Virus record (IMG/VR): IMGVR_UViG_3300048838_000291
Coordinates: 1 to 42,521 of that record
Strand: one strand, 5' to 3'
Source of the DNA: a virus
DNA length: 42,521 nucleotides
This document shows positions 1 to 42,521 of the stretch, in pieces (the first letter of the stretch is position 1; each line of letters opens with the position of its first letter). Both the position numbers and the translations under genes were made by a program. The notes below the pieces were generated by a model, which had not been told where the DNA came from, made no database searches, and worked only from the letters and a program-made list of their open reading frames with translations.

Positions 1-127
1 GGAAGTCGTCGACGTCGTTCATGCGCGCGGGTCGGCGACCGGTGCTCGGCGTGCGGACCTCGGCGGCCGGTTCGCCGCCGGCGTCACCCGGCATTCCAGG
101 AGCTCGTCGAGCTCGGGGATCTCGCGC
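1..127. repeat. Terminal direct repeat, left copy (circular assembly overlap)
   Basis: Bases 1-127 are identical to 42395-42521. 127 is a usual largest k-mer of short-read assemblers, so the repeat most likely marks a circular contig whose ends overlap by one k-mer, not a biological terminal repeat. After removing one copy the circle is about 42,394 bp. The repeat lies inside coding sequence: it covers the end of the gene at 19-378 and the first codons of the gene that continues from 42416 leftward. Confidence 0.93.
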
Positions 128-378
128 ACGAGCTCGCGCGCGATGTAGGGCCGCCAGTTGTTGTTGATGCGGAAGTCCTCTCGACCGTCGCCGCCGACCG
201 CACACTCCCACCGAACGCGTTCGGTCAGAAGCCCGATCCCGAACCGGCGGCCGCGCTCGAGCATCTGCCGCGCGAAGCGGCGGTAGTGCCCCATCGCGAC
301 CGGGTGCTCGTCGATCCAGCGGCGCGCGGCCTCGGCCAGCGTCGGCGCGAACGGAAGGCCAGGCTGGTTCGCCGTCAT
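19..378 (-). CDS. Conserved phage hypothetical protein (119 aa)
   Basis: The protein has 119 residues. The ATG at 378-376 overlaps the TGA of the upstream replisome organizer gene (ATGA), which is why I chose this start over a longer reading frame. It contains a tract of the type RRFGIG..TERVRWE, then INNNWRPYIAREL, a pattern I know from uncharacterised proteins of many tailed phages, often near replication genes. It is basic and probably helical in the first half. Its own stop overlaps the start of the next gene, which lies across the circular junction at 42416. Function is unknown; early expression is inferred from position only. Confidence 0.8.
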   Translation of the reverse strand: MTANQPGLPFAPTLAEAARRWIDEHPVAMGHYRRFARQMLERGRRFGIGLLTERVRWECAVGGDGREDFRINNNWRPYIARELVREIPELDELLECRVTPAANRPPRSARRAPVADPRA

Positions 379-1325
379 CTCGCGCCCCCTTGCGCATGCT
401 GCAGCACGCCGGCGATCACGCTCGCGGCCAGCTTCGGCTCGGCGCCGCCGTAGTCGCCGGCGCCGGATCGCCGCTCGGCGCCGCCGCGCCTGGTCGCCAC
501 CCGCTGCCGCTGCTTCTGGTCGCGTTCGTCCAGGACCTCGCGCCAGATCCCTTCGTCGAGCCAGTGCGCCAGCAGCGCGCCCGGCCGCTCCGCCTTCGCC
601 TGGTCGAGCTTCACGAGCTCGGCGACGTGATCGGGCCGGAGCCCGGTCGCCAGGAGCTCGACGGCCCGCCTGGTGAGCTCGCGGCGCCTTGCCCAGCTGG
701 ACAGGGCCGCCCGGTAGTTCGTCGCCGCCAGGGCCGATTGCAGGGCCGCGGCGCGCTCCACGTCGGCCGGCGTGAGCGCGCCCCCGTTTCCAGCCTCTGC
801 TGCTGCTGGCTTCGGTTCTGGATCGGCCCCGCGCGCGGCAGCGCGCCCCCCCGCCGGCTTGCCGGCGGTTCCCGCCTCCACGGAGGGTACCTGATCCCTG
901 CTCCCTGATCCCTGATCCACCGGCGTACGATCGGCGGGCCCCGCCGGTTTGTGGGCGGGCTCCGCCGGAACGTCGGCGGGCCCCGCCGGAATGTGGGCGG
1001 GATCTGGCGGCGCCGGGATGCGCGACGCCGCGCGCCGGTCGATCTTCTGGTGCTCGGCGAAGTTGACGACCTCGCCGTACTGCTGGCCGGCGACGACGTA
1101 GAGCCGCACGCGCCCCGCGGCGACCAGGACCTGCAGCCAGGCCGCCACGTCGGCGTCGTCGTCGTACGGGAAGACTTCTCCACGGACCAGGGCCGGGTGT
1201 GCACGGAACCGGCCGAAGTCGTCCGCGTGATTCCACAGGCCGATGAAGAGCAGCCGCACGTCGCGCGGCATGGTCGCCATCCTCTCGTTCTTCCAGAACT
1301 CGGGTTTGATCGCTCGGATTCTCAC
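375..1325 (-). CDS. Replisome organizer / replication initiator-like protein
   Basis: The protein has 316 residues. The first 100 resemble the winged-helix domain of phage replisome organizers: it begins MRIRAIKPEFWKNE, then LLFIGLWNHADDFGR and EVFPYDDD, and ends in VVNFAEHQKID. Residues about 100-185 form a Pro/Ala-rich linker with heptads of the type PAxxPAG. The C-terminal part (about 190-316) is helical and basic and could bind a host helicase or helicase loader, as in the lambda O and DnaD-type systems; that is inference. It is the only replication initiator I recognise here. No polymerase, primase or helicase was found, so host replication enzymes are presumably recruited. The DNA encoding the linker carries tandem repeats that may be the origin. 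Confidence 0.78.
   Translation of the reverse strand: MRIRAIKPEFWKNERMATMPRDVRLLFIGLWNHADDFGRFRAHPALVRGEVFPYDDDADVAAWLQVLVAAGRVRLYVVAGQQYGEVVNFAEHQKIDRRAASRIPAPPDPAHIPAGPADVPAEPAHKPAGPADRTPVDQGSGSRDQVPSVEAGTAGKPAGGRAAARGADPEPKPAAAEAGNGGALTPADVERAAALQSALAATNYRAALSSWARRRELTRRAVELLATGLRPDHVAELVKLDQAKAERPGALLAHWLDEGIWREVLDERDQKQRQRVATRRGGAERRSGAGDYGGAEPKLAASVIAGVLQHAQGGAR
892..919. repeat. 7-bp tandem repeat (four units) in the replisome organizer gene
   Basis: Four head-to-tail units read TGATCCC, TGCTCCC, TGATCCC and TGATCCA on the plus strand. They lie in the linker-coding part of the replisome organizer gene. The unit length is not a multiple of three, so gain or loss of one unit would shift the reading frame. 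The array sits 12 bp from the larger 21-bp array, and the pair may be initiator-binding iterons. Confidence 0.75.
932..1015. repeat. 21-bp tandem repeat (four units), candidate origin iterons
   Basis: Units start at 932, 953, 974 and 995. Each is close to sGGCGGGCYCCGCCGGwwyGT, and the fourth is diverged. Units 1 and 3 contain the palindrome GGCGGGCCCCGCC. Each unit encodes seven residues of a PAxxPAG linker. In lambda the origin iterons lie inside gene O between the DNA-binding and the partner-binding domains, and this array is in the equivalent place. That it is the origin is inference. Confidence 0.72.
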
Positions 1326-1579
1326 TGCTGCTTCCCTCCCTTGCTGAAGTCGTTCGCTCGAGTGCAGGTCGCGAAGTGCGACACGAACGCCGTTCGCTCG
1401 CCGCTCGCGCTGCCGTCCTTGATCCAGAAGTGCCGGCCGTCGTCGGGGTCGTAGATCCGGTGCCAGACTGGCGGCGCAGGATCGAGCGGCACCGTGACGC
1501 CGGTTGCGTCGCGCACGAACAGGACCTGCTTCCCGCAGCCGCGGCAGGCCGTGGTCCGGTACGGCGGGACGCTACTCAC
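1322..1579 (-). CDS. Small putative zinc-binding protein (85 aa)
   Basis: This is an 85-residue protein with a CRGCGK pair near residue 13 and a later HFATC near residue 69, which together could bind one zinc ion. The central tract VTVPLDP followed by W is typical of a small uncharacterised phage family. The start is GTG at 1579-1577, overlapping the TGA of the upstream gene (GTGA), and its stop overlaps the ATG of the replisome organizer gene. It probably belongs to the early operon. No function can be given. Confidence 0.75.
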   Translation of the reverse strand: MSSVPPYRTTACRGCGKQVLFVRDATGVTVPLDPAPPVWHRIYDPDDGRHFWIKDGSASGERTAFVSHFATCTRANDFSKGGKQQ

Positions 1580-1752
1580 CGCGGCCGTTCCTGCGCCGTG
1601 ACCTTCTGCACGTTGACGCGCGCGAGCGCGTCCTGCAGCTGCCGGCAGTTCTCGCGGGCCAGCGCCAGGTCGGCCTCGGCGCGCTCGGCACGCTCGCGCA
1701 GCTGGTCGTTCTCGGTGTGAAGGGCCGCCAGGTCGTCAGGTTCGTTCTTCAT
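1576..1752 (-). CDS. Small coiled-coil protein (58 aa)
   Basis: The reading frame encodes 58 residues beginning MKNEPDDLAALHTEND. It is almost entirely predicted helix, with heptad-like spacing of Leu and Ala (LHTENDQLRERAERAEADL), so it probably forms a coiled coil. The ATG at 1752-1750 overlaps the last bases of the methyltransferase remnant upstream, and the TGA overlaps the GTG of the next gene. The upstream leader AAGGAACCACGAC contains an AAGGA ribosome-binding site. Function is unknown. Confidence 0.65.
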   Translation of the reverse strand: MKNEPDDLAALHTENDQLRERAERAEADLALARENCRQLQDALARVNVQKVTAQERPR

Positions 1753-1876
1753 GTCGTGGTTCCTTCGGCGGCGAACAGGCCGCCTTGCAACGGGGGTTCG
1801 GTAGTCGGTGCCGGCCTCGGCGGCCGCCAGGCGGCGGCGCGCGGTCGAGCACCAGGCCGCCAGGCGGCGCGATGCG
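1753..1876 (-). pseudogene. Frame-shifted remnant of the methyltransferase C-terminus
   Basis: Between the methyltransferase stop and the next gene the minus strand still encodes recognisable pieces of a methyltransferase tail, but in different frames. In the methyltransferase frame, just after the stop, it reads RIAPPGGLVLD. Then, in another frame, ARRRLAAAEAG, and in a third LFAAEG. In intact relatives the LVLD piece continues into the SAM-binding motif (PFAGSG-type) and some 30-40 further residues before the ARxRLAAAEA piece. That middle segment is absent. A 14-bp sequence GCCGCCTGGCGGCC occurs on both sides of the gap, which suggests deletion between short repeats. Confidence 0.6.
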
Positions 1877-2464
1877 TCAGAGTGCGCGCATGACCTCGAT
1901 CGGCTTCTGCGTGATGTGCTCGCGGTCGCGCGGCGGGTTCGCTTCGTAGAAGCCAGGCAGGGGCGGGCCGCCCTCGAGCGCGCGGGGGCCGTTCGTGCCC
2001 CACACCACGTACTCGCATTGGTTCCCGAACCGGTTCATCGTCGGCCGGTAGGACTGCTTCACCCACGGGACGATGCCACGCCAGACGAACCCGCCGGCCT
2101 GCAGCGCGTCGGTCATCGTTGGCAGCTGCCGCCAGTCCGTGAACGCGGCGAGCACGGCGCCAGGCACGCACACGCGCGCGAGCTCGCCGATCCACAGCGC
2201 GCACCAGTAGCCGAACGCACGCTGGTCGCGGTTGTCGCCGGAGAACTCCGGGAGCTCGTTCCCGCTGATCGAGTCGTTGCTGACGTACTTCGCGCGCGTG
2301 CCGATCATGCGATCGCCGCGGAACTGCCCGCCGCTGCTGTAGGGCGGGTCCGTGAAGACGGCGTCGACGGCGCCGGCCGGCAGCTGCGCCAGCACGGCCA
2401 GCGAGTCCGCTTCGACCACGGCCCAGCGTCGCCGGCCGGCCAGGACGTCGTCGAGCTCGGTCAC
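1877..2464 (-). CDS. DNA methyltransferase (N4/N6 type), truncated before the SAM-binding motif
   Basis: The 195-residue product has the catalytic motif IV (VFTDPPYSSGG, near residue 38) of amino-methyltransferases, a GNELPEFSGDNRDQR target-side region, and the usual tail KPIEVMRAL. In beta-class enzymes of this type the SAM-binding motif I follows that tail, but here a TGA stops the frame at once and the DNA beyond lacks the motif. The enzyme is therefore probably inactive, or binds DNA without methylating it. The ATG overlaps the stop of the upstream gene. An assembly error in a repeat-rich GC stretch is the main alternative. Confidence 0.82.
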   Translation of the reverse strand: MTELDDVLAGRRRWAVVEADSLAVLAQLPAGAVDAVFTDPPYSSGGQFRGDRMIGTRAKYVSNDSISGNELPEFSGDNRDQRAFGYWCALWIGELARVCVPGAVLAAFTDWRQLPTMTDALQAGGFVWRGIVPWVKQSYRPTMNRFGNQCEYVVWGTNGPRALEGGPPLPGFYEANPPRDREHITQKPIEVMRAL

Positions 2465-2682
2465 CCGTTGCGGTCCTCGAGCCGCTGCAGCCGGCGGTTC
2501 ATCAGCAAGAACCCCTCGGCGACGTCGCTACCGACGCGGTCGAACTCGGCGCGCCGGATCACCTGCTCGGCCTCGGCCTGTTCCTCGAGCGCGGCGACCC
2601 GGACCCACAGGCCGCGGATCGCCAGCAGCGCGTAGATCAGCCCGCCGGACAGGACCAGCAGCAAGGGGAGAACGTCCGTCAT
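2461..2682 (-). CDS. Small membrane protein with coiled-coil tail (73 aa)
   Basis: The 73-residue protein begins MTDVLPLLLVLSGGLIYALL, a single hydrophobic segment of about 20 residues, followed by a helical charged region that probably forms a coiled coil (ALEEQAEAEQVIRRAEF). The expected topology is an N-terminal anchor with a cytoplasmic tail, but this is not certain. It is one of three small membrane proteins in the early region. The start overlaps the TGA of the gene upstream (ATGA). Function is unknown. Confidence 0.7.
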   Translation of the reverse strand: MTDVLPLLLVLSGGLIYALLAIRGLWVRVAALEEQAEAEQVIRRAEFDRVGSDVAEGFLLMNRRLQRLEDRNG

Positions 2683-2870
2683 CGCGTCACCAGGACGGCG
2701 CCCACGATAGCCGCGACGACCACCAGGCAGACGACGAACGCCAGCGCGGCCGCGGCGCGCAACACGTCGCCCGGCTCGCCGTCGTCGTCGGCGCCGGCGT
2801 CTGCCGGCGTCGCCCCGTCGACGGGGAAGAGCGGGTCGTCCCGCTCGAACGGCGGCCGCTCGGCCGTCAC
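2679..2870 (-). CDS. Small tail-anchored membrane protein (63 aa)
   Basis: The 63-residue product starts with GTG (2870-2868), overlapping the stop of the upstream YfdQ-like gene (GTGA). The first 35 residues are acidic, and residues 37-62 form one long hydrophobic helix (LAFVVCLVVVAAIVGAVLV) ending in VTR. It is probably tail-anchored in the inner membrane. The next membrane gene overlaps it, and the two may work together. No family was recognised. Confidence 0.65.
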   Translation of the reverse strand: MTAERPPFERDDPLFPVDGATPADAGADDDGEPGDVLRAAAALAFVVCLVVVAAIVGAVLVTR

Positions 2871-3643
2871 GGCTCGCCCGCGAAGACAGGGGTGCCTTCC
2901 GGGAGCATCGCGGCGAGGTCCTCGCGAAGCGCACTCACCGCGTTGGCGAGCACGCGAGCGCACTCGTCGGACAGCACCCGGAACTCGACCAGCTGCGCCT
3001 CGAGGTCCAGGAACAGGCCGCACGTGATGTTCGTCGCGTAGCGCGTCGCGCCCGGCGTCGTCCAGATCGGCACGGCGATCAAGAACTCGCGCGGCACGTT
3101 TTCGGCCTGCTGCACCGATAGCTCGACGGACTTCCCCAGCGACTCGCGGCCGTGCTCGACGTGCGACTTGCCCGCGCTGGTACGGTTGAAGTCGAGCCGA
3201 CTCAGCGGCTGGATCACGTGCGTTTCGAGGTTCGGCGCGCCGTGCAGTTCGTAGCGAAGGAACTTCACGGCATCGCGCGGCGACATGGAAACCGCCTTCG
3301 TCTCGAGCTCGACGCACCGGGTGAAACGCTTCGACCAGGCCAGGGGAACCGTGACGGACTGGCGCCGTTCGTCACGGTCGAGATAGGCCGTGAGGTCGCC
3401 ACCACGGCCGTTGATGTAGACCTCGGGCCGCGGCGCGATCGCCTTGTCGTTGAGTGCGGCCGCCAGGTCGTCGATCCCGTAGAGAGTGTGATTGCGGTCG
3501 TCCGGCGGCACCGGCACGGCCTCGACTTCGCCCGTCGGCTTCTGCACGTAGACCAGGTGCGGGAGCCGACCGTTCTCATGGAAGGTGACGCGTTGCCCGG
3601 CGAGCGCCTGCGTCGAGATTGCTTGTACGAACTCAGCCAGCAT
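2867..3643 (-). CDS. YfdQ-like (DUF2303) family protein
   Basis: This 258-residue protein has the length and layout I associate with the DUF2303/YfdQ family of phages and prophages: an N-terminal part with VTFHENGRLPHLVYVQKP, a middle part with TAYLDRDERR and WSKRF, and a C-terminal beta-rich part with WTTPGATRYATNIT. Family members usually sit among early or recombination genes of temperate and lytic phages, and their role is not known. It overlaps the downstream small membrane gene by four bases and the upstream 132-residue gene by eleven. Assignment is by pattern memory, not by a search. Confidence 0.62.
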   Translation of the reverse strand: MLAEFVQAISTQALAGQRVTFHENGRLPHLVYVQKPTGEVEAVPVPPDDRNHTLYGIDDLAAALNDKAIAPRPEVYINGRGGDLTAYLDRDERRQSVTVPLAWSKRFTRCVELETKAVSMSPRDAVKFLRYELHGAPNLETHVIQPLSRLDFNRTSAGKSHVEHGRESLGKSVELSVQQAENVPREFLIAVPIWTTPGATRYATNITCGLFLDLEAQLVEFRVLSDECARVLANAVSALREDLAAMLPEGTPVFAGEP

Positions 3644-4031
3644 TGGAGACCTCGGTCTTGTCGTTGCCCTTCGGGTTGTTCTTGCGCCCGCCCGGCGAAG
3701 GGGCCATGTCGAGCGTCATCTGCCGAGCTTCCTCCGGGGATAGCTCGTTGAAGGCGAGCCCGCCGACGACGGGCATCATGTTGTAGGCCTTGCTGCTGCG
3801 CTTCGGCAGCTTGTCGGCCAGGTCGAACGCGACGTTCACGGAACCCAGGTCGCCGGCGTCGTTGACCAGCGGCTCGAGCGTGACGGTGAGCGTGATCTTG
3901 CGCGCGCCCTTCACGGCCGGCCGGTCCTCGCAATCGAAGCGGCAGCGGTTCAGCGCGTGTTCGAACGCCTTTTCGATTCGCGAGCCGTCCATGCTCGCGA
4001 CGCTCGCCAGTGAGAACTTTTCGAGTGCCAT
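3633..4031 (-). CDS. Conserved early phage protein (132 aa)
   Basis: The ATG at 4031-4029 follows a strong ribosome-binding site (GGGAGGATAGG), which fixes the start inside a longer open frame. The product reads MALEKFSLASVASMDG, then ITLTVTLEP and VNVAFDLADKLPKRS. This helix-plus-beta-sheet pattern occurs in small phage proteins sometimes labelled replication terminator-like, upstream of DUF2303 genes, as here. That name has little experimental support. The C-terminal 25 residues are polar and probably disordered. Confidence 0.7.
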   Translation of the reverse strand: MALEKFSLASVASMDGSRIEKAFEHALNRCRFDCEDRPAVKGARKITLTVTLEPLVNDAGDLGSVNVAFDLADKLPKRSSKAYNMMPVVGGLAFNELSPEEARQMTLDMAPSPGGRKNNPKGNDKTEVSNAG

Positions 4032-4036
4032 CGTTC

Positions 4037-4336
4037 CTATCCTCCCTCGGGTTGTTGCGGGCCGGCCGCCGGCGACGTGCCGGCAGCTGGCCACGGTTGC
4101 GGTTTCCGGTTCGCCAGTTCGTCCGGGACCGGGTTGTCCTTCAGCACGTCGGCGACGATGTCCCACTCGCGCACGACACGCTTCGCACGGGCGACGGCGG
4201 CCGGCGAGAACGGTTGCACGATCAGTTCGGCCAGGGCCTCGCGCATGCGCGCGCCGGCGTACCGCTGTTGCATGCGTGCGGCGCGCTCCCACGCGGCGTA
4301 ACGCCGTGCCGTTTCGATCTCTTCGAGCACCGTCAT
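4037..4336 (-). CDS. Hypothetical protein (99 aa)
   Basis: The 99-residue product begins MTVLEEIETARRYAAWERAARM. The first 75 residues are mostly charged helix and the last 25 are Pro/Ala-rich and probably unstructured. It overlaps the stop of the gene upstream by four bases and ends five bases before the next start. No family was recognised. The consistent coupling with neighbours is the best evidence that it is translated. Confidence 0.6.
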   Translation of the reverse strand: MTVLEEIETARRYAAWERAARMQQRYAGARMREALAELIVQPFSPAAVARAKRVVREWDIVADVLKDNPVPDELANRKPQPWPAAGTSPAAGPQQPEGG

Positions 4337-4578
4337 TCGGTCACCGCCACCGGCGGCCGGTAGTTCGTGTTGCGGATCAGATCCGCGATCAGTCCGCGCA
4401 TGTGCTCGGGTCCGAGCACGGCCTGCAGTTCCTTGGCCAGCTGGCTAGTCGCGTTGGAAGCGGCGCAGCTGGAGCGGTTCGCGCGGCTCGCCTCTGCTGC
4501 GGCGAGCTTCCGCGCCTCGTCGTATATGGCTCGTTCGCGTGCGATCGCCGCGAGCGTCTTCTCGATGTCGACGGCCAT
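4333..4578 (-). CDS. Hypothetical helical protein (81 aa)
   Basis: The 81-residue product starts MAVDIEKTLAAIARERAIYDEA and is predicted to be almost all helix until residue 70. The ATG at 4578-4576 overlaps the TGA of the upstream gene (TGATG), and its own stop overlaps the next ATG. No family was recognised. Confidence 0.6.
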   Translation of the reverse strand: MAVDIEKTLAAIARERAIYDEARKLAAAEASRANRSSCAASNATSQLAKELQAVLGPEHMRGLIADLIRNTNYRPPVAVTE

Positions 4579-4877
4579 CAGGCACCCCCAAACGGCCGCA
4601 GCGGCGGCGACTGGAACGCACAGGACGCCTCGATCGAGCGTGCCACCGACGGCGGCATCTGCTTCCGCTGCTCGCGTTCGCGCACGCGAAACCAGTCGAC
4701 GTGGCGCACGAGCTCGTCCGTCCACTCGCGCAGCTTCGGCAGGTGATCGGCGATCGCGTCCGAGACTTGGTCGGAGTCGGCGTAGCGCATGACAGTTGCT
4801 GCGACGGAGTAGAAGCGGCGCCGGCGCCAAACGTGTTCCGGCTCGATGCCAACCGGCGGTGCGACGGTGTCATCCAT
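4578..4877 (-). CDS. Hypothetical protein (99 aa)
   Basis: The 99-residue product begins MDDTVAPPVGIEPEHVW and has a helical middle with EWTDELVRHVDWFRVREREQRKQ. It overlaps the upstream zinc-ribbon gene by eight bases and the downstream gene by one. No family was recognised; its place in a run of coupled genes supports it as real. Confidence 0.6.
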   Translation of the reverse strand: MDDTVAPPVGIEPEHVWRRRRFYSVAATVMRYADSDQVSDAIADHLPKLREWTDELVRHVDWFRVREREQRKQMPPSVARSIEASCAFQSPPLRPFGGA

Positions 4878-5091
4878 TGCCGCCCCCTTCCGCGTCGGCG
4901 ACGCGGTCGAACGCCTGGCCGATCGACTTGTCGGCGGCGAAGCACTTCGGGCAGATCAGGAGCGTGATCGACTTCAGCACCCACGTCTCGCCGGGAACCT
5001 CGCCGTCGTACCACTCTTGGACCTGCACGCGGTAGCACGTCCGGCCCGTCGGCTTCTCGCAGCTGCTGCACGTTCGAACGATCGGCTTCAT
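4870..5091 (-). CDS. Small zinc-ribbon protein (73 aa)
   Basis: This 73-residue protein has two CxxC knuckles, CSSC at residues 8-11 and CPKC at 47-50, separated by a beta-rich stretch with VQVQEWYDGE and ITLLIC. That arrangement is a typical four-cysteine zinc ribbon. The ATG at 5091-5089 overlaps the stop of the upstream gene. It may bind nucleic acid or a protein partner; no more specific role is visible. Confidence 0.68.
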   Translation of the reverse strand: MKPIVRTCSSCEKPTGRTCYRVQVQEWYDGEVPGETWVLKSITLLICPKCFAADKSIGQAFDRVADAEGGGNG

Positions 5092-5330
5092 ACGTCGGCC
5101 TCCAGTTTCAGGTGCTCGACGACCAGTCGCCGAGTCTTGCCGAACGCCTCCGGCCGCCACCACAGGCGGCCCTCGGCGTCCAAATCGGTGATCAGTTGGG
5201 ACCGCCACCGTTCGGCCGGCGGTTGTTCGGGTTCGTGCCAGACGGCGCCGAACGAGCTCCCGACGCGAACGAGTGTCGCGCCAGGCCGCGCGGCGGCGAC
5301 GGCTTTCTTCAGTCGTTGGGTGAGCCGCAT
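5088..5330 (-). CDS. Hypothetical protein (80 aa)
   Basis: The 80-residue product begins MRLTQRLKKAVAAARPGATL and contains FGAVWHEPEQPP and GRLWWRPEAF. Its aromatic content argues for a folded domain, but I know no family for it. It shares the junction base with the MazG-like gene upstream and overlaps the zinc-ribbon gene downstream by four bases. Confidence 0.6.
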   Translation of the reverse strand: MRLTQRLKKAVAAARPGATLVRVGSSFGAVWHEPEQPPAERWRSQLITDLDAEGRLWWRPEAFGKTRRLVVEHLKLEADV

Positions 5331-5728
5331 CAGGAGCCCTCGACCGGGTACAGGTGCCAGTCGGAACCATCGTCGGCGATGCGCACCTGGCTCTGCACGC
5401 GCCGCGAAACGGCGTTGAACTTCGCGATCGTCGCGCGCCCTAGGTTGACGTGCAGGGACGCCGCCAGGATGTCCAGGTACGTTTGCACGTCGGCGAGCTC
5501 GTTCGCTACGTCGTCGCGCACGTCCTCGAGCGTGAAGTCGCCGCGGCGGATCTTTTTCAACAGGTTTGCCAGTTCGCCGAGCTCGCCGGCAACGGCCGTG
5601 AGCCAGTCGTTCGCCGTCCAGGTCGTGTGATCGGTCGTCTCGCCGCGAGCGTTCTTGAACCCAGGAAGGCGCCGCTGGTTCGCGGCGCGAAGAACGTTGA
5701 ACGTCAGTCCGTCGGTCATGTATCCCAT
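5330..5728 (-). CDS. MazG-like nucleotide pyrophosphohydrolase
   Basis: The 132-residue product carries the two half-motifs of MazG-type enzymes: ELGELANLLKK (ExxE, Glu49 and Glu52) and ANELADVQTYLDILA (ExxD), which bind magnesium in the family. The N-terminal RLPGFKN and W...TAVAGELGEL are also typical. Such enzymes hydrolyse nucleoside triphosphates to monophosphates; phage versions are thought to adjust dNTP pools or the (p)ppGpp response. The start at 5728 overlaps the upstream TGA (TGATG); a second ATG nine bases downstream is also possible. Confidence 0.8.
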   Translation of the reverse strand: MGYMTDGLTFNVLRAANQRRLPGFKNARGETTDHTTWTANDWLTAVAGELGELANLLKKIRRGDFTLEDVRDDVANELADVQTYLDILAASLHVNLGRATIAKFNAVSRRVQSQVRIADDGSDWHLYPVEGS

Positions 5729-6171
5729 CAGATCACCCCCGCGAGCTCGATCAGCTTGTACAGCTTGTAGACGAGAACCGCCGTCAGCGCGCCGCACGTG
5801 AGGAACGCGACGGCCTTCAACGACACGGAGAACCGGCCTGGCGCCTGCAGCACGTCGGCGCCGTCCTGCACCCGTTGCGGCGTCAGCGCCTGCGTCTCGG
5901 CGTAGCGCCGCAGCGTGCGCAGCTGCGCCTCGGCGGCGCGGCCGCCGTCGGCGTCGCGGCCCGCGGGGGCCTCGATGCGGATCTGCCCCTTCAGGAACTC
6001 CGCCGGCAGGCGGAACCAGAACGGCCCGCAGTCGGGAGAGAACGGCCAGTCGCTGTCGGCTGGCGTGCCGCACCATGGCGCCTCTTCGATCGGGAGCATG
6101 GTCCAGAGCACCGGGCCGTCGTCGTCGTGCCAGGAGCCGAACGGGTGCACGATCATCGGGGGGCGGTTCAT
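5728..6171 (-). CDS. Hypothetical protein with C-terminal membrane anchor (147 aa)
   Basis: The product begins MNRPPMIVHPFGSWHDDDGP and has an N-terminal Trp/Pro-rich domain (PWCGTPADSDWPFSPDCGPFWF) with two cysteines. A helical middle part follows, and one hydrophobic helix near the end (LKAVAFLTCGALTAVLVYKL). It is probably anchored in the inner membrane with the bulk in the cytoplasm. The start at 6171 overlaps the stop of the upstream gene. It is the third membrane protein of the early operon; no family was recognised. Confidence 0.62.
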   Translation of the reverse strand: MNRPPMIVHPFGSWHDDDGPVLWTMLPIEEAPWCGTPADSDWPFSPDCGPFWFRLPAEFLKGQIRIEAPAGRDADGGRAAEAQLRTLRRYAETQALTPQRVQDGADVLQAPGRFSVSLKAVAFLTCGALTAVLVYKLYKLIELAGVI

Positions 6172-6389
6172 TGGACCTCCCGCGGCGCCGGCGTCAGAAC
6201 GACGCACGTCACCCGATCGGCCTCAGCGGCCAGCACGAGCTCGAACCCGTCGGTGAAGACGATCCGGCGAACGTCGCTCGACGTGATCCCGCCGGCGGCC
6301 TTGTGCACCTCGTGCTCGACGTAGGCGACTCGCTTGCCCTCGAGCAGCTGCAGCCGCGGGTCGCGGCGGGACTTCTTGCGCGCCGCCAT
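6168..6389 (-). CDS. Hypothetical protein (73 aa)
   Basis: The 73-residue product starts MAARKKSRRDPRLQLLEGKRVAY; the basic N-terminus is followed by a beta-rich domain (VRRIVFTDGFELVLAAEADRV). The ATG at 6389-6387 shares a base with the upstream stop and its own stop overlaps the downstream start. The pattern suggests a small beta-barrel or a nucleic-acid-binding fold, but this is weak. Confidence 0.6.
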   Translation of the reverse strand: MAARKKSRRDPRLQLLEGKRVAYVEHEVHKAAGGITSSDVRRIVFTDGFELVLAAEADRVTCVVLTPAPREVQ

Positions 6390-6907
6390 CAGGCACCCAC
6401 CAGGAGGTCCGTCAGCGCCTGCAGGAACGCCTCGGCCTCGTCTTCGTCGTCGCCGACATGCGTCCAGGCGACGCGGCCCAGCGCGTCCGTCGACGCCCGC
6501 TCGACGACCAGGCGCGGCTCGTCGGCGGCGTCGCGAGGAACGGCCACGATCCGAACCCGGCCGGCCCCCGTCGGCGTGCCGAGCGAAGTCCAGACCAGGC
6601 GCGCCGGCGTCTCGTCGTCGTGGTCGTCGGCGGCGACGGCAGGCAGCGGCAGTTCGAACCCGGCGAACTCGAGCCGCCCCCACAGTTCGCACAGCTGCGG
6701 CAGCGCGGCCAGGACGTCCACCAGATCGTCGTCGTTCGCTTCGCCGGACAGCATCCGGTCGCGCGCCTCACTCAGTTTCACCAGGTCCATTGCGTCAGTC
6801 TCGTTCGGCCTGCTTTCCCGTTGTGCGATCAGCCAGAACACACTGGCCACCGCGAGGTTCCGAACGGCCAGGCCATCGCCAGCCGGAACCCCTTGTTCCG
6901 ATAACAC
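6389..6907 (-). CDS. Hypothetical protein (up to 172 aa)
   Basis: The longest frame starts with GTG at 6907, directly after the TAG of the upstream gene. An internal ATG at 6790 (MDLVKLSEARDRM) is a credible alternative; neither has a clear ribosome-binding site. The protein has a helical part (LVDVLAALPQLCELWGRL) and a beta-rich acidic part (DDHDDETPARLVWTSLG, VRIVAVPRDAADEPR). No family was recognised. Confidence 0.58.
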   Translation of the reverse strand: MLSEQGVPAGDGLAVRNLAVASVFWLIAQRESRPNETDAMDLVKLSEARDRMLSGEANDDDLVDVLAALPQLCELWGRLEFAGFELPLPAVAADDHDDETPARLVWTSLGTPTGAGRVRIVAVPRDAADEPRLVVERASTDALGRVAWTHVGDDEDEAEAFLQALTDLLVGA

Positions 6908-7705
6908 CTATTCTGTTGCGTTCCCCTTCGACGGGGGTTCCGGCTCGTCGGCCGACGGCGGAAGCGGCACGCCGAACCGACGCGCCAGGGCCTCAGCCGC
7001 GCCCGGCGCCGTCGCCGCCAGCGCCCGCATCGCGTGCCCCATCACGATCTCCGCGACGTCGGCACGCTCGGCCAGGTCGAGCAGCGCCAGGAGCTCGTGC
7101 CGGTCGATGTTGTAGCGCCACAGGTCGCCGTCGAGCCGCTGGCGAAGGTTCTTGCCCGTCGGCGAGCCGATCCCCTGAGCTTCCAGTCGCGCCGGCAGAC
7201 CGACGCGCAGCAGCTGCAGCTGCTCGACCGGCCACTCGAGCCGGATCGACAGGCCGCACAGGTAGTACACCAGCAGCCCGCGGTTGCGACTGAGCCACAT
7301 CACGCGCCGAACGACAAGCCGCGCCGTCAACTGCACGACGAACCGCTCCATCGAACCGCGCTCGGGGCGGTAGAAGTGCTTCGCAGCGAGGCACAGCAGC
7401 GCCAGGATCTGTCGGTCGCTCATTGGCCCGCCCACGTGTGGCGCTAGCAGTTTCGCCCGCTCGACCGTCTGCCGGATCCGCGCCTCGTCGAGCGGAATCG
7501 GCGCGGCCGCGGCGGCGAGCACCAGGCGCCAGGCCAGGCTCTTCGGGTACGGCGCGCTGCGCACGACCGCCGGCCGCCCTTCCCACGTCCGCCCGGCCGC
7601 GGCGCGCTCGCAGTCCTCGCGGCTCAGGAACCGGTGCACCGTGCCGAACGGCTCGCCGTCGGCCAGGAAGTAGAACACGCGCACGAACTCGGTTCGCTGG
7701 CTCAT
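6908..7705 (-). CDS. Hypothetical protein (265 aa), first gene of the early operon
   Basis: The ATG at 7705-7703 opens a 265-residue product beginning MSQRTEFVRVFYFLADGEPF. It has an N-terminal beta-rich section, then a long helical region with LALLCLAAKHFYRPERG and WLSRNRGLLVYYLCGL, and an acidic Pro-rich tail. It is the first gene after the tRNA and so probably the first made from an early promoter, which I could not identify. Its composition fits a soluble helical protein. No family was recognised. Confidence 0.62.
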   Translation of the reverse strand: MSQRTEFVRVFYFLADGEPFGTVHRFLSREDCERAAAGRTWEGRPAVVRSAPYPKSLAWRLVLAAAAAPIPLDEARIRQTVERAKLLAPHVGGPMSDRQILALLCLAAKHFYRPERGSMERFVVQLTARLVVRRVMWLSRNRGLLVYYLCGLSIRLEWPVEQLQLLRVGLPARLEAQGIGSPTGKNLRQRLDGDLWRYNIDRHELLALLDLAERADVAEIVMGHAMRALAATAPGAAEALARRFGVPLPPSADEPEPPSKGNATE

Positions 7706-7821
7706 GTCGCCCCCATCGGCACACGGCCGCCCGGCCTGAAGGGAAGGAACGCGACGGCCTGCAGCCCCCTCGTCGTCGCGCAGATCCGCATCGCTGCGCG
7801 CAAGCTGCAGACCGTCACGAA
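7706..7821. other. 116-bp non-coding gap between tRNA and early operon
   Basis: This gap separates the tRNA gene from the first early gene on the minus strand. An early promoter or a tRNA 3' processing site is expected here, but I could not find a convincing -10/-35 pair. The last bases before the ATG contain GGGGGCGAC, a weak ribosome-binding site. Confidence 0.4.
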
Positions 7822-7897
7822 TGGAAGCGGGGGCGGGATTCGAACCCGCGACCTCCGGGGTATGAACCCGGCGATCTGCCAACTGATCTACCCCGCA
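7822..7897 (-). tRNA. tRNA-Met (CAU) with initiator (fMet) hallmarks
   Basis: A full 76-nt cloverleaf, including an encoded CCA, can be drawn on the minus strand. The acceptor stem pairs positions 2-7 (GCGGGG with CCCCGC), while position 1 (T) cannot pair with position 72 (T). The D stem is GATC/GATC with A11-T24. The anticodon stem is CCGGG/CCCGG around loop TTCATAC (anticodon CAT at 7864-7862). The variable loop is AGGTC and the T arm GCGGG-TTCGAAT-CCCGC. An open 1-72 pair, A11-T24 and three G-C pairs at 29-31/39-41 are the recognised determinants of bacterial initiator tRNA. It lies just after a terminator and before the early operon. An elongator Met or Ile2 tRNA is much less likely. Confidence 0.93.
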
Positions 7898-7940
7898 CCG
7901 AACGCCCGCGACGGTACCGCCCGGCCCGTCCGCTGCAGCG

Positions 7941-7979
7941 AAGAAAGATCCCCCGGCCCGCATGCTGGCAGGCCGGGGG
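7941..7979 (-). terminator. Rho-independent terminator ending the late operon
   Basis: On the minus strand a 9-bp perfect stem (CCCCCGGCC / GGCCGGGGG, plus-strand 7950-7958 and 7971-7979) with a 12-nt loop is followed by ATCTTTCTT. This is a good intrinsic terminator. It separates the structural genes from the tRNA and the early genes, the only such signal I found, so the genome may have two main transcription units. Confidence 0.7.
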
Positions 7980-8028
7980 CAAGTCCCACCGGGGAGAAGG
8001 GGGCGGCGGAACTCTCGACCCGTGCCGG

Positions 8029-8313
8029 TCACCAGGCACCGCCGATGAGCCATGCGACCAGGGCCTGCGGCCACTCGGTCACGGCGGCCAGGAGGAACAG
8101 GCCGATCGTGAAACACGCGCCGGCGGCCTCGATCGCAGGTGATGGAACTGCCGCGGCATCAGGCGGGGCAGTTCCGGGGTTTCTCGCGCCCGGCGCTATG
8201 CCTTGGGTGTGTTCACCAGGGCGGGCCCGCTGCACCTGGCTTGCAGCAGTCCGAACATCGGGCAGAGAGAACGCGTCGAGCCGCTGGCGCGGCTGGTGAT
8301 CGTGGTACGGCAT
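8029..8313 (-). CDS. Possible small membrane protein (94 aa)
   Basis: The frame opens with an ATG at 8313 preceded by AAGG at suitable spacing. The first 55 residues are Arg/Pro/Ala-rich and of low credibility, but the last 35 (ACFTIGLFLLAAVTEWPQAL, then VAWLIGGAW) form one or two hydrophobic helices. A shorter product from a later start is possible. Its position after the tail fibre gene is where a holin could lie, but nothing shows this directly. Confidence 0.38.
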   Translation of the reverse strand: MPYHDHQPRQRLDAFSLPDVRTAASQVQRARPGEHTQGIAPGARNPGTAPPDAAAVPSPAIEAAGACFTIGLFLLAAVTEWPQALVAWLIGGAW

Positions 8314-8335
8314 GCGGAACCCTTGGTGAACACAC
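8207..8335. repeat. Separated 12-bp inverted repeat
   Basis: GTGTGTTCACCA at 8207-8218 recurs as its exact reverse complement at 8324-8335, 105 bp away. On the inner side both arms continue with GGG-type sequence. The pair brackets the start of the small membrane reading frame and lies just beyond the tail fibre gene. It could be a pair of operator sites or part of a lost mobile element; I see no transposase. Confidence 0.6.
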
Positions 8336-8379
8336 GCGCCTGCTTACAGGCACGCGGCACCGGGTGCAAGCGTGCGGTT

Positions 8380-10911
8380 CTACTTCCAGAACGGCAGGCG
8401 CGACCACCTGGCGCGCTGCTCGCCGGGGAACGTGCGCGCCGGGAAGTAGCCATCGACGCTCGGGACCTCGGGCGGATCGGTCACCACGCCGTTCGGGTCC
8501 GACACGGCGAAGACGATCCAGGCCGCCGGCGGCGTGAACGCCACGGAGCCCAGGACGGTGCCAGGCGGCCCGGTCGTCAGCTGCAGCGCCACGGCGGCCG
8601 GCGTCGACGCGATCGAGCCCAGGACGCCCGCGGGGGCCGTGTCGGCGAACTCGAGCACGGCGGCCGCCGGCGTGCCGACCACCGCCTCGAGCAGCACGAC
8701 GGGACCCGTCGCGCCGAGCGTGACGCCGCACGCCGCCGGCGACGACGCGATCGAGCCGACGCGCACGCCAGGCGGCCCGGCCTCGACCTCGAGCGTGACT
8801 GTCTCGGCCTGAGCCGTGATGTTGCCGACGGTCGTTCCGTCGGCGCCCCAATCGAGCAGCGCGACGTTCTTCAGCACGCCCGGCGTCGTCGCCGACGGCG
8901 ACCACGACCAGGCCTCGGGGTCCGTCAGCGACGGGTTGCCGGTGCCGATGCGCGGCGCGGCCGGCTCCGCCGACCACGGCGACGCCAGCGGGTTGCCGGC
9001 AAACCACGGCGCGCCGCCGGTCGCGTTCGTGCCGATCGTCGGGCCGCTGATCGTGTGGCAGCTGTCGATCGTCGCCCCTTGCGCTAGCGCCTCGAACGCG
9101 GTCGGCGTGATCGAGCCGAAGACACAGTTGACGATCTCAAGCCCCGTGAAGTCACGAACCGGCAGGCCGCCGGCAATGAAGTTGGACAGGAACAGGGGGC
9201 CCGTGAACGTGCACCGCCGAATCAGCGAGTGCGTCAGGTCGCCCTCGGCCATCATGATCTGTTTGCCGTCGGCGCTGCCGCGCAGGTTGTCGAGAAGCAG
9301 CCTCGTGTGTGGCTCGCCGTTCGTAAACACCGACGACGCCGAGCCGGTGCAGTTCGTGACCGCGATGTCGCACAGGATGTCATCGCCGGTGCGTTCGGGG
9401 CCGATGCTGTAGTTGTTGCCGTGCACCGCGACGTTGTAGGGACTGCTGCCGAACTCGCCGCGCTGCCACGTCTCGATGTTGCTCGACGGCGTTCCGTTCT
9501 CGGCGACGGCAGACGGGTTCAGGTAGTCAATGAAGCTGCGGCCGCCCGTGACGCCGGTTCCGGTGATCTCGAACGCGCCGTTGTTCGCTGCCGTCGGGAA
9601 CGCGACCAGGCCGACGCCCCACTGCGGCGAGCCGAGCATGCCGGCAGCGTCTCGGCCGAAGTCGTATCCGCCGGGCGGGCCGAGCAGCCGCGCCGCGCCG
9701 CCGCCGAGCACCTGGATCTCAAACCCGGTCCCGCCGGCGTGCCGCACCCACCCTTCCACCTGGCCGGGACCTTGCGAGTAGCGGTTCAGGGCGGCGACGC
9801 ACGCGAGAACGCATGTGCTCTTGCGCGGGCCGACGACGAAGAACGCGTTGCCCAGCCAGCCCACGGCCTCGCAGTCGTAGACGAACGTCGAATCGGTGTA
9901 GCTCCACAGCGTCCCGCGTCGCAGTTCGCCGGTGACGATCGTCTTGCACGCGTCCGCGTCGGCCTGGTTCTGCGCGTACCACCCCCACGCGTTGTTGTTG
10001 CGCAGGTCGTCGGCCCAGCGAACCGACACTGTTCCGTCGTCGACGAAGTAGGCCGACCCGGTCGTGCAGCCCTCGCGCCAGACCGTTCCCTCGACACCTT
10101 CGCCGACGTAGCCATCGGGACCACCGCCCAGGATCGTGCAGCCGCGCAGTCGAATGCGCGTCTTCGTGCCGGGGCCGTTCCCCTGCATGCACACGGTGTC
10201 GACGCCCGGCGTGAACCACGGCTGGTTGAAGCGGCCCCACTGCATGCCGGCCGCGTCGGCCTCGATCTCGAGCCAATGGTCGCCGGTGCAGTGCCACGGG
10301 AACTGCGTCCCGGTCGCGCCGTTGGCGCCGCCGTAGAACACGCCGCGCGCCCGGATGAGTGCGCCGCCGCAATCGCGGTCGGCCGAGCTCGTGCCGCCGG
10401 GGTTCGCTTGCGCGAGGTAGATCGCGCGGTTCATCGTGCGCACCGCCAGGAGCCAGGTCGATCCGTCGTTGGCGTCGTCGCCAGTGTCCGCGTCGGCGTG
10501 AATCACCTTCGACGACGGCCGCCGGTCGACGCCGTCGCTGTCGTTGTGGATCGTCACAGACTCCATGACGCGGATCGACCCGTCGCTTCCGCTCGCGACG
10601 GCATCGACGACGATCGTTCCGCCTGGCAGTCGGCGATGGTCGATCAGCGCGCGGTAGCCACGGAACGGCGCCTGGCCACTGGTCACGCCAGGCATTCGCG
10701 ACGGCACGTCGGAGAAATCGGGACGCACTATCTGCCGCATCAGTGCCGAGGTGGCTCTCTGCGGCACGCCGTTGATCGTGACCTGGTAGTCGACGCGTTC
10801 GCCGGCGCCGCCGAGCGTCGATCCGACCAGCCAGGTGATCGTCGTCGTGCGATGCGACGACGGCGTTCGCCGAATGCCGCTGATCCCGATTGTGCGGCCG
10901 AGCGTGACCAC
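8380..10911 (-). CDS. Tail fibre / tailspike protein with beta-helix and C-terminal repeats
   Basis: The 843-residue product starts with GTG, three bases after the upstream stop. After an N-terminal adaptor region (about 1-130) comes a long stretch with the short turns and repeated polar strands of a right-handed beta-helix (for example HADADTGDDANDGSTW near residue 140, then IRLRGCTILGGG and GLEIVNCVFGS). Residues 695-809 are five head-to-tail 23-residue repeats of the type LGSIASTPAAVALQLTTGPP. The family is expected to bind or cut host surface polysaccharide. No catalytic residues were identified. It ends in an aromatic-basic tail RARWSRLPFWK. Confidence 0.8.
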   Translation of the reverse strand: MVTLGRTIGISGIRRTPSSHRTTTITWLVGSTLGGAGERVDYQVTINGVPQRATSALMRQIVRPDFSDVPSRMPGVTSGQAPFRGYRALIDHRRLPGGTIVVDAVASGSDGSIRVMESVTIHNDSDGVDRRPSSKVIHADADTGDDANDGSTWLLAVRTMNRAIYLAQANPGGTSSADRDCGGALIRARGVFYGGANGATGTQFPWHCTGDHWLEIEADAAGMQWGRFNQPWFTPGVDTVCMQGNGPGTKTRIRLRGCTILGGGPDGYVGEGVEGTVWREGCTTGSAYFVDDGTVSVRWADDLRNNNAWGWYAQNQADADACKTIVTGELRRGTLWSYTDSTFVYDCEAVGWLGNAFFVVGPRKSTCVLACVAALNRYSQGPGQVEGWVRHAGGTGFEIQVLGGGAARLLGPPGGYDFGRDAAGMLGSPQWGVGLVAFPTAANNGAFEITGTGVTGGRSFIDYLNPSAVAENGTPSSNIETWQRGEFGSSPYNVAVHGNNYSIGPERTGDDILCDIAVTNCTGSASSVFTNGEPHTRLLLDNLRGSADGKQIMMAEGDLTHSLIRRCTFTGPLFLSNFIAGGLPVRDFTGLEIVNCVFGSITPTAFEALAQGATIDSCHTISGPTIGTNATGGAPWFAGNPLASPWSAEPAAPRIGTGNPSLTDPEAWSWSPSATTPGVLKNVALLDWGADGTTVGNITAQAETVTLEVEAGPPGVRVGSIASSPAACGVTLGATGPVVLLEAVVGTPAAAVLEFADTAPAGVLGSIASTPAAVALQLTTGPPGTVLGSVAFTPPAAWIVFAVSDPNGVVTDPPEVPSVDGYFPARTFPGEQRARWSRLPFWK
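8485..8829 (-). repeat. Five 69-bp coding repeats (23 residues each) in the tail fibre gene
   Basis: Residues 695-717, 718-740, 741-763, 764-786 and 787-809 align without gaps. Each begins with a V/L-G-x-I-like strand, then a TPAA-like turn, a hydrophobic strand and a GPPG-like turn. The DNA copies are diverged, so the repeats are old or kept by protein-level selection. They probably form stacked beta units in a trimeric stalk or a glycan-binding module. Confidence 0.75.
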
Positions 10912-10914
10912 GGA

Positions 10915-11367
10915 TCAGATCCCGTCGAACTGCCAGTCCTGGATCGTGAGCGTTTGCCCCGTGGTCGCGAGCAGCGGCGCCGGGTTGAGCGCAGCGAACG
11001 CGATCACGTCACGGCTCGCCGGCGTCGCGTTGTCGTCGAGCAGTAGGACATAGGTCGCGCCGACGGCGTCACTCGGCAGCGTGCCGCCGCTGGCCGTGAA
11101 CGCAACGTCCGCCATCTGCACCAGCGCGCGGTCGGTCGCGTCGTCCTCGGTCAGCACGTCCCACGCCGCGGCCGAGCGCGCCACGGCGACGCCACCGGCG
11201 GTGTAGCCGTTGCCGGCGGCGACCTCGGCGAGCTCGTTCAGCGTGTTGGTGTCGACGGTCGGCGTCACGGTCGCCTTGGCGAGCGCCAGGTAGAACGTCG
11301 CCGGGACGCTCTGATTGCGGAAGAACACCTGCAGGATGCGGAACTTGCCGCGGTTCGTAACTGGCAT
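10915..11367 (-). CDS. Virion structural protein (tail-associated), 150 aa
   Basis: The ATG at 11367 follows GCGAGGGTGATCC, a good ribosome-binding site, which fixes the start within a longer frame. The product begins MPVTNRGKFRILQVFFRNQS and contains NTLNELAEVAAGNGYTAGG and VLTEDDATDRALVQ. This matches my memory of a widespread phage structural protein encoded near tail fibre genes, probably a fibre-attachment or baseplate-periphery protein. It ends in LTIQDWQFDGI. Confidence 0.72.
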   Translation of the reverse strand: MPVTNRGKFRILQVFFRNQSVPATFYLALAKATVTPTVDTNTLNELAEVAAGNGYTAGGVAVARSAAAWDVLTEDDATDRALVQMADVAFTASGGTLPSDAVGATYVLLLDDNATPASRDVIAFAALNPAPLLATTGQTLTIQDWQFDGI

Positions 11368-11371
11368 CGGA

Positions 11372-11698
11372 TCACCCTCGCTTGCGGTAGTTGCGTCGCT
11401 GCACTCGTTCCGGCGGCGTCGCCGCGGGCCCGCGCTGCAGCCGCACGGCACCCCACCCGGTCAGCGCGCCGATCACGGCCGTGACCAGCTGCGCCAGCCA
11501 GTCCAGTTCCACCGCGGCGTTCGCCTCGATCGCGCGGCGCATCGCAGTTGCTTCGTCTGCTGTCATCACGCCTCGAGCTTCCATCGCCGCAATCGACGCC
11601 AGGGCATCGGCGCGCTGTTCCGGCGTCATGCCGCACGCGACGAGCAGCACGGCCGCGGCGACGGCGAGCACGAACAGGACCAGCGCGCGACGGCTCAC
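11372..11698 (-). CDS. Predicted lipoprotein with a second membrane helix (108 aa)
   Basis: The start is GTG at 11698, overlapping the upstream TGA. The product begins with a basic residue pair, a hydrophobic segment and the lipobox LLVACG, so Cys22 is probably lipidated by the host. After a helical EF-hand-like stretch (MEARGVMTADEATAMRRAIE) a second hydrophobic helix follows (LAQLVTAVIGALTGWGAVRL) and a basic tail. It may be a spanin-like or other lysis protein, as it clusters with a secreted and a membrane protein. That role is inference. Confidence 0.62.
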   Translation of the reverse strand: MSRRALVLFVLAVAAAVLLVACGMTPEQRADALASIAAMEARGVMTADEATAMRRAIEANAAVELDWLAQLVTAVIGALTGWGAVRLQRGPAATPPERVQRRNYRKRG

Positions 11699-12072
11699 TT
11701 GCCAGACCTCGCTCGGTAGACCTCGCGGGCCATGATGAGAAGCCACGTCAGCTGCGCCGGATCACTGGCGGCGTTGGTGAAGCTGGCGAGCTCGGCGAGT
11801 GTGACGATGCCATCGCGCGGCGCCACGTCCAGGAGCTCGAGCGCCTCGGGTGCGTACTTCTGCAGGGCGACGGTCCCGTCGGTGCGGATCGCGGCGTCGC
11901 CGAGCGCCGTCAGCCAGGACAATGCCATGCTCGGCGTATCGCCCGGCACCGCGACCTCGCCGTCGCCGCCGCTGCCAGGCACCTGGCAGGACGCGGCGAA
12001 CGCGAAAGGGATCAGCGCCACCAGCAGCACCAGCGACAGCAGACACGAGAACAGTGGGAAGGTTCGCTTCAT
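11695..12072 (-). CDS. Secreted protein with signal peptide (125 aa)
   Basis: The product begins with a typical signal peptide (MKRTFPLFSC, then a hydrophobic core and AFAA), with cleavage likely near residue 27. The mature part has one cysteine and a C-terminal helical portion with DVAPRDGIVTLAELASF, which resembles an EF-hand loop. It overlaps the lipoprotein gene downstream, and both are probably exported together. No lysozyme or amidase motif is present. Function is unknown; a lysis or cell-envelope role is possible. Confidence 0.6.
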   Translation of the reverse strand: MKRTFPLFSCLLSLVLLVALIPFAFAASCQVPGSGGDGEVAVPGDTPSMALSWLTALGDAAIRTDGTVALQKYAPEALELLDVAPRDGIVTLAELASFTNAASDPAQLTWLLIMAREVYRARSGK

Positions 12073-12076
12073 TGGT

Positions 12077-12502
12077 TCACCGCTTCAGATCGGCCTCGAC
12101 CCGAACGACACGCTCGGACACTTTGGCCAGGTTCTCTTTCAGCGTGTCGAGCTTCACGCTCAACGTCGCCATGTCCGACCGCAGCCACGACGGCCCTTCC
12201 GCGGCGATCATGATGCGCTGTTCGAGCGCCGACAGCTTCTGCTGCGCCTCGAGCGCGGTAATGCGGGTCTGCTCGATCGTCAAGACGCGTTCGCCTAGCG
12301 TCAGCTGGTAGACGAGCACGCCAACGGTGACCGGCACGACGAAGCGCACCGCGACGTCCCAAAACCGATCGGCCGCGGTCTTGTGTCTCGACGCCGCCGC
12401 CGTGGACGTCGCGGCTTCGATCTTCGCCATGATGTCGCGTTCCAGCCGCGCAATCACCGCGGCGACGTCGTTCGGAATCGGCATTGTGGTTGGGTTTGTC
12501 AC
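12077..12502 (-). CDS. Membrane protein with coiled coil, possible holin-like
   Basis: The 141-residue product has an N-terminal helix, a single hydrophobic segment near residues 52-68 (FVVPVTVGVLVYQLTL) and a long C-terminal coiled coil (ITALEAQQKLSALEQRIM, LSVKLDTLKENLAKVSERV). The first ATG (12502) overlaps the upstream stop; a second ATG at 12484 follows the leader CAACCACA seen before two other genes. Proteins of this layout occur in phage lysis cassettes, but holin function is not shown. Confidence 0.6.
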   Translation of the reverse strand: MTNPTTMPIPNDVAAVIARLERDIMAKIEAATSTAAASRHKTAADRFWDVAVRFVVPVTVGVLVYQLTLGERVLTIEQTRITALEAQQKLSALEQRIMIAAEGPSWLRSDMATLSVKLDTLKENLAKVSERVVRVEADLKR

Positions 12503-12951
12503 GGGTGCAGCGCGTCGACTGCGTTCGCCAGTTCTTGGACGTTGCTAGGCCGCGAGGAAGTAAGGGCCCCGGTCCAGCTTGAGCTATCGAGCGTGACGTC
12601 TTCGCCGACGTGCGCGTGCCCGGCGTCGGCCTTCAGGCTCAACAGGAACAGGACGCTTCCGATCAGAGAATCGATCGCTGCATCGACTTCGGTCGCTCGC
12701 GTCAGCTGGTTTGTGCCGGGCGCCGCAGCGACGGAGCTCGTCGGCGCGGCCGTCGTGAACGCACCGGCGGCCGACAGCACGTATTGCGCGGTGCGCGCCA
12801 TGCGCAGCACGTCGGCGGCGTTGACGCGGATTGCGAGCTCACCCTTGCCGGTCGTGATGACGAGCGTTCCGCCGTCGATGCGGCGCACGCTGCCGGCGAT
12901 CAGGCATTGGTCGCCCTCGCTGATCGTCTGCCCGCTGTAGTCGACGGCCAT
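12499..12951 (-). CDS. Probable virion structural protein (150 aa)
   Basis: The 150-residue product begins MAVDYSGQTISEGDQCLIAG, has a beta-rich first half (GGTLVITTGKGELAIRV) and an Ala/Ser/Thr-rich second half with SLKADAGHAHVGEDVTL, which resembles the collar or repeat tracts of tail fibres. It lies between two structural genes of the tail-tip region. No family was recognised. Confidence 0.62.
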   Translation of the reverse strand: MAVDYSGQTISEGDQCLIAGSVRRIDGGTLVITTGKGELAIRVNAADVLRMARTAQYVLSAAGAFTTAAPTSSVAAAPGTNQLTRATEVDAAIDSLIGSVLFLLSLKADAGHAHVGEDVTLDSSSWTGALTSSRPSNVQELANAVDALHP

Positions 12952-12961
12952 CGCGCGCCCC

Positions 12962-13591
12962 TCACTCGATGTCGATGTGAGCCCGGAACCGTGTCAGCGT
13001 CGCGGTCGGACTGCCGACGTAGGTCGCCACTAGCTCGAGCAGATCGAGCTCGGCGACGTTGGCGTTCTGGTTCGGCACGTAGACCAGTGCCTTGTTCGCC
13101 GTGAACTCGACGCCGCCGCCGACGCCGCCCAGCGCCGTGAAGGTGCCGACGGCGCCGGAGAACAGGTCGACGGGCGAACCCGGCGTCGCGTTCGGGTAGT
13201 TCTTCAGGGCGAAGCGGACCTCGTTCCCGCTGCTCGAGGTCGAACCGGCCGCACTCACCAGCACGAGCCGCTTCACGGTGCCGGCGCGCGGCATGGTGCC
13301 GATCCATTCCGTCTTCGTTGCTGACAGCGTGCCGGCCCACCCTTCCGCCGTCACCTGCTGCGCCAGGTCCGCCGTCAGCCTGGCGACCTTGAGCCAGCCG
13401 CTGTTGGCGCCGTTGCGGACCTTCAGCCAGCCCGTCGACGTGTCCGCCCACGTCATGTACGCGACCAGCGACGGCGGTTCCGTCGCGCCGCTGTGATGCG
13501 TGCGCAGCGCCTCGAGCGACGCCGGGATCTTCGTCTTGACCGCGACGCCCAGCACGTCGCTACCGCTCGGCACTTGCCACGTTTGGACCAT
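12962..13591 (-). CDS. Probable tail-associated structural protein (209 aa)
   Basis: The 209-residue product contains two near copies of a short WLKV unit (STGWLKVRNGANSGWLKVAR), then a jelly-roll-like beta-rich C-terminus (RLVLVSAAGSTSSSGNEVRF, DLLELVATYVGSPTATLTRF). The content fits a minor fibre or baseplate-periphery protein. It is encoded directly after the J-like tail tip gene and 35 bp from it. Assignment is from context and composition. Confidence 0.6.
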   Translation of the reverse strand: MVQTWQVPSGSDVLGVAVKTKIPASLEALRTHHSGATEPPSLVAYMTWADTSTGWLKVRNGANSGWLKVARLTADLAQQVTAEGWAGTLSATKTEWIGTMPRAGTVKRLVLVSAAGSTSSSGNEVRFALKNYPNATPGSPVDLFSGAVGTFTALGGVGGGVEFTANKALVYVPNQNANVAELDLLELVATYVGSPTATLTRFRAHIDIE

Positions 13592-13626
13592 CGGGGGGAG
13601 CTTCCTTCAGGGAGTCGGGAACCGGT

Positions 13627-16600
13627 CTACAGGTGCGCAGAGTACCGGAGCTCGGACACCTGCACGCCCCAGGAAACCGCCTCGCGGTTCAGCGTCACCC
13701 GCGCCTGCATCTTCTGCGCGACGACGACGCGGTCCTCGTGCGGCTTCCAGTCCGACCACACGGAATCGACCTCGAACCTGGACTCGACAAGCGCGCGCGT
13801 GTGCGTGCCAGGTTCGCCGATGTGACCGCCGACGAGCAGCGTCGCCGGCGAGTCCTCGACGGTCCAAATCGCCTCGTCGACCAGCAGCTGCCAATCGTGG
13901 CCAGGTGCGTATGGCGACGCCGGCCGCGTGTCGACGGTGCGCCAGGTCGCTTCGCCGCTGCCAACCTCGAACACGGCCTCGTCGACGGTCAGCGCGTCGG
14001 CCTCGAGCGCATCGCAGACGACGCGCCAGAACGCCGGCGCCTGGTAGCCCAGGTCCAGGGCCTCGGCGGTGTAGGTGCCGGCGACCTCGTCGGCCTCGAG
14101 CTCGAGCACGCCCTCGCCGGCGTTCCACTCGGTCCCGTCGTGCGTCCCGCTCGGCGTCGTTGCCGTGTCGTCGTGGCTCTCGACCTCGATCGTGCCAGGC
14201 GGCGACCAGGCCGGCGCCGGCAGAGTCACGCGCGGGCCGTACAGCCCCGATCGACTGCGCGGCGCCACCTGCAGCGGCAGGTCGGGCGGCGCCGTCAGGC
14301 GCACGCGCGGCGCGCGGCCGCGGTAGAGCGTCCGGGCCGCCGGCCAGTGCGAGCCCGCCCGCAGTTCGTAGTACTCGAGGTCCCGCTGCTCGATGTCGTC
14401 CCACGCGATCAGCAGATCGCCGCCCAGGTTCACCGCGCGCGCGCCGGTGACCTCCGGGAGCGCGATCCGGGAGAACTCTTCGGCGAAGATGGTTGCGGCC
14501 GTTCCGTCCGACACGGCGCCCCACTGGCCATCGATGCCGCGCTGCACGATCGCGACCTCGTACGGCCGGCCTGGCCGAACGGCGTCCGTGTCGATCCTGG
14601 TGTCGTCGGTCTGGCCGAGCAGTTCGAACTCGCCGGCGTCGCTGCGTGCGTAGACGCGCACCGGTTGCGTTGCGATCGAAGAGTCGGGCGACTCCCAGCC
14701 GATCGTCGTCGTGCCGGCGGGTCCGCTGATCGTCTTCACGTTGCGCACCGGATCGGGGATCAGGGAGCGCAGCGCCACCGCCGGAGTGCTCTGCAGGCCC
14801 TCCCACTCCGATTGCGTCAGCACGTCGTGCACTTCCGGCACCCACTGCACCGCGCGAACCTGGCGCCGCATGTCGCGCTGCAGGGTCAGCGAGACGATCT
14901 GATAGTGCTCGGTGAGCTTGTCGACCAGGCCGACGACGCACTCGGTGCCGGCGACCAGGTCGACGGGGTCGCCGTCGACGGTGACCAGGCAGCCGGGCCG
15001 GCCTCCGACCTCGACGTTCAGGAACGACGCCACGCCGCGCGTCATCGGCTCGCCGTCGGGAAGTCGGAACACGATCTGCAGGCCCGTTCCGGCGAGTGCG
15101 TGATCGATCGCGACGACGTTCGTCGCCTCAGAGTCGAGCAGCATCACGCCGGCCATCGGCACGTCGTCAGCGAACGGCCGCAACAGGTCGTGCTGGAACG
15201 CGAACACGTCGCCGACCTCGGCCGCGAGCGCCCACGGGCCGGTCGTGAACGCGATCTCGCGGCGAATCTTCGACTGCACGCGGTGCCGGAACTTGCCCTC
15301 GCGCCACAGCTGCGCGGGCCGCGTGACGCCGAACGCCTGGATCGCGTCGACAATCCATGCGTCCTTGTGCAGCGTCGCCGGGTTGTTGAGCGTGCTCTCG
15401 TCGTCCTCGACCGGAAGCACGTCGTTGGCGTAGTCGCGGTCTTCGTTGAGGAACTGGAAATGGAACACCGTCGCGCGCGCGTGCTTCGGCAGCCAGTTGA
15501 CTTGCACGTCCTCGACGTTTGCCGACGTGAACAGTTGCGAAACGGCCTTGGCCGGAACCGTGATCCCGGCGTCGCCGTGCGCGTCGCGGTACTGGTAGGC
15601 CACGGACAGCTTGCCGTTGCGCCAGATCGGGGTCGCCCGGCCGGCCGCGCAGATCGCCAGGACCCACTCCCAGGCAGGTTTCGCGACGTCGCCGACCAGG
15701 TCGACACAGAACGACGGCTCGCCCCACGGGTCCGCCGGGTTCGGGTCAGAGTCGCAGAACGCCGCCCATCGACGGAACGCCGGCCAGTCGATGCGTTCGT
15801 CCGTTATGAAGCTGCCGAGCCCCCACCGCTGCGTCAGGAAGTCGGCCAGGCACCATGCCGGGTTGCGGCCCGGCGGGTGCTGCATGAAGTCAAACGGCGC
15901 GGCCGGAACGTCCCAGCACGGTTCAGAGAACCCGTGAGTCGCGTCCCACACGCGAACGCGGCTCCCCTTGCAAACGACCACGATGTTCGGGAAGCCACCC
16001 GACGCGATCGACGTCGCCTCGAGCGACAGGCCGAACAGGGCCAGGCCGGAGTAGGCGAACTGGTGCCGCCCCTGCACGACGATGCTATGAACGACCGTCG
16101 TGTCGACCGTGCCGACGGACGCGACGAAGGTATTGCGCACCACCCGCACGTCGATTGGCCCGCTGGTGCCAGCCGGCAGCGCGTAGGACTGCGTGACGCC
16201 GACCGGCAGCTGCGTTGCGCCGTTCTGCGTGAACGTGCCGAGACTCGACCAGGCCTGGCCGGCGACCGAACTCGGCCGCCAGCTGATGTCGAACGCCACC
16301 GTGGTCTGCTGCAGGTTGCCGGTCGGGTCGAGCATGTACAGCCCGCCAGGCCATGACAGCGTGACCTGCACCTGCGCGATTCCTTCCGTGGTTCCGAACG
16401 TCGTTACCGACGTGTCCCCCTGCACCGTCAGCTGATCGTTGGGCGCGGCCGTGATCGAAGCACCGACGAACGGCGCCGGCAGTTCTTGCTGGTCGAGCGT
16501 GCCCGGCCGGATGTAGGCACGGGTCGAATCGTTGAACGGGCCGGCGAACGGCAGCCGAACGCCGTTGACGAACACGCCGGTCGGCAGGGGCGACACGAAG

Positions 16601-17175
16601 GCGGAGTTCAGGTTGTCGTAGCTGCCGAACGGCATCCCGGCGACCGAATGAAACGGTCCTTCGCCGAGCGCCAGCAGCACGTGCAGCTGCTGCGTCGTCA
16701 CGCTCAAACTGATAGACTGCCCTCCAAGTCCGTGCCGCCCGTACACCCACGGGATCGGCAGACCTGGCCCGTAGCTCGTGCGGATTCCGTCCCACGTGTA
16801 CGTCGGGGAGTTTGCTTCGCCTCGTTCCTGCGGTTGCCCCGGTGGCTTCGGTCGCGGGATCAGAAGCGACACGATGTAGTTCACCGCGAACGACACCACC
16901 GCCGACACGACTGCGTAGATCAGCAGCGCCAGAAGGTCGATACCGGCCGTGGTCGCCGGCGCCAGGATCAGCGTCTGGCCGTCCTGCAGCGCATCGTCGA
17001 GCCGTTCGTCGGGCAGCTGCTCGCCGTCGACGCCGACGTGAATCGGGACACCCTTCGGCAAGTGCCGTTCGAGCTCGAGCGCGATCGCGCGCGGCGAGAC
17101 GCCGGCGCGCGGGTCGATCTGAAACCGCTCGAGGTTCTCGCCGAGCATGCCGGCACGGATCACGACTTCAATCAT
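13627..17175 (-). CDS. Host specificity / central tail tip protein (lambda J-like)
   Basis: The 1182-residue product begins with a small domain (about 1-75) like the lambda I / J N-terminus and a hydrophobic stretch near residues 77-107 (LLALLIYAVVSAVVSFAVNY). It continues with the J-type core (TYTWDGIRTSYGPGLPIPWVYG, near 125-150; PAWCLADFLTQRWGLG, near 460). Fibronectin-III-like units follow near residue 800-880, then a C-terminal beta-rich part. A ribosome-binding site (AAGAGG) precedes the ATG. In lambda-like phages this protein closes the tail tube, contacts the receptor and starts DNA ejection. Order with the K- and L-like genes supports the call. Confidence 0.87.
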   Translation of the reverse strand: MIEVVIRAGMLGENLERFQIDPRAGVSPRAIALELERHLPKGVPIHVGVDGEQLPDERLDDALQDGQTLILAPATTAGIDLLALLIYAVVSAVVSFAVNYIVSLLIPRPKPPGQPQERGEANSPTYTWDGIRTSYGPGLPIPWVYGRHGLGGQSISLSVTTQQLHVLLALGEGPFHSVAGMPFGSYDNLNSAFVSPLPTGVFVNGVRLPFAGPFNDSTRAYIRPGTLDQQELPAPFVGASITAAPNDQLTVQGDTSVTTFGTTEGIAQVQVTLSWPGGLYMLDPTGNLQQTTVAFDISWRPSSVAGQAWSSLGTFTQNGATQLPVGVTQSYALPAGTSGPIDVRVVRNTFVASVGTVDTTVVHSIVVQGRHQFAYSGLALFGLSLEATSIASGGFPNIVVVCKGSRVRVWDATHGFSEPCWDVPAAPFDFMQHPPGRNPAWCLADFLTQRWGLGSFITDERIDWPAFRRWAAFCDSDPNPADPWGEPSFCVDLVGDVAKPAWEWVLAICAAGRATPIWRNGKLSVAYQYRDAHGDAGITVPAKAVSQLFTSANVEDVQVNWLPKHARATVFHFQFLNEDRDYANDVLPVEDDESTLNNPATLHKDAWIVDAIQAFGVTRPAQLWREGKFRHRVQSKIRREIAFTTGPWALAAEVGDVFAFQHDLLRPFADDVPMAGVMLLDSEATNVVAIDHALAGTGLQIVFRLPDGEPMTRGVASFLNVEVGGRPGCLVTVDGDPVDLVAGTECVVGLVDKLTEHYQIVSLTLQRDMRRQVRAVQWVPEVHDVLTQSEWEGLQSTPAVALRSLIPDPVRNVKTISGPAGTTTIGWESPDSSIATQPVRVYARSDAGEFELLGQTDDTRIDTDAVRPGRPYEVAIVQRGIDGQWGAVSDGTAATIFAEEFSRIALPEVTGARAVNLGGDLLIAWDDIEQRDLEYYELRAGSHWPAARTLYRGRAPRVRLTAPPDLPLQVAPRSRSGLYGPRVTLPAPAWSPPGTIEVESHDDTATTPSGTHDGTEWNAGEGVLELEADEVAGTYTAEALDLGYQAPAFWRVVCDALEADALTVDEAVFEVGSGEATWRTVDTRPASPYAPGHDWQLLVDEAIWTVEDSPATLLVGGHIGEPGTHTRALVESRFEVDSVWSDWKPHEDRVVVAQKMQARVTLNREAVSWGVQVSELRYSAHL

Positions 17176-17554
17176 GGCGCCAGACCTCTTGCGGTTGCCG
17201 CGTCCACCTGGTCAGCGGATGGCAGTACGGGCCCGCTTCCTGGCTACATGACCACACGTGCCCATCGTGCACGATCGCCACCCACTGATGCGCCGACCAG
17301 AGCACCAGCACGTCGCCGTCGCGCAGGTCGCGCAGACTGCAATCGACGCGGCGCCAGGCCGGACCGAACCCGGTCGTGTTGACGCGGCCGCGCAGCCAGT
17401 CCTCGCGCAGCTGCTGCCACCAGTCCGGGAGCGGCATCCCGCGGCGTTCGGCGATCACCTGCGCGACGCCGTAGCAGTCCAGCCACCGGCCCGGCTCGCG
17501 GCCGCCGATGCGGAAGCGCGATCGCAGGATGTCGTCGGTGCGGATCGTCGTCAT
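17168..17554 (-). CDS. Tail tip NlpC/P60 peptidase (lambda K-like)
   Basis: The 128-residue product carries the NlpC/P60 pattern: nucleophile Cys27 in WLDCYGVAQ, GDVLVLW, then His89 in SAHQWVAIV. These cysteine peptidases cut peptide cross-bridges in peptidoglycan and help the tail penetrate the wall. It lacks the extra N-terminal JAB domain of lambda K. The ATG at 17554 overlaps the stop of the L-like gene upstream, and its end overlaps the J-like start by eight bases. It is the only peptidoglycan-cutting enzyme recognised in the genome. Confidence 0.8.
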   Translation of the reverse strand: MTTIRTDDILRSRFRIGGREPGRWLDCYGVAQVIAERRGMPLPDWWQQLREDWLRGRVNTTGFGPAWRRVDCSLRDLRDGDVLVLWSAHQWVAIVHDGHVWSCSQEAGPYCHPLTRWTRQPQEVWRHD

Positions 17555-18240
17555 TGCTGCGGCCCTTGCGCGCCTGGCGTGCCGCCGAACCGCTTCGGGT
17601 GCAGCCGCGGCAGACCTCGGGCGACGTGGTCGTCGCCTCGCAGCGCGCACGCGTCCGACGTCTTCGGACACGTCGGGAACGCCGCGAACGCGTTCAGCAC
17701 GTAGCCGCACGCGGTGCTCCCGTACTCCAGTCGGCATCGGCCGGGGATGTAGCGGTCCTGCGGTGACCGCCTGGCGAAGTAGTTCGGGTGCTCGAGCCTA
17801 AACGACACGGCATCGCCAGCAGACGCCCCGGCGATGCGTAGGTCGATTCGCTGCGCCTCGTGGTCAGGGTAGGCGATCGCGAGCGCCGTCTCGGTCAACA
17901 GGTAGAGCGTCGCCGCGTTCCCTTCCATGCCGTCCCCTTCGTGCAGGTACCGCATCAGGGTTCGCGTCGTGTTGTCGACCGCCATCTCGACCTGCGGCAG
18001 ATCGCCCTCCTGGTTCTGCTCAATCGGCGTGAACGTGAACGGGAACGGGTACCACGTGCGCACGTTGGGCGAGCCGATCGGCCAGGTTACTTCGGTGTGG
18101 TAGCTGGTGATCGGGAACAGAACGGCCGGGACGCCGATGTCCGGCCGCGCGAGCTCGATCTCCGCGAGCCACACGTACGGGACCGTGCCGTGCGTCTTCG
18201 CGACCTCGGATCGCAAGCTGTCTGGAAGGATCAGCGGCAT
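17551..18240 (-). CDS. Minor tail protein (lambda L-like)
   Basis: The 229-residue product has an N-terminal beta-sandwich part (YVWLAEIELARPDIG, VEMAVDNTTRTL) and a C-terminal region with four cysteines in the arrangement CRLEYGSTACGY, PTCPKTSDAC. Lambda L binds an iron-sulfur cluster through equivalent cysteines, so this protein probably does too. It sits at the tail tip between the M- and K-like proteins, as in lambda, and its stop overlaps the K-like ATG. Confidence 0.78.
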   Translation of the reverse strand: MPLILPDSLRSEVAKTHGTVPYVWLAEIELARPDIGVPAVLFPITSYHTEVTWPIGSPNVRTWYPFPFTFTPIEQNQEGDLPQVEMAVDNTTRTLMRYLHEGDGMEGNAATLYLLTETALAIAYPDHEAQRIDLRIAGASAGDAVSFRLEHPNYFARRSPQDRYIPGRCRLEYGSTACGYVLNAFAAFPTCPKTSDACALRGDDHVARGLPRLHPKRFGGTPGAQGPQQ

Positions 18241-18244
18241 TCGA

Positions 18245-20029
18245 TCAAGCGGTGTAGACCAGTTCGGCGACCGTCATGCCGACGGTGTAGGTGCGATGGG
18301 AGTGCGGCACGAGCTCGGGCCGCTCGAGGTTCAGAACGGCGATCGGCGCACCGTCGTTCGGCGTGAAGCGCCAGGCCGGGTTCGCCTGCAGCCAGTCGCG
18401 CAACACGTAGGCATCGACTTCGCCGAGCGGGCCCCACTGCAGGCCGAATACTCGTTCGGGCTTGGTGAAGAGCGGCCAGGTGCGCCGGTAGCGCGTGATC
18501 CCCTGCAGGCTCGCTTTCTCGCGGTCGCCGCGCTGCGTGTAGTCCGTGTTCCACGGCACCGGCGGCACGTTGAGCGCGGCAGGACTCGGCGCCTGCGTGC
18601 CGGGGTTGACGATCAGCGGCGGCGGCGGTGTGCCGATCGACGTCGGCTGGTCCTCGGGGTCCCGGACTGGATGGAAGCACAGGAACGAGAACCCTTGCAC
18701 GCGGCCGACCGTCGTCGGCGTCGTGATGTCGCCGACGAACGCGGTCCGCAGCTGCAGCGCCGGCGTCGATGCCGTGAAGACGTCGCGCGCGTAGACCGTT
18801 TGCGACACGCCTTCCCGCCTGCTCGTGTCGGCGATCAGTGCGGCGCCCTCGACGTACCAAATGCCGGCCGCCGTGTCATAGATCGCCGGAAGGTAGCCGG
18901 ACGTGCCGGACTGGCCCGAACGGCACTCGCCGCACGCGACCAGGATCGGTTCCGTGACGTGCGGCGGGTCCGGTGCCGGCCGCTCGACCGCCTGGTAGGT
19001 CGCTTGCCAGTTGCCGAGCAGCGAGACGCCTTGTTCCTGGTCGAGCTTCTGCGTCCGCCACAGTAGATCGGTGAGCCGATCGACGCGAACGCCGAACATG
19101 CGGAAGCGACGCGGCACGCTGCCACCGACGACGATGCCAGTCGGAACGCCGGCGTAGAGCGCGAACCGCGTCGTGCCGTTCGTGACCTGGTGCACGAACA
19201 TTCCGCCGTGCTGCTGCTCGCCGAACCTGGTCCCGTAGACCTGCGTTCCGCGGTGCATCCCGTACAGCGGCGAGCCGCCCGCGGCCGTCACAGTCTCGAT
19301 GCCAGACCCGGACGGCGCCGGTCCGGCCTGGATCAGCGGCGCGGCGATGTTCGGGCCTGGCGTCAGGTAGTGGCTTTGGTGCCACACGGCCCAGACCTGA
19401 TCGACGCCGCCGATCACGTTCGCCGTGCGCAGAAACTCTTGCTGCGTCGGGTCGAACTGCCCGCCGAACGGCGTCGGTGAAACCCAGTCCTCGACGAACT
19501 GCTCGCCGGCCGGAATGCGGGCCATGTCCCACCACAGGAACGACACGTCCTCGACGACGAACGAGCCGCCCCAGTCCAGCGTCGTGCCGTTCGCGAACAT
19601 GCGCGCGAACACGGCGAACTCGCTGCCGCTGTCGTTGTTCCAGCTGCTGCCGAACAAGGCATCGGGGAGCGCCGTCGAGATCACCAACAGGAACTGGAAC
19701 CCGAACGACTGCGTCGGCTGCAGCGTCTCGGCGGCCGGGATGCCGATGCAGAAGTCCGGGTGCAGCGTGCCGAACGTGGTCCCAAGGCAGACCTGCAGCA
19801 GCCCCGTTGTGACGTGGCTCGCCGGCGCCGGCGGGCCGGTCGCGATCTGGCTCACCTTGCCCGACACGATCACCGCGTACTGACCGGCGCCGGCCGGCAG
19901 CTTCGCCTGCGGCATCTTCGCCACCTGCTGCCACCCGTCGCCGGACGGCGGACCGTCGACGGTGCCGATCGACGTCACGGTGAAGCCGCCCAGGACCTTG
20001 TGCAGATCCGCGTAGCGAACTTCGGCCAT
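18245..20029 (-). CDS. Distal tail protein with lambda M-like C-terminus
   Basis: The 594-residue product starts MAEVRYADLHKVLGGFTV, just after the tape measure stop. The N-terminal 480 residues form a large beta-rich region without a family I know (TFGTLHPDFCIGIPAAETLQ; WDMARIPAGEQFVEDW; repeated short Trp- and Phe-rich strands). The last 100 residues (VLRDWLQANPAWRFTPNDGA, ERPELVPHSHRTYTVGM) resemble minor tail protein M. Fusion of an extra module to an M-like domain is unusual compared with the about 110-residue lambda protein. Confidence 0.7.
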   Translation of the reverse strand: MAEVRYADLHKVLGGFTVTSIGTVDGPPSGDGWQQVAKMPQAKLPAGAGQYAVIVSGKVSQIATGPPAPASHVTTGLLQVCLGTTFGTLHPDFCIGIPAAETLQPTQSFGFQFLLVISTALPDALFGSSWNNDSGSEFAVFARMFANGTTLDWGGSFVVEDVSFLWWDMARIPAGEQFVEDWVSPTPFGGQFDPTQQEFLRTANVIGGVDQVWAVWHQSHYLTPGPNIAAPLIQAGPAPSGSGIETVTAAGGSPLYGMHRGTQVYGTRFGEQQHGGMFVHQVTNGTTRFALYAGVPTGIVVGGSVPRRFRMFGVRVDRLTDLLWRTQKLDQEQGVSLLGNWQATYQAVERPAPDPPHVTEPILVACGECRSGQSGTSGYLPAIYDTAAGIWYVEGAALIADTSRREGVSQTVYARDVFTASTPALQLRTAFVGDITTPTTVGRVQGFSFLCFHPVRDPEDQPTSIGTPPPPLIVNPGTQAPSPAALNVPPVPWNTDYTQRGDREKASLQGITRYRRTWPLFTKPERVFGLQWGPLGEVDAYVLRDWLQANPAWRFTPNDGAPIAVLNLERPELVPHSHRTYTVGMTVAELVYTA

Positions 20030-20034
20030 GGCAG

Positions 20035-22215
20035 CTACCCGGTCGCCCGCTGCAGGACCTGGCGCATGCCGTGGCGTGTCTCGACCTGGTTCGTCCAGAT
20101 CGTTCGCAGCGTCGCCTGCTCTTCGATCAGGACTCGCTTCACGTCGCGGCCGTTCATCGCGTTGATGTTGAACGTGAGGTTGGTCCCGCTGGTGCCGTTG
20201 AGCGTGACCGGAATCGAGCGGTTGTCGGGCAGCGGCACGAACGCCTCGCGCTGCCGGCCCTCGCCGAACACGGCCATCGTCGGCCGGTCGGCGATGCCGC
20301 CGCGCGCGAACGCGCGAACCGGGTACGTGTTCTCGATCGGGCCTGGCGAGATACCACCGGTGGCGTAGCCGAGCACCGCCTGCACGGCCTGCAGGGCGAT
20401 CAGCCGCGCGATGATTCTCGCGATGTCGCCCAGGATCGAGCGCGCCAGGTCCTTGAACGCGTCCTTCCAGGACTTCGTGCCTTCGATCGCGGAGCCGATC
20501 GCCTCGACCGTGCCGTCGAGTGCGTTCGTGACCAGGCTCCGGCCAGCCTCGAGCCCGGCCTGTTCGAAGTCGGTCCACTCCTGGACGCCGCGCCGGATGC
20601 CGGCCGAGAACCCGCCGAAGAAATCGCCGCCGCCGACCAGCCGCTGCTGCTTCTCGAGCGCACGCGTCACGGCCTCGGTGCCGGCGCGAAACTCTTCTTG
20701 CGAGATCGTGCCCTTCTCGTATGCGTCCTTGAGCTCGAGCTTCTGCGATTCGGCGTCGAGCTCGGCGACGGCCAGGCGCAGCGACTCGACGCCTGGTGAC
20801 AGCTGCGCCAGCCGCTGGTAGACGCCCAGCTTCTCGCGCGCGCGAGCCAACGACAGTTCTTCCGTCGTGCCGGCGTCGGCCGTCGGCGCCGACGTCGGCG
20901 GCCGGAACACCGACGACGGCGCCGCGGCGTTCGCCCGCTCCTGGATTCCCTTCAGCAGCTGGCCGAGAACGGCGTCGCTGTAGTCCGCGGCGTCCTGCGG
21001 CGTCGGCAGGCCGAACGCGGCCGCGGTCTGCTCCGGCGAGCTCGGGCCGGCCACCGATCGGCGAATGTCGGCGATCGACTGCTCGAGCTCGCGGCTCAGA
21101 GTCTCGCGCGTGCGCTGCATGGCTCCGGCCAGGCCGCGGTCCACGTCCTCGGTCAGCTGCTCGAGCTCGCGCTGCAGGGCGGCCTTCCTGGCCCGCTGCG
21201 CCTCGGGCTTCTCGCCGCCGAGAACGATCTGCTGCAGGCCGAAGTCCTCGATCTGCTTCAGTTCGCGACGGATCTCGCGGAGCCGGTTCGTTTGCTCGTC
21301 GCCGACCAGGTTCACGCCGGGGATCGACTCGATGAGACGCACCAGGCCGATGATCGCGTCGATGGCCAGGTTGACGGCCTGCACGATGCCGTAGCCGATC
21401 GCACGAACCACGTCGGCGATGCCCGCCCGGTTGCTGGCGATCGCCTTCGCCAGCTTCTCGAGAACGGCGATCACCTGCGGTCCGCCTTGCTCGAGGATGG
21501 CGCGCGCCACGCTCTCGGCGGCGAACTGCACCTTCGAAAACGCGTCGTTGAGCCGTTCGGCGATGCCGGCCTGCGCACCGGTGACCGTCGCGCCGGCGTC
21601 GCGCGCGGCGAGCACCGTCTCGCGGAAGGCCTCGCCGCCGCGGCCGACCAGCGGAAGCATCTGCAGGAACTCGCCGGTCGCCAGCCTGGCCAGCGCGAAC
21701 TGGCGTCCGTTGGCGTCTTCGATCTTGCCCAGGCCGTCGGCGATCTTCTCGAACAGTTGCGACGGGCCCAGCGTGCGCAGGTCCTGGATCGTGACGCCCA
21801 GCTGGCCGAACGACCGGACCACCTGCAGGTTTCCGGCGAGTGCCTTCGACTGTTCCTGCGCCATCACGCGCACCAGCTGCGTGAAGTCCTGGATGCCCGA
21901 CAGCGTCGCGGCCGCCTGTAGCTCACTCAGGTTCTCGACGGCGTCGCCCGTCGACGTCGCGAGCTTCGTCAGCGCGTCGGCCTGCGCGCCGACGTCGCGC
22001 AGGAACGTCAGCCCGCGGAACCCGGCATAGGCCGTGACCAGGCCGAGCACCTGGCCGCGGATCGACGTCAGCAGCCGCCCCAGGCCGCGGAGCCCGGCGG
22101 CCGGCAGCTTGCCCAGCTGCAGCAGACCACGCGAAAGCGTCGTGAGCGGCTTCGTCGCGAGGTCCTGCAGGATGATCCGCAGACTCAGCGTACGCTTCGT
22201 GTTCGGGCTAGCCAT
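20035..22215 (-). CDS. Tape measure protein
   Basis: The 726-residue product is long and mostly helical, with hydrophobic patches (LTSIRGQVLGLVTAYAGFRG near residue 50; VNLAIDAIIGLVRLIESIPG near 275), Gln- and Arg-rich helices, and a C-terminal Gly-rich part (ARGGIADRPTMAVFGEG) common to tape measure proteins. Length predicts a tail near 110 nm by the usual 0.15 nm per residue. It follows the G/GT chaperone genes and precedes the tail tip genes, as in lambda. Part of the sequence is likely cut or ejected during infection. Confidence 0.9.
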   Translation of the reverse strand: MASPNTKRTLSLRIILQDLATKPLTTLSRGLLQLGKLPAAGLRGLGRLLTSIRGQVLGLVTAYAGFRGLTFLRDVGAQADALTKLATSTGDAVENLSELQAAATLSGIQDFTQLVRVMAQEQSKALAGNLQVVRSFGQLGVTIQDLRTLGPSQLFEKIADGLGKIEDANGRQFALARLATGEFLQMLPLVGRGGEAFRETVLAARDAGATVTGAQAGIAERLNDAFSKVQFAAESVARAILEQGGPQVIAVLEKLAKAIASNRAGIADVVRAIGYGIVQAVNLAIDAIIGLVRLIESIPGVNLVGDEQTNRLREIRRELKQIEDFGLQQIVLGGEKPEAQRARKAALQRELEQLTEDVDRGLAGAMQRTRETLSRELEQSIADIRRSVAGPSSPEQTAAAFGLPTPQDAADYSDAVLGQLLKGIQERANAAAPSSVFRPPTSAPTADAGTTEELSLARAREKLGVYQRLAQLSPGVESLRLAVAELDAESQKLELKDAYEKGTISQEEFRAGTEAVTRALEKQQRLVGGGDFFGGFSAGIRRGVQEWTDFEQAGLEAGRSLVTNALDGTVEAIGSAIEGTKSWKDAFKDLARSILGDIARIIARLIALQAVQAVLGYATGGISPGPIENTYPVRAFARGGIADRPTMAVFGEGRQREAFVPLPDNRSIPVTLNGTSGTNLTFNINAMNGRDVKRVLIEEQATLRTIWTNQVETRHGMRQVLQRATG

Positions 22216-22218
22216 GGT

Positions 22219-22632
22219 TCACCTGCGCCGCTTGGCGTCGCGCATCGCTTTCTCGCGGTGCACTTCGCGCCAGTTCTCGATCTCGCGCGTGACCAGGCCG
22301 AACGCGGAGACGAACACCGCCGCCTGGTCCTGCCAGCCGCCGGCGTCCGGCAGCACCCCGCGCTCGACCATCGCCACCGCCGAGACGACGTCGAAGTGCG
22401 CCTGGTCCAGCACGGCGTTGGGGCAGCGGTGCACCGGCATCCGGTTCTCGCCGTTGCAGTGCTCGCACTCGTCGCGCTCGCCACGGCAGAACAGGCACGG
22501 CGTGAGGAACGCGATCGGCTCTTCGCTCGGCTCGTCGCAGCCCCACCGCTTGCGTAGTTCGGGATCGTGGCATCGGGTGCACGTCTGTTCGAATCCTTGG
22601 CCGTTGGGGGCGAGCACCACCGCAACGGCCAT
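22219..22632 (-). CDS. Tail assembly chaperone T part, expressed by -1 frameshift
   Basis: This frame encodes 137 residues beginning MAVAVVLAPNGQGFEQTC, but it is most likely reached by frameshifting from the upstream G gene to give a 276-residue fusion (lambda gpGT is 279). It contains several cysteine pairs (CTRC at 18-21, CLFC at 46-49, CEHC at 56-59), which suggests one or two zinc ribbons, and a helical C-terminus. In lambda the T domain recruits tail tube subunits while G coats the tape measure protein. The ATG inside is preceded by no ribosome-binding site. Confidence 0.82.
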   Translation of the reverse strand: MAVAVVLAPNGQGFEQTCTRCHDPELRKRWGCDEPSEEPIAFLTPCLFCRGERDECEHCNGENRMPVHRCPNAVLDQAHFDVVSAVAMVERGVLPDAGGWQDQAAVFVSAFGLVTREIENWREVHREKAMRDAKRRR

Positions 22633-22634
22633 GA

Positions 22635-23048
22635 CTAGTTTTTTGCGTCGGCCTTCGTGAGCTCGTTCCCGTCCACGATCGCGTCGGCGAGCTCCATCGC
22701 GTCGGCGTAGTCCAGGAGCTCGAGCGATTCGTCGCGCACGCTGCTCGCAAGCTCGACGCCGTGCAACGTGGTAGAACCTTCGAACAGGCGGAACTCGGCC
22801 GGCGTGCCGTCGGGCATCAGGAAGTTGGTCCAGCCGGCAAGGCCGGCCTTCAGCGTCACCCACCGCTGCGTGCCCGTCGCGACCTTGATGTCGGCGTTCT
22901 GCAGCGAGTAGGTCGCCAGGTTCTGAAGCGCCGTCATCGTGCGGTTGGACAAGCGGCGCAGGTGAAACGTCGTGCGCTGCTCGGGCGGCAGTTCGCGATC
23001 CGCCTTGAGCACGTACGACCACCCTTCCTTCGATCTTGCGACTGCCAT
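22635..23048 (-). CDS. Tail assembly chaperone G
   Basis: The 137-residue product (lambda G is 140) begins MAVARSKEGWSYVLKADREL and ends NELTKADAKN. The ATG has a strong ribosome-binding site (AAAGGAG, 9 nt upstream), which overlaps the stop of the major tail protein. The end of the gene carries the slippery sequence, so most ribosomes stop here and a fraction continue into the T part. It is expected to bind the tape measure protein and is absent from the finished virion. Confidence 0.85.
   Translation of the reverse strand: MAVARSKEGWSYVLKADRELPPEQRTTFHLRRLSNRTMTALQNLATYSLQNADIKVATGTQRWVTLKAGLAGWTNFLMPDGTPAEFRLFEGSTTLHGVELASSVRDESLELLDYADAMELADAIVDGNELTKADAKN
22638..22644 (-). promoter_or_regulatory. 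-1 ribosomal frameshift slippery site (A AAA AAC)
   Basis: On the minus strand the last codons of G read GCA AAA AAC TAG. The heptamer A AAA AAC is a canonical X XXY YYZ slippery sequence in the right phase and lies directly before the TAG at 22637-22635. After slipping back one base, ribosomes read CTA GTC ATG GCC and enter the T frame without a stop. The arrangement matches the conserved G/GT frameshift of tailed phages. I did not identify a stimulatory pseudoknot. Confidence 0.9.
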
Positions 23049-23062
23049 CGGTTCGGACTCCT

Positions 23063-24484
23063 TTACAGCTGGACCAGGTAGACCTCGTCGTCGCCCGCCT
23101 CGAGGATGCGGCGGGCCTTGACCGTGACGTCGTTCGTCGCGATGCCGTCCTGCTCGCCGTCGGCGACCTCGGTCACCTGGCCGACGGGGATCACGATTCC
23201 GACGATGTTGCCCTTCGTGGTGCCGAGCAGCTGCGCCACCCGGACGTTCGTCCCGACGTCGCGCGCGGCCTTCCAGTCGAACGCGGTGTGGACGCGGTCG
23301 ACGGTGCACACGATCTGCGGGTCGCGGTCCGTGATGTTCGAACCGGTCGCGCCGCCGGGGCGGTTCGCGTCCAGGTTCGGGGCAACGGTGCCGCTGTTGC
23401 TGTAGTCGAACTTCTTCGACGGCAGGCGGAGCATCGTCGCGCCGAGCCCGTAGGCACAGATCGCGTTCACGTAGCGCGGTGGCTTGATCGTCGTCAGCGC
23501 GCCGGTCGCCAGCGGCAGCGCGGCCACCTGCGGGCCGATGTCGCCGCTGAAGGTCCAGGCGAACTTCGCCGCCTGGCCGACCTCGGCGCCGAGCGTGAAG
23601 TCGCCGCGGCCGCCGAGAACCTGCGTCTGCAGGCCGTCCAGGTTGTGCTGCAGCGTCAGCGACGGCGTCTCGATCTGCGTCGGCGGCGCGCCGATCACCG
23701 CCGTTCCGCCGGCGGCGCTGCGCAGCGTGTAGCCGTCGGCGACCGGGCCGAACACCAGCGCGGCGTCGATGTCCTCCATGCTGCCGTTGTCCGTGATGAT
23801 CTGCAGCGAGCCGACGGCGACGCCGCCGCTCTCGACCGTCACGAACTCGCCGACCGCGGCCGGGGCCGTGCCGGTCCAGGTGCCGGTCGTCACGTTCAGG
23901 AGCTTCCGGCTCGTCGGCTGGTAGCACACGCCGGCGTAGTCGGCGACCGCGCTCGCGGTGGCCGTGGTGGCGCTGCTCTCGCCGGTCACGGACGCCGCCG
24001 TGAACGTGCCGGCGATCATGGCGACGACGATCACGCCGGCGGCCGTCAGGCGCGGCGCCAGCGCCGTGCCGCCCGTGAACAGGCCGACGATCACGCCGCG
24101 GTTCGCGCCGCTGCCGGAGCTCAGGATCTCGCCCACCTGGAACCCGGTCCCGGTCGGACTGCCGACGGTGACCGCCTTCAGGACCACCCGGCGGAAGCCG
24201 CAGCCACGCACGTAGCGGTCCCACTCCGGCGCATCGACGGGCGGCGAGGTCGTGTCGCCGCTGCCGCGCCAATCGGTCTGGAACGTCAACTGCCGCGACT
24301 GCCGGCCGACCGGCGTGTCGGCACGGCTCAAGGACGGGCCGGACGGCACCGATTCCACCTGCTCGACGCTGTCGCTCAGTGACGGCTCGTAGGCCAGCAC
24401 GGCGTCGGCGCCGCTGATCGTTGCCGCCTCGCCCTCGCTCGTCTCGATGGCTCCCAGGACCTGCTGCTTTCGTTGGATCGGCAT
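23063..24484 (-). CDS. Major tail (tube) protein, enlarged
   Basis: The 473-residue product lies directly upstream of the chaperone genes, the place of lambda V. It begins MPIQRKQQVLGAIETSEG and its C-terminal part has the tube-like pattern (GDFTLGAEVGQAAKFAWTFS; RDPQIVCTVDRVHTAFDWKA). Residues about 110-235 look like an inserted beta-sandwich module with VGEILSSGSGANRGVIVG and VTGESSATTATA. Such inserts often decorate the outer tail surface and may bind glycans. It is about twice the length of lambda V. The leader is CAACCACA without a classical ribosome-binding site. Confidence 0.78.
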   Translation of the reverse strand: MPIQRKQQVLGAIETSEGEAATISGADAVLAYEPSLSDSVEQVESVPSGPSLSRADTPVGRQSRQLTFQTDWRGSGDTTSPPVDAPEWDRYVRGCGFRRVVLKAVTVGSPTGTGFQVGEILSSGSGANRGVIVGLFTGGTALAPRLTAAGVIVVAMIAGTFTAASVTGESSATTATASAVADYAGVCYQPTSRKLLNVTTGTWTGTAPAAVGEFVTVESGGVAVGSLQIITDNGSMEDIDAALVFGPVADGYTLRSAAGGTAVIGAPPTQIETPSLTLQHNLDGLQTQVLGGRGDFTLGAEVGQAAKFAWTFSGDIGPQVAALPLATGALTTIKPPRYVNAICAYGLGATMLRLPSKKFDYSNSGTVAPNLDANRPGGATGSNITDRDPQIVCTVDRVHTAFDWKAARDVGTNVRVAQLLGTTKGNIVGIVIPVGQVTEVADGEQDGIATNDVTVKARRILEAGDDEVYLVQL

Positions 24485-24494
24485 TGTGGTTGTC

Positions 24495-24842
24495 TCACGG
24501 AATCAGGGCTTCTTCGAACTGTGCAACGACGCTGCGCGCGAACTTCGCCGAGCGCCATTGCACCTGCGGCTCGCCCATCCAGAGCGCGCGCACGTTCTCG
24601 CCGGTTCTCGGAACGGCAAGGATGAAGGTTCCGAGCCCGTGGTCTTCGTGGTGTGCTCGCACCGCGGCCGCAACGGCGGCCGGCACTTCCAGCCACGTGA
24701 AGGTCCACACGCGAACGCGAACCTGTTCGTCGACGACGCGCCACCGGCCGACGTGGCCAGGCGGCGACCGCTGCAGCGTGTCGTCGAACGCGACGGACAC
24801 CAGCGACGGCGTCGGCAGTGCGTTCGCCGGGATCGAGCTCAT
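24495..24842 (-). CDS. Tail-region structural or assembly protein (115 aa)
   Basis: The 115-residue product starts MSSIPANALPTPSLVSVAFD and has a beta-rich core (VRVRVWTFTWLEVPAAVAAA). Its position between the U-like terminator and the major tail protein suggests a minor tail or tail-completion protein. It overlaps the upstream gene by four bases. No family was recognised. Confidence 0.6.
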   Translation of the reverse strand: MSSIPANALPTPSLVSVAFDDTLQRSPPGHVGRWRVVDEQVRVRVWTFTWLEVPAAVAAAVRAHHEDHGLGTFILAVPRTGENVRALWMGEPQVQWRSAKFARSVVAQFEEALIP

Positions 24843-25318
24843 TCGTAGGACGGTGCGTAGGTCGACGGGTCGTCGACGTTGTGCCGGTAGGTGATCGTCA
24901 GCCGCAGCACGGCCTCGACCTCGTTATCGCCGGTCGGGTCCGCCTGGTCGTGGCCGTCGATCAGGAGCTCCGAGAACCCGTCCGGCCACGCGATCTCGGG
25001 ATCAGCCACGGCGGCCTCGAGCTCGACGACGCACCGGTCCAGGTAGCGGTAGGCATCGCCTTGCGGCTCGTCGTCGGTGGCGTCGATGTCGGCGTCGGCG
25101 TCCTCGCTGTGCACGCTCACCAGCACGCGAACCTGCAGGGTGCACGCGTAGAGCACTTGGTTCGCGAACTGCTTCTGCTCGCCGATCAGGAACACGATCG
25201 CCCGGCGCTGGTACTCGGCCCCCAGGTTCCGCAAGCTGCGCAGCTGCGCGGTCCAGTTCGGGAGCGTCTTCAGGTGCGCGACCAGCACGCCCAGGATCTG
25301 ATCACGAATCGACGCCAC
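24839..25318 (-). CDS. Tail terminator protein (lambda U-like)
   Basis: The 159-residue product begins MASIRDQILGVLVAHLKTLP, followed by a beta-rich domain with VLVSVHSEDADADIDATDDE and a C-terminal EVEAVLRLTITYRHNVDDP. The N-terminal helix, central sheet and length fit the U/tail-terminator family, which caps the growing tube and joins it to the head. It lies at the family's usual place between connector genes and the major tail protein and overlaps the upstream gene by 17 bases. Confidence 0.65.
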   Translation of the reverse strand: MASIRDQILGVLVAHLKTLPNWTAQLRSLRNLGAEYQRRAIVFLIGEQKQFANQVLYACTLQVRVLVSVHSEDADADIDATDDEPQGDAYRYLDRCVVELEAAVADPEIAWPDGFSELLIDGHDQADPTGDNEVEAVLRLTITYRHNVDDPSTYAPSYE

Positions 25319-26093
25319 GGGCCCAGTCCTCCAGGATGCGGTTTGCGGTGTCCTCCCACTGCGAAGCGCGCTCGCTCTCGAGCGATTCCCACGTGTCGTA
25401 CATCTTCAGCGTCGGCTTCATGTCGACGAAGCGCGTCAGGAGGAACCGCAGCCGCAGCTTCTCGACGACCACCGTCGGCGGCGGCCCCTGCAGCGCCGGC
25501 CCCTTGCGGCGCCGCGTCCGGCCGCCGGCGCCGGCCTTCTGCCGCTTCGGCCGGCGGAACTTGCGCTCGACCTCGTACAGCAGCGCCGTTCCCGCCTGCT
25601 TCTTGCTCGGCCGGAACACCAGGTCCTTGCCGGTCGACTCGCGCCACCGCTTCGGCGAGCCCGGCCGCGTGCGCACCGGAATCGCCATCCACTTCGCCGT
25701 GCGCAGGTCCTCGCCGAACTCGTGCACCGGCAGGACGATGTTCCCGGTGCTCGCCTCGGCGCCTAGCAGCTGCAGCAGCGCGCGGGCTTCCTCCGGCGTC
25801 TGCGCCCGTTTCTTGTCCGTCGGCGTGACGGTGTAGGTGACGTCCAGGGGGCCGCGGGATTCGGGGTCCGGGCCGTCGTTGACGCCGTAGACCTCGATGC
25901 CGCCGGCGCGGCCGAACTTCACGCCCTTGGCCCGGAACCAGGCGCGACGGTGATCGCCGAGCGCCCGGATCATGTAGTTTCGCAGCCAGAAGTAGCTCAC
26001 CCGCGGCGCGCGCGCGACCAGGTTCGCGACGCGATCGACGTCGAGCTCGACCTTCAGCACCCGGTCGTTCGCGAGAACGGTCGTCAGCGCCAC
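25302..26093 (-). CDS. Minor tail / neck protein (lambda Z-like position)
   Basis: The 263-residue product has the pattern of neck or tail-completion proteins: an N-terminal WLRNYMIRALGDHRRAWFRA helix, a central basic loop (RRPKRQKAGAGGRTRRRKGP) and a C-terminal helical segment (RASQWEDTANRILEDWARGV). It occupies the place of lambda Z, between the FII-like connector and the terminator. The basic loop may contact DNA in the neck, or is a flexible insertion. The call rests mainly on order and shape. Confidence 0.6.
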   Translation of the reverse strand: MALTTVLANDRVLKVELDVDRVANLVARAPRVSYFWLRNYMIRALGDHRRAWFRAKGVKFGRAGGIEVYGVNDGPDPESRGPLDVTYTVTPTDKKRAQTPEEARALLQLLGAEASTGNIVLPVHEFGEDLRTAKWMAIPVRTRPGSPKRWRESTGKDLVFRPSKKQAGTALLYEVERKFRRPKRQKAGAGGRTRRRKGPALQGPPPTVVVEKLRLRFLLTRFVDMKPTLKMYDTWESLESERASQWEDTANRILEDWARGVDS

Positions 26094-26096
26094 GGC

Positions 26097-26444
26097 TCAG
26101 GCCTCCACGCGCACGAGGAACATCGCCTCGTCTTGCGCGACCACCCAGCGCACACGCGCGCGCGCAGCGGCCTTGCCGAGCTCGAGAACGCACGTGACGT
26201 AGTCGCCTGGCGTCACGGCCGGGATGCCCTCGACGCCGTCGACGTCGCGCGGGATCGCCACGTTGGCCATCAGCACCGACACCTGCGGCGCCCCCTCGAG
26301 CGGTTCCAGGTCCAGCCGGTCGACCACGGCCTGGCCAATCCAGCTGCCGCCGGCCCGGAACGTGTACGTGACCTCTTCGCCGTGGTGATCCGCGCGCACG
26401 AGCACCGTCCGCGCGTGCCGGGCCATCAGGTCGCGCAGCGTCAC
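26097..26444 (-). CDS. Head-tail joining protein (lambda FII-like)
   Basis: The start is GTG at 26444, overlapping the upstream TGA. The 115-residue product begins with a helix (MTLRDLMARHARTVLVRAD if GTG is read as Met), then a beta-barrel-like region (EVTYTFRAGG, VSVLMANVAIPRD, GDYVTCVLELG, EAMFLVRVEA). Length and strand pattern fit the FII/neck family, which attaches the tail to the filled head. Order supports it. Confidence 0.58.
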   Translation of the reverse strand: MTLRDLMARHARTVLVRADHHGEEVTYTFRAGGSWIGQAVVDRLDLEPLEGAPQVSVLMANVAIPRDVDGVEGIPAVTPGDYVTCVLELGKAAARARVRWVVAQDEAMFLVRVEA

Positions 26445-26740
26445 CGCCGGCCACCGCGGCGCCGGCCTGGCGCCGCCTGGCGCCCGCCGCCGCCGGCGGG
26501 TTCCGCCTCGCCATGGTCGCCGTCGTCGTCGTCGCCAGCCGCTGGCGGCGGGCCGGCGGCAGCGGCCGGCCTGGCCGGGCCGGTCGCGTCGATGACCACC
26601 TGGCCGGCGACGTGCGACGCGTCGATGGCCGTCAGGTCGTGCCGGAACATCAGGTGCCGCAGATCGCCGGCAGGCAGACTGCATTCGCCCTCGAGCAGCA
26701 CGAGGTGCGTCCGCTTGTCGACGATCTGCACCCGCACCAT
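26441..26740 (-). CDS. Small head-region protein with disordered acidic/basic tail (99 aa)
   Basis: The ATG at 26740 opens a 99-residue product beginning MVRVQIVDKRTHLVLLEGEC. After about 55 residues of folded sequence (LMFRHDLTAIDASHVAG) comes a low-complexity tail: Ala/Pro-rich, then DDDDGDHGE, then Gly- and Arg-rich. It sits between the decoration protein and the FII-like connector, the place of lambda FI or a connector. No function can be assigned. Confidence 0.55.
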   Translation of the reverse strand: MVRVQIVDKRTHLVLLEGECSLPAGDLRHLMFRHDLTAIDASHVAGQVVIDATGPARPAAAAGPPPAAGDDDDGDHGEAEPAGGGGRQAAPGRRRGGRR

Positions 26741-26744
26741 CGGG

Positions 26745-27218
26745 CTAGATGCTCCGATCCGCCGTCGCCTCGAACGCGACCAGGATCTCGGCCGACGCGG
26801 CACCGATCGCCGCCTCGGGCACCAGGTGCACCTTGCCGATGGGGATGTTGTTCGTGCCGGCCGCGGTCGTGAACGTGTCGCCGTCGCTGGCGTAGACGGT
26901 GACGCCGGAATCGGTGCGGGCCCAGTTGCTGCCGTTGGCGACGGTCAGCCAGGCCTTGCCCTTCGTCTCCACGACGACCGTCGTCGAGCCGGCGGTGCCG
27001 CCGAACGGCGAGCCGGTGAGGTTGTTCTTGCCCTCGTGCGCGAACCCCAGGAACTGGCCCGACGCGGTCGGGACACAGTTCGCAGCGGCGCCGGTGCTCG
27101 CGTCCTTCATCAGCGCGGCGCCGGCGAAGAGCTCGCTGTTGGCGTTCATCGGGTAGGCGATCCGCGGGCCCGGAGCGCCATGGAACTTGCGCGGCTTGTT
27201 CTCGGTCAGGTTGGCCAT
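26745..27218 (-). CDS. Capsid decoration-like protein (157 aa)
   Basis: The 157-residue product directly follows the major capsid gene. It begins MANLTENKPRKFHGAPGPRI, then NSELFAGAALMKDASTGAA, GQFLGFAHEG and TVYASDGDTFTTA; such strands are typical of decoration or DUF2190-like proteins that bind the outside of the capsid lattice. A good ribosome-binding site (CACGAGGAAACG) precedes the ATG, which fits high expression. Its leader contains a strong GC hairpin. Confidence 0.7.
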   Translation of the reverse strand: MANLTENKPRKFHGAPGPRIAYPMNANSELFAGAALMKDASTGAAANCVPTASGQFLGFAHEGKNNLTGSPFGGTAGSTTVVVETKGKAWLTVANGSNWARTDSGVTVYASDGDTFTTAAGTNNIPIGKVHLVPEAAIGAASAEILVAFEATADRSI

Positions 27219-27266
27219 CGTTTCCTCGTGTGATTCTGCAGGGGTTGTTCGATCAGGTGCCAGGCA

Positions 27267-27292
27267 GGCGCGCCGCGCGGGGGCGGCGCGCC
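27267..27292 (-). other. Perfect GC hairpin between capsid and decoration genes
   Basis: GGCGCGCCGC at 27267-27276 pairs without mismatch with GCGGCGCGCC at 27283-27292 around a 6-nt loop. No T-run follows on the minus strand, so it is not a standard terminator. It lies in a 96-bp gap, one of the few gaps in the structural operon. It may stabilise or process the mRNA. Confidence 0.75.
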
Positions 27293-27314
27293 AGTCCTAC
27301 CCGCCGGGGTCGGA

Positions 27315-28241
27315 CTACGTGAGCTCGGTCCGCGTCGCCAGTTCGAAGCGGCCCAAGGCCGCCTGGCCGACACGCTTCGCGCCGAACGCGACGGAGTCCT
27401 TCCAGAACCCGTTGTCGCTCTCGGCGCCCAGCGTCTTGAACGCGTCCGACAGTTCGCGTTCCTGCCACAGCAGCGCGCGCACGTTCGCATCGGTGCGGAA
27501 CGTGTGGATGCGGCGACCGGCGGCCGCGGCCGTGCCGGTGAGCCTGGCGTTCGCCGCGATCTGGATGTCGACGCCGGCGTTGATCAGCGTGTTGGACACG
27601 CCGGCCGACGTGAACTGGTTCTGCTTCGCCGCGACGGCAGCCGACCAGAACTTCGGCGGGACCATGACCAGGAACGACATCGCGTCTTCGTTGACGGGGT
27701 CGCCGTTCTCGTCCTTGAACCCCATCTGCGCCTGGATCGCGAGGAGGATCGCCTTCGCCATCTCGGCCGACGTCGGGTCGTCGGGATCGGCGACGTCGAG
27801 CGTCAGGAGGTTCTGCGCGGTGCCGTACTTGACGTGCGTCCCGTAGAACGCGACGCCGTCGTAGGCCGTGCCGTTCGCCTCGAGCAGTTCGGAGATGATC
27901 CGGTCGGGCAGGATCGCGGCCTTGCTGCCCAGGTCGCGCACGCGGCCCATCAGCTGGCCGGTCTTGTCCATCGTGACGTCGTCGACGTCGGCCTCGATCG
28001 TGGCCGTGAACTTGTCGTTGACGATCGTCAGCCCCGCGTCGCGCAGCTGCTGGCGTTCGCGCTCGCCGGCCCACTTCTTCATGCCGGGAGCCTGGCCCAG
28101 CCACTTGTAGACCTCGAGCGGTTGGTCGGTCGTGACCATGCTCGCGATCTGCGGCACCCACGAACGGGAAGCGCGCTGCTCGAGCGAAAGGAAGTAGTTA
28201 CCGCGGATGTTGCGGTAGCTCAGTGATTGCACCGTGCCCAT
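27315..28241 (-). CDS. Major capsid protein (Mu gpT-like)
   Basis: The 308-residue product fits the Mu-like major head subunit family: LEVYKWLGQAPGMKKWAGER near residue 42, then GLTIVNDKFTATIEADVDDV, FYGTHVKYGT, FLVMVPPKFWSA and a C-terminal LLWQERELSDAFK. The family has the HK97 capsid fold. It has its own leader with a ribosome-binding site (GAGGACCGAAG) and sits after the protease-scaffold gene. Combining a Mu-type capsid with a lambda-type portal and terminase shows module exchange. It is flanked on both sides by perfect GC hairpins. Confidence 0.88.
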   Translation of the reverse strand: MGTVQSLSYRNIRGNYFLSLEQRASRSWVPQIASMVTTDQPLEVYKWLGQAPGMKKWAGERERQQLRDAGLTIVNDKFTATIEADVDDVTMDKTGQLMGRVRDLGSKAAILPDRIISELLEANGTAYDGVAFYGTHVKYGTAQNLLTLDVADPDDPTSAEMAKAILLAIQAQMGFKDENGDPVNEDAMSFLVMVPPKFWSAAVAAKQNQFTSAGVSNTLINAGVDIQIAANARLTGTAAAAGRRIHTFRTDANVRALLWQERELSDAFKTLGAESDNGFWKDSVAFGAKRVGQAALGRFELATRTELT

Positions 28242-28301
28242 GGTTCTTCGGTCCTCGTGTTCTGTTTGGTTTGGTCGTTCTCGTGTCCGTCGTCACCCGC
28301 T

Positions 28302-28327
28302 CGCGCGCGCCGGTCGCGGCGCGCGCG
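28302..28327 (-). other. Perfect GC hairpin upstream of the major capsid gene
   Basis: CGCGCGCGCCG at 28302-28312 pairs exactly with CGGCGCGCGCG at 28317-28327, leaving a 4-nt loop. It lies in the 94-bp gap between the protease-scaffold stop and the capsid ribosome-binding site. No T-run follows on the minus strand. It resembles the hairpin on the other side of the capsid gene and may protect or define a capsid mRNA. Confidence 0.75.
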
Positions 28328-28335
28328 CGTCCCGC

Positions 28336-29466
28336 TCAATCGGTCTGCGCCGCGTCCAGCTGCGCGCGGGTGCCGTAGTCCTTGCAGCGGTGCTTGTTCC
28401 GGCAGTAGGCCAGCCAGACGTTCTTGTCGCCGCCGAACTCGGCCCGCAGCTTCGCGGACTCGGCCCACTGCACTTCGAGATCGTCCTCGGCGAGCTCGGC
28501 GGCATCGGTGGCCGGCGCCGGCTTCTTGCGCGGCAGGACCTCGGCGCTGTTGCCGGCGGCGAGCGGTTCGGCGGCGGCCGCGGCGGCCGTCGGCTTCTTC
28601 GCCGCCAGCCGGACCTTCAGGTCCTGGTTCAGCTGCAGCAGCGCATCGGACAGCGCGACGCCATCGGCGATCAGCTTCCGCGCGAGCTCGATCTGTGCGT
28701 CGGCGGCGGATTCGAGGATCACGTTCGCACGCTTGCGCTCGGCCTCCGCGGCGTCCTGCGTCAGCTTCGCCGAATCGACTTCGGGAACCGCCGGGGCGGG
28801 GGCCGCGGCGACGGGAGCGGCGTTCGCCGCGGGTTGCTTGGTCGTCATGTTCTCGTTCAGGGAAAGGACCGCGACCACTTCGCCGGCGTCGGCCGACAGC
28901 GAGGTAGCGGAAGTGTCGTCGTCGACACCCAGCGCCGTGAAAGTCACTTCGCGCAGGGTGCACTCTCGAAAGATCACGCCGGGGCCGACCATCGTTCCGC
29001 CGTTCAGTTCGGACTCTTCGCCTTCGGCCAGGCGGAGCACCTTGTGCGGCTCGAAGTAGGTCGACGCTTGCCAGGGGAACCCGGCATCGCTGTCGGCCAT
29101 CACTTCGGCGGCCGCTTCACTGTGCAGCATCAAGCTACCCTCGGCGATCAGACCGCGAGTCTTGTCGACGCGCAGTGCGGTCGTGAACCCGACGCGCAGG
29201 TCGGTTCGATGGTTCATCAGCACCGGCAGCTTCTGCTTCATGCGGATTCCGGCCAGGTCGATGCCAAGCTGCCCGTACCACCAGTGCGAAAGCGGCTTGC
29301 CCGACAGCGCGACCATCGAGAACGGGCGGGTCTTCGGTGCCCCTTCGTCGCCCTCGGCCGCCACGGCGGCCGCGAGCTCGATCGGCGTCAGCGCCTGCAG
29401 GTAGCACGCCTGCAGCGGGATTCGGACTTCCGCGCCTGGCGCGGCCTCGAGCATGGTCGGGTTCAT
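28336..29466 (-). CDS. Prohead protease with C-terminal scaffold domain
   Basis: The 376-residue product begins MNPTMLEAAPGAEVRIPLQA. The N-terminal 200 residues resemble prohead proteases: a likely catalytic His in LPVLMNHRTDLRVG, a Gly-rich turn, a likely Ser in FPWQASTYFEP and TLREVTFTALG. Residues about 205-320 are Ala/Pro-rich then helical (AERKRANVILESAADAQIEL), as in scaffold proteins. An internal ATG at 28848 could give the scaffold alone, as in lambda C/Nu3. The last 45 residues have WAESAKLRAEFGGDKNVWLAY. The ATG overlaps the portal stop. Confidence 0.78.
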   Translation of the reverse strand: MNPTMLEAAPGAEVRIPLQACYLQALTPIELAAAVAAEGDEGAPKTRPFSMVALSGKPLSHWWYGQLGIDLAGIRMKQKLPVLMNHRTDLRVGFTTALRVDKTRGLIAEGSLMLHSEAAAEVMADSDAGFPWQASTYFEPHKVLRLAEGEESELNGGTMVGPGVIFRECTLREVTFTALGVDDDTSATSLSADAGEVVAVLSLNENMTTKQPAANAAPVAAAPAPAVPEVDSAKLTQDAAEAERKRANVILESAADAQIELARKLIADGVALSDALLQLNQDLKVRLAAKKPTAAAAAAEPLAAGNSAEVLPRKKPAPATDAAELAEDDLEVQWAESAKLRAEFGGDKNVWLAYCRNKHRCKDYGTRAQLDAAQTD

Positions 29467-31160
29467 TCGTCTTCGGCTCCTGCAGCGGCCTTGTCGGCGT
29501 CGCTGTCGTCGGTGGCGTCGTCGTCGGTGGGTTCGTCCTTGGTGTCGGCGTCGTCGTCCGGCGGATCGTCGTCGTCGTCGGCGCCGCCGTCCGCCGGCGG
29601 CGATGGCTCGTTCGGCTTGCGCGTCAGCGCGCCACCCTTGAGCCCCATCTCCTGTTCGATCTTCGCTGCTTCGCGCAGGAACGCACCGCGCTCGCGCAGG
29701 ACCTCGAGCCAGTGCAGACCCTGGCGGCTCGCCTCGATCTGCGGCGTCGAAATGTTCGCGGCGATCGCGGCGTCGCTGCCGGCGGCGTCGGCGACCGGGT
29801 CGACGATTCCGTAGGCCGGCGCCACCCATCGGCACGCCAGGAACGGCCGGTCGTTGTCGACCCAGCGCGGCGACGGCGGCACCAACCGGCCACTGTTGAC
29901 CGCGGCACGGATGACGTTCCGGTACCATGGCCGGTTGAACTGGCGGTTCAGCTTCGAACGCGCCTGGTCGAACCCTCGGCGGACCTCGCGAAGCAGCGTG
30001 CGCGAGCTCGAAAGGTTCATGCGGCCGAAGTCCTTGGCGACCATCTCGTACGCCAGGCCCAGCGACGAGCAGAACGCACGAAGGACGCGCGTCACGAACG
30101 TATCGAACTGCGCGCCGGGCCGGTTCGGCGAGAACGCCACCGGCTCTTCGCCTTCGTTCAGGTACTCGATCGTGCCGGCGTTGAGCTCCTGGTAGTACGT
30201 CTGCCCGGTCGCCTGTTCGTTGTCCTGCACCGGAAACACGTCCTGGTCGGTTTCCGAAAGCGGCCGCCGAATGAACATCGCGTAGTTGCTCGCGGCGCGC
30301 GCGGCGATGAGCTCGGAATCGAGGTAGTGGTGCAGGTGACGCGCGTAGAGCAGCGACGCCGCGGTCCACGGCACGCCGCGCGTCTGCCCGGCGCGGCGCC
30401 GGCGGAACACGTGCTGCACCATGCTGTACTCGCCGGACTCCGCGGCGAGCCGCACCGTCTCGCGGGACGCGTTGTAGCCGAACAGGCTGTCGTCCGGGTG
30501 CCCTCGCATGACGTGGTAGGCGACCGCGCGGCCGTGCGCGTCGAGCTCAACGCCGCCGCGCATCGTGTCCGTGTCGACGTGGTTCGGCGACTCCAGCCGG
30601 TCGACGTCGATCAGTTCGCACGCCAGCATGCCGTCGCCGCCCATCACCGCGTGCGACAGCGTCTCGCCGTCCGACACCCAGCAGCGAACGACGAGCTCCT
30701 GCAGGTCGTAGAAGCTTCCGGTGCCGGTCGCGTCGGCCTCTTCGTCGGACCACCGTTCCCACTCGGCCAGGCAGGCCGCGTTCCACTCGTCACATTGCTT
30801 CTCGGTGAGCCCCGTCGACGCCGGCGTGCAGGCCGGTTGCGGCGTGATGCCGGTTCCGACGATGTTCTCGGCGTGAATGTCCGCGGCGCTGCTGGCGTGC
30901 GCGTCGTCGCGGATCAGCGCGCGCGACAGGTCGCGAAGCGTCTTCAGGTCCGGCAGGATGTCGCCGTCGGCCGAGACGCTGCGCTCGGGCCCGTTGACGC
31001 GCGACACCCGCGCCGCCTCGAACGCGAGCAGCGCGGCAGACTTCACGCGGGCCTTCTGCATCCGGTGCACCAGCTGCGGCGCCAGGATGGACACGGTGCG
31101 GTCGACGGCGCGCGCCAGCTTGCCGGCGATGCCGGCGTAGATCGGTTGTCGTTTCATCAC
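29463..31160 (-). CDS. Portal protein (lambda gpB family)
   Basis: The 565-residue product fits the lambda-type portal family: DLKTLRDLSRALIRDDAHAS near residue 70, WCVSDGETL-like core (CWVSDGETLSHAVMGG), QHVFRRRRAGQTRGVPWTAA near 245, and EQATGQTYYQELNAGTIEYL. It forms the twelve-subunit ring at the head vertex through which DNA is packaged. The last 50 residues are extremely acidic (Asp-rich) and probably disordered. The first codons are ATG ATG, and either may be used. It overlaps both neighbours by four bases. Confidence 0.88.
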   Translation of the reverse strand: MMKRQPIYAGIAGKLARAVDRTVSILAPQLVHRMQKARVKSAALLAFEAARVSRVNGPERSVSADGDILPDLKTLRDLSRALIRDDAHASSAADIHAENIVGTGITPQPACTPASTGLTEKQCDEWNAACLAEWERWSDEEADATGTGSFYDLQELVVRCWVSDGETLSHAVMGGDGMLACELIDVDRLESPNHVDTDTMRGGVELDAHGRAVAYHVMRGHPDDSLFGYNASRETVRLAAESGEYSMVQHVFRRRRAGQTRGVPWTAASLLYARHLHHYLDSELIAARAASNYAMFIRRPLSETDQDVFPVQDNEQATGQTYYQELNAGTIEYLNEGEEPVAFSPNRPGAQFDTFVTRVLRAFCSSLGLAYEMVAKDFGRMNLSSSRTLLREVRRGFDQARSKLNRQFNRPWYRNVIRAAVNSGRLVPPSPRWVDNDRPFLACRWVAPAYGIVDPVADAAGSDAAIAANISTPQIEASRQGLHWLEVLRERGAFLREAAKIEQEMGLKGGALTRKPNEPSPPADGGADDDDDPPDDDADTKDEPTDDDATDDSDADKAAAGAEDE

Positions 31161-34100
31161 CTGAAGAGAACCCGCGTGCGGCGGATGCCGCGGTTGCGCT
31201 GCGCCTCGGCAGCGAAGTACTTCCGCGCGCGCAGCATCTCGTCGAAGCTGCGCATCTGCACCTGGCGGCCGTTGACGGTGTAGCCGCTGACGTCGCCGCC
31301 GGACTGGATCGCTCGATCCAGCATGCCGACGATGTCCTCGACCGTGGCCGGGTCGCCGACCGCGGCCGCCGACGCCGATCCCTCGGGGTCGCCGTCCTCG
31401 CCCTCGATCTCCGCGGCCCGGAGCTCGACCGATGTTCCGGCAGTTCGAAGGTCCGCGCCAACGCCCGTGCCGGACTCCGCGTTGGCGCTGCCGCTAGGGT
31501 GTGAAGGGATCGACGTCAGCGCCTCGAGCTTGAGGTCGACGCGAAAACCGAACTGCACGTGCGCGCGTGCGGTGCGATGCACCCCGTTGTCGCGTCTGTG
31601 TGTTCGTGGCCATGTACCAAGGCTGTCGATCTCCATGGCCAGGTCGCTCGGGTCCGCGACCGTGCAGTTGTCGAGCCCAGCGGCGACCGCGGCCTGCGCC
31701 GCGCGCAGCGAGTCGACCGCGGTGTCATCGTCCGGCATGAACGGCGTCTGCGACGTCGTCTGGCAGATCACCTTCGGCAGCGCGGCGACACCCTTCGCGC
31801 GCAGACCGAACACGGCCTCGAACGCCTCGACGACGCGCGTCAGCGCGTCCTGGAACCCGGCGACGTCGGCGAAGTCGTTGTCGCCCAGGTCGACGACCAT
31901 CCACGCCGGGTACGGGATCAGGTTCAGCGGCGCACACTTCACGAACGCCGTCTGGATCAGCCGCTTGGCTTCCGGGAACAGGGGCGGCGGGCCGGCCTCG
32001 ACGGTCAGCGTCGCCGACTCCGCGAACCCGTTGCCGAGAACTTCGATCCAGCTACCGTCGCCGGCCTTCGCCGTGATGCGGTTCACCTGGTGCGGCGGCG
32101 TGTTGTTGCCGTTCACGCCTTGCACGCCGGCGCTGCCGCTGATCGTCGTCGACAGGTTCACCACCCAGTAAGGGGCCGAGAACGTGCCGGCGGCACCGGT
32201 GAGCCGGATTCGCTGCACGGGGTTCATGCCGTCGGCTGGCAGCGACGTTGCCGTCAGCGACGCGATCACGGACTGGCGCACCGACAGATCGGGATCGAAC
32301 ACGCCGGTCGCGTTCGGGATCGTCGCGTTCGTCGCCGCACCGTTCAGCGCCAGCTTGATCAGGCCTACCTTCGCCGACTCGCCCTCGGTGCGGCTGTAGC
32401 GCATCTTGGTTCGCTGCACGATCGGGACCTCGAACCCGCACGTGCCCTTCGGCGAGCCGTGAAACGTGTTGCTGTTCTGCCCACAGTCCCACGGTTCCCA
32501 CTCTTCGGTGTCGCAGTTGAACGCGATCACGTTCGGGTCGATCGTCGAGACGCCGATGCCGAAACTGCCGGACGGCCACAGGTCCGGGTCGCGATCGAGC
32601 CCGATCATCGCGCCGGTGCCGATGTTGCCGACGGCCTGGCTATGGCCGACGATCAGGCCGACGTGCAGTAGCTCGACCGTGTCGCTGGCGATCGTCGTCG
32701 CCTTGAACGCCAGCGCGCGCCACACGCGGTCGCCGAGCTCGGCGTATCCGTCGGGCGGAAGTCGGCACGCGTCCGGCGTCGGGTCTTCGAGCTCCTGGTC
32801 GCCGCTGCGGATCACCACGACGTTCGGATCCAGCGTCGGCAGCGAGTCGATCAGCTGCAGCAGCACGAACGAGAACGGGAACCCGCCGATCTGGATGTCG
32901 GCCAGGTGAGACCGCATGTTGAACGACCAGACGCCGACGCGCAGGTCCGGGTCGCCGATCTCGTCGCGGAATGCCTCGATGACGCGCAGCCACTCGCGCT
33001 GCATGAGCTCGAGCGACGGCCAGGTCGCGGCACCAGGCGCGAACGTGCCGAGCTCAGTCTCCCACAGGAACAACGCCAGGCCTTCCCACTTCTCAGGCTG
33101 GCCCAGGTAGAGCGCGCCGGAAGTCGCGCGGGCTTTGGCCAGGTCCGCCGCAAAGTCGTTGAAGTAGCGCGAGCCGCGTTGCCAGCCCAACGCCGGCCCC
33201 GTCGCCGTCGCGGTGGCGCCGCTGGTGCTGCCGACGATCGAGCCAGCCGCGAGCGTCTGGCCGTTCGGCGCCGTCACGTAGAGCCGCTTCGTCGTCGGGT
33301 TCCACGCGTGCACCGTCGCCGAGTAGGTGCCGGCCGTGACCGTCTCGCCGACCACCCAGGACGTCGGGAACGTGCCGCTGCACGGGATCGCCTGCACCGT
33401 TACGCCGGCGATGAAGTTGTCCGCCAGCGTGCCGTCCAGGTTCCAGTGCTGGAACAGACGAACGCCGAAGTCGTTCACTTCCAGGCCGGCGCCGTGGTAG
33501 TCGTGCGCCGCGTGCAGCAGCCGGTTCTCCGGTCCGATGTGAACCTGGTTCGCGGCATCCGAACACCCGCGCGGGTCGATCTCATAGTGGGTCGCCTGGC
33601 CGTTCAGGCCTGGCATCGCATGGTAGGGCACCCACGCGCCGACCTGCGGGTTGGCGTTCACGGTGGCGATCGTGCCAGTGCCGGCCGTGCTCGTGTTCGT
33701 GATCGTCTGCGAAGCTGCGATGCTGCCAGCCTGGCGCAGCATGCCGAGCACGTAGTTCGCACCGTCCAGGTCGATGAACTGCAGCGTGAACGAGCCACCG
33801 CCGCTGGTCGAGAACCGGTCGCCGAGCTTCCACGGCGCGCCTACGCCGGACACCGACGCGACCGGAACGACGATCGTCTGCGCCAGCTTGGCGTAGGGGT
33901 CCCAGTACGGCGTGTCGGTCAGGTCCTCGGGAACCGCCTTGTTCCATCGCCGGTCCTTGTGCTGCGGGATGTACTGCGCCGCGCCGGGTGCATGCGTCGC
34001 CGAGAAGTTGAACGGGGCGACGTTGCACGTCGTGCCGTTGTCCAGGTTGACGAGCTCGCCCGGCGTCCACTGCCACGGCGTCAGATCGAGGATCTTCAGC

Positions 34101-34303
34101 ACCCAAACGCCGGTTCCAAGGATGCGGCGCACCATGCCGCGCGCACCGGACACGGTGCCGGTGAGAATCGTCCCGATCGGCGGTGGCGTCACCGGCGGGT
34201 TCAGCGTCGCGAAGTGCTGGCCCAGGATCGGGTCGACGTGCTGCAGCACGGTACCGCGCGCGTGTGTGTCGCCGACGATGCCGTAGTAGTGGGTGTCCGT
34301 CAC
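31157..34303 (-). CDS. Tandem SGNH (sialate esterase-like) protein fused to a gpW-like head-joining domain
   Basis: The 1048-residue product lies where lambda W lies, between terminase and portal. Residues about 985-1048 (DIVGMLDRAIQSGG, VNGRQVQMRSFDEMLRARKY) resemble gpW-type connectors. Upstream is an SGNH/SASA esterase-like domain: nucleophile Ser555 in VGHSQAVGN, GDND at 807-810, and DNGVH at 905-909. Residues 1-540 look like a second, degenerate copy: GDTHA at 11-15 (Thr for Ser), LFLWETELG near 412, DACRLPPDGYAELG at 511-524 (Arg for His), plus beta modules near 43-100 and 318-378. Activity (deacetylation of surface glycan) is inference. The start is GTG with no clear ribosome-binding site. 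Confidence 0.72.
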   Translation of the reverse strand: MTDTHYYGIVGDTHARGTVLQHVDPILGQHFATLNPPVTPPPIGTILTGTVSGARGMVRRILGTGVWVLKILDLTPWQWTPGELVNLDNGTTCNVAPFNFSATHAPGAAQYIPQHKDRRWNKAVPEDLTDTPYWDPYAKLAQTIVVPVASVSGVGAPWKLGDRFSTSGGGSFTLQFIDLDGANYVLGMLRQAGSIAASQTITNTSTAGTGTIATVNANPQVGAWVPYHAMPGLNGQATHYEIDPRGCSDAANQVHIGPENRLLHAAHDYHGAGLEVNDFGVRLFQHWNLDGTLADNFIAGVTVQAIPCSGTFPTSWVVGETVTAGTYSATVHAWNPTTKRLYVTAPNGQTLAAGSIVGSTSGATATATGPALGWQRGSRYFNDFAADLAKARATSGALYLGQPEKWEGLALFLWETELGTFAPGAATWPSLELMQREWLRVIEAFRDEIGDPDLRVGVWSFNMRSHLADIQIGGFPFSFVLLQLIDSLPTLDPNVVVIRSGDQELEDPTPDACRLPPDGYAELGDRVWRALAFKATTIASDTVELLHVGLIVGHSQAVGNIGTGAMIGLDRDPDLWPSGSFGIGVSTIDPNVIAFNCDTEEWEPWDCGQNSNTFHGSPKGTCGFEVPIVQRTKMRYSRTEGESAKVGLIKLALNGAATNATIPNATGVFDPDLSVRQSVIASLTATSLPADGMNPVQRIRLTGAAGTFSAPYWVVNLSTTISGSAGVQGVNGNNTPPHQVNRITAKAGDGSWIEVLGNGFAESATLTVEAGPPPLFPEAKRLIQTAFVKCAPLNLIPYPAWMVVDLGDNDFADVAGFQDALTRVVEAFEAVFGLRAKGVAALPKVICQTTSQTPFMPDDDTAVDSLRAAQAAVAAGLDNCTVADPSDLAMEIDSLGTWPRTHRRDNGVHRTARAHVQFGFRVDLKLEALTSIPSHPSGSANAESGTGVGADLRTAGTSVELRAAEIEGEDGDPEGSASAAAVGDPATVEDIVGMLDRAIQSGGDVSGYTVNGRQVQMRSFDEMLRARKYFAAEAQRNRGIRRTRVLFR

Positions 34304-34339
34304 TCCGGGGATCGTCGCACCGTCGCGAGGTCGCGCGCG

Positions 34340-34585
34340 TCAGTCCGAATCGCGCTGCGGTTCCGGGATCGCGCCGCGCCAGTTGCTGACCTGCGCTGCG
34401 TCGATCTCCCACGATCGGTACTTCGTTCCGCACGCCTGGCATTGATGCGAGCGGATACGGCCGCGCACGTTGAACGTGAACGGCTTGTGCCGGCCGCATT
34501 GTGGGCAGCGGAACGGCAGGAACGCGACGACCGGCAGGTGCTCGTCGGGAACGTCGTCGGTGTCGGCTTGTCGTCGTGTAACCAT
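34340..34585 (-). CDS. Zinc-ribbon protein (Com-like), 81 aa
   Basis: The 81-residue product has two knuckles, CPQCGRHKP at 27-30 and CQACGT at 49-52, forming a four-cysteine zinc ribbon, with a strand FTFNVRGRIRSHQ between them. Small zinc ribbons of this kind are often encoded beside terminase genes in phages. The start overlaps the terminase end by one base. The TGA stop is followed by C and by an open frame that runs into the esterase-like gene 12 codons later, so stop readthrough would join the two. Confidence 0.75.
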   Translation of the reverse strand: MVTRRQADTDDVPDEHLPVVAFLPFRCPQCGRHKPFTFNVRGRIRSHQCQACGTKYRSWEIDAAQVSNWRGAIPEPQRDSD

Positions 34586-36477
34586 CAGCGCCCGCCCAGG
34601 GTCGGAAAGCGCGGCCCGCGGCGCCGCTGGTTCTGCTGTCGTCGCGGCGGCGGCGCCGTCGCGTCTGGTGCCGGCCGCTTCGCGAACTGCTTTCGCTCGG
34701 TGCGCAGCGTGTCGATGCGGCTCAGTCGTGCGGCCGCGGCCTGGTAGACCTGCAGGTCCCAGGCCTCGTTCCGCTGGTGTCCAGGTTTCTTCACCCAGCG
34801 CATCGCCTCGCGGTTGCCGCTGCGCTGCTTCACCTTGTGCTCGCTGGCCAGCTGCTTCAGCGACGCCGCATCGAGATCAGACGGGAGCCATAGGCGACCG
34901 GCGCGGCTCTCCGGTTCGGCCAGCGCCTGTTGCATGCGCTGCGCGATCAGGTCCTTGAACCAGTCCACGTTCACGGTCCAGACGGTCATCGAGTTTGGTA
35001 GCGGCGCGCCGGTGCGCGGGTGCTTGTCGAGCTTCTTCGTGCCGAACGGCACGGAGCCCTCGCGCTCCACGCCGGCAATCATGCGCGCCACCGGTTGCCA
35101 GTCGCGGCAGAAGTCCAGAACCTCGGGGCGGCGGTAGCGGGAGTCCACAAGGCAGCAGTGAACCCGCAGCTGCTGCGGCCCGTACAGGTTGCGAAACAGG
35201 ATGTCGCCGAGCTCGTTCCAGTCGTTGGTTCGGCCGACGCCGACGAGCCATGATTCTTCGTCCATGCCCCAGGCCTGCAGGTGATACTCCATTCGGTCGA
35301 CCTGGACGTCGACGGTGGCCGTGATCGCCTTCGCGTCGGCCGGAACCTCGCCGAGCTTGTGCGTGCCGACGCACGCCGTGACCGCGGCGTCGGTCGTGTT
35401 CTGCACGCGTTCCTCCCAGACCTCGGCCAGCCAGCTATTCACGAAGTTTTGAAACCGCTTCGGCACGTCGCGCGACGCCATCCACTTCGCGACGATCTGC
35501 CACCACTGCACCCACGGCGAGTACGCCGCCCACAGGTGATAGCTACGGTGCGGGTGCCGTTCTTCTTTGCTCTCGACGTTGCGCCACTGCATCGCGTCGT
35601 GGCCTGTCGGCACCCACCAGCCGCGCGCCAGCATCTCGATCTTGCCGCGGTCGTCGATCTGCTGCTCGCACCGTGCGCACTCGTACCAAGCGTGCCGCGC
35701 GTCTTCCATCTCGCGCGCGGTCGTCACGGTCGCCTTGTCCCACTTCACCCGGTGCCACTCGAACACCTGCAGCCACTGGCAATGCGGACACGGCACCCAG
35801 TAGCGCCGCTGGTCGCCGTCCTCGAATAGCTGGCAGATGTTGCCGTCGCGCGTCGTCGGCGTCGACGCGCACACGATCAGGTGATCGTAGAACGTGCGGG
35901 TTCGTTCCTCGAGCAGATCGAGCGGCGACGCTTCCTTGCCGGACCAGTCGGGGAACTTGTCGACTTCGTCGGCGCAGACCAGGCGCACAGGCACCGACGC
36001 CAGATCCGCCGGCGACTGCGCCGCGCGCAGGTAGACGATGCACCGGCGGAACACCATCTCGCGCGTCTGCAGGTCGTCCTGACGTCCGGTGCGTTGCTCG
36101 CGCAGCGACGCCGACGCCTCGACCATCGGCAGCAGCCGGCGCTGCATGGCCAGCTTCGCGTCGTCGCGCCGCGGCATCACGAGCATGATCGGGCAGGGGT
36201 CGTGCTGGATGTGGTAGCCGATCAGGTTGTTCAGTGTCTCGGTCTTGCTGACCTGCGTTCCCGTCATCAGCGACAGGTGCCGGACCCAGCGGCAGTTCGC
36301 GGTGTCCATCCACTCGCGCGCGTAGGGAACGCGTGACGTCTGCCACGGGCCCGGCTCCGCGTTGAACGACGAATCGAGGAACCGGTGCGCGTCGGCCCAC
36401 TCGCTAACCGTCACCTGCGGTTTCGGCGTCCAGGTCCGCCAGATCGTCGGGTCCGTCATCAGCGACGGGGTCCTCAT
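34585..36477 (-). CDS. Terminase large subunit (lambda gpA family)
   Basis: The 630-residue product has the gpA-type ATPase: MTGTQVSKTET (Walker A, near residue 72), MLVMPRRDDA, and VRLVCADEVDKFP (Walker B, near 165), then STPTTRDGN (motif III). A zinc knuckle follows (CPHC near 232, CARC near 270), typical of the family, and a nuclease domain with TATVDVQVDRMEYH and CLVDSRYRRPEVLDF. The Walker A has Ser where most relatives have Gly. gpA-family enzymes usually cut at cos sites. The first ATG overlaps the small subunit gene; MTDPTIW at 36459 is an alternative start. Confidence 0.93.
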   Translation of the reverse strand: MRTPSLMTDPTIWRTWTPKPQVTVSEWADAHRFLDSSFNAEPGPWQTSRVPYAREWMDTANCRWVRHLSLMTGTQVSKTETLNNLIGYHIQHDPCPIMLVMPRRDDAKLAMQRRLLPMVEASASLREQRTGRQDDLQTREMVFRRCIVYLRAAQSPADLASVPVRLVCADEVDKFPDWSGKEASPLDLLEERTRTFYDHLIVCASTPTTRDGNICQLFEDGDQRRYWVPCPHCQWLQVFEWHRVKWDKATVTTAREMEDARHAWYECARCEQQIDDRGKIEMLARGWWVPTGHDAMQWRNVESKEERHPHRSYHLWAAYSPWVQWWQIVAKWMASRDVPKRFQNFVNSWLAEVWEERVQNTTDAAVTACVGTHKLGEVPADAKAITATVDVQVDRMEYHLQAWGMDEESWLVGVGRTNDWNELGDILFRNLYGPQQLRVHCCLVDSRYRRPEVLDFCRDWQPVARMIAGVEREGSVPFGTKKLDKHPRTGAPLPNSMTVWTVNVDWFKDLIAQRMQQALAEPESRAGRLWLPSDLDAASLKQLASEHKVKQRSGNREAMRWVKKPGHQRNEAWDLQVYQAAAARLSRIDTLRTERKQFAKRPAPDATAPPPRRQQNQRRRGPRFPTLGGR

Positions 36478-36955
36478 GCGCCGGGACCTCGAGCCCGTTC
36501 TCGAGCCCGCGCCGAATCGAATCGACCTCGGTCCGCAGCTGCTCCTCGATCCACTCGACCGACGGCGCCTGGAACAGACGCACGGCCATCTTCTTCACCA
36601 GGTCGTTGAGCCGCATCCCGACGGCGCCGAACGCCGCGGTCGCGAACGCCACGACTTCGGACCGCTTCACCAGCAAGCCGCGCGCGTGCAACAGGTCGAG
36701 CTTCGATCGCAGCGCGAGGTACTTCTTGCGCTCGGTCGTCCAGTAGTCGTCGACGGAACGAGCCGACGCCGGCGCGCCGGGCCCAGGCTTCTTGAGCTTG
36801 CGCCACTCGTGGTACTTGACGAGCCAGGCCTTCACGTCGGACTTGCGCCGCGGCGTCGGCGCGCCGTCGCGCACGTGTTCCTTCCAGGTCGTCAGCGACA
36901 CGCCCGCGAGCTTCGCCAGCTGCGGCGCCGGCAGCGCGTGCTTCGTTGCTGGCAT
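36404..36955 (-). CDS. Terminase small subunit (Nu1-like)
   Basis: The 183-residue product begins MPATKHALPAPQLAKLAGVS, a helix-turn-helix (LAKLAGVSLTTWKEHVRDGA) like that of Nu1-type small subunits, followed by a helical middle (DDYWTTERKKYLALRSKLDL) and an acidic tail. It should bind the packaging site and present it to the large subunit, which overlaps it by 74 bases downstream. A GC-tract region that may be cos lies just upstream, as in lambda. Confidence 0.75.
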   Translation of the reverse strand: MPATKHALPAPQLAKLAGVSLTTWKEHVRDGAPTPRRKSDVKAWLVKYHEWRKLKKPGPGAPASARSVDDYWTTERKKYLALRSKLDLLHARGLLVKRSEVVAFATAAFGAVGMRLNDLVKKMAVRLFQAPSVEWIEEQLRTEVDSIRRGLENGLEVPAHEDPVADDGPDDLADLDAETAGDG

Positions 36956-36958
36956 CGT

Positions 36959-37153
36959 TCAACGGGCGGACCGAAAACATGCGACCATGCGCGCAGAAAG
37001 GGGTCGACTCGTTCCCCACGAACCGACTCGCCCCCCCCTACTAGGGACCCAAGGCCAGGGGGGGGCACCCCCGGCCGATCGGCGCGCCTCGCCCCCCCCG
37101 ACGTCGTCGCCGATCGTCGATCCTGCGGCCTCCTGGTGGCTTTGGTCGGTCAT
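36959..37153 (-). CDS. Doubtful small reading frame over the candidate cos region (64 aa)
   Basis: The ATG at 37153 overlaps the upstream TGA (ATGA), as for real genes here. However, the product (MTDQSHQEAAGSTIGDDVGG, then Gly/Arg/Trp-rich) has no recognisable fold, and its DNA is dominated by G8 and C8 runs. It may be translated by coupling only, and the DNA is more likely kept for packaging. Confidence 0.35.
   Translation of the reverse strand: MTDQSHQEAAGSTIGDDVGGGEARRSAGGAPPWPWVPSRGGRVGSWGTSRPLSARMVACFRSAR
37027..37099. other. Candidate packaging (cos/terminase-binding) region
   Basis: A 12-bp direct repeat CTCGCCCCCCCC occurs at 37027-37038 and 37088-37099, with an inverted G8 run at 37058-37065 and CACCCCCGG beside it. 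The region lies just upstream of the small terminase gene, the usual place of cos in gpA-type phages. A circular contig hides the physical ends, so the cut site cannot be placed. Confidence 0.45.
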
Positions 37154-37419
37154 CGTCTCACGCCTGCGCATCGCCTGCAGTGAGTGCAGTTGTACGGTGC
37201 TGCTCTCTCACCGCATAGGCCGCACAGCTTGACCTCGAACGCGATCAGCTTGCCGATCGCGTTCATTGCCGCTCGCGTGCACGTCGGGCAGTCTTCAGGA
37301 TGAAGGGGCCGGGCATTGTGACAGCCCTCGAACCAGAGTCGCAACGTGCGGTCGAGACGCTCTTCAAGTGTGCCGGACACCCCGCCTAGCCTCACTGCGA
37401 ACGGGCGACGATCAGTCAC
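37150..37419 (-). CDS. Cys-rich small protein, probable zinc finger (89 aa)
   Basis: The start is GTG at 37419, overlapping the upstream TGA. The 89-residue product has CPTC at 44-47, CGLC at 66-69 and a C-terminal CTHCRRC, with a preceding helix (LEERLDRTLRLWFEGC). This many CxxC pairs suggests two zinc sites. It is one of three consecutive coupled Cys-rich genes before the terminase. The function is unknown. Confidence 0.65.
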   Translation of the reverse strand: MTDRRPFAVRLGGVSGTLEERLDRTLRLWFEGCHNARPLHPEDCPTCTRAAMNAIGKLIAFEVKLCGLCGERAAPYNCTHCRRCAGVRR

Positions 37420-37700
37420 TTGGCGTCCTCCAGCGGCGCCACGTCGTCGAGCCACACGTCGCAGCACCGCAGACACAGTCGATAGCCTCCCCAATGTCCT
37501 TCGATGCATGCTGACTGCACGAGCATGCGCTCGCCGCGAGGGACGTCGTGCGCCTGGCCGGGGCCGTTGCCGAGGCACTTCTGCGTCTTCGCGTTGGTGG
37601 CGATCCACTGACGGTGGCAGGAGACTCGCACGTCGCGATCGCCGGCGTTCCAGTCCTCGCGTATGTAGACATTGTCTGGACGCTTTGGCTTGTAGGTCAC
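37416..37700 (-). CDS. Cys-rich small protein (94 aa)
   Basis: The start is GTG at 37700 (GTGA overlap). The 94-residue product reads KPKRPDNVYIREDWNAG, then VSCHRQWIATN and a C-terminal CLRCCDVWLDD. Five cysteines and a few histidines suggest metal binding. It overlaps both neighbours by four bases. No family was recognised. Confidence 0.6.
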   Translation of the reverse strand: MTYKPKRPDNVYIREDWNAGDRDVRVSCHRQWIATNAKTQKCLGNGPGQAHDVPRGERMLVQSACIEGHWGGYRLCLRCCDVWLDDVAPLEDAK

Positions 37701-37870
37701 TGTCGCCCTCGCAGGATCTCGCGAGTGTGCTTGCGGCAGTAGATCGACAGCCCCACAGCGTGCCGAAAGCACCAACGCCGATCGCATCGCAGCGGCGGCG
37801 GCGGCATCAGCACGATGCCCAGCGCGATCGCGCACCAGCACACGACACACGCGATGCCATCGTCGATCAC
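37697..37870 (-). CDS. Small membrane or Cys-rich protein (57 aa)
   Basis: A GTG at 37870 overlaps the TGA of the large secreted-protein gene. The 57-residue product starts with a hydrophobic Cys-containing helix (IACVVCWCAIALGIVLM) and continues with a basic part holding more cysteines (CDRRWCFRHAVGLSIYCRKH). It may be a membrane protein with a metal-binding tail. Being short, it is supported mainly by coupling. Confidence 0.5.
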   Translation of the reverse strand: MIDDGIACVVCWCAIALGIVLMPPPPLRCDRRWCFRHAVGLSIYCRKHTREILRGRQ

Positions 37871-40800
37871 TGGTGCGCGTCCCACATTGCCCCTTGCCAC
37901 GTCGACCAGGATCGGTGCCACGCGTCCGAGAACGGCGCCGCCATGTAGCGGTCCATGTAGTCGAAGAACGGCTGGTGCCCCCACGCGTCCACGAGCCCCA
38001 TCGTGCGCATCGTCAGCGTGACACCAGGCCACGCGTTCGCCGAGCAGCATCGGCGGTAGTTGTTGGCCAGCCAGTCGCGTGAGTCCGCGGCGATGTCGTG
38101 TTGCGAACCGTTCGCATGAAAGTTGCCCCACTCGGGCAGGCCCACGTCGGCAGCGGTGTAGCCACCGAACCCCCAGTTGAAGACGCCTGGCGACGTCTCG
38201 GCGACGTAGAACGTTTGCCCGTCCTCGGACCACCACACCGGCACGTTGAGCGGATGATCAGGGCCGAAGAACTGCACGGGCTTGGCGATGCCCAGCATGC
38301 GCGGCTCGTCGAGCATGCGACCAGCGAACAGGATCGGGAACTTGCGTCCGTTGCAGTGCCCGTTGACGCCCCAGGGTTGCCCTACTTCGTTGCAGCCCCA
38401 CCAGTCGATGCCCACCTGCAGGAAGCGAATCAAAAGCGGCCTTTTCGCGGCGTCGGTGTAGTCGCAGTTGAGCAGCAGCCCCGCATCGCCCGTAAGCGTC
38501 GTGAAGTCGCGGTAGTAGCTCGGCATGTTGTCTGCGGGATGCATCCGCCCGCTGGTCCAGTGCGGACAATGGTCGAGCCAGACACGTTCGAACGCCGCGG
38601 CCGTGGCCGTCATCGACGGTGCGCCAGGTGCTGGCGCCAGGTGCGCTAGCCTGGCCGTGTCGACCTGGCTCAGTCGAAACAGGTCCTTCGGCCCGGTGTA
38701 GGGCGGCCGGAACGCGTCCGCCGGCGGCACCGCATCGAGCACGGTCAGCACGGCCGCCGTCTTGATCTCGCTCGGTGAGCCGGACGGATGCGGCCCCACC
38801 TGCGAAATGGTGGACACCAGCGAAGAACGACCGGTGATCTCGAGCGGCAAAGCGGCGGCGACATTCAGGGCCGGCACGTAGACGCGTTGGTCGGCGCTGT
38901 ACTGGCCGTACAGGGCGGAGTCGTAGCCGTGCGCACCGGTCATCGGCGGGTTCAGCATCGAGCCGTTGACGATGCGGCCGCCGCCGATCGTCGCCGTCGG
39001 TGGCTCGATGCTGGTCACGGTGACGGGGCCGACCACCCACCAGTCGCCGTTGACGAACTGGCCCGCCGGCGCCGGCGCGGCGAAGGTCCAGGAGATGCCC
39101 CACTGGCTCACGCTCAACACGCGCGGCGTCGTGTCTGGCGGCGGCGGCGGCGGCGGGATCGGACCAGGCGGCACCCAGGAGCGGCGACCGTTGCCAAGGT
39201 CGCCCATGATCTGCTGCCAGATCGCCCGGGCCTTCGTGTGGCCAGGCTGTTCGCGCAGGACGACGAAGACGGCCGGCACGTCCCAAGTCGTTTCGAACCA
39301 CGGATCAGGCCAGGCGCGGCCGTCGTACGCCGACGGCGGCGGGGGCGGAAACTCGATGTTGCCGACGCCATGGTAGCGCCCTTGCTGAAGGATCCAGTTG
39401 TGGTCGATGCACGCCAGCGCAGCGCGCAAGGCCAGCGAGCGCGCCGCCTCGATGCCGAACACGTCGCCGGCGAGCCACAGGCCGTACGCGCCGATCGACT
39501 GCTGCCAGGCCATCCAGCGAAGGCCAGGTCCGAGCCGAACGTCATCGCGCACGTCCCACACGTCGAACGGCTTCGTACCCAGCTGCGGCACGTAGACCAT
39601 CGACACCCGCTCGAGGTAGCGCGCGCGCACGCGTTCGGCCAGCGCGCGGTCCTCGAGCTCGCGCCACAGCTGCACAGCGACGATCCCGGCCCACCCGACG
39701 CTGCGTGCCGCATCGGCGCCGCTGGTGCTGTAGCCAGGCCGCACCGTCTCACCGAACAGGAACGCGCGCGCGTGCTGCTGTAGCTCCCACTGCAGCGCCG
39801 GCGACTCGACCAGGCGAGCACCGGCGGCCAGGGTGCCGATCAGCCAGTGCTCGCGGTCCTGCGCGGTCCATCCGTAGTCGGGATCGGGCAGCGGGCCAGG
39901 CTTGCCCAGCTGGTCCGGCGAAACCCCGGTGTGCCAGTGCGGCCGGCCAGACCAGAACACGCAATGCGGGTGCTCGGCCGGATCGGCCTGGCGCCCGCTC
40001 GCTTCCAGGTGATGCGACGGCCGCGACAGCCACTCAAGCGCCGAAAGGTAGGCGACCAGTTCGGCCCCTTCGCCGCCGGCATGGAACGACTCGCCGCGCA
40101 CGAACACCTGGTCCTCCTGCGCCCCCGTGTCGCCGCTGCTGGCGTTGGCGCCGACCACCCCGTTCTCCCATGTGTGCAGGCGCCGCAGCGCCTCGGGGAA
40201 CAGGTTCCGCGTCCAGGCGATCGGGTCGAATCCAGGCGGATCGGACGGCGTGCCGTGCGGCAGCAGCTGCGCGATCCCGTGCCCGCACGTGGTGAGCCCG
40301 ACGGCGGCCGCCAGGCGGACCCATGCCTGCGTTTCGTCGGCGGAGCCGAAGATGTGGCGCGGCCACCCGATCGCGAACGGTACGCCTCGAGCCTGGCCGT
40401 CGACGAAGCGGGTTCCGCCAGGCACCAGCGGCGCGCCCCATCCGGCGCCAGGCACGCCGACCATGCCGTCGCCGAACGTCAGCGCCAGGCCGCCAGGCGG
40501 CGCCGTCGCGGCCATGTCCGGGATCGATCCGTTGCTGCAGGTGATCACGGCCTCGCCGACGACCGTCGTCGGCTCGTCGGGATACCACCTGGCCCACACG
40601 TCGGCGTGCAGCATCGGCGACACCCGCCCCTGCAGCCGCACCGTCAGCGCGGCGCCGTCGGCGGCGAGCTCGACCAGCTGCAGCGGTACGCCGCCCACGG
40701 CCAGCCAGCCGCCGAAGTAGTCGAGCGGTGGCAGCGTGACCGGAGGCGGCGCGGCCGCGCTCGACGCGGCGAGGTCGATCGCGCGGCGTTCGCCGGCCGC

Positions 40801-41019
40801 GAGCTCGAGGTGCAGGTCGACGGCCCACGTGTCGAGCCCCGTTCGCCGGCCGAGAACGAACCGCGTCGTGCCGATCGTGCCGGCGGCGTGCGGCGGCCTC
40901 GTGTCGACCTTGTACCGCTTCCACCCGACGAACGGGGCGGCGCTGTTGTTGGCGACGTGCACCACCTGCGCGAACGCGGTGGCAGCGAACAGGAACACGG
41001 CGAACAGGGTTCGGATCAT
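37867..41019 (-). CDS. Large secreted two-module protein of unknown function (1050 aa)
   Basis: The product begins with a clear signal peptide (MIRTLFAVFLFAATAFAQ), so it is exported from the infected cell. Module A (about 20-615) starts beta-rich (FVLGRRTGLDTWAVDLHLEL) and continues as a large helical part with many Trp and His (HWLIGTLAAGARLVESPALQ; WMAWQQSIGAYGLWLAGDVF), like an alpha/alpha toroid of polysaccharide-active enzymes. A linker of Pro residues (617-630) leads to module B (630-1050), rich in Trp, Gly and Cys (WWVVGPVTVTSIEPP; NGSMLNPPMTG). I know no family for either. The ATG has AAGGAAGGGAAG upstream and overlaps the previous stop. Confidence 0.75.
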   Translation of the reverse strand: MIRTLFAVFLFAATAFAQVVHVANNSAAPFVGWKRYKVDTRPPHAAGTIGTTRFVLGRRTGLDTWAVDLHLELAAGERRAIDLAASSAAAPPPVTLPPLDYFGGWLAVGGVPLQLVELAADGAALTVRLQGRVSPMLHADVWARWYPDEPTTVVGEAVITCSNGSIPDMAATAPPGGLALTFGDGMVGVPGAGWGAPLVPGGTRFVDGQARGVPFAIGWPRHIFGSADETQAWVRLAAAVGLTTCGHGIAQLLPHGTPSDPPGFDPIAWTRNLFPEALRRLHTWENGVVGANASSGDTGAQEDQVFVRGESFHAGGEGAELVAYLSALEWLSRPSHHLEASGRQADPAEHPHCVFWSGRPHWHTGVSPDQLGKPGPLPDPDYGWTAQDREHWLIGTLAAGARLVESPALQWELQQHARAFLFGETVRPGYSTSGADAARSVGWAGIVAVQLWRELEDRALAERVRARYLERVSMVYVPQLGTKPFDVWDVRDDVRLGPGLRWMAWQQSIGAYGLWLAGDVFGIEAARSLALRAALACIDHNWILQQGRYHGVGNIEFPPPPPSAYDGRAWPDPWFETTWDVPAVFVVLREQPGHTKARAIWQQIMGDLGNGRRSWVPPGPIPPPPPPPDTTPRVLSVSQWGISWTFAAPAPAGQFVNGDWWVVGPVTVTSIEPPTATIGGGRIVNGSMLNPPMTGAHGYDSALYGQYSADQRVYVPALNVAAALPLEITGRSSLVSTISQVGPHPSGSPSEIKTAAVLTVLDAVPPADAFRPPYTGPKDLFRLSQVDTARLAHLAPAPGAPSMTATAAAFERVWLDHCPHWTSGRMHPADNMPSYYRDFTTLTGDAGLLLNCDYTDAAKRPLLIRFLQVGIDWWGCNEVGQPWGVNGHCNGRKFPILFAGRMLDEPRMLGIAKPVQFFGPDHPLNVPVWWSEDGQTFYVAETSPGVFNWGFGGYTAADVGLPEWGNFHANGSQHDIAADSRDWLANNYRRCCSANAWPGVTLTMRTMGLVDAWGHQPFFDYMDRYMAAPFSDAWHRSWSTWQGAMWDAHQ

Positions 41020-41936
41020 TGGAGCGGCTTCCCTTCCTTGAGCTTCGTTTCGAGCAGAGCGCGAACGCGCAGAAGTGTAGCCTCGTCCATGTCAGACCAG
41101 GCACCCGCAACGATGCCGGACGCCTCGAGCAGCCGGGCGATCTGGTCCGGCTTGGCCTCGAGCACCCCCTGCAGCTTTCGGCACTCGTCGATCAGTGTCG
41201 CTCGCCTGGCAGCCTCGTGTTTGTCGGTGCGCTTGTTCGTTCGGCTCTGCGGTGCCGGCTCGTCGTCGTCTTGCTCGACGTCTTCCTCGACCACGAACGC
41301 GTCGCTGGCGGCCGTGGCGATCAGCGTCGCCGCCGTGTGCGCACGCTTCGCCGCCATCTTGAGCACCGTGTTGAACTGGTCGGCGATGTCGGGGTTCTCG
41401 GTGAGCCCGATCGGCTGGCTCGTGATGCGTTCGTCGTTGCGCTTGAACGTCGCGCCGCAGCCGCCCTTTTTGGCCCAGCAGTAGAACCCGTCCTCGTGCT
41501 TCGACTTGTTCACCTGCGCGGCGCCGCAGATCGGGCACTTCGGCTTGCCGTTGCGGTAGCGGTACTTCGCTTCCATCGTCGAGCACGAGCCTTGAGCCTG
41601 CGCGACGACGGCGCCCGAAGGAATGTGCGTCAGCGTGCACGTCGCCCGTTCCTCGCGATGGCCACCCTGCAGTTCCCGCGTCGTGAACGTGAACGTGGCA
41701 GCGAGCCGAAAAACCATGCACAGCTTTTCGGCGCCAGGCTTCAGCAGCACCGGCGGCCGCGGCTTCTCGCCCTCGCGCGGTTCGGTTCCAGGGATGTGCC
41801 CGTAGTGGTGCCCCGGCACCATCACTTGCTTGATCACGTCCTGGATCAGCTTCTGTTGCGCGACGACGTCGCCGACGGCGAGCGTTGCCAGTTGGTTATG
41901 GGTCTGGATCGTGGTCGTGGTCTGCAGTTCTTGCAT
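41016..41936 (-). CDS. Recombination/ssDNA-associated conserved phage protein with zinc ribbon
   Basis: The 306-residue product has the pattern of a widespread phage family: VMVPGHHYGHIPGT, VLLKPGAEKLCMVFRLA, then FNTVLKMAAKRAHTAATLIA and TAASDAFVVEE. Relatives are usually found with recombination or replication genes, and a role in ssDNA handling is suspected but not proven. Residues about 133-164 insert a four-cysteine zinc ribbon (CPICGAAQ, FYCWAKKGGCGATF). The C-terminal third is charged and helical. Leader GAAGGACAACCACG precedes the ATG. It overlaps the secreted-protein gene by four bases. Confidence 0.68.
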   Translation of the reverse strand: MQELQTTTTIQTHNQLATLAVGDVVAQQKLIQDVIKQVMVPGHHYGHIPGTEPREGEKPRPPVLLKPGAEKLCMVFRLAATFTFTTRELQGGHREERATCTLTHIPSGAVVAQAQGSCSTMEAKYRYRNGKPKCPICGAAQVNKSKHEDGFYCWAKKGGCGATFKRNDERITSQPIGLTENPDIADQFNTVLKMAAKRAHTAATLIATAASDAFVVEEDVEQDDDEPAPQSRTNKRTDKHEAARRATLIDECRKLQGVLEAKPDQIARLLEASGIVAGAWSDMDEATLLRVRALLETKLKEGKPLQ

Positions 41937-41948
41937 CGTGGTTGTCCT

Positions 41949-42416
41949 TCAGTCGTCGGAACGGGGATCGCGAACGCCCCCACGTCGGGAGCGGTAGGGG
42001 TTGTCTGGCTCCATCAGCTGCGCGACCTCGATCGCGCGCGCGATCGGCTTCAGTCGCGAGCGGAGTGCGGCACGGAACTGGTAGCAATCGAGCGCCAGGA
42101 TCTCGATATCTGCCATGCACACGCTCGGCGACGTGGCGATCGGATCATCCTTCCGGCCGCGGTCGTTGCGTGCGATTCGGTGGCGCAGCGCGGCGAGGTA
42201 GTTCGGCCGCAGATTAGCCTGCTCCTTCGACCAGCCGGCCTTGCGCGCGGCCTGGCACCACAGCACATAGAGCCACCCGACGACGTCGAGCAGCTTCCGG
42301 TCGACGTGCTGCTCGGTGGCCGTGATCGGACGCACGAACGACTGGTCGGCGTGAGCCTCGCGGCCTGCGTCCAGTTGTCGATCGAGCGCCGCCAGGAAGT
42401 CGTCGACGTCGTTCAT
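41949..42416 (-). CDS. Hypothetical helical protein (155 aa), next to the junction
   Basis: The ATG at 42416 overlaps the stop of the gene at 19-378 across the circular junction (ATGA in the repeat copy). The 155-residue product begins MNDVDDFLAALDRQLDAGRE and is mostly helical, with KLLDVVGWLYVLWCQAARKA and NYLAALRHRIARNDRGRK. No family was recognised. It sits just upstream of the recombination-associated gene. Confidence 0.65.
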   Translation of the reverse strand: MNDVDDFLAALDRQLDAGREAHADQSFVRPITATEQHVDRKLLDVVGWLYVLWCQAARKAGWSKEQANLRPNYLAALRHRIARNDRGRKDDPIATSPSVCMADIEILALDCYQFRAALRSRLKPIARAIEVAQLMEPDNPYRSRRGGVRDPRSDD

Positions 42417-42521
42417 GCGCGCGGGTCGGCGACCGGTGCTCGGCGTGCGGACCTCGGCGGCCGGTTCGCCGCCGGCGTCACCCGGCATTCCAGGAGCTCG
42501 TCGAGCTCGGGGATCTCGCGC
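42395..42521. repeat. Terminal direct repeat, right copy (circular assembly overlap)
   Basis: This copy is identical to bases 1-127. It holds the start of the gene at 41949-42416 and, from 42413 on, a duplicate of the C-terminal end of the gene at 19-378, which should not be counted twice. Confidence 0.93.

What the first reader, a model, noticed from the sequence alone, without database searches (positions are those of the whole stretch)
7822..7897. Phage-encoded initiator-type tRNA (fMet)
The tRNA has anticodon CAU and three separate initiator determinants: an unpaired 1-72 position (T and T here, C and A in E. coli), A11-T24 in the D stem, and three consecutive G-C pairs at 29-31/39-41. 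It also matches E. coli initiator tRNA along much of its length and encodes its own CCA. Phage tRNAs are usually elongators that match codon usage; a lone initiator tRNA would instead act on translation initiation itself, for example to replace host initiator tRNA cut by a defence nuclease or to favour the many coupled and weak-leader starts seen here.
Basis: partly seen in the sequence, partly recalled or inferred. Interest (0 to 1): 0.85.

Follow-up and report, generated by a model that had tools for sequence, protein, structure and literature searches.

The report
Lone phage-encoded initiator tRNA
A complete but otherwise unfamiliar bacterial virus carries exactly one tRNA gene, and it is the special tRNA that starts protein synthesis; many unrelated phages turn out to do the same, often with a changed anticodon loop at the place where a known bacterial toxin cuts the host's copy.

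Summary
Window 7897..7822 (minus strand) encodes an intact 76-nt tRNA with anticodon CAU and its own CCA. It has the classical initiator features: unpaired 1-72 (U·U), A11:U24, three G:C pairs at 29-31/39-41, plus formylase pairs G2:C71, C3:G70, G4:C69; only A73 is replaced (U73). A bacterial-initiator model scores it 82.2 bits, an elongator-Met/Ile2 model 69.9. None of 528 non-CAU tRNAs shows all three determinants. The genome is complete (127-bp terminal repeat), with no other tRNA and no detected integrase. Phage initiator tRNAs are known; this survey suggests they recur: 42 of 55 selected virus records carry theirs as the only tRNA, including partly unannotated, syntenic cases in Bradleyvirinae. 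The host loop (CUCAUAA) was invariant in the one bacterial phylum checked. In a loop-neutral phage sample 25 of 73 clusters altered it, 19 at position 38, the 5' side of the bond cut by fMet-specific VapC. Here it is UUCAUAC. Best reading: a working initiator tRNA that replaces or supplements depleted host tRNA-fMet. Initiator identity is well supported by sequence; nuclease evasion is inferred, and 82 of 107 unique phage sequences keep the host loop. A new member of a known kind.

The parts
7822..7897 (-). tRNA-fMet-type gene (CAU), 76 nt with encoded CCA
7860..7866 (-). anticodon loop UUCAUAC (positions 32-38); bacterial initiators fetched here have CUCAUAA
7950..7979 (-). 12-bp G+C-rich hairpin with T-rich tail (CCCCCGGCCTGCCAGCATGCGGGCCGGGGG ATCTTTCTTC), terminator-like, upstream of the tRNA and downstream of the late genes
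   Evidence: one found, 0.6 expected in shuffles
7706..8379 (.). gap between predicted genes that holds the tRNA, between the late gene block and the next gene
6908..7705 (-). first predicted gene downstream of the tRNA (265 aa, no match in PHROGs, Pfam, NCBIfam or PADLOC)
8380..10911 (-). last predicted gene of the structural block upstream of the tRNA (843 aa, no family match)

Best explanation
The gene makes a working bacterial-type initiator tRNA. After RNase P processing it is charged by host MetRS (CAU anticodon), formylated by host methionyl-tRNA formyltransferase (unpaired 1-72, G2:C71, C3:G70, G4:C69, A11:U24), and selected in the P site through the three G:C pairs. During infection it replaces or supplements host tRNA-fMet, so phage proteins can still be started when host initiator is depleted. 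The altered loop (C32 to U, A38 to C) changes the 5' base of the A38-C39 bond cut by fMet-specific VapC toxins and may make this copy resistant. Shown here: the sequence determinants, conservation of the formylase pairs among phages, single-tRNA status, recurrence, and the loop changes. Inferred: charging, formylation, use in initiation, host depletion, nuclease resistance.
For: All three initiator determinants and three of the four minor formylase determinants are present (determinants in PMC9976931, and PMC2268962). Initiator model beats elongator model by 12.3 bits. In 107 unique loop-neutral phage initiators, pair entropy is lowest at the formylase pairs 2:71 (0.38 bits) and 3:70 (0.35) and rises to 1.46 at 6:67, as expected if formylation is selected. 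42 of 55 whole virus records with such a tRNA have exactly one tRNA match. In Bradleyvirinae phages of Pseudomonas, Stenotrophomonas, Xanthomonas and Janthinobacterium it lies between terL and the ribonucleotide reductase gene, which argues for retention. Loop altered in 25 of 73 clusters, 19 at position 38, against 0 of 108 bacterial genomes with a match (the list was cut, so this rests on its listed matches). VapC cuts between A38 and C39 of tRNA-fMet (PMC4105405) and extra tRNA-fMet genes partly rescue VapC growth arrest (PMC8522696).
Against: No expression, charging or initiation was tested; no promoter was recognised upstream. U73 replaces the A73 determinant. 82 of 107 unique phage initiators keep the host loop, so evasion cannot be the general reason for carrying one. 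The host, and whether it has an fMet-cutting nuclease, is unknown. The bacterial control covers one phylum only.
Confidence: 0.5

Rival explanations
1. Dosage: it is a working initiator tRNA that simply adds to the host pool to speed initiation on abundant phage mRNA, including coupled and weak-leader starts; no nuclease is involved and the loop changes are neutral drift within combinations that keep loop geometry.
For: Most phage initiators keep the host loop. Formylation and P-site binding are needed for re-initiation (PMC2268962) and 23 of 50 gene pairs here overlap by 4 or 1 nt. U32.C38 may be compatible with the normal loop shape (own knowledge).
Against: Coupled genes are usual in phages, most of which have no initiator tRNA (own knowledge). 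Drift does not explain why the listed bacterial initiators of a whole phylum keep the loop while phages change it.
Confidence: 0.3
2. Passenger: a host initiator gene picked up by recombination, with no selected function.
For: Host tRNA genes are mobile; S. meliloti prophages carry tRNA-fMet genes (PMC11476347).
Against: Best identity to a fetched bacterial initiator is 84%, yet every core determinant is intact; formylase pairs are the most conserved acceptor pairs among phages; syntenic retention in Bradleyvirinae.
Confidence: 0.1
3. tRNA-dependent lysogeny or att-site tRNA: the gene replaces a host initiator gene disrupted by integration.
For: The phenomenon is proven for other isotypes (PMC10865867); 20 of 56 records have a tyrosine integrase.
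Against: No tyrosine-integrase match in this complete genome and no integration or repressor gene among the proteins scanned; in the relatives the integrase is usually several kb away and in only one record (G192) under 1 kb (read).
Confidence: 0.03
4. Elongator Met or tRNA-Ile2 (CAU modified to lysidine).
For: CAU anticodon is shared; U73 is unusual for an initiator.
Against: 12.3 bits in favour of the initiator model; unpaired 1-72, A11:U24 and GGG/CCC, whereas all 12 unique bacterial non-initiator CAU tRNAs fetched have G1:C72 and C11:G24.
Confidence: 0.03
5. Decoy: the RNA soaks up fMet-directed toxins (VapC, AtaT) rather than serving translation.
For: Such toxins exist (PMC4105405, PMC7180214).
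Against: A decoy should keep the toxin's cut site; position 38 is changed here.
Confidence: 0.04

Closest known systems
Bacterial initiator tRNA-fMet
   Same: CAU, unpaired 1-72, A11:U24, three G:C pairs at 29-31/39-41, G2:C71, C3:G70, G4:C69, encoded CCA; U.U at 1-72 also occurs in bacteria
   Different: 84% at best to bacterial initiators fetched here; loop UUCAUAC instead of CUCAUAA; U73 instead of A73; D stem GAUC/GAUC
Phage-encoded tRNA-fMet (cyanophages, S. meliloti prophages, Stenotrophomonas QDWS359, Caulobacter CcrBL9, Erwinia SNUABM_47)
   Same: phage-borne initiator-type tRNA
   Different: several of these sit among other tRNAs; here it is the only tRNA of a complete 42.5-kb genome
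Initiator-type tRNA of Bradleyvirinae (PaMx74, DoCa5) and of Bordetella phage PHB09
   Same: PaMx74 and PHB09: the only tRNA in the record; all three: 1-72 mismatch, G2:C71, C3:G70; loops UUCAUAC or UUCAUAA
   Different: unrelated genome backbones; PaMx74 and DoCa5 have A73 and a changed anticodon stem; PHB09 has C11:G24
Phage tRNAs proposed to evade anticodon nucleases (van den Berg et al. 2023)
   Same: anticodon-loop change at a known cut site
   Different: that study says phages generally avoid tRNA-fMet in the VapC-LT2 case; here it is the sole tRNA and changed at position 38

Membership tests
Bacterial-type initiator tRNA (tRNA-fMet) | CAU anticodon | tested here: met
Bacterial-type initiator tRNA (tRNA-fMet) | Unpaired 1-72 | tested here: met
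   U1.U72
Bacterial-type initiator tRNA (tRNA-fMet) | R11:Y24 | tested here: met
   A11:U24
Bacterial-type initiator tRNA (tRNA-fMet) | Three consecutive G:C pairs 29-31/39-41 | tested here: met
Bacterial-type initiator tRNA (tRNA-fMet) | Minor formylase determinants G2:C71, C3:G70, G4:C69 | tested here: met
   list in PMC9976931
Bacterial-type initiator tRNA (tRNA-fMet) | A73 (minor formylase determinant, auxiliary rather than defining) | tested here: not met
   U73; also U in 6 of 107 phage initiators
Bacterial-type initiator tRNA (tRNA-fMet) | Scores better with an initiator than an elongator/Ile2 model | tested here: met
   82.2 vs 69.9 bits
Bacterial-type initiator tRNA (tRNA-fMet) | Charging, formylation, IF2 and P-site binding | not testable with these tools
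   needs biochemistry
tRNA-dependent lysogeny | Integrase with attP and a disrupted host tRNA of the same isotype | tested here: not met
   no PF00589 match in the window; serine recombinases not searched separately
Anticodon-nuclease-evading phage tRNA | Substitution at the nuclease cut site | tested here: met
   C38 instead of A38; VapC cuts A38/C39
Anticodon-nuclease-evading phage tRNA | Host encodes a nuclease that cuts its own tRNA-fMet but not this one | not tested
   host unknown

The most novel reading that the evidence does not exclude
Lone phage initiator tRNAs form a widespread, largely overlooked class selected to keep translation initiation running in infected cells. Repeated, independent changes at anticodon-loop position 38 mark an arms race with tRNA-fMet-specific nucleases such as VapC, against the published view that phages avoid tRNA-fMet.
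Probability: 0.3. Interest if true: 0.8.

Novelty: new member of a known kind. Interest (0 to 1): 0.5.

Why it matters
The purpose of phage tRNAs is a long-standing question. An initiator tRNA cannot be explained by codon matching, so a phage whose only tRNA is an initiator makes the question testable: delete one gene and measure infection with and without an fMet-cutting toxin. If loop changes at position 38 give resistance, this would be evidence that initiator depletion is a phage-defence route that phages have answered repeatedly. It also warns annotators: several isolated phages carry such genes unannotated or labelled simply tRNA-Met.

Tried and rejected
Relatives of the phage: TerL, the major capsid protein and an ORF overlapping the gene next to the tRNA gave no relatives in IMG/VR; best TerL match in phage records 35%, J protein 22%; host therefore not identified. 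A genome-wide scan for the tRNA variant found one Archangiaceae MAG contig with a Met-Pro-Asn tRNA array; the one match in that genome to the loop-neutral initiator pattern has the standard loop. The att-site and tRNA-dependent-lysogeny idea was tested with an integrase search and rejected for this phage. Elongator/Ile2 identity was tested with two covariance models and rejected. Minimum-free-energy folding of the bare sequence did not give the cloverleaf D arm, which is common for unmodified tRNA and was not used. My first table of 1-72 pairs was shifted by one base and was replaced. Winther and Gerdes 2011 was not held, so whether A38C blocks VapC could not be checked. A link between the tRNA and weak ribosome-binding sites could not be tested beyond counting.

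Full report
What is there. The window is an IMG/VR virus record of 42,521 bases. Its first and last 127 bases are identical, so it is a complete genome with terminal redundancy. A codon-usage gene call gives 51 genes, all on the minus strand. Recognised genes include TerL (34585-36477), portal (29463-31160), head protease region (28336-29466), major head protein (27315-28241), tape measure (20035-22215) and a J-like central tail fibre (13627-17175), plus a replication initiation protein (375-1325), a DNA methyltransferase (1877-2464) and a MazG-like protein (5330-5728). It is a siphovirus-like phage without close relatives. No tyrosine integrase was found.

The tRNA. ARAGORN finds a single tRNA, 7897..7822 on the minus strand, CAT anticodon; Rfam agrees with 65.2 bits. 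The RNA is UGCGGGG UA GAUC AGUUGGCA GAUC G CCGGG UUCAUAC CCCGG AGGUC GCGGG UUCGAAU CCCGC CCCCGCU U CCA. Position by position: U1.U72 unpaired, G2:C71, C3:G70, G4:C69, A11:U24, G29G30G31/C39C40C41, U73, CCA encoded. The literature gives the 1-72 mismatch and the three G:C pairs as the key initiator elements (PMC2268962), and the mismatch, A73, G2:C71, C3:G70, G4:C69 and R11:Y24 as formylase elements (PMC9976931). The window meets all of these except A73.

Is it more than chance? Among 528 unique non-CAU tRNAs on the fetched loci, none has all three classical determinants. All 12 unique bacterial non-initiator CAU tRNAs fetched have G1:C72 and C11:G24; all 20 unique bacterial initiators have A11:U24 and GGG/CCC, which is partly how they were sorted. 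A covariance model of 15 initiators scores the window 82.2 bits, and a model of 13 elongator-Met/Ile2 tRNAs scores it 69.9. The E. coli reference sequences in these sets and were typed from my own knowledge. The U.U mismatch is normal: 11 of those 20 bacterial initiators have it.

Context. The tRNA lies in a 674-bp gap (7706-8379) between the end of the structural block and the next gene. A 12-bp G+C-rich hairpin with a T-rich tail (7979-7950) sits just upstream. The arrangement suggests that the tRNA heads the next transcription unit, but no sigma-70-like promoter was found, so expression is an inference.

How common is this? An exact scan for the anticodon arm CCGGGTTCATACCCCGG finds 69 stretches in IMG/VR, and most are CAT tRNAs with initiator features and no second tRNA in the locus. 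In 55 records chosen because they carry such a tRNA, 42 contain exactly one tRNA match. Isolated phages have it too. In Bradleyvirinae it lies between terL and ribonucleotide reductase in PaMx74, DoCa5 and Elanor (unannotated), Donnerlittchen (tRNA-Met) and QDWS359 (tRNA-fMet with tRNA-Ile). It is unannotated in Bordetella phage PHB09, and D3 has one with three other tRNAs. Published precedents are cyanophages (PMC4810235), S. meliloti prophages (PMC11476347) and an Erwinia jumbo phage (PMC7760394). One study states that phages generally avoid tRNA-fMet in the VapC-LT2 case (PMC10264068).

Selection. In 107 unique loop-neutral phage initiators the pair entropy is 0.38 bits at 2:71 and 0.35 at 3:70, then 0.75, 1.07, 1.46 and 1.28 at 4:69 to 7:66. 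The pairs that formylase reads are the ones kept. This is sequence evidence that these tRNAs work as initiators, although shared ancestry was only handled by using unique sequences.

Anticodon loop. The window loop is UUCAUAC. In 146 bacterial genomes of one phylum, 108 have a match to the loop-neutral pattern, and every match listed reads CUCAUAA (the list was cut short). In the phage sample, grouped at 90% identity, 25 of 73 clusters have an altered loop and 19 are altered at position 38; among clusters found only as lone tRNAs it is 20 of 43. Fisher's test gives 0.001 against the 20 unique bacterial sequences and 7e-12 against 108 genomes; neither corrects for phylogeny, the bacterial side is one phylum, and the phage side spans many hosts. 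Enteric VapC cuts tRNA-fMet between A38 and C39 (PMC4105405), Bosea VapC1 lowers tRNA-fMet and extra metZWV copies partly rescue growth (PMC8522696), and AtaT acetylates initiator Met-tRNA (PMC7180214). Hence the proposal that the phage copy replaces a depleted host tRNA and that C38 may spare it from cutting. Whether C38 does so was not testable. 82 of 107 unique phage initiators keep the host loop, so plain supplementation remains a serious rival.

Other explanations. An att-site or tRNA-dependent-lysogeny role (PMC10865867) is rejected here because no integrase was found; among relatives with one, the distance to the tRNA is usually several kb. An elongator or Ile2 role is rejected by the models. 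A passenger gene is unlikely given kept determinants at 84% best identity to fetched bacterial initiators. Coupled starts are frequent (23 of 50 pairs), and re-initiation does need formylation and P-site binding (PMC2268962), but that does not single out this phage.

Verdict. The thing is a new member of a known kind, phage tRNA-fMet, in an uncommonly clean setting: one tRNA in a complete genome. The recurrence of lone phage initiators and the changes at position 38 are the more interesting result and need a phylogeny-aware survey and a cleavage assay.

Noticed in passing
window 1-127 and 42395-42521: Exact direct terminal repeat of 127 bp: the record is a complete, terminally redundant or circular genome.
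   Followed up: partly
window 31157-34303 (-): 1048-aa predicted gene between TerL and portal with no family match except a weak C-terminal hit to a head-tail adaptor profile.
   Followed up: no
window 36478-37415: 938-bp stretch without a confident gene just upstream of TerL, the largest such gap in the genome.
   Followed up: no
L194 (phage D3) 3000-3075 and L195: D3-type initiator tRNA has anticodon loop CCCAUAA, i.e. C33 in place of the near-universal U33.
   Followed up: no
L189 (Bordetella phage PHB09) 5001-5075: Unannotated lone CAU tRNA with U.U 1-72, GGG/CCC and U73 but C11:G24, next to a BrnT toxin gene; the two models barely separate it (72.8 vs 69.4 bits).
   Followed up: partly
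L197 5931-6168: Archangiaceae MAG contig with a Met(initiator-like, UUCAUAC)-Pro-Asn tRNA array, while the only match in that genome to the loop-neutral pattern has the standard loop.
   Followed up: partly
L012, L014, L020, L034, L036, L048, L067: A second phage group keeps GGG/CCC and mostly an unpaired 1-72 but has D stem GCGC/GCGC, so 11:24 is C:G.
   Followed up: no
L041 2482-2557 and L069 4274-4349: Two other phages carry a tRNA 93% identical to the window's, including U.U and U73, with no detectable protein similarity to the window in the DNA held: the tRNA may move between phages.
   Followed up: partly

Follow-up and report, generated by a model that had tools for sequence, protein, structure and literature searches.

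Phage esterases and depolymerases are found at tail tips, on tail spikes and on separate neck-attached fibres, and the phages of Planctomycetota are almost uncultured. In lambda and in most phages the head-tail adaptor gpW is a stand-alone protein of 65–80 aa. Lambda gpW forms a 12-fold ring whose C-arm binds the portal (PMC10721106). The adaptor of phage R4C is a dodecamer located outside the capsid, and its N-terminal extension is an Ig-like attachment domain that also lies outside the capsid (PMC10276861). SGNH deacetylases are common in the receptor-binding proteins of phages (PMC13123978, PMC9569702), and N4-like phages carry esterase-bearing fibres hung from a collar round the adaptor, such as gp53 of phage DEV (PMC10925440). 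No enzyme fused to a gpW adaptor, or built into the neck, is described in the literature that we searched, which lay mostly outside subscription journals; within that literature, the direct esterase-adaptor fusion reported here is new.

Results

The stretch of DNA analysed here (the window) is a 42.5 kb IMG/VR virus record with a G+C content of about 69%. It displays a minus-strand siphovirus gene set comprising the terminase subunits, portal, head maturation protease (a match to PHROG 3244), capsid, tape measure and a gpJ-like tail protein, and all window coordinates given below refer to the minus strand. The small terminase subunit (36404–36955; PHROG 57, E 3e-11) and the large subunit TerL (34585–36477; Pfam GpA_ATPase E 2e-66, GpA_nuclease E 5e-54) are followed by an 81-aa zinc-ribbon protein (CPQC..CQAC; 34340–34585), which is kept across the planctomycete clade described below with about 51% identity in contigs L092 and L175. 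The fusion gene (31157–34303) lies between this TerL/zinc-ribbon pair and the gene of a lambda-family portal protein (29463–31160; Phage_portal_2, E 6e-86). The preliminary description had the coordinates of the gene right as well as its place between terminase and portal, with the Pfam matches to TerL and portal on either side; the gene is on the minus strand, and the plus-strand translation of the same interval contains internal stops. Besides, the major capsid protein (27315–28241) is of the Mu gpT type despite the lambda-like terminase and portal. Directly upstream of the small terminase gene, positions 37867–41019 encode a 1050-aa protein that appears to have a signal peptide (MIRTLFAVFLFAATAFAQ) and has counterparts in the L092 contig (48% identity along 611 aa) and in L175 (33% along 466 aa); towards its C terminus it matches PHROG 34846, a family of unknown function, and no Pfam match was found.

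The fusion gene is a single ORF encoding a 1048-aa protein of 111 kDa, with a GTG start and a stop that overlaps the portal start by 4 nt. The protein displays a degenerate SGNH domain, a SASA-type esterase domain, a linker and a gpW-type adaptor domain. The linker (residues 938–984, 31352–31492) is rich in Gly, Ala, Ser and Glu and shares 17% identity with the L092 homologue, and GC3 is high in both the linker (0.85) and the gpW part (0.94), in keeping with a steady coding signal. No in-frame start is conserved ahead of the adaptor helix, and an internal start yielding free gpW was thus rejected; likewise, no conserved cleavage motif was seen in the fused chains. A signal peptide is not evident at the N terminus, where the chain opens with an SGNH-like motif. 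In the fused loci no separate gpW was seen between TerL and portal, which leaves the fusion as the sole candidate for the adaptor.

Direct searches with the window protein in IMG/VR, INPHARED and the PDB returned no match, and direct scans with TerL and portal were likewise unsuccessful; the clade was opened by TerL alignments only. A pair of planctomycete TerL sequences recovered 16 contigs from IMG/VR with terminases 45–60% identical, and eleven distinct contigs among them (L233 and L234, which look alike, being counted once) carry a long ORF ending in gpW. Together with the window and two MAG contigs (L092 and L174), this amounts to 14 fused loci in one terminase clade, the 13 proteins other than that of the window being 653–1144 aa long. 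An assembly chimera or a frameshift fusion was rejected, since the fusion is common to 14 distinct loci.

Three layouts were observed. Layout A, of about 1050–1144 aa with a dead and a live domain, is found in the window, L092, L229, L230 and L231; layout B, of 653–710 aa, has a single SASA domain, whose GQSN, GESD-like and VH motifs are near-canonical, and occurs at seven loci; layout C, of 742–763 aa, again has a dead and a live domain (L174 and L239). The homologue in L092, a Planctomycetota MAG, has 1055 aa and is 37% identical over the full length including the adaptor, and the structural genes of its contig are colinear with those of the window. In L238, whose esterase motifs are canonical, one ORF passes the curated cut-offs of both Pfam SASA and NCBIfam phage_HTJ. 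In L244, on the other hand, a type-A enzyme and gpW are encoded by adjacent separate genes joined by a TGAcATG junction. A lone gpW is present in L175, L240, L241 and L243, the gpW of such sister phages being 69–84 aa long. In the TerL tree, L175 and L243 fall beside L092 while L240 and L241 fall beside L239; this nesting of lone-gpW phages within fused lineages points to repeated loss, gain or exchange of the module. All sequences of the clade come from metagenomes or MAGs. The assignment of the host to Planctomycetota rests on the binning of the L092 MAG, and L174 and L175 come from genomes of the same class.

The preliminary description had recognised a W-like C terminus, which the following comparisons bear out. 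The adaptor domain (residues 985–1048, 31157–31351) ends in a clade-conserved GIRRTRV.F C-arm. Taken alone, the last 70 aa match PHROG 2545, 'head-tail adaptor Ad1' (E 1e-5), and PHROG 118 (E 1.6e-3), while the match of the C terminus to NCBIfam phage_HTJ (NF047331; E 2.9e-5, 23.7 bits) lies below the cut-off of 33 bits, which the adaptor end of L238 passes with 33.2 bits. An independent profile of 145 gpW rows from TerL-portal loci, from which planctomycete rows were excluded against circularity, retrieved the window C terminus with E 2.7e-7 in a set of 16,933 ORFs, and a planctomycete sister phage's gpW, which stands alone, with 3e-9; E-values from such small custom databases are rough. As in lambda, the ~64-aa homologous domain sits in the TerL-portal locus and displays a beta-hairpin NGR motif and a C-arm, but in the window it makes up only the last 6% of a 1048-aa chain. 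In a full-length AlphaFold run, whose pLDDT of just 31 confines its use to a remark on secondary structure, the predicted elements are helix 988–1001, strands 1005–1010 and 1013–1017, and helix 1020–1037. Weak PDB matches to a transcriptional regulator and to interferon gamma were treated as chance. A search with a DNA pattern of the GIRRTRV tail returned nothing, most of the relatives found later reading GLRRTKV.

Among 146 surveyed gpW loci, 111 encode short proteins and 34 proteins with N-terminal extensions of about 45–130 aa; more than 400 aa ahead of the gpW domain were seen in the planctomycete case only. The adaptor of roseophage R4C (PDB 8GTD, PHROG 5774) resembles the window protein in having a C-terminal gpW-type tube domain and an extra N-terminal domain, and a profile match of A6 to 8gtd_M was obtained at E 0.015. 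In contrast, the R4C extension is Ig-like, structural and about 106 aa long, whereas that of the window is an esterase module of about 940 aa, and the N-terminal region of the window protein gave no match to PHROG 5774.

Domain 2 (residues 541–937, 31493–32683) is predicted to have the fold of SASA-type carbohydrate O-acetylesterases. Together with two first-found homologues, it matches a profile of cellular planctomycete SASA proteins (hhalign 99.4%, E 6e-22), to which it is homologous. Pfam SASA (PF03629) does not match the window protein itself; its cut-off is passed by the relatives L230, L232, L236 and L238 (32.6 versus 24.8 for the last). Given the 99.4% profile-profile match of the type-A domain and the unmet Pfam cut-off, we filed domain 2 as a divergent SASA relative. 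An AlphaFold2 model based on a 16-sequence alignment (pLDDT 73, pTM 0.78) matched 9ega, 2apj, 1zmb and 3pt5 in Foldseek with probability 1.00, so that the second domain is of the SGNH type, as had been proposed. Among solved structures, the model comes closest to a CE20 acetylesterase, AT4G34215 from Arabidopsis, an acetylxylan esterase and NanS (3pt5), and the list includes a phage tailspike. The top viral match, from Rhodobacter phage RcapNL, was set aside as an ordinary tail protein, the only gene of 651-aa size in that phage being located among its tail genes. Domain 2 shares with the SASA, CE20 and CE6-type enzymes the fold, the Ser, the Gly, the GExD motif and the His, and differs from them by an Asn at position -3, by a large beta insertion (around residues 688–744, where model confidence is low) and by its fusion to a dead copy and to gpW.

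The candidate nucleophile S555 (GHSQAVG; 32639–32641), invariant in all compared relatives, and the candidate catalytic H909 (NGVH; 31577–31579) are both invariant in the 16-sequence alignment. G655 (32339–32341) is the block II glycine of the oxyanion hole, and D810 (31874–31876) aligns with the Asp of the SASA block III motif GESD. The GHSQA, GDND (807–810) and DNGVH (905–909) motifs listed in the preliminary description are thus literally present, but the Asp of DNGVH stands at -4 from the His and not at the usual -3 position, which is occupied by N906, and GDND, although the counterpart of GESD, varies among relatives (GDND, AEGD, AESD, GESD, GEVD). The -3 residue is Asn in five type-A proteins and Phe in the sixth, and the Asp is also missing in the cellular SASA relatives L186 and L188. 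Since Asn takes the usual DxxH position, domain 2 would rely on a Ser-His dyad or on some variant of the triad; with this replacement and a variable block III, the activity of the type-A proteins could be weak or lost. Nevertheless, each of the 15 esterase domains retains the nucleophile Ser and the catalytic His, while the remainder of the domain diverges to 20–40% identity; these residue counts combine alignments with an inspection of motifs in the divergent proteins of types B and C.

Domain 1 (residues 1–540, 32684–34303) is a degenerate SGNH/SASA domain with beta-rich insertions. Its opening GDTHARG has the shape of block I with Thr (T13, 34265–34267) at the Ser position, while Arg (R514, 32762–32764) stands in place of the block V His. 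A domain 1 profile of six type-A homologues matched cellular SASA proteins with E 1.2e-4 and a hhalign probability of 55%; the match keeps its register across blocks III to V and scores 44.5 against 21.8 for the best shuffle, a score reached by 0 of 60 column shuffles. A SASA ancestry of domain 1 is supported by these profile comparisons; the full-length AlphaFold run gave no confident model of this domain. At the nucleophile position, the six type-A proteins have T once, G four times and A once, and the two type-C proteins, read by eye, have W and N, so that none of the eight two-domain homologues has the catalytic Ser (by alignment or inspection). With such residues in place of the Ser, domain 1 is a long-dead copy. 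The Ser-to-Thr and His-to-Arg changes had been correctly noted. As for its reading as a duplicate, a recent within-gene tandem duplication is not supported: direct similarity between the two domains is almost nil (hhalign probability 1.8%, 2.7% with deeper profiles). The overall picture of a tandem SGNH module on a gpW-like adaptor, with one candidate active and one dead domain, was upheld, the fusion being kept clade-wide.

Other genes were observed near TerL and portal. In L241, a sister phage with a stand-alone gpW, a separate 552-aa ORF (2666–4324) between TerL and gpW has a lipoprotein-like signal sequence, matches nothing in Pfam and is possibly another surface enzyme. Wolbachia phage WO (L006) carries an unfused gene annotated as lysozyme M1 (6038–6733), a further wall-active enzyme, between a gpW-like gene and the portal. 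The TerL-portal interval is also an insertion hot spot in unrelated phages (L054:9346–10248, L154:10039–11160, L077:10009–11262, L010:10283–11047), with inserts that include DNA methylases of the cytosine and adenine types and a beta-barrel protein of the outer membrane; these large genes were rejected as gpW fusions because they are separate genes. In the prophage-like Omnitrophota locus L088, a repetitive 837-aa protein (11409–13922) directly precedes an extended gpW of 167 aa (13925–14428), and the two may be a neck-fibre pair.

Discussion

A single reading frame joins domains homologous to SASA esterases and to gpW, the fusion is present at 14 loci, and the active-site Ser and His are conserved. 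Our main reading, to which we give a probability of roughly 0.6, is that the protein is a lambda gpW-type head-tail adaptor with a large N-terminal carbohydrate-esterase module, forming a 12-fold neck collar of glycan O-deacetylases. The C-terminal 64 residues would adopt the usual alpha-beta-beta-alpha adaptor fold with its C-arm, and twelve copies would bind beneath the portal via gpW. With twelve copies at this position, 12 esterase modules of about 104 kDa each would hang around the neck by the flexible linker; by analogy with R4C, they would lie outside the capsid of the virion at the site of the Ig-like domain. Domain 2 would act as a Ser-His SASA-type esterase, most likely stripping O-acetyl or similar acyl groups from planctomycete surface glycans, and this deacylation may aid the particle in adsorbing to, moving through or detaching from the glycan layer. 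Domain 1, as a dead copy of the fold, may bind glycan, or space and dimerise the active domains. Since sister phages lack the module, it would be dispensable for neck assembly, and its removal by proteolysis while the particle is assembled is conceivable. The more specific proposal, that this planctomycete siphophage clade carries an active glycan O-deacetylase in the adaptor ring, with 12 catalytic and 12 dead paralogous domains per virion, has in our estimate slightly better than even odds.

The alternatives, from more to less likely, are glycan binding in the manner of a lectin, separation of the enzyme from gpW by cleavage, and a structural role. That the neck-borne module is a glycan-binding adhesin in which domain 2 catalysis is vestigial appears unlikely, although several observations favour it. 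Domain 1 is dead in 8/8 two-domain proteins, a fold retained without catalysis; in domain 2 the -3 Asp has become Asn in 5/6 type-A proteins and block III drifts. The neck passage structures of 936 lactococcal phages bear carbohydrate-binding modules (PMC6669499), and LPS hydrolase activity was not detected for DEV virions (PMC10925440). Against a purely binding role stand the retention of Ser and His in 15/15 divergent esterase domains and the near-canonical motifs of the single-domain type-B proteins, and the Asp is likewise missing from the cellular SASA relatives L186 and L188.

It is more doubtful still that the chain is a polyprotein cleaved at the linker, with gpW and an enzyme free in the lysate or the cell acting apart. 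The linker is long, of low complexity and weakly conserved (17% identity), a head maturation protease (PHROG 3244) is among the genes of the phage, and the two parts are separate adjacent genes in L244, so that linkage is not obligatory. More such splits would be expected if linkage were immaterial, whereas the fusion is retained at 14 loci in three layouts, with neither a conserved cleavage motif, an internal start nor an evident N-terminal signal peptide. Least probable is a structural function, in which the module would seal the junction of capsid and neck or make it more stable, in the style of the R4C Ig-like domain, the esterase fold having been recruited as a scaffold. Extensions of about 45–130 aa in 34 of the 146 surveyed gpW proteins, and the contact of the R4C extension with the capsid (PMC10276861), would fit such a role; a module of 600–1000 aa is well beyond the size needed, keeps its active-site residues and is wholly missing from sister phages.

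The preferred reading of an esterase collar has precedents. The preliminary description had called the neck an unexpected place for an enzyme; the direct fusion is new, yet the surprise was overstated in view of the Ig-like decoration of gpW in R4C (PMC10276861) and the esterase gp53 of N4-like DEV (PMC10925440), which make a neck placement less unexpected. In N4-like phages (DEV gp53, Possum gp66) an esterase or deacetylase is likewise displayed from a collar round the head-tail adaptor, but the fibre is a separate trimeric protein bound to the adaptor by a different anchoring domain, whereas the esterase of the window is fused to it. Such fibres have a collar barrel at the N terminus and a trimeric coiled coil; the window chain opens with its SGNH-like motif. 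The neck passage structure of 936 lactococcal phages also places carbohydrate-active modules at the neck, as we propose for the window, but as binding modules on BppU-like coiled-coil fibres and without a gpW fusion.

The three module layouts, the one split state and the several module-free sisters would make this locus an exchangeable enzyme slot, with the N terminus of gpW as a site at which a virion connector tolerates fusion. If the reading as an esterase collar is true, these phages would have a fixed 12-fold enzyme display beside the capsid, which would suggest that contact with glycans remote from the tail tip is of importance, perhaps for particles embedded in a thick layer of glycan or leaving the lysed cell. 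The fusion is thereby a rare functional clue on the phages of Planctomycetota.

Follow-up and report, generated by a model that had tools for sequence, protein, structure and literature searches.

A phage gene for a predicted Sec-exported two-module protein, probably a carbohydrate-active enzyme related to secreted proteins of Planctomycetota

We analysed a gene encoding a protein of 1050 amino acids (aa) in a window of 42,521 nucleotides, the whole stretch of IMG/VR virus record IMGVR_UViG_3300048838_000291, which carries lambda-like packaging genes and siphovirus tail genes. As far as can be judged from sequence, the protein is apparently made of two host-type secreted sugar-polymer enzymes joined to each other. 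We consider it fairly probable that it is a host-related carbohydrate-active enzyme, Sec-exported by the infected cell, in which two secreted planctomycete-type modules are fused. Beyond this, and more tentatively, we propose that its N-terminal module (N-module) belongs to an undescribed, mainly viral lyase/hydrolase family of planctomycete phages, often encoded beside the packaging genes, which may have switched repeatedly between Sec-exported and non-exported, possibly virion-borne, forms; the window protein would then be a two-enzyme fusion with a planctomycete secreted enzyme. The features of the gene and its immediate surroundings are as follows:

37867..41019, minus strand: complete open reading frame (ORF) with ATG start, 1050 aa, comprising signal peptide, N-module, proline linker and C-terminal module (C-module)
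40969..41019, minus strand: predicted signal peptide MIRTLFAVFLFAATAFA followed by QVV, residues 1-17, with a hydrophobic core and an AXA-before-Q motif shared with the homologues that bear signal peptides
39163..40968, minus strand: N-module, beta-sandwich (residues ~19-218) and (alpha/alpha)6 toroid (~263-619), from AlphaFold2, VIA-align and the family alignment
39124..39168, minus strand: proline-rich linker PPGPIPPPPPPPDTT, residues ~618-632
37870..39114, minus strand: C-module, beta domain and helical domain, phrog_34846
41032..41039, minus strand: likely ribosome binding site (RBS) AAGGAAGG, 12 nt before the ATG, read from the sequence
41016..41936, minus strand: upstream overlapping phage gene, 306 aa, phrog_10048, with central zinc-ribbon-like cysteines
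37416..37850, minus strand: next gene downstream, 144 aa

The earlier note had described a 1050-residue protein at 37867-41019, and this observation is confirmed with the strand specified: the minus-strand ORF is intact and contains no internal stops, while on the plus strand across 37867-41019 stops interrupt and no open frame was found. The length of the ORF is weak evidence, as the GC content is ~69 % and long antisense ORFs are common (one of 997 aa is present in L003). We regard the gene as real because of its codon-position GC, its full-length homologues, the tight gene packing with an RBS and the recurring signal peptide. The codon-position GC (0.69/0.54/0.88) resembles that of other phage genes in the window. 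The full-length homologues in L002 (52 % identity) and L003 (49 %) are both on phage contigs, which otherwise share no gene with the window except for one marginal match in L003, a contig-edge gene with 35 % identity over 48 aa (E 5e-5). The ATG overlaps the stop codon of the upstream gene (ATGA, 41016-41019), and the downstream gene begins 16 nt past the stop of the ORF. The division into two modules joined by a poly-proline linker, also pointed out earlier, is borne out by PPGPIPPPPPPPDTT, which lies between the N-module and the C-module.

The leader MIRTLFAVFLFAATAFA, with Q as the next residue, has a short charged n-region, a hydrophobic core and an AXA cleavage site, which agrees with the sequence criteria for Sec export. 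The prediction for the window protein is based on composition, cleavage motif and conservation, and the signal peptide that had been noticed on this large protein does recur in homologues. Relatives with signal peptides (L002, L003, L010, L027-L031 and L042-L049) have divergent leaders, which nearly always end in a small-X-small motif before Q, directly before the first conserved strand. Other relatives (L011, L012, L014, L015, L017, L020-L022 and L050-L055) have no hydrophobic leader and start at or near the first conserved strand. On a maximum-likelihood tree of the N-module, the presence and absence of the signal peptide needs 9 changes, at least 6 of which are forced by well supported branches; labels shuffled on this tree need 10.6 on average, so the observed states are no more clustered than these. 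Predicted export has thus been gained or lost repeatedly across the N-module family.

When sequences with the N-module only and with the C-module only were aligned together, C-modules were placed onto the N-module. We discarded this alignment and folded each module by itself. For the N-module (residues ~18-619), AlphaFold2 was run on an alignment of 34 sequences and gave a beta-sandwich and, after it, an (alpha/alpha)6 toroid (pLDDT 94, pTM 0.94). No match for this module was found in Pfam, PHROGs, NCBIfam or PDB sequences, i.e. the family is absent from the libraries searched. Neither Pfam nor NCBIfam matched the 1050-aa protein, and both single-sequence and profile searches of PDB sequences returned nothing credible for either module.

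In VIA-align, where rows within 1 Z count as tied and the comparison covers the folds in the VIA list, the toroid aligned with GH88/GH105 unsaturated uronyl hydrolases (e.g. PDB 1VD5, 4Q88 and 4CE7) at Z ~10.5-11 over 261-278 residues; the toroid fold is alike, but the likeness concerns the toroid half only, at 7-9 % identity. The PL26 exo-rhamnogalacturonan lyase PcRGLX (PDB 5XQJ, 5XQG, 5XQ3 and 5XQO; PF19501/PF21345/PF21346) shares the order of an N-terminal beta domain and then an (alpha/alpha)6 toroid, and was aligned along the whole N-module (Z 10.6, 497 residues, rmsd 4.9, 12 % identity). Among the VIA-align entries listed, those of PL26 were the only ones aligning over residues 1-604. 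PcRGLX is, however, ~890 residues long against ~600 for the N-module, and there is no direct profile-profile match. Foldseek of the N-module against the PDB gave no match below E 1e-3. Given the tied VIA-align rows and this Foldseek result, we treat the likeness as a resemblance of fold and not as proof of function. The suggestion in the earlier note that the protein resembles polysaccharide-active enzymes, made from composition, gains from the predicted GH88/GH105-type fold, from the whole-length alignment to PL26 and from the secreted planctomycete proteins that are nearest to both halves (see below).

We also looked for direct homology of the N-module to PL26 by profile and did not find it. 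The profile comparison (hhalign, A6 vs A8) was not significant, and PF19501, PF21345 and PF21346 had no match in the window protein or in the 34 N-module members. PF21345 and PF21346 were absent from the relatives in metagenome-assembled genomes (MAGs) as well, and PF21346 from the window. Planctomycete genomes hold distant paralogues of the N-module (profile comparison probability 100 %, E 3.5e-45), and the route through these is weak: they reach PL26 via the N-terminal domain only (probability 65 %), and one of them, L064, weakly matches PF19501, the PL26 N-terminal domain (E 0.008, below the cut-off). As the profile fails to reach PL26, membership of PL26 is not claimed. PF07470 had a weak match in 2 of the 34 members (best E 0.0094) and none in the window protein. 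What we do claim, from the predicted structure, is that the N-module would work like a toroid lyase or hydrolase.

Ten polar residues of the N-module (Q301, D303, E310, H336, E339, D369, D388, H391, R439 and R471) are ~90 % or more conserved in the family, and all are intact in the window protein. The conservation of charged residues in the toroid suggests that it is catalytic. This bears on the idea of a non-catalytic, glycan-binding decoy or exclusion factor, which would mask the host receptor from other phages. Export and glycan-related folds would suit such a factor, since toroid and beta-sandwich domains can presumably bind without cutting, but the conserved charged residues speak for catalysis and we find the decoy highly improbable.

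The C-module (residues 636-1050) gave a weaker model (pLDDT 81), and no PDB structure corresponds clearly to its fold (Z at most 3.8). The protein had been said to match no known family, which holds for the N-module and not for the C-module, as phrog_34846 (function unknown) matches residues 636-1036 with E 3.3e-55. Both modules consist of a beta domain and helices, and we asked whether they are duplicates of each other; hhalign gave no support for this. Relatives of the C-module were found in 20 mycobacteriophage records, at 34 % identity over 414 residues, in Microcystis phages, where they are labelled 'carbohydrate esterase', and in several IMG/VR contigs, where some copies have a signal peptide. 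In Planctomycetota the C-module is a multi-copy secreted family, with 3-4 matches in each of four MAGs and matches in 16 of 288 sampled genomes, and the chromosomal proteins often bear signal or lipoprotein leaders.

In cluster J mycobacteriophages, the C-module forms the C-terminal half of a protein, after an anchor and a LamG-like region that recur in proteins of other cluster J phages with a minor tail annotation. The gene sits between minor tail genes and lysin A, and its product is labelled 'minor tail protein' in Halley and 'hypothetical' or 'lysin A' elsewhere. Omega and LittleE, the phages of a cluster J virion study (PMC3706429), are not among the phages matched by the C-module. The mycobacteriophage C-modules look tail-borne, an observation that counts against reading the window protein as an exported enzyme. 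Halley gp45 and NC_022066 gp43 differ from the window protein in that they have the N-terminal anchor and LamG region, are encoded in the tail gene cluster and carry neither a signal peptide nor an N-module. The earlier note's proposal of a secreted enzyme was to be doubted if the protein clearly matched a family of tail proteins, and this is the case in part: the C-module is homologous to this cluster J tail-type protein, but the window protein lacks the anchor and has a signal peptide.

The fusion of the C-module to a LamG-type protein in cluster J would suit a virion-associated depolymerase, i.e. a protein of the tail tip or head that cuts host-surface polysaccharide at entry. So would the N-module relatives without signal peptides that are encoded directly after tail genes (L011, L022) or between the genes for the large terminase subunit (TerL) and the portal (L015). 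The window protein, however, has a signal peptide, which would take it out of the cytoplasm, where virions are assembled; it has no tail anchor and its gene lies outside the tail genes. We consider a place in the virion quite unlikely for it. The surrounding genes bear on this and on other explanations:

36404..36955, minus strand: small terminase subunit (TerS), phrog_57 (E 2.9e-11)
34585..36477, minus strand: TerL, GpA type, PF05876 (E 2.4e-66) and PF20454
20035-22215: tape measure gene
13627-17175: J-like gene
11372-12502: holin-like gene and two small exported/lipoprotein genes

The minus-strand order is TerS, TerL (GpA type), lambda-type portal, major head protein, tape measure and central tail fibre J. 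The gene under study was assigned earlier to the non-structural region, which is right in the sense that TerS follows ~0.9 kb downstream of it and the tail genes are a long way off; a minor tail protein gene would be expected within the tail cluster, and the window gene is outside it. In lambda, the lysis cassette lies upstream of the terminase genes. The corresponding position of the window gene, the signal peptide and the annotation of NC_022066 gp43 as 'lysin A' could all point to a lysis or envelope-degrading protein that acts from the periplasm on the wall of the host cell, as exported endolysins do. On the other hand, a holin-like gene and its two small exported/lipoprotein neighbours are found elsewhere in the window, which makes the window protein probably not the lysis enzyme, no peptidoglycan-hydrolase match was found, and the 'lysin A' label does not recur in sister phages, where lysin A is another gene. 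We regard a role in lysis as very unlikely.

The host of the window phage is likely a planctomycete. This rests on L029, a contig of a Planctomycetota MAG, whose gene order equals that of the window: N-module gene, TerS, TerL, a small ORF, a head-tail-joining ORF of 1050 codons and portal. Its TerL is 50 % identical to that of the window.

We surveyed the position of the N-module gene in loci of ~10 kb on each side, which are partly related, so that the result is a tendency and not a test. Where a large terminase is recognisable, the gene is mostly within 4 kb of TerL. It lies upstream of TerL in the window, L010, L020, L029, L043, L046, L047, L050, L051, L054/L055 and L056, and downstream in L015, L021, L044, L045 and L052; the L002 gene sits after a DNA polymerase gene. 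Many N-module relatives have no signal peptide, and some of them are encoded after tail genes or among head genes, which also counts against the exported-enzyme reading. Loss of the signal peptide does not follow tail-gene location as a clean rule, because copies without it are also found upstream of TerL (L050, L051, L054/L055).

The protein nearest to the N-half of the window protein is L027 (64 %), and that nearest to the C-half is L066 (63 %); the two are on different contigs of the same planctomycete MAG (G002) and are both secreted proteins, judging by their leaders. The C-half groups within cellular copies (93/98), apart from L002 and L003 (100/100), so there may have been more than one origin of the fusion, or its parts may have returned to cells. 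The modules are fused in three phages and are separate neighbouring genes in a fourth, L053. A pattern-based scan of 84,980 species genomes recovered the N-module in 5 Planctomycetota loci, one of them phage-like (L029), while relatives were found in more than 30 viral contigs. From these counts the family looks mainly viral, subject to sampling and search sensitivity.

The nearness of both halves to chromosomal secreted proteins of planctomycetes, the presumed hosts, would also be expected of an auxiliary metabolic or cargo gene, with which an infected or lysogenic cell digests environmental polysaccharide as food. Auxiliary metabolic genes have been reported in a planctomycete phage (PMC10945688), and those for GH75 chitosanase in soil viruses are functional, with activity and structure proven (PMC9485262). 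The window gene is like the chitosanase gene in being a viral polysaccharide-degrading gene of a kind that is also cellular, with the activity of its product predicted; unlike the window protein, the chitosanase (PMC9485262) belongs to another fold family and has a single module. The window, possibly a fragment, yielded no integrase, and only 2 of 16 N-module records have one. Moreover, many unrelated phages carry the N-module gene near their packaging genes, and more viral relatives than cellular copies were recovered; this is easier to reconcile with a viral function than with random cargo. This explanation appears rather unlikely to us.

For the exported host-related enzyme, the analysis itself establishes the gene, the conservation of the export motif, the predicted fold of the N-module, the families and the relationship to secreted planctomycete proteins; activity, substrate, timing and benefit we infer as follows. 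The gene would be transcribed together with the adjacent phage genes near the packaging genes. The product would be exported through Sec, cleaved between A17 and Q18 and folded outside the cytoplasm. The N-module would most likely cleave or trim a polysaccharide containing uronic acid or rhamnose, and the C-module, as a second glycan-acting or glycan-binding domain, might bind or cut another feature of the same polymer. By the time of lysis at the latest, the protein would be outside the cell, where its target would be the polysaccharide around the host, such as sheath, holdfast or biofilm matrix. The phage could benefit if its progeny spread through the host matrix or were trapped less on debris, or if the infected cell were fed.

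The polysaccharide depolymerases of phages are as a rule regarded as components of the virion, and the tail-spike depolymerases of capsule/EPS are mostly virion-bound beta-helical trimers. The window protein would share with them the proposed action on surface polysaccharide and differs by its signal peptide and toroid fold. If our reading is true, a phage gene makes the infected cell itself export the enzyme. Virus-borne polysaccharide enzymes are already known; the N-module family had no counterpart in the libraries searched. The catalogue would gain an uncharacterised (alpha/alpha)6 family and a planctomycete secreted domain (phrog_34846), and some labels of 'minor tail protein', 'lysin A' and 'carbohydrate esterase' would be called into question. 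It would also give a handle on phages of Planctomycetota, on which we found few reports in the literature. With close relatives having gained or lost the export signal several times, evolution would have compared 'secreted' with 'not secreted' repeatedly within one family. The chromosomal N-module copies of Planctomycetota carry predicted signal peptides, and they adjoin housekeeping genes, encoding gamma-glutamyltranspeptidase, an AccD-like carboxyl transferase or a class I Glx-tRNA synthetase.

The two modules of the exported protein also occur apart. In the viral contig L053 they are encoded by two distinct adjacent genes, and this pair is the counterpart of the window protein without the fusion:

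L053 10025-11758, C-module gene
L053 12454-14374, N-module gene

One C-module protein carries a conflicting name in mycobacteriophage NC_022066:

NC_022066 (L009) 7281-9401, gp43, C-module protein labelled 'lysin A'

Halley, a sister phage, carries lysin A as another gene adjoining the C-module gene, and the label on gp43 is probably a misannotation.

For the N-module, the planctomycete MAG-26 (G003) seems to contain a phage version alongside a host one, as its phage-borne gene (L029) adjoins TerS/TerL and a second, separate copy (L031, G003:C344) is exported.

Other genes in the window are also of note:

41016-41936, minus strand, phrog_10048 protein gene
31157-34303, minus strand, 1048-aa ORF with a head-tail joining/gpW-type C-terminus
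12077-12502, minus strand, holin-like TM protein
11695-12072 and 11372-11746, minus strand, small exported/lipoprotein-like genes
7822-7897, minus strand, tRNA-Met (CAT) gene

The phrog_10048 gene overlaps the start of the gene for the exported protein, and its product has a central zinc-ribbon-like CxxC...C segment. In the 1048-aa ORF, phrog_2545 and NF047331 are matched by the final 50 residues, preceded by ~970 additional residues which, judged by eye, read like an SGNH/sialate-esterase-type enzyme. PDB and phage-collection searches with this ORF gave no match. Its homologues at two loci (L029 and L050) are equally long; those at L054/L055 have just 69 aa.

The three genes at 11372-12502 likely form a lysis cassette, in which the holin-like gene is followed by two mutually overlapping genes that look like a spanin pair. 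The tRNA gene falls within a 402-aa ORF call (6908-8116), whose start is therefore probably wrong.
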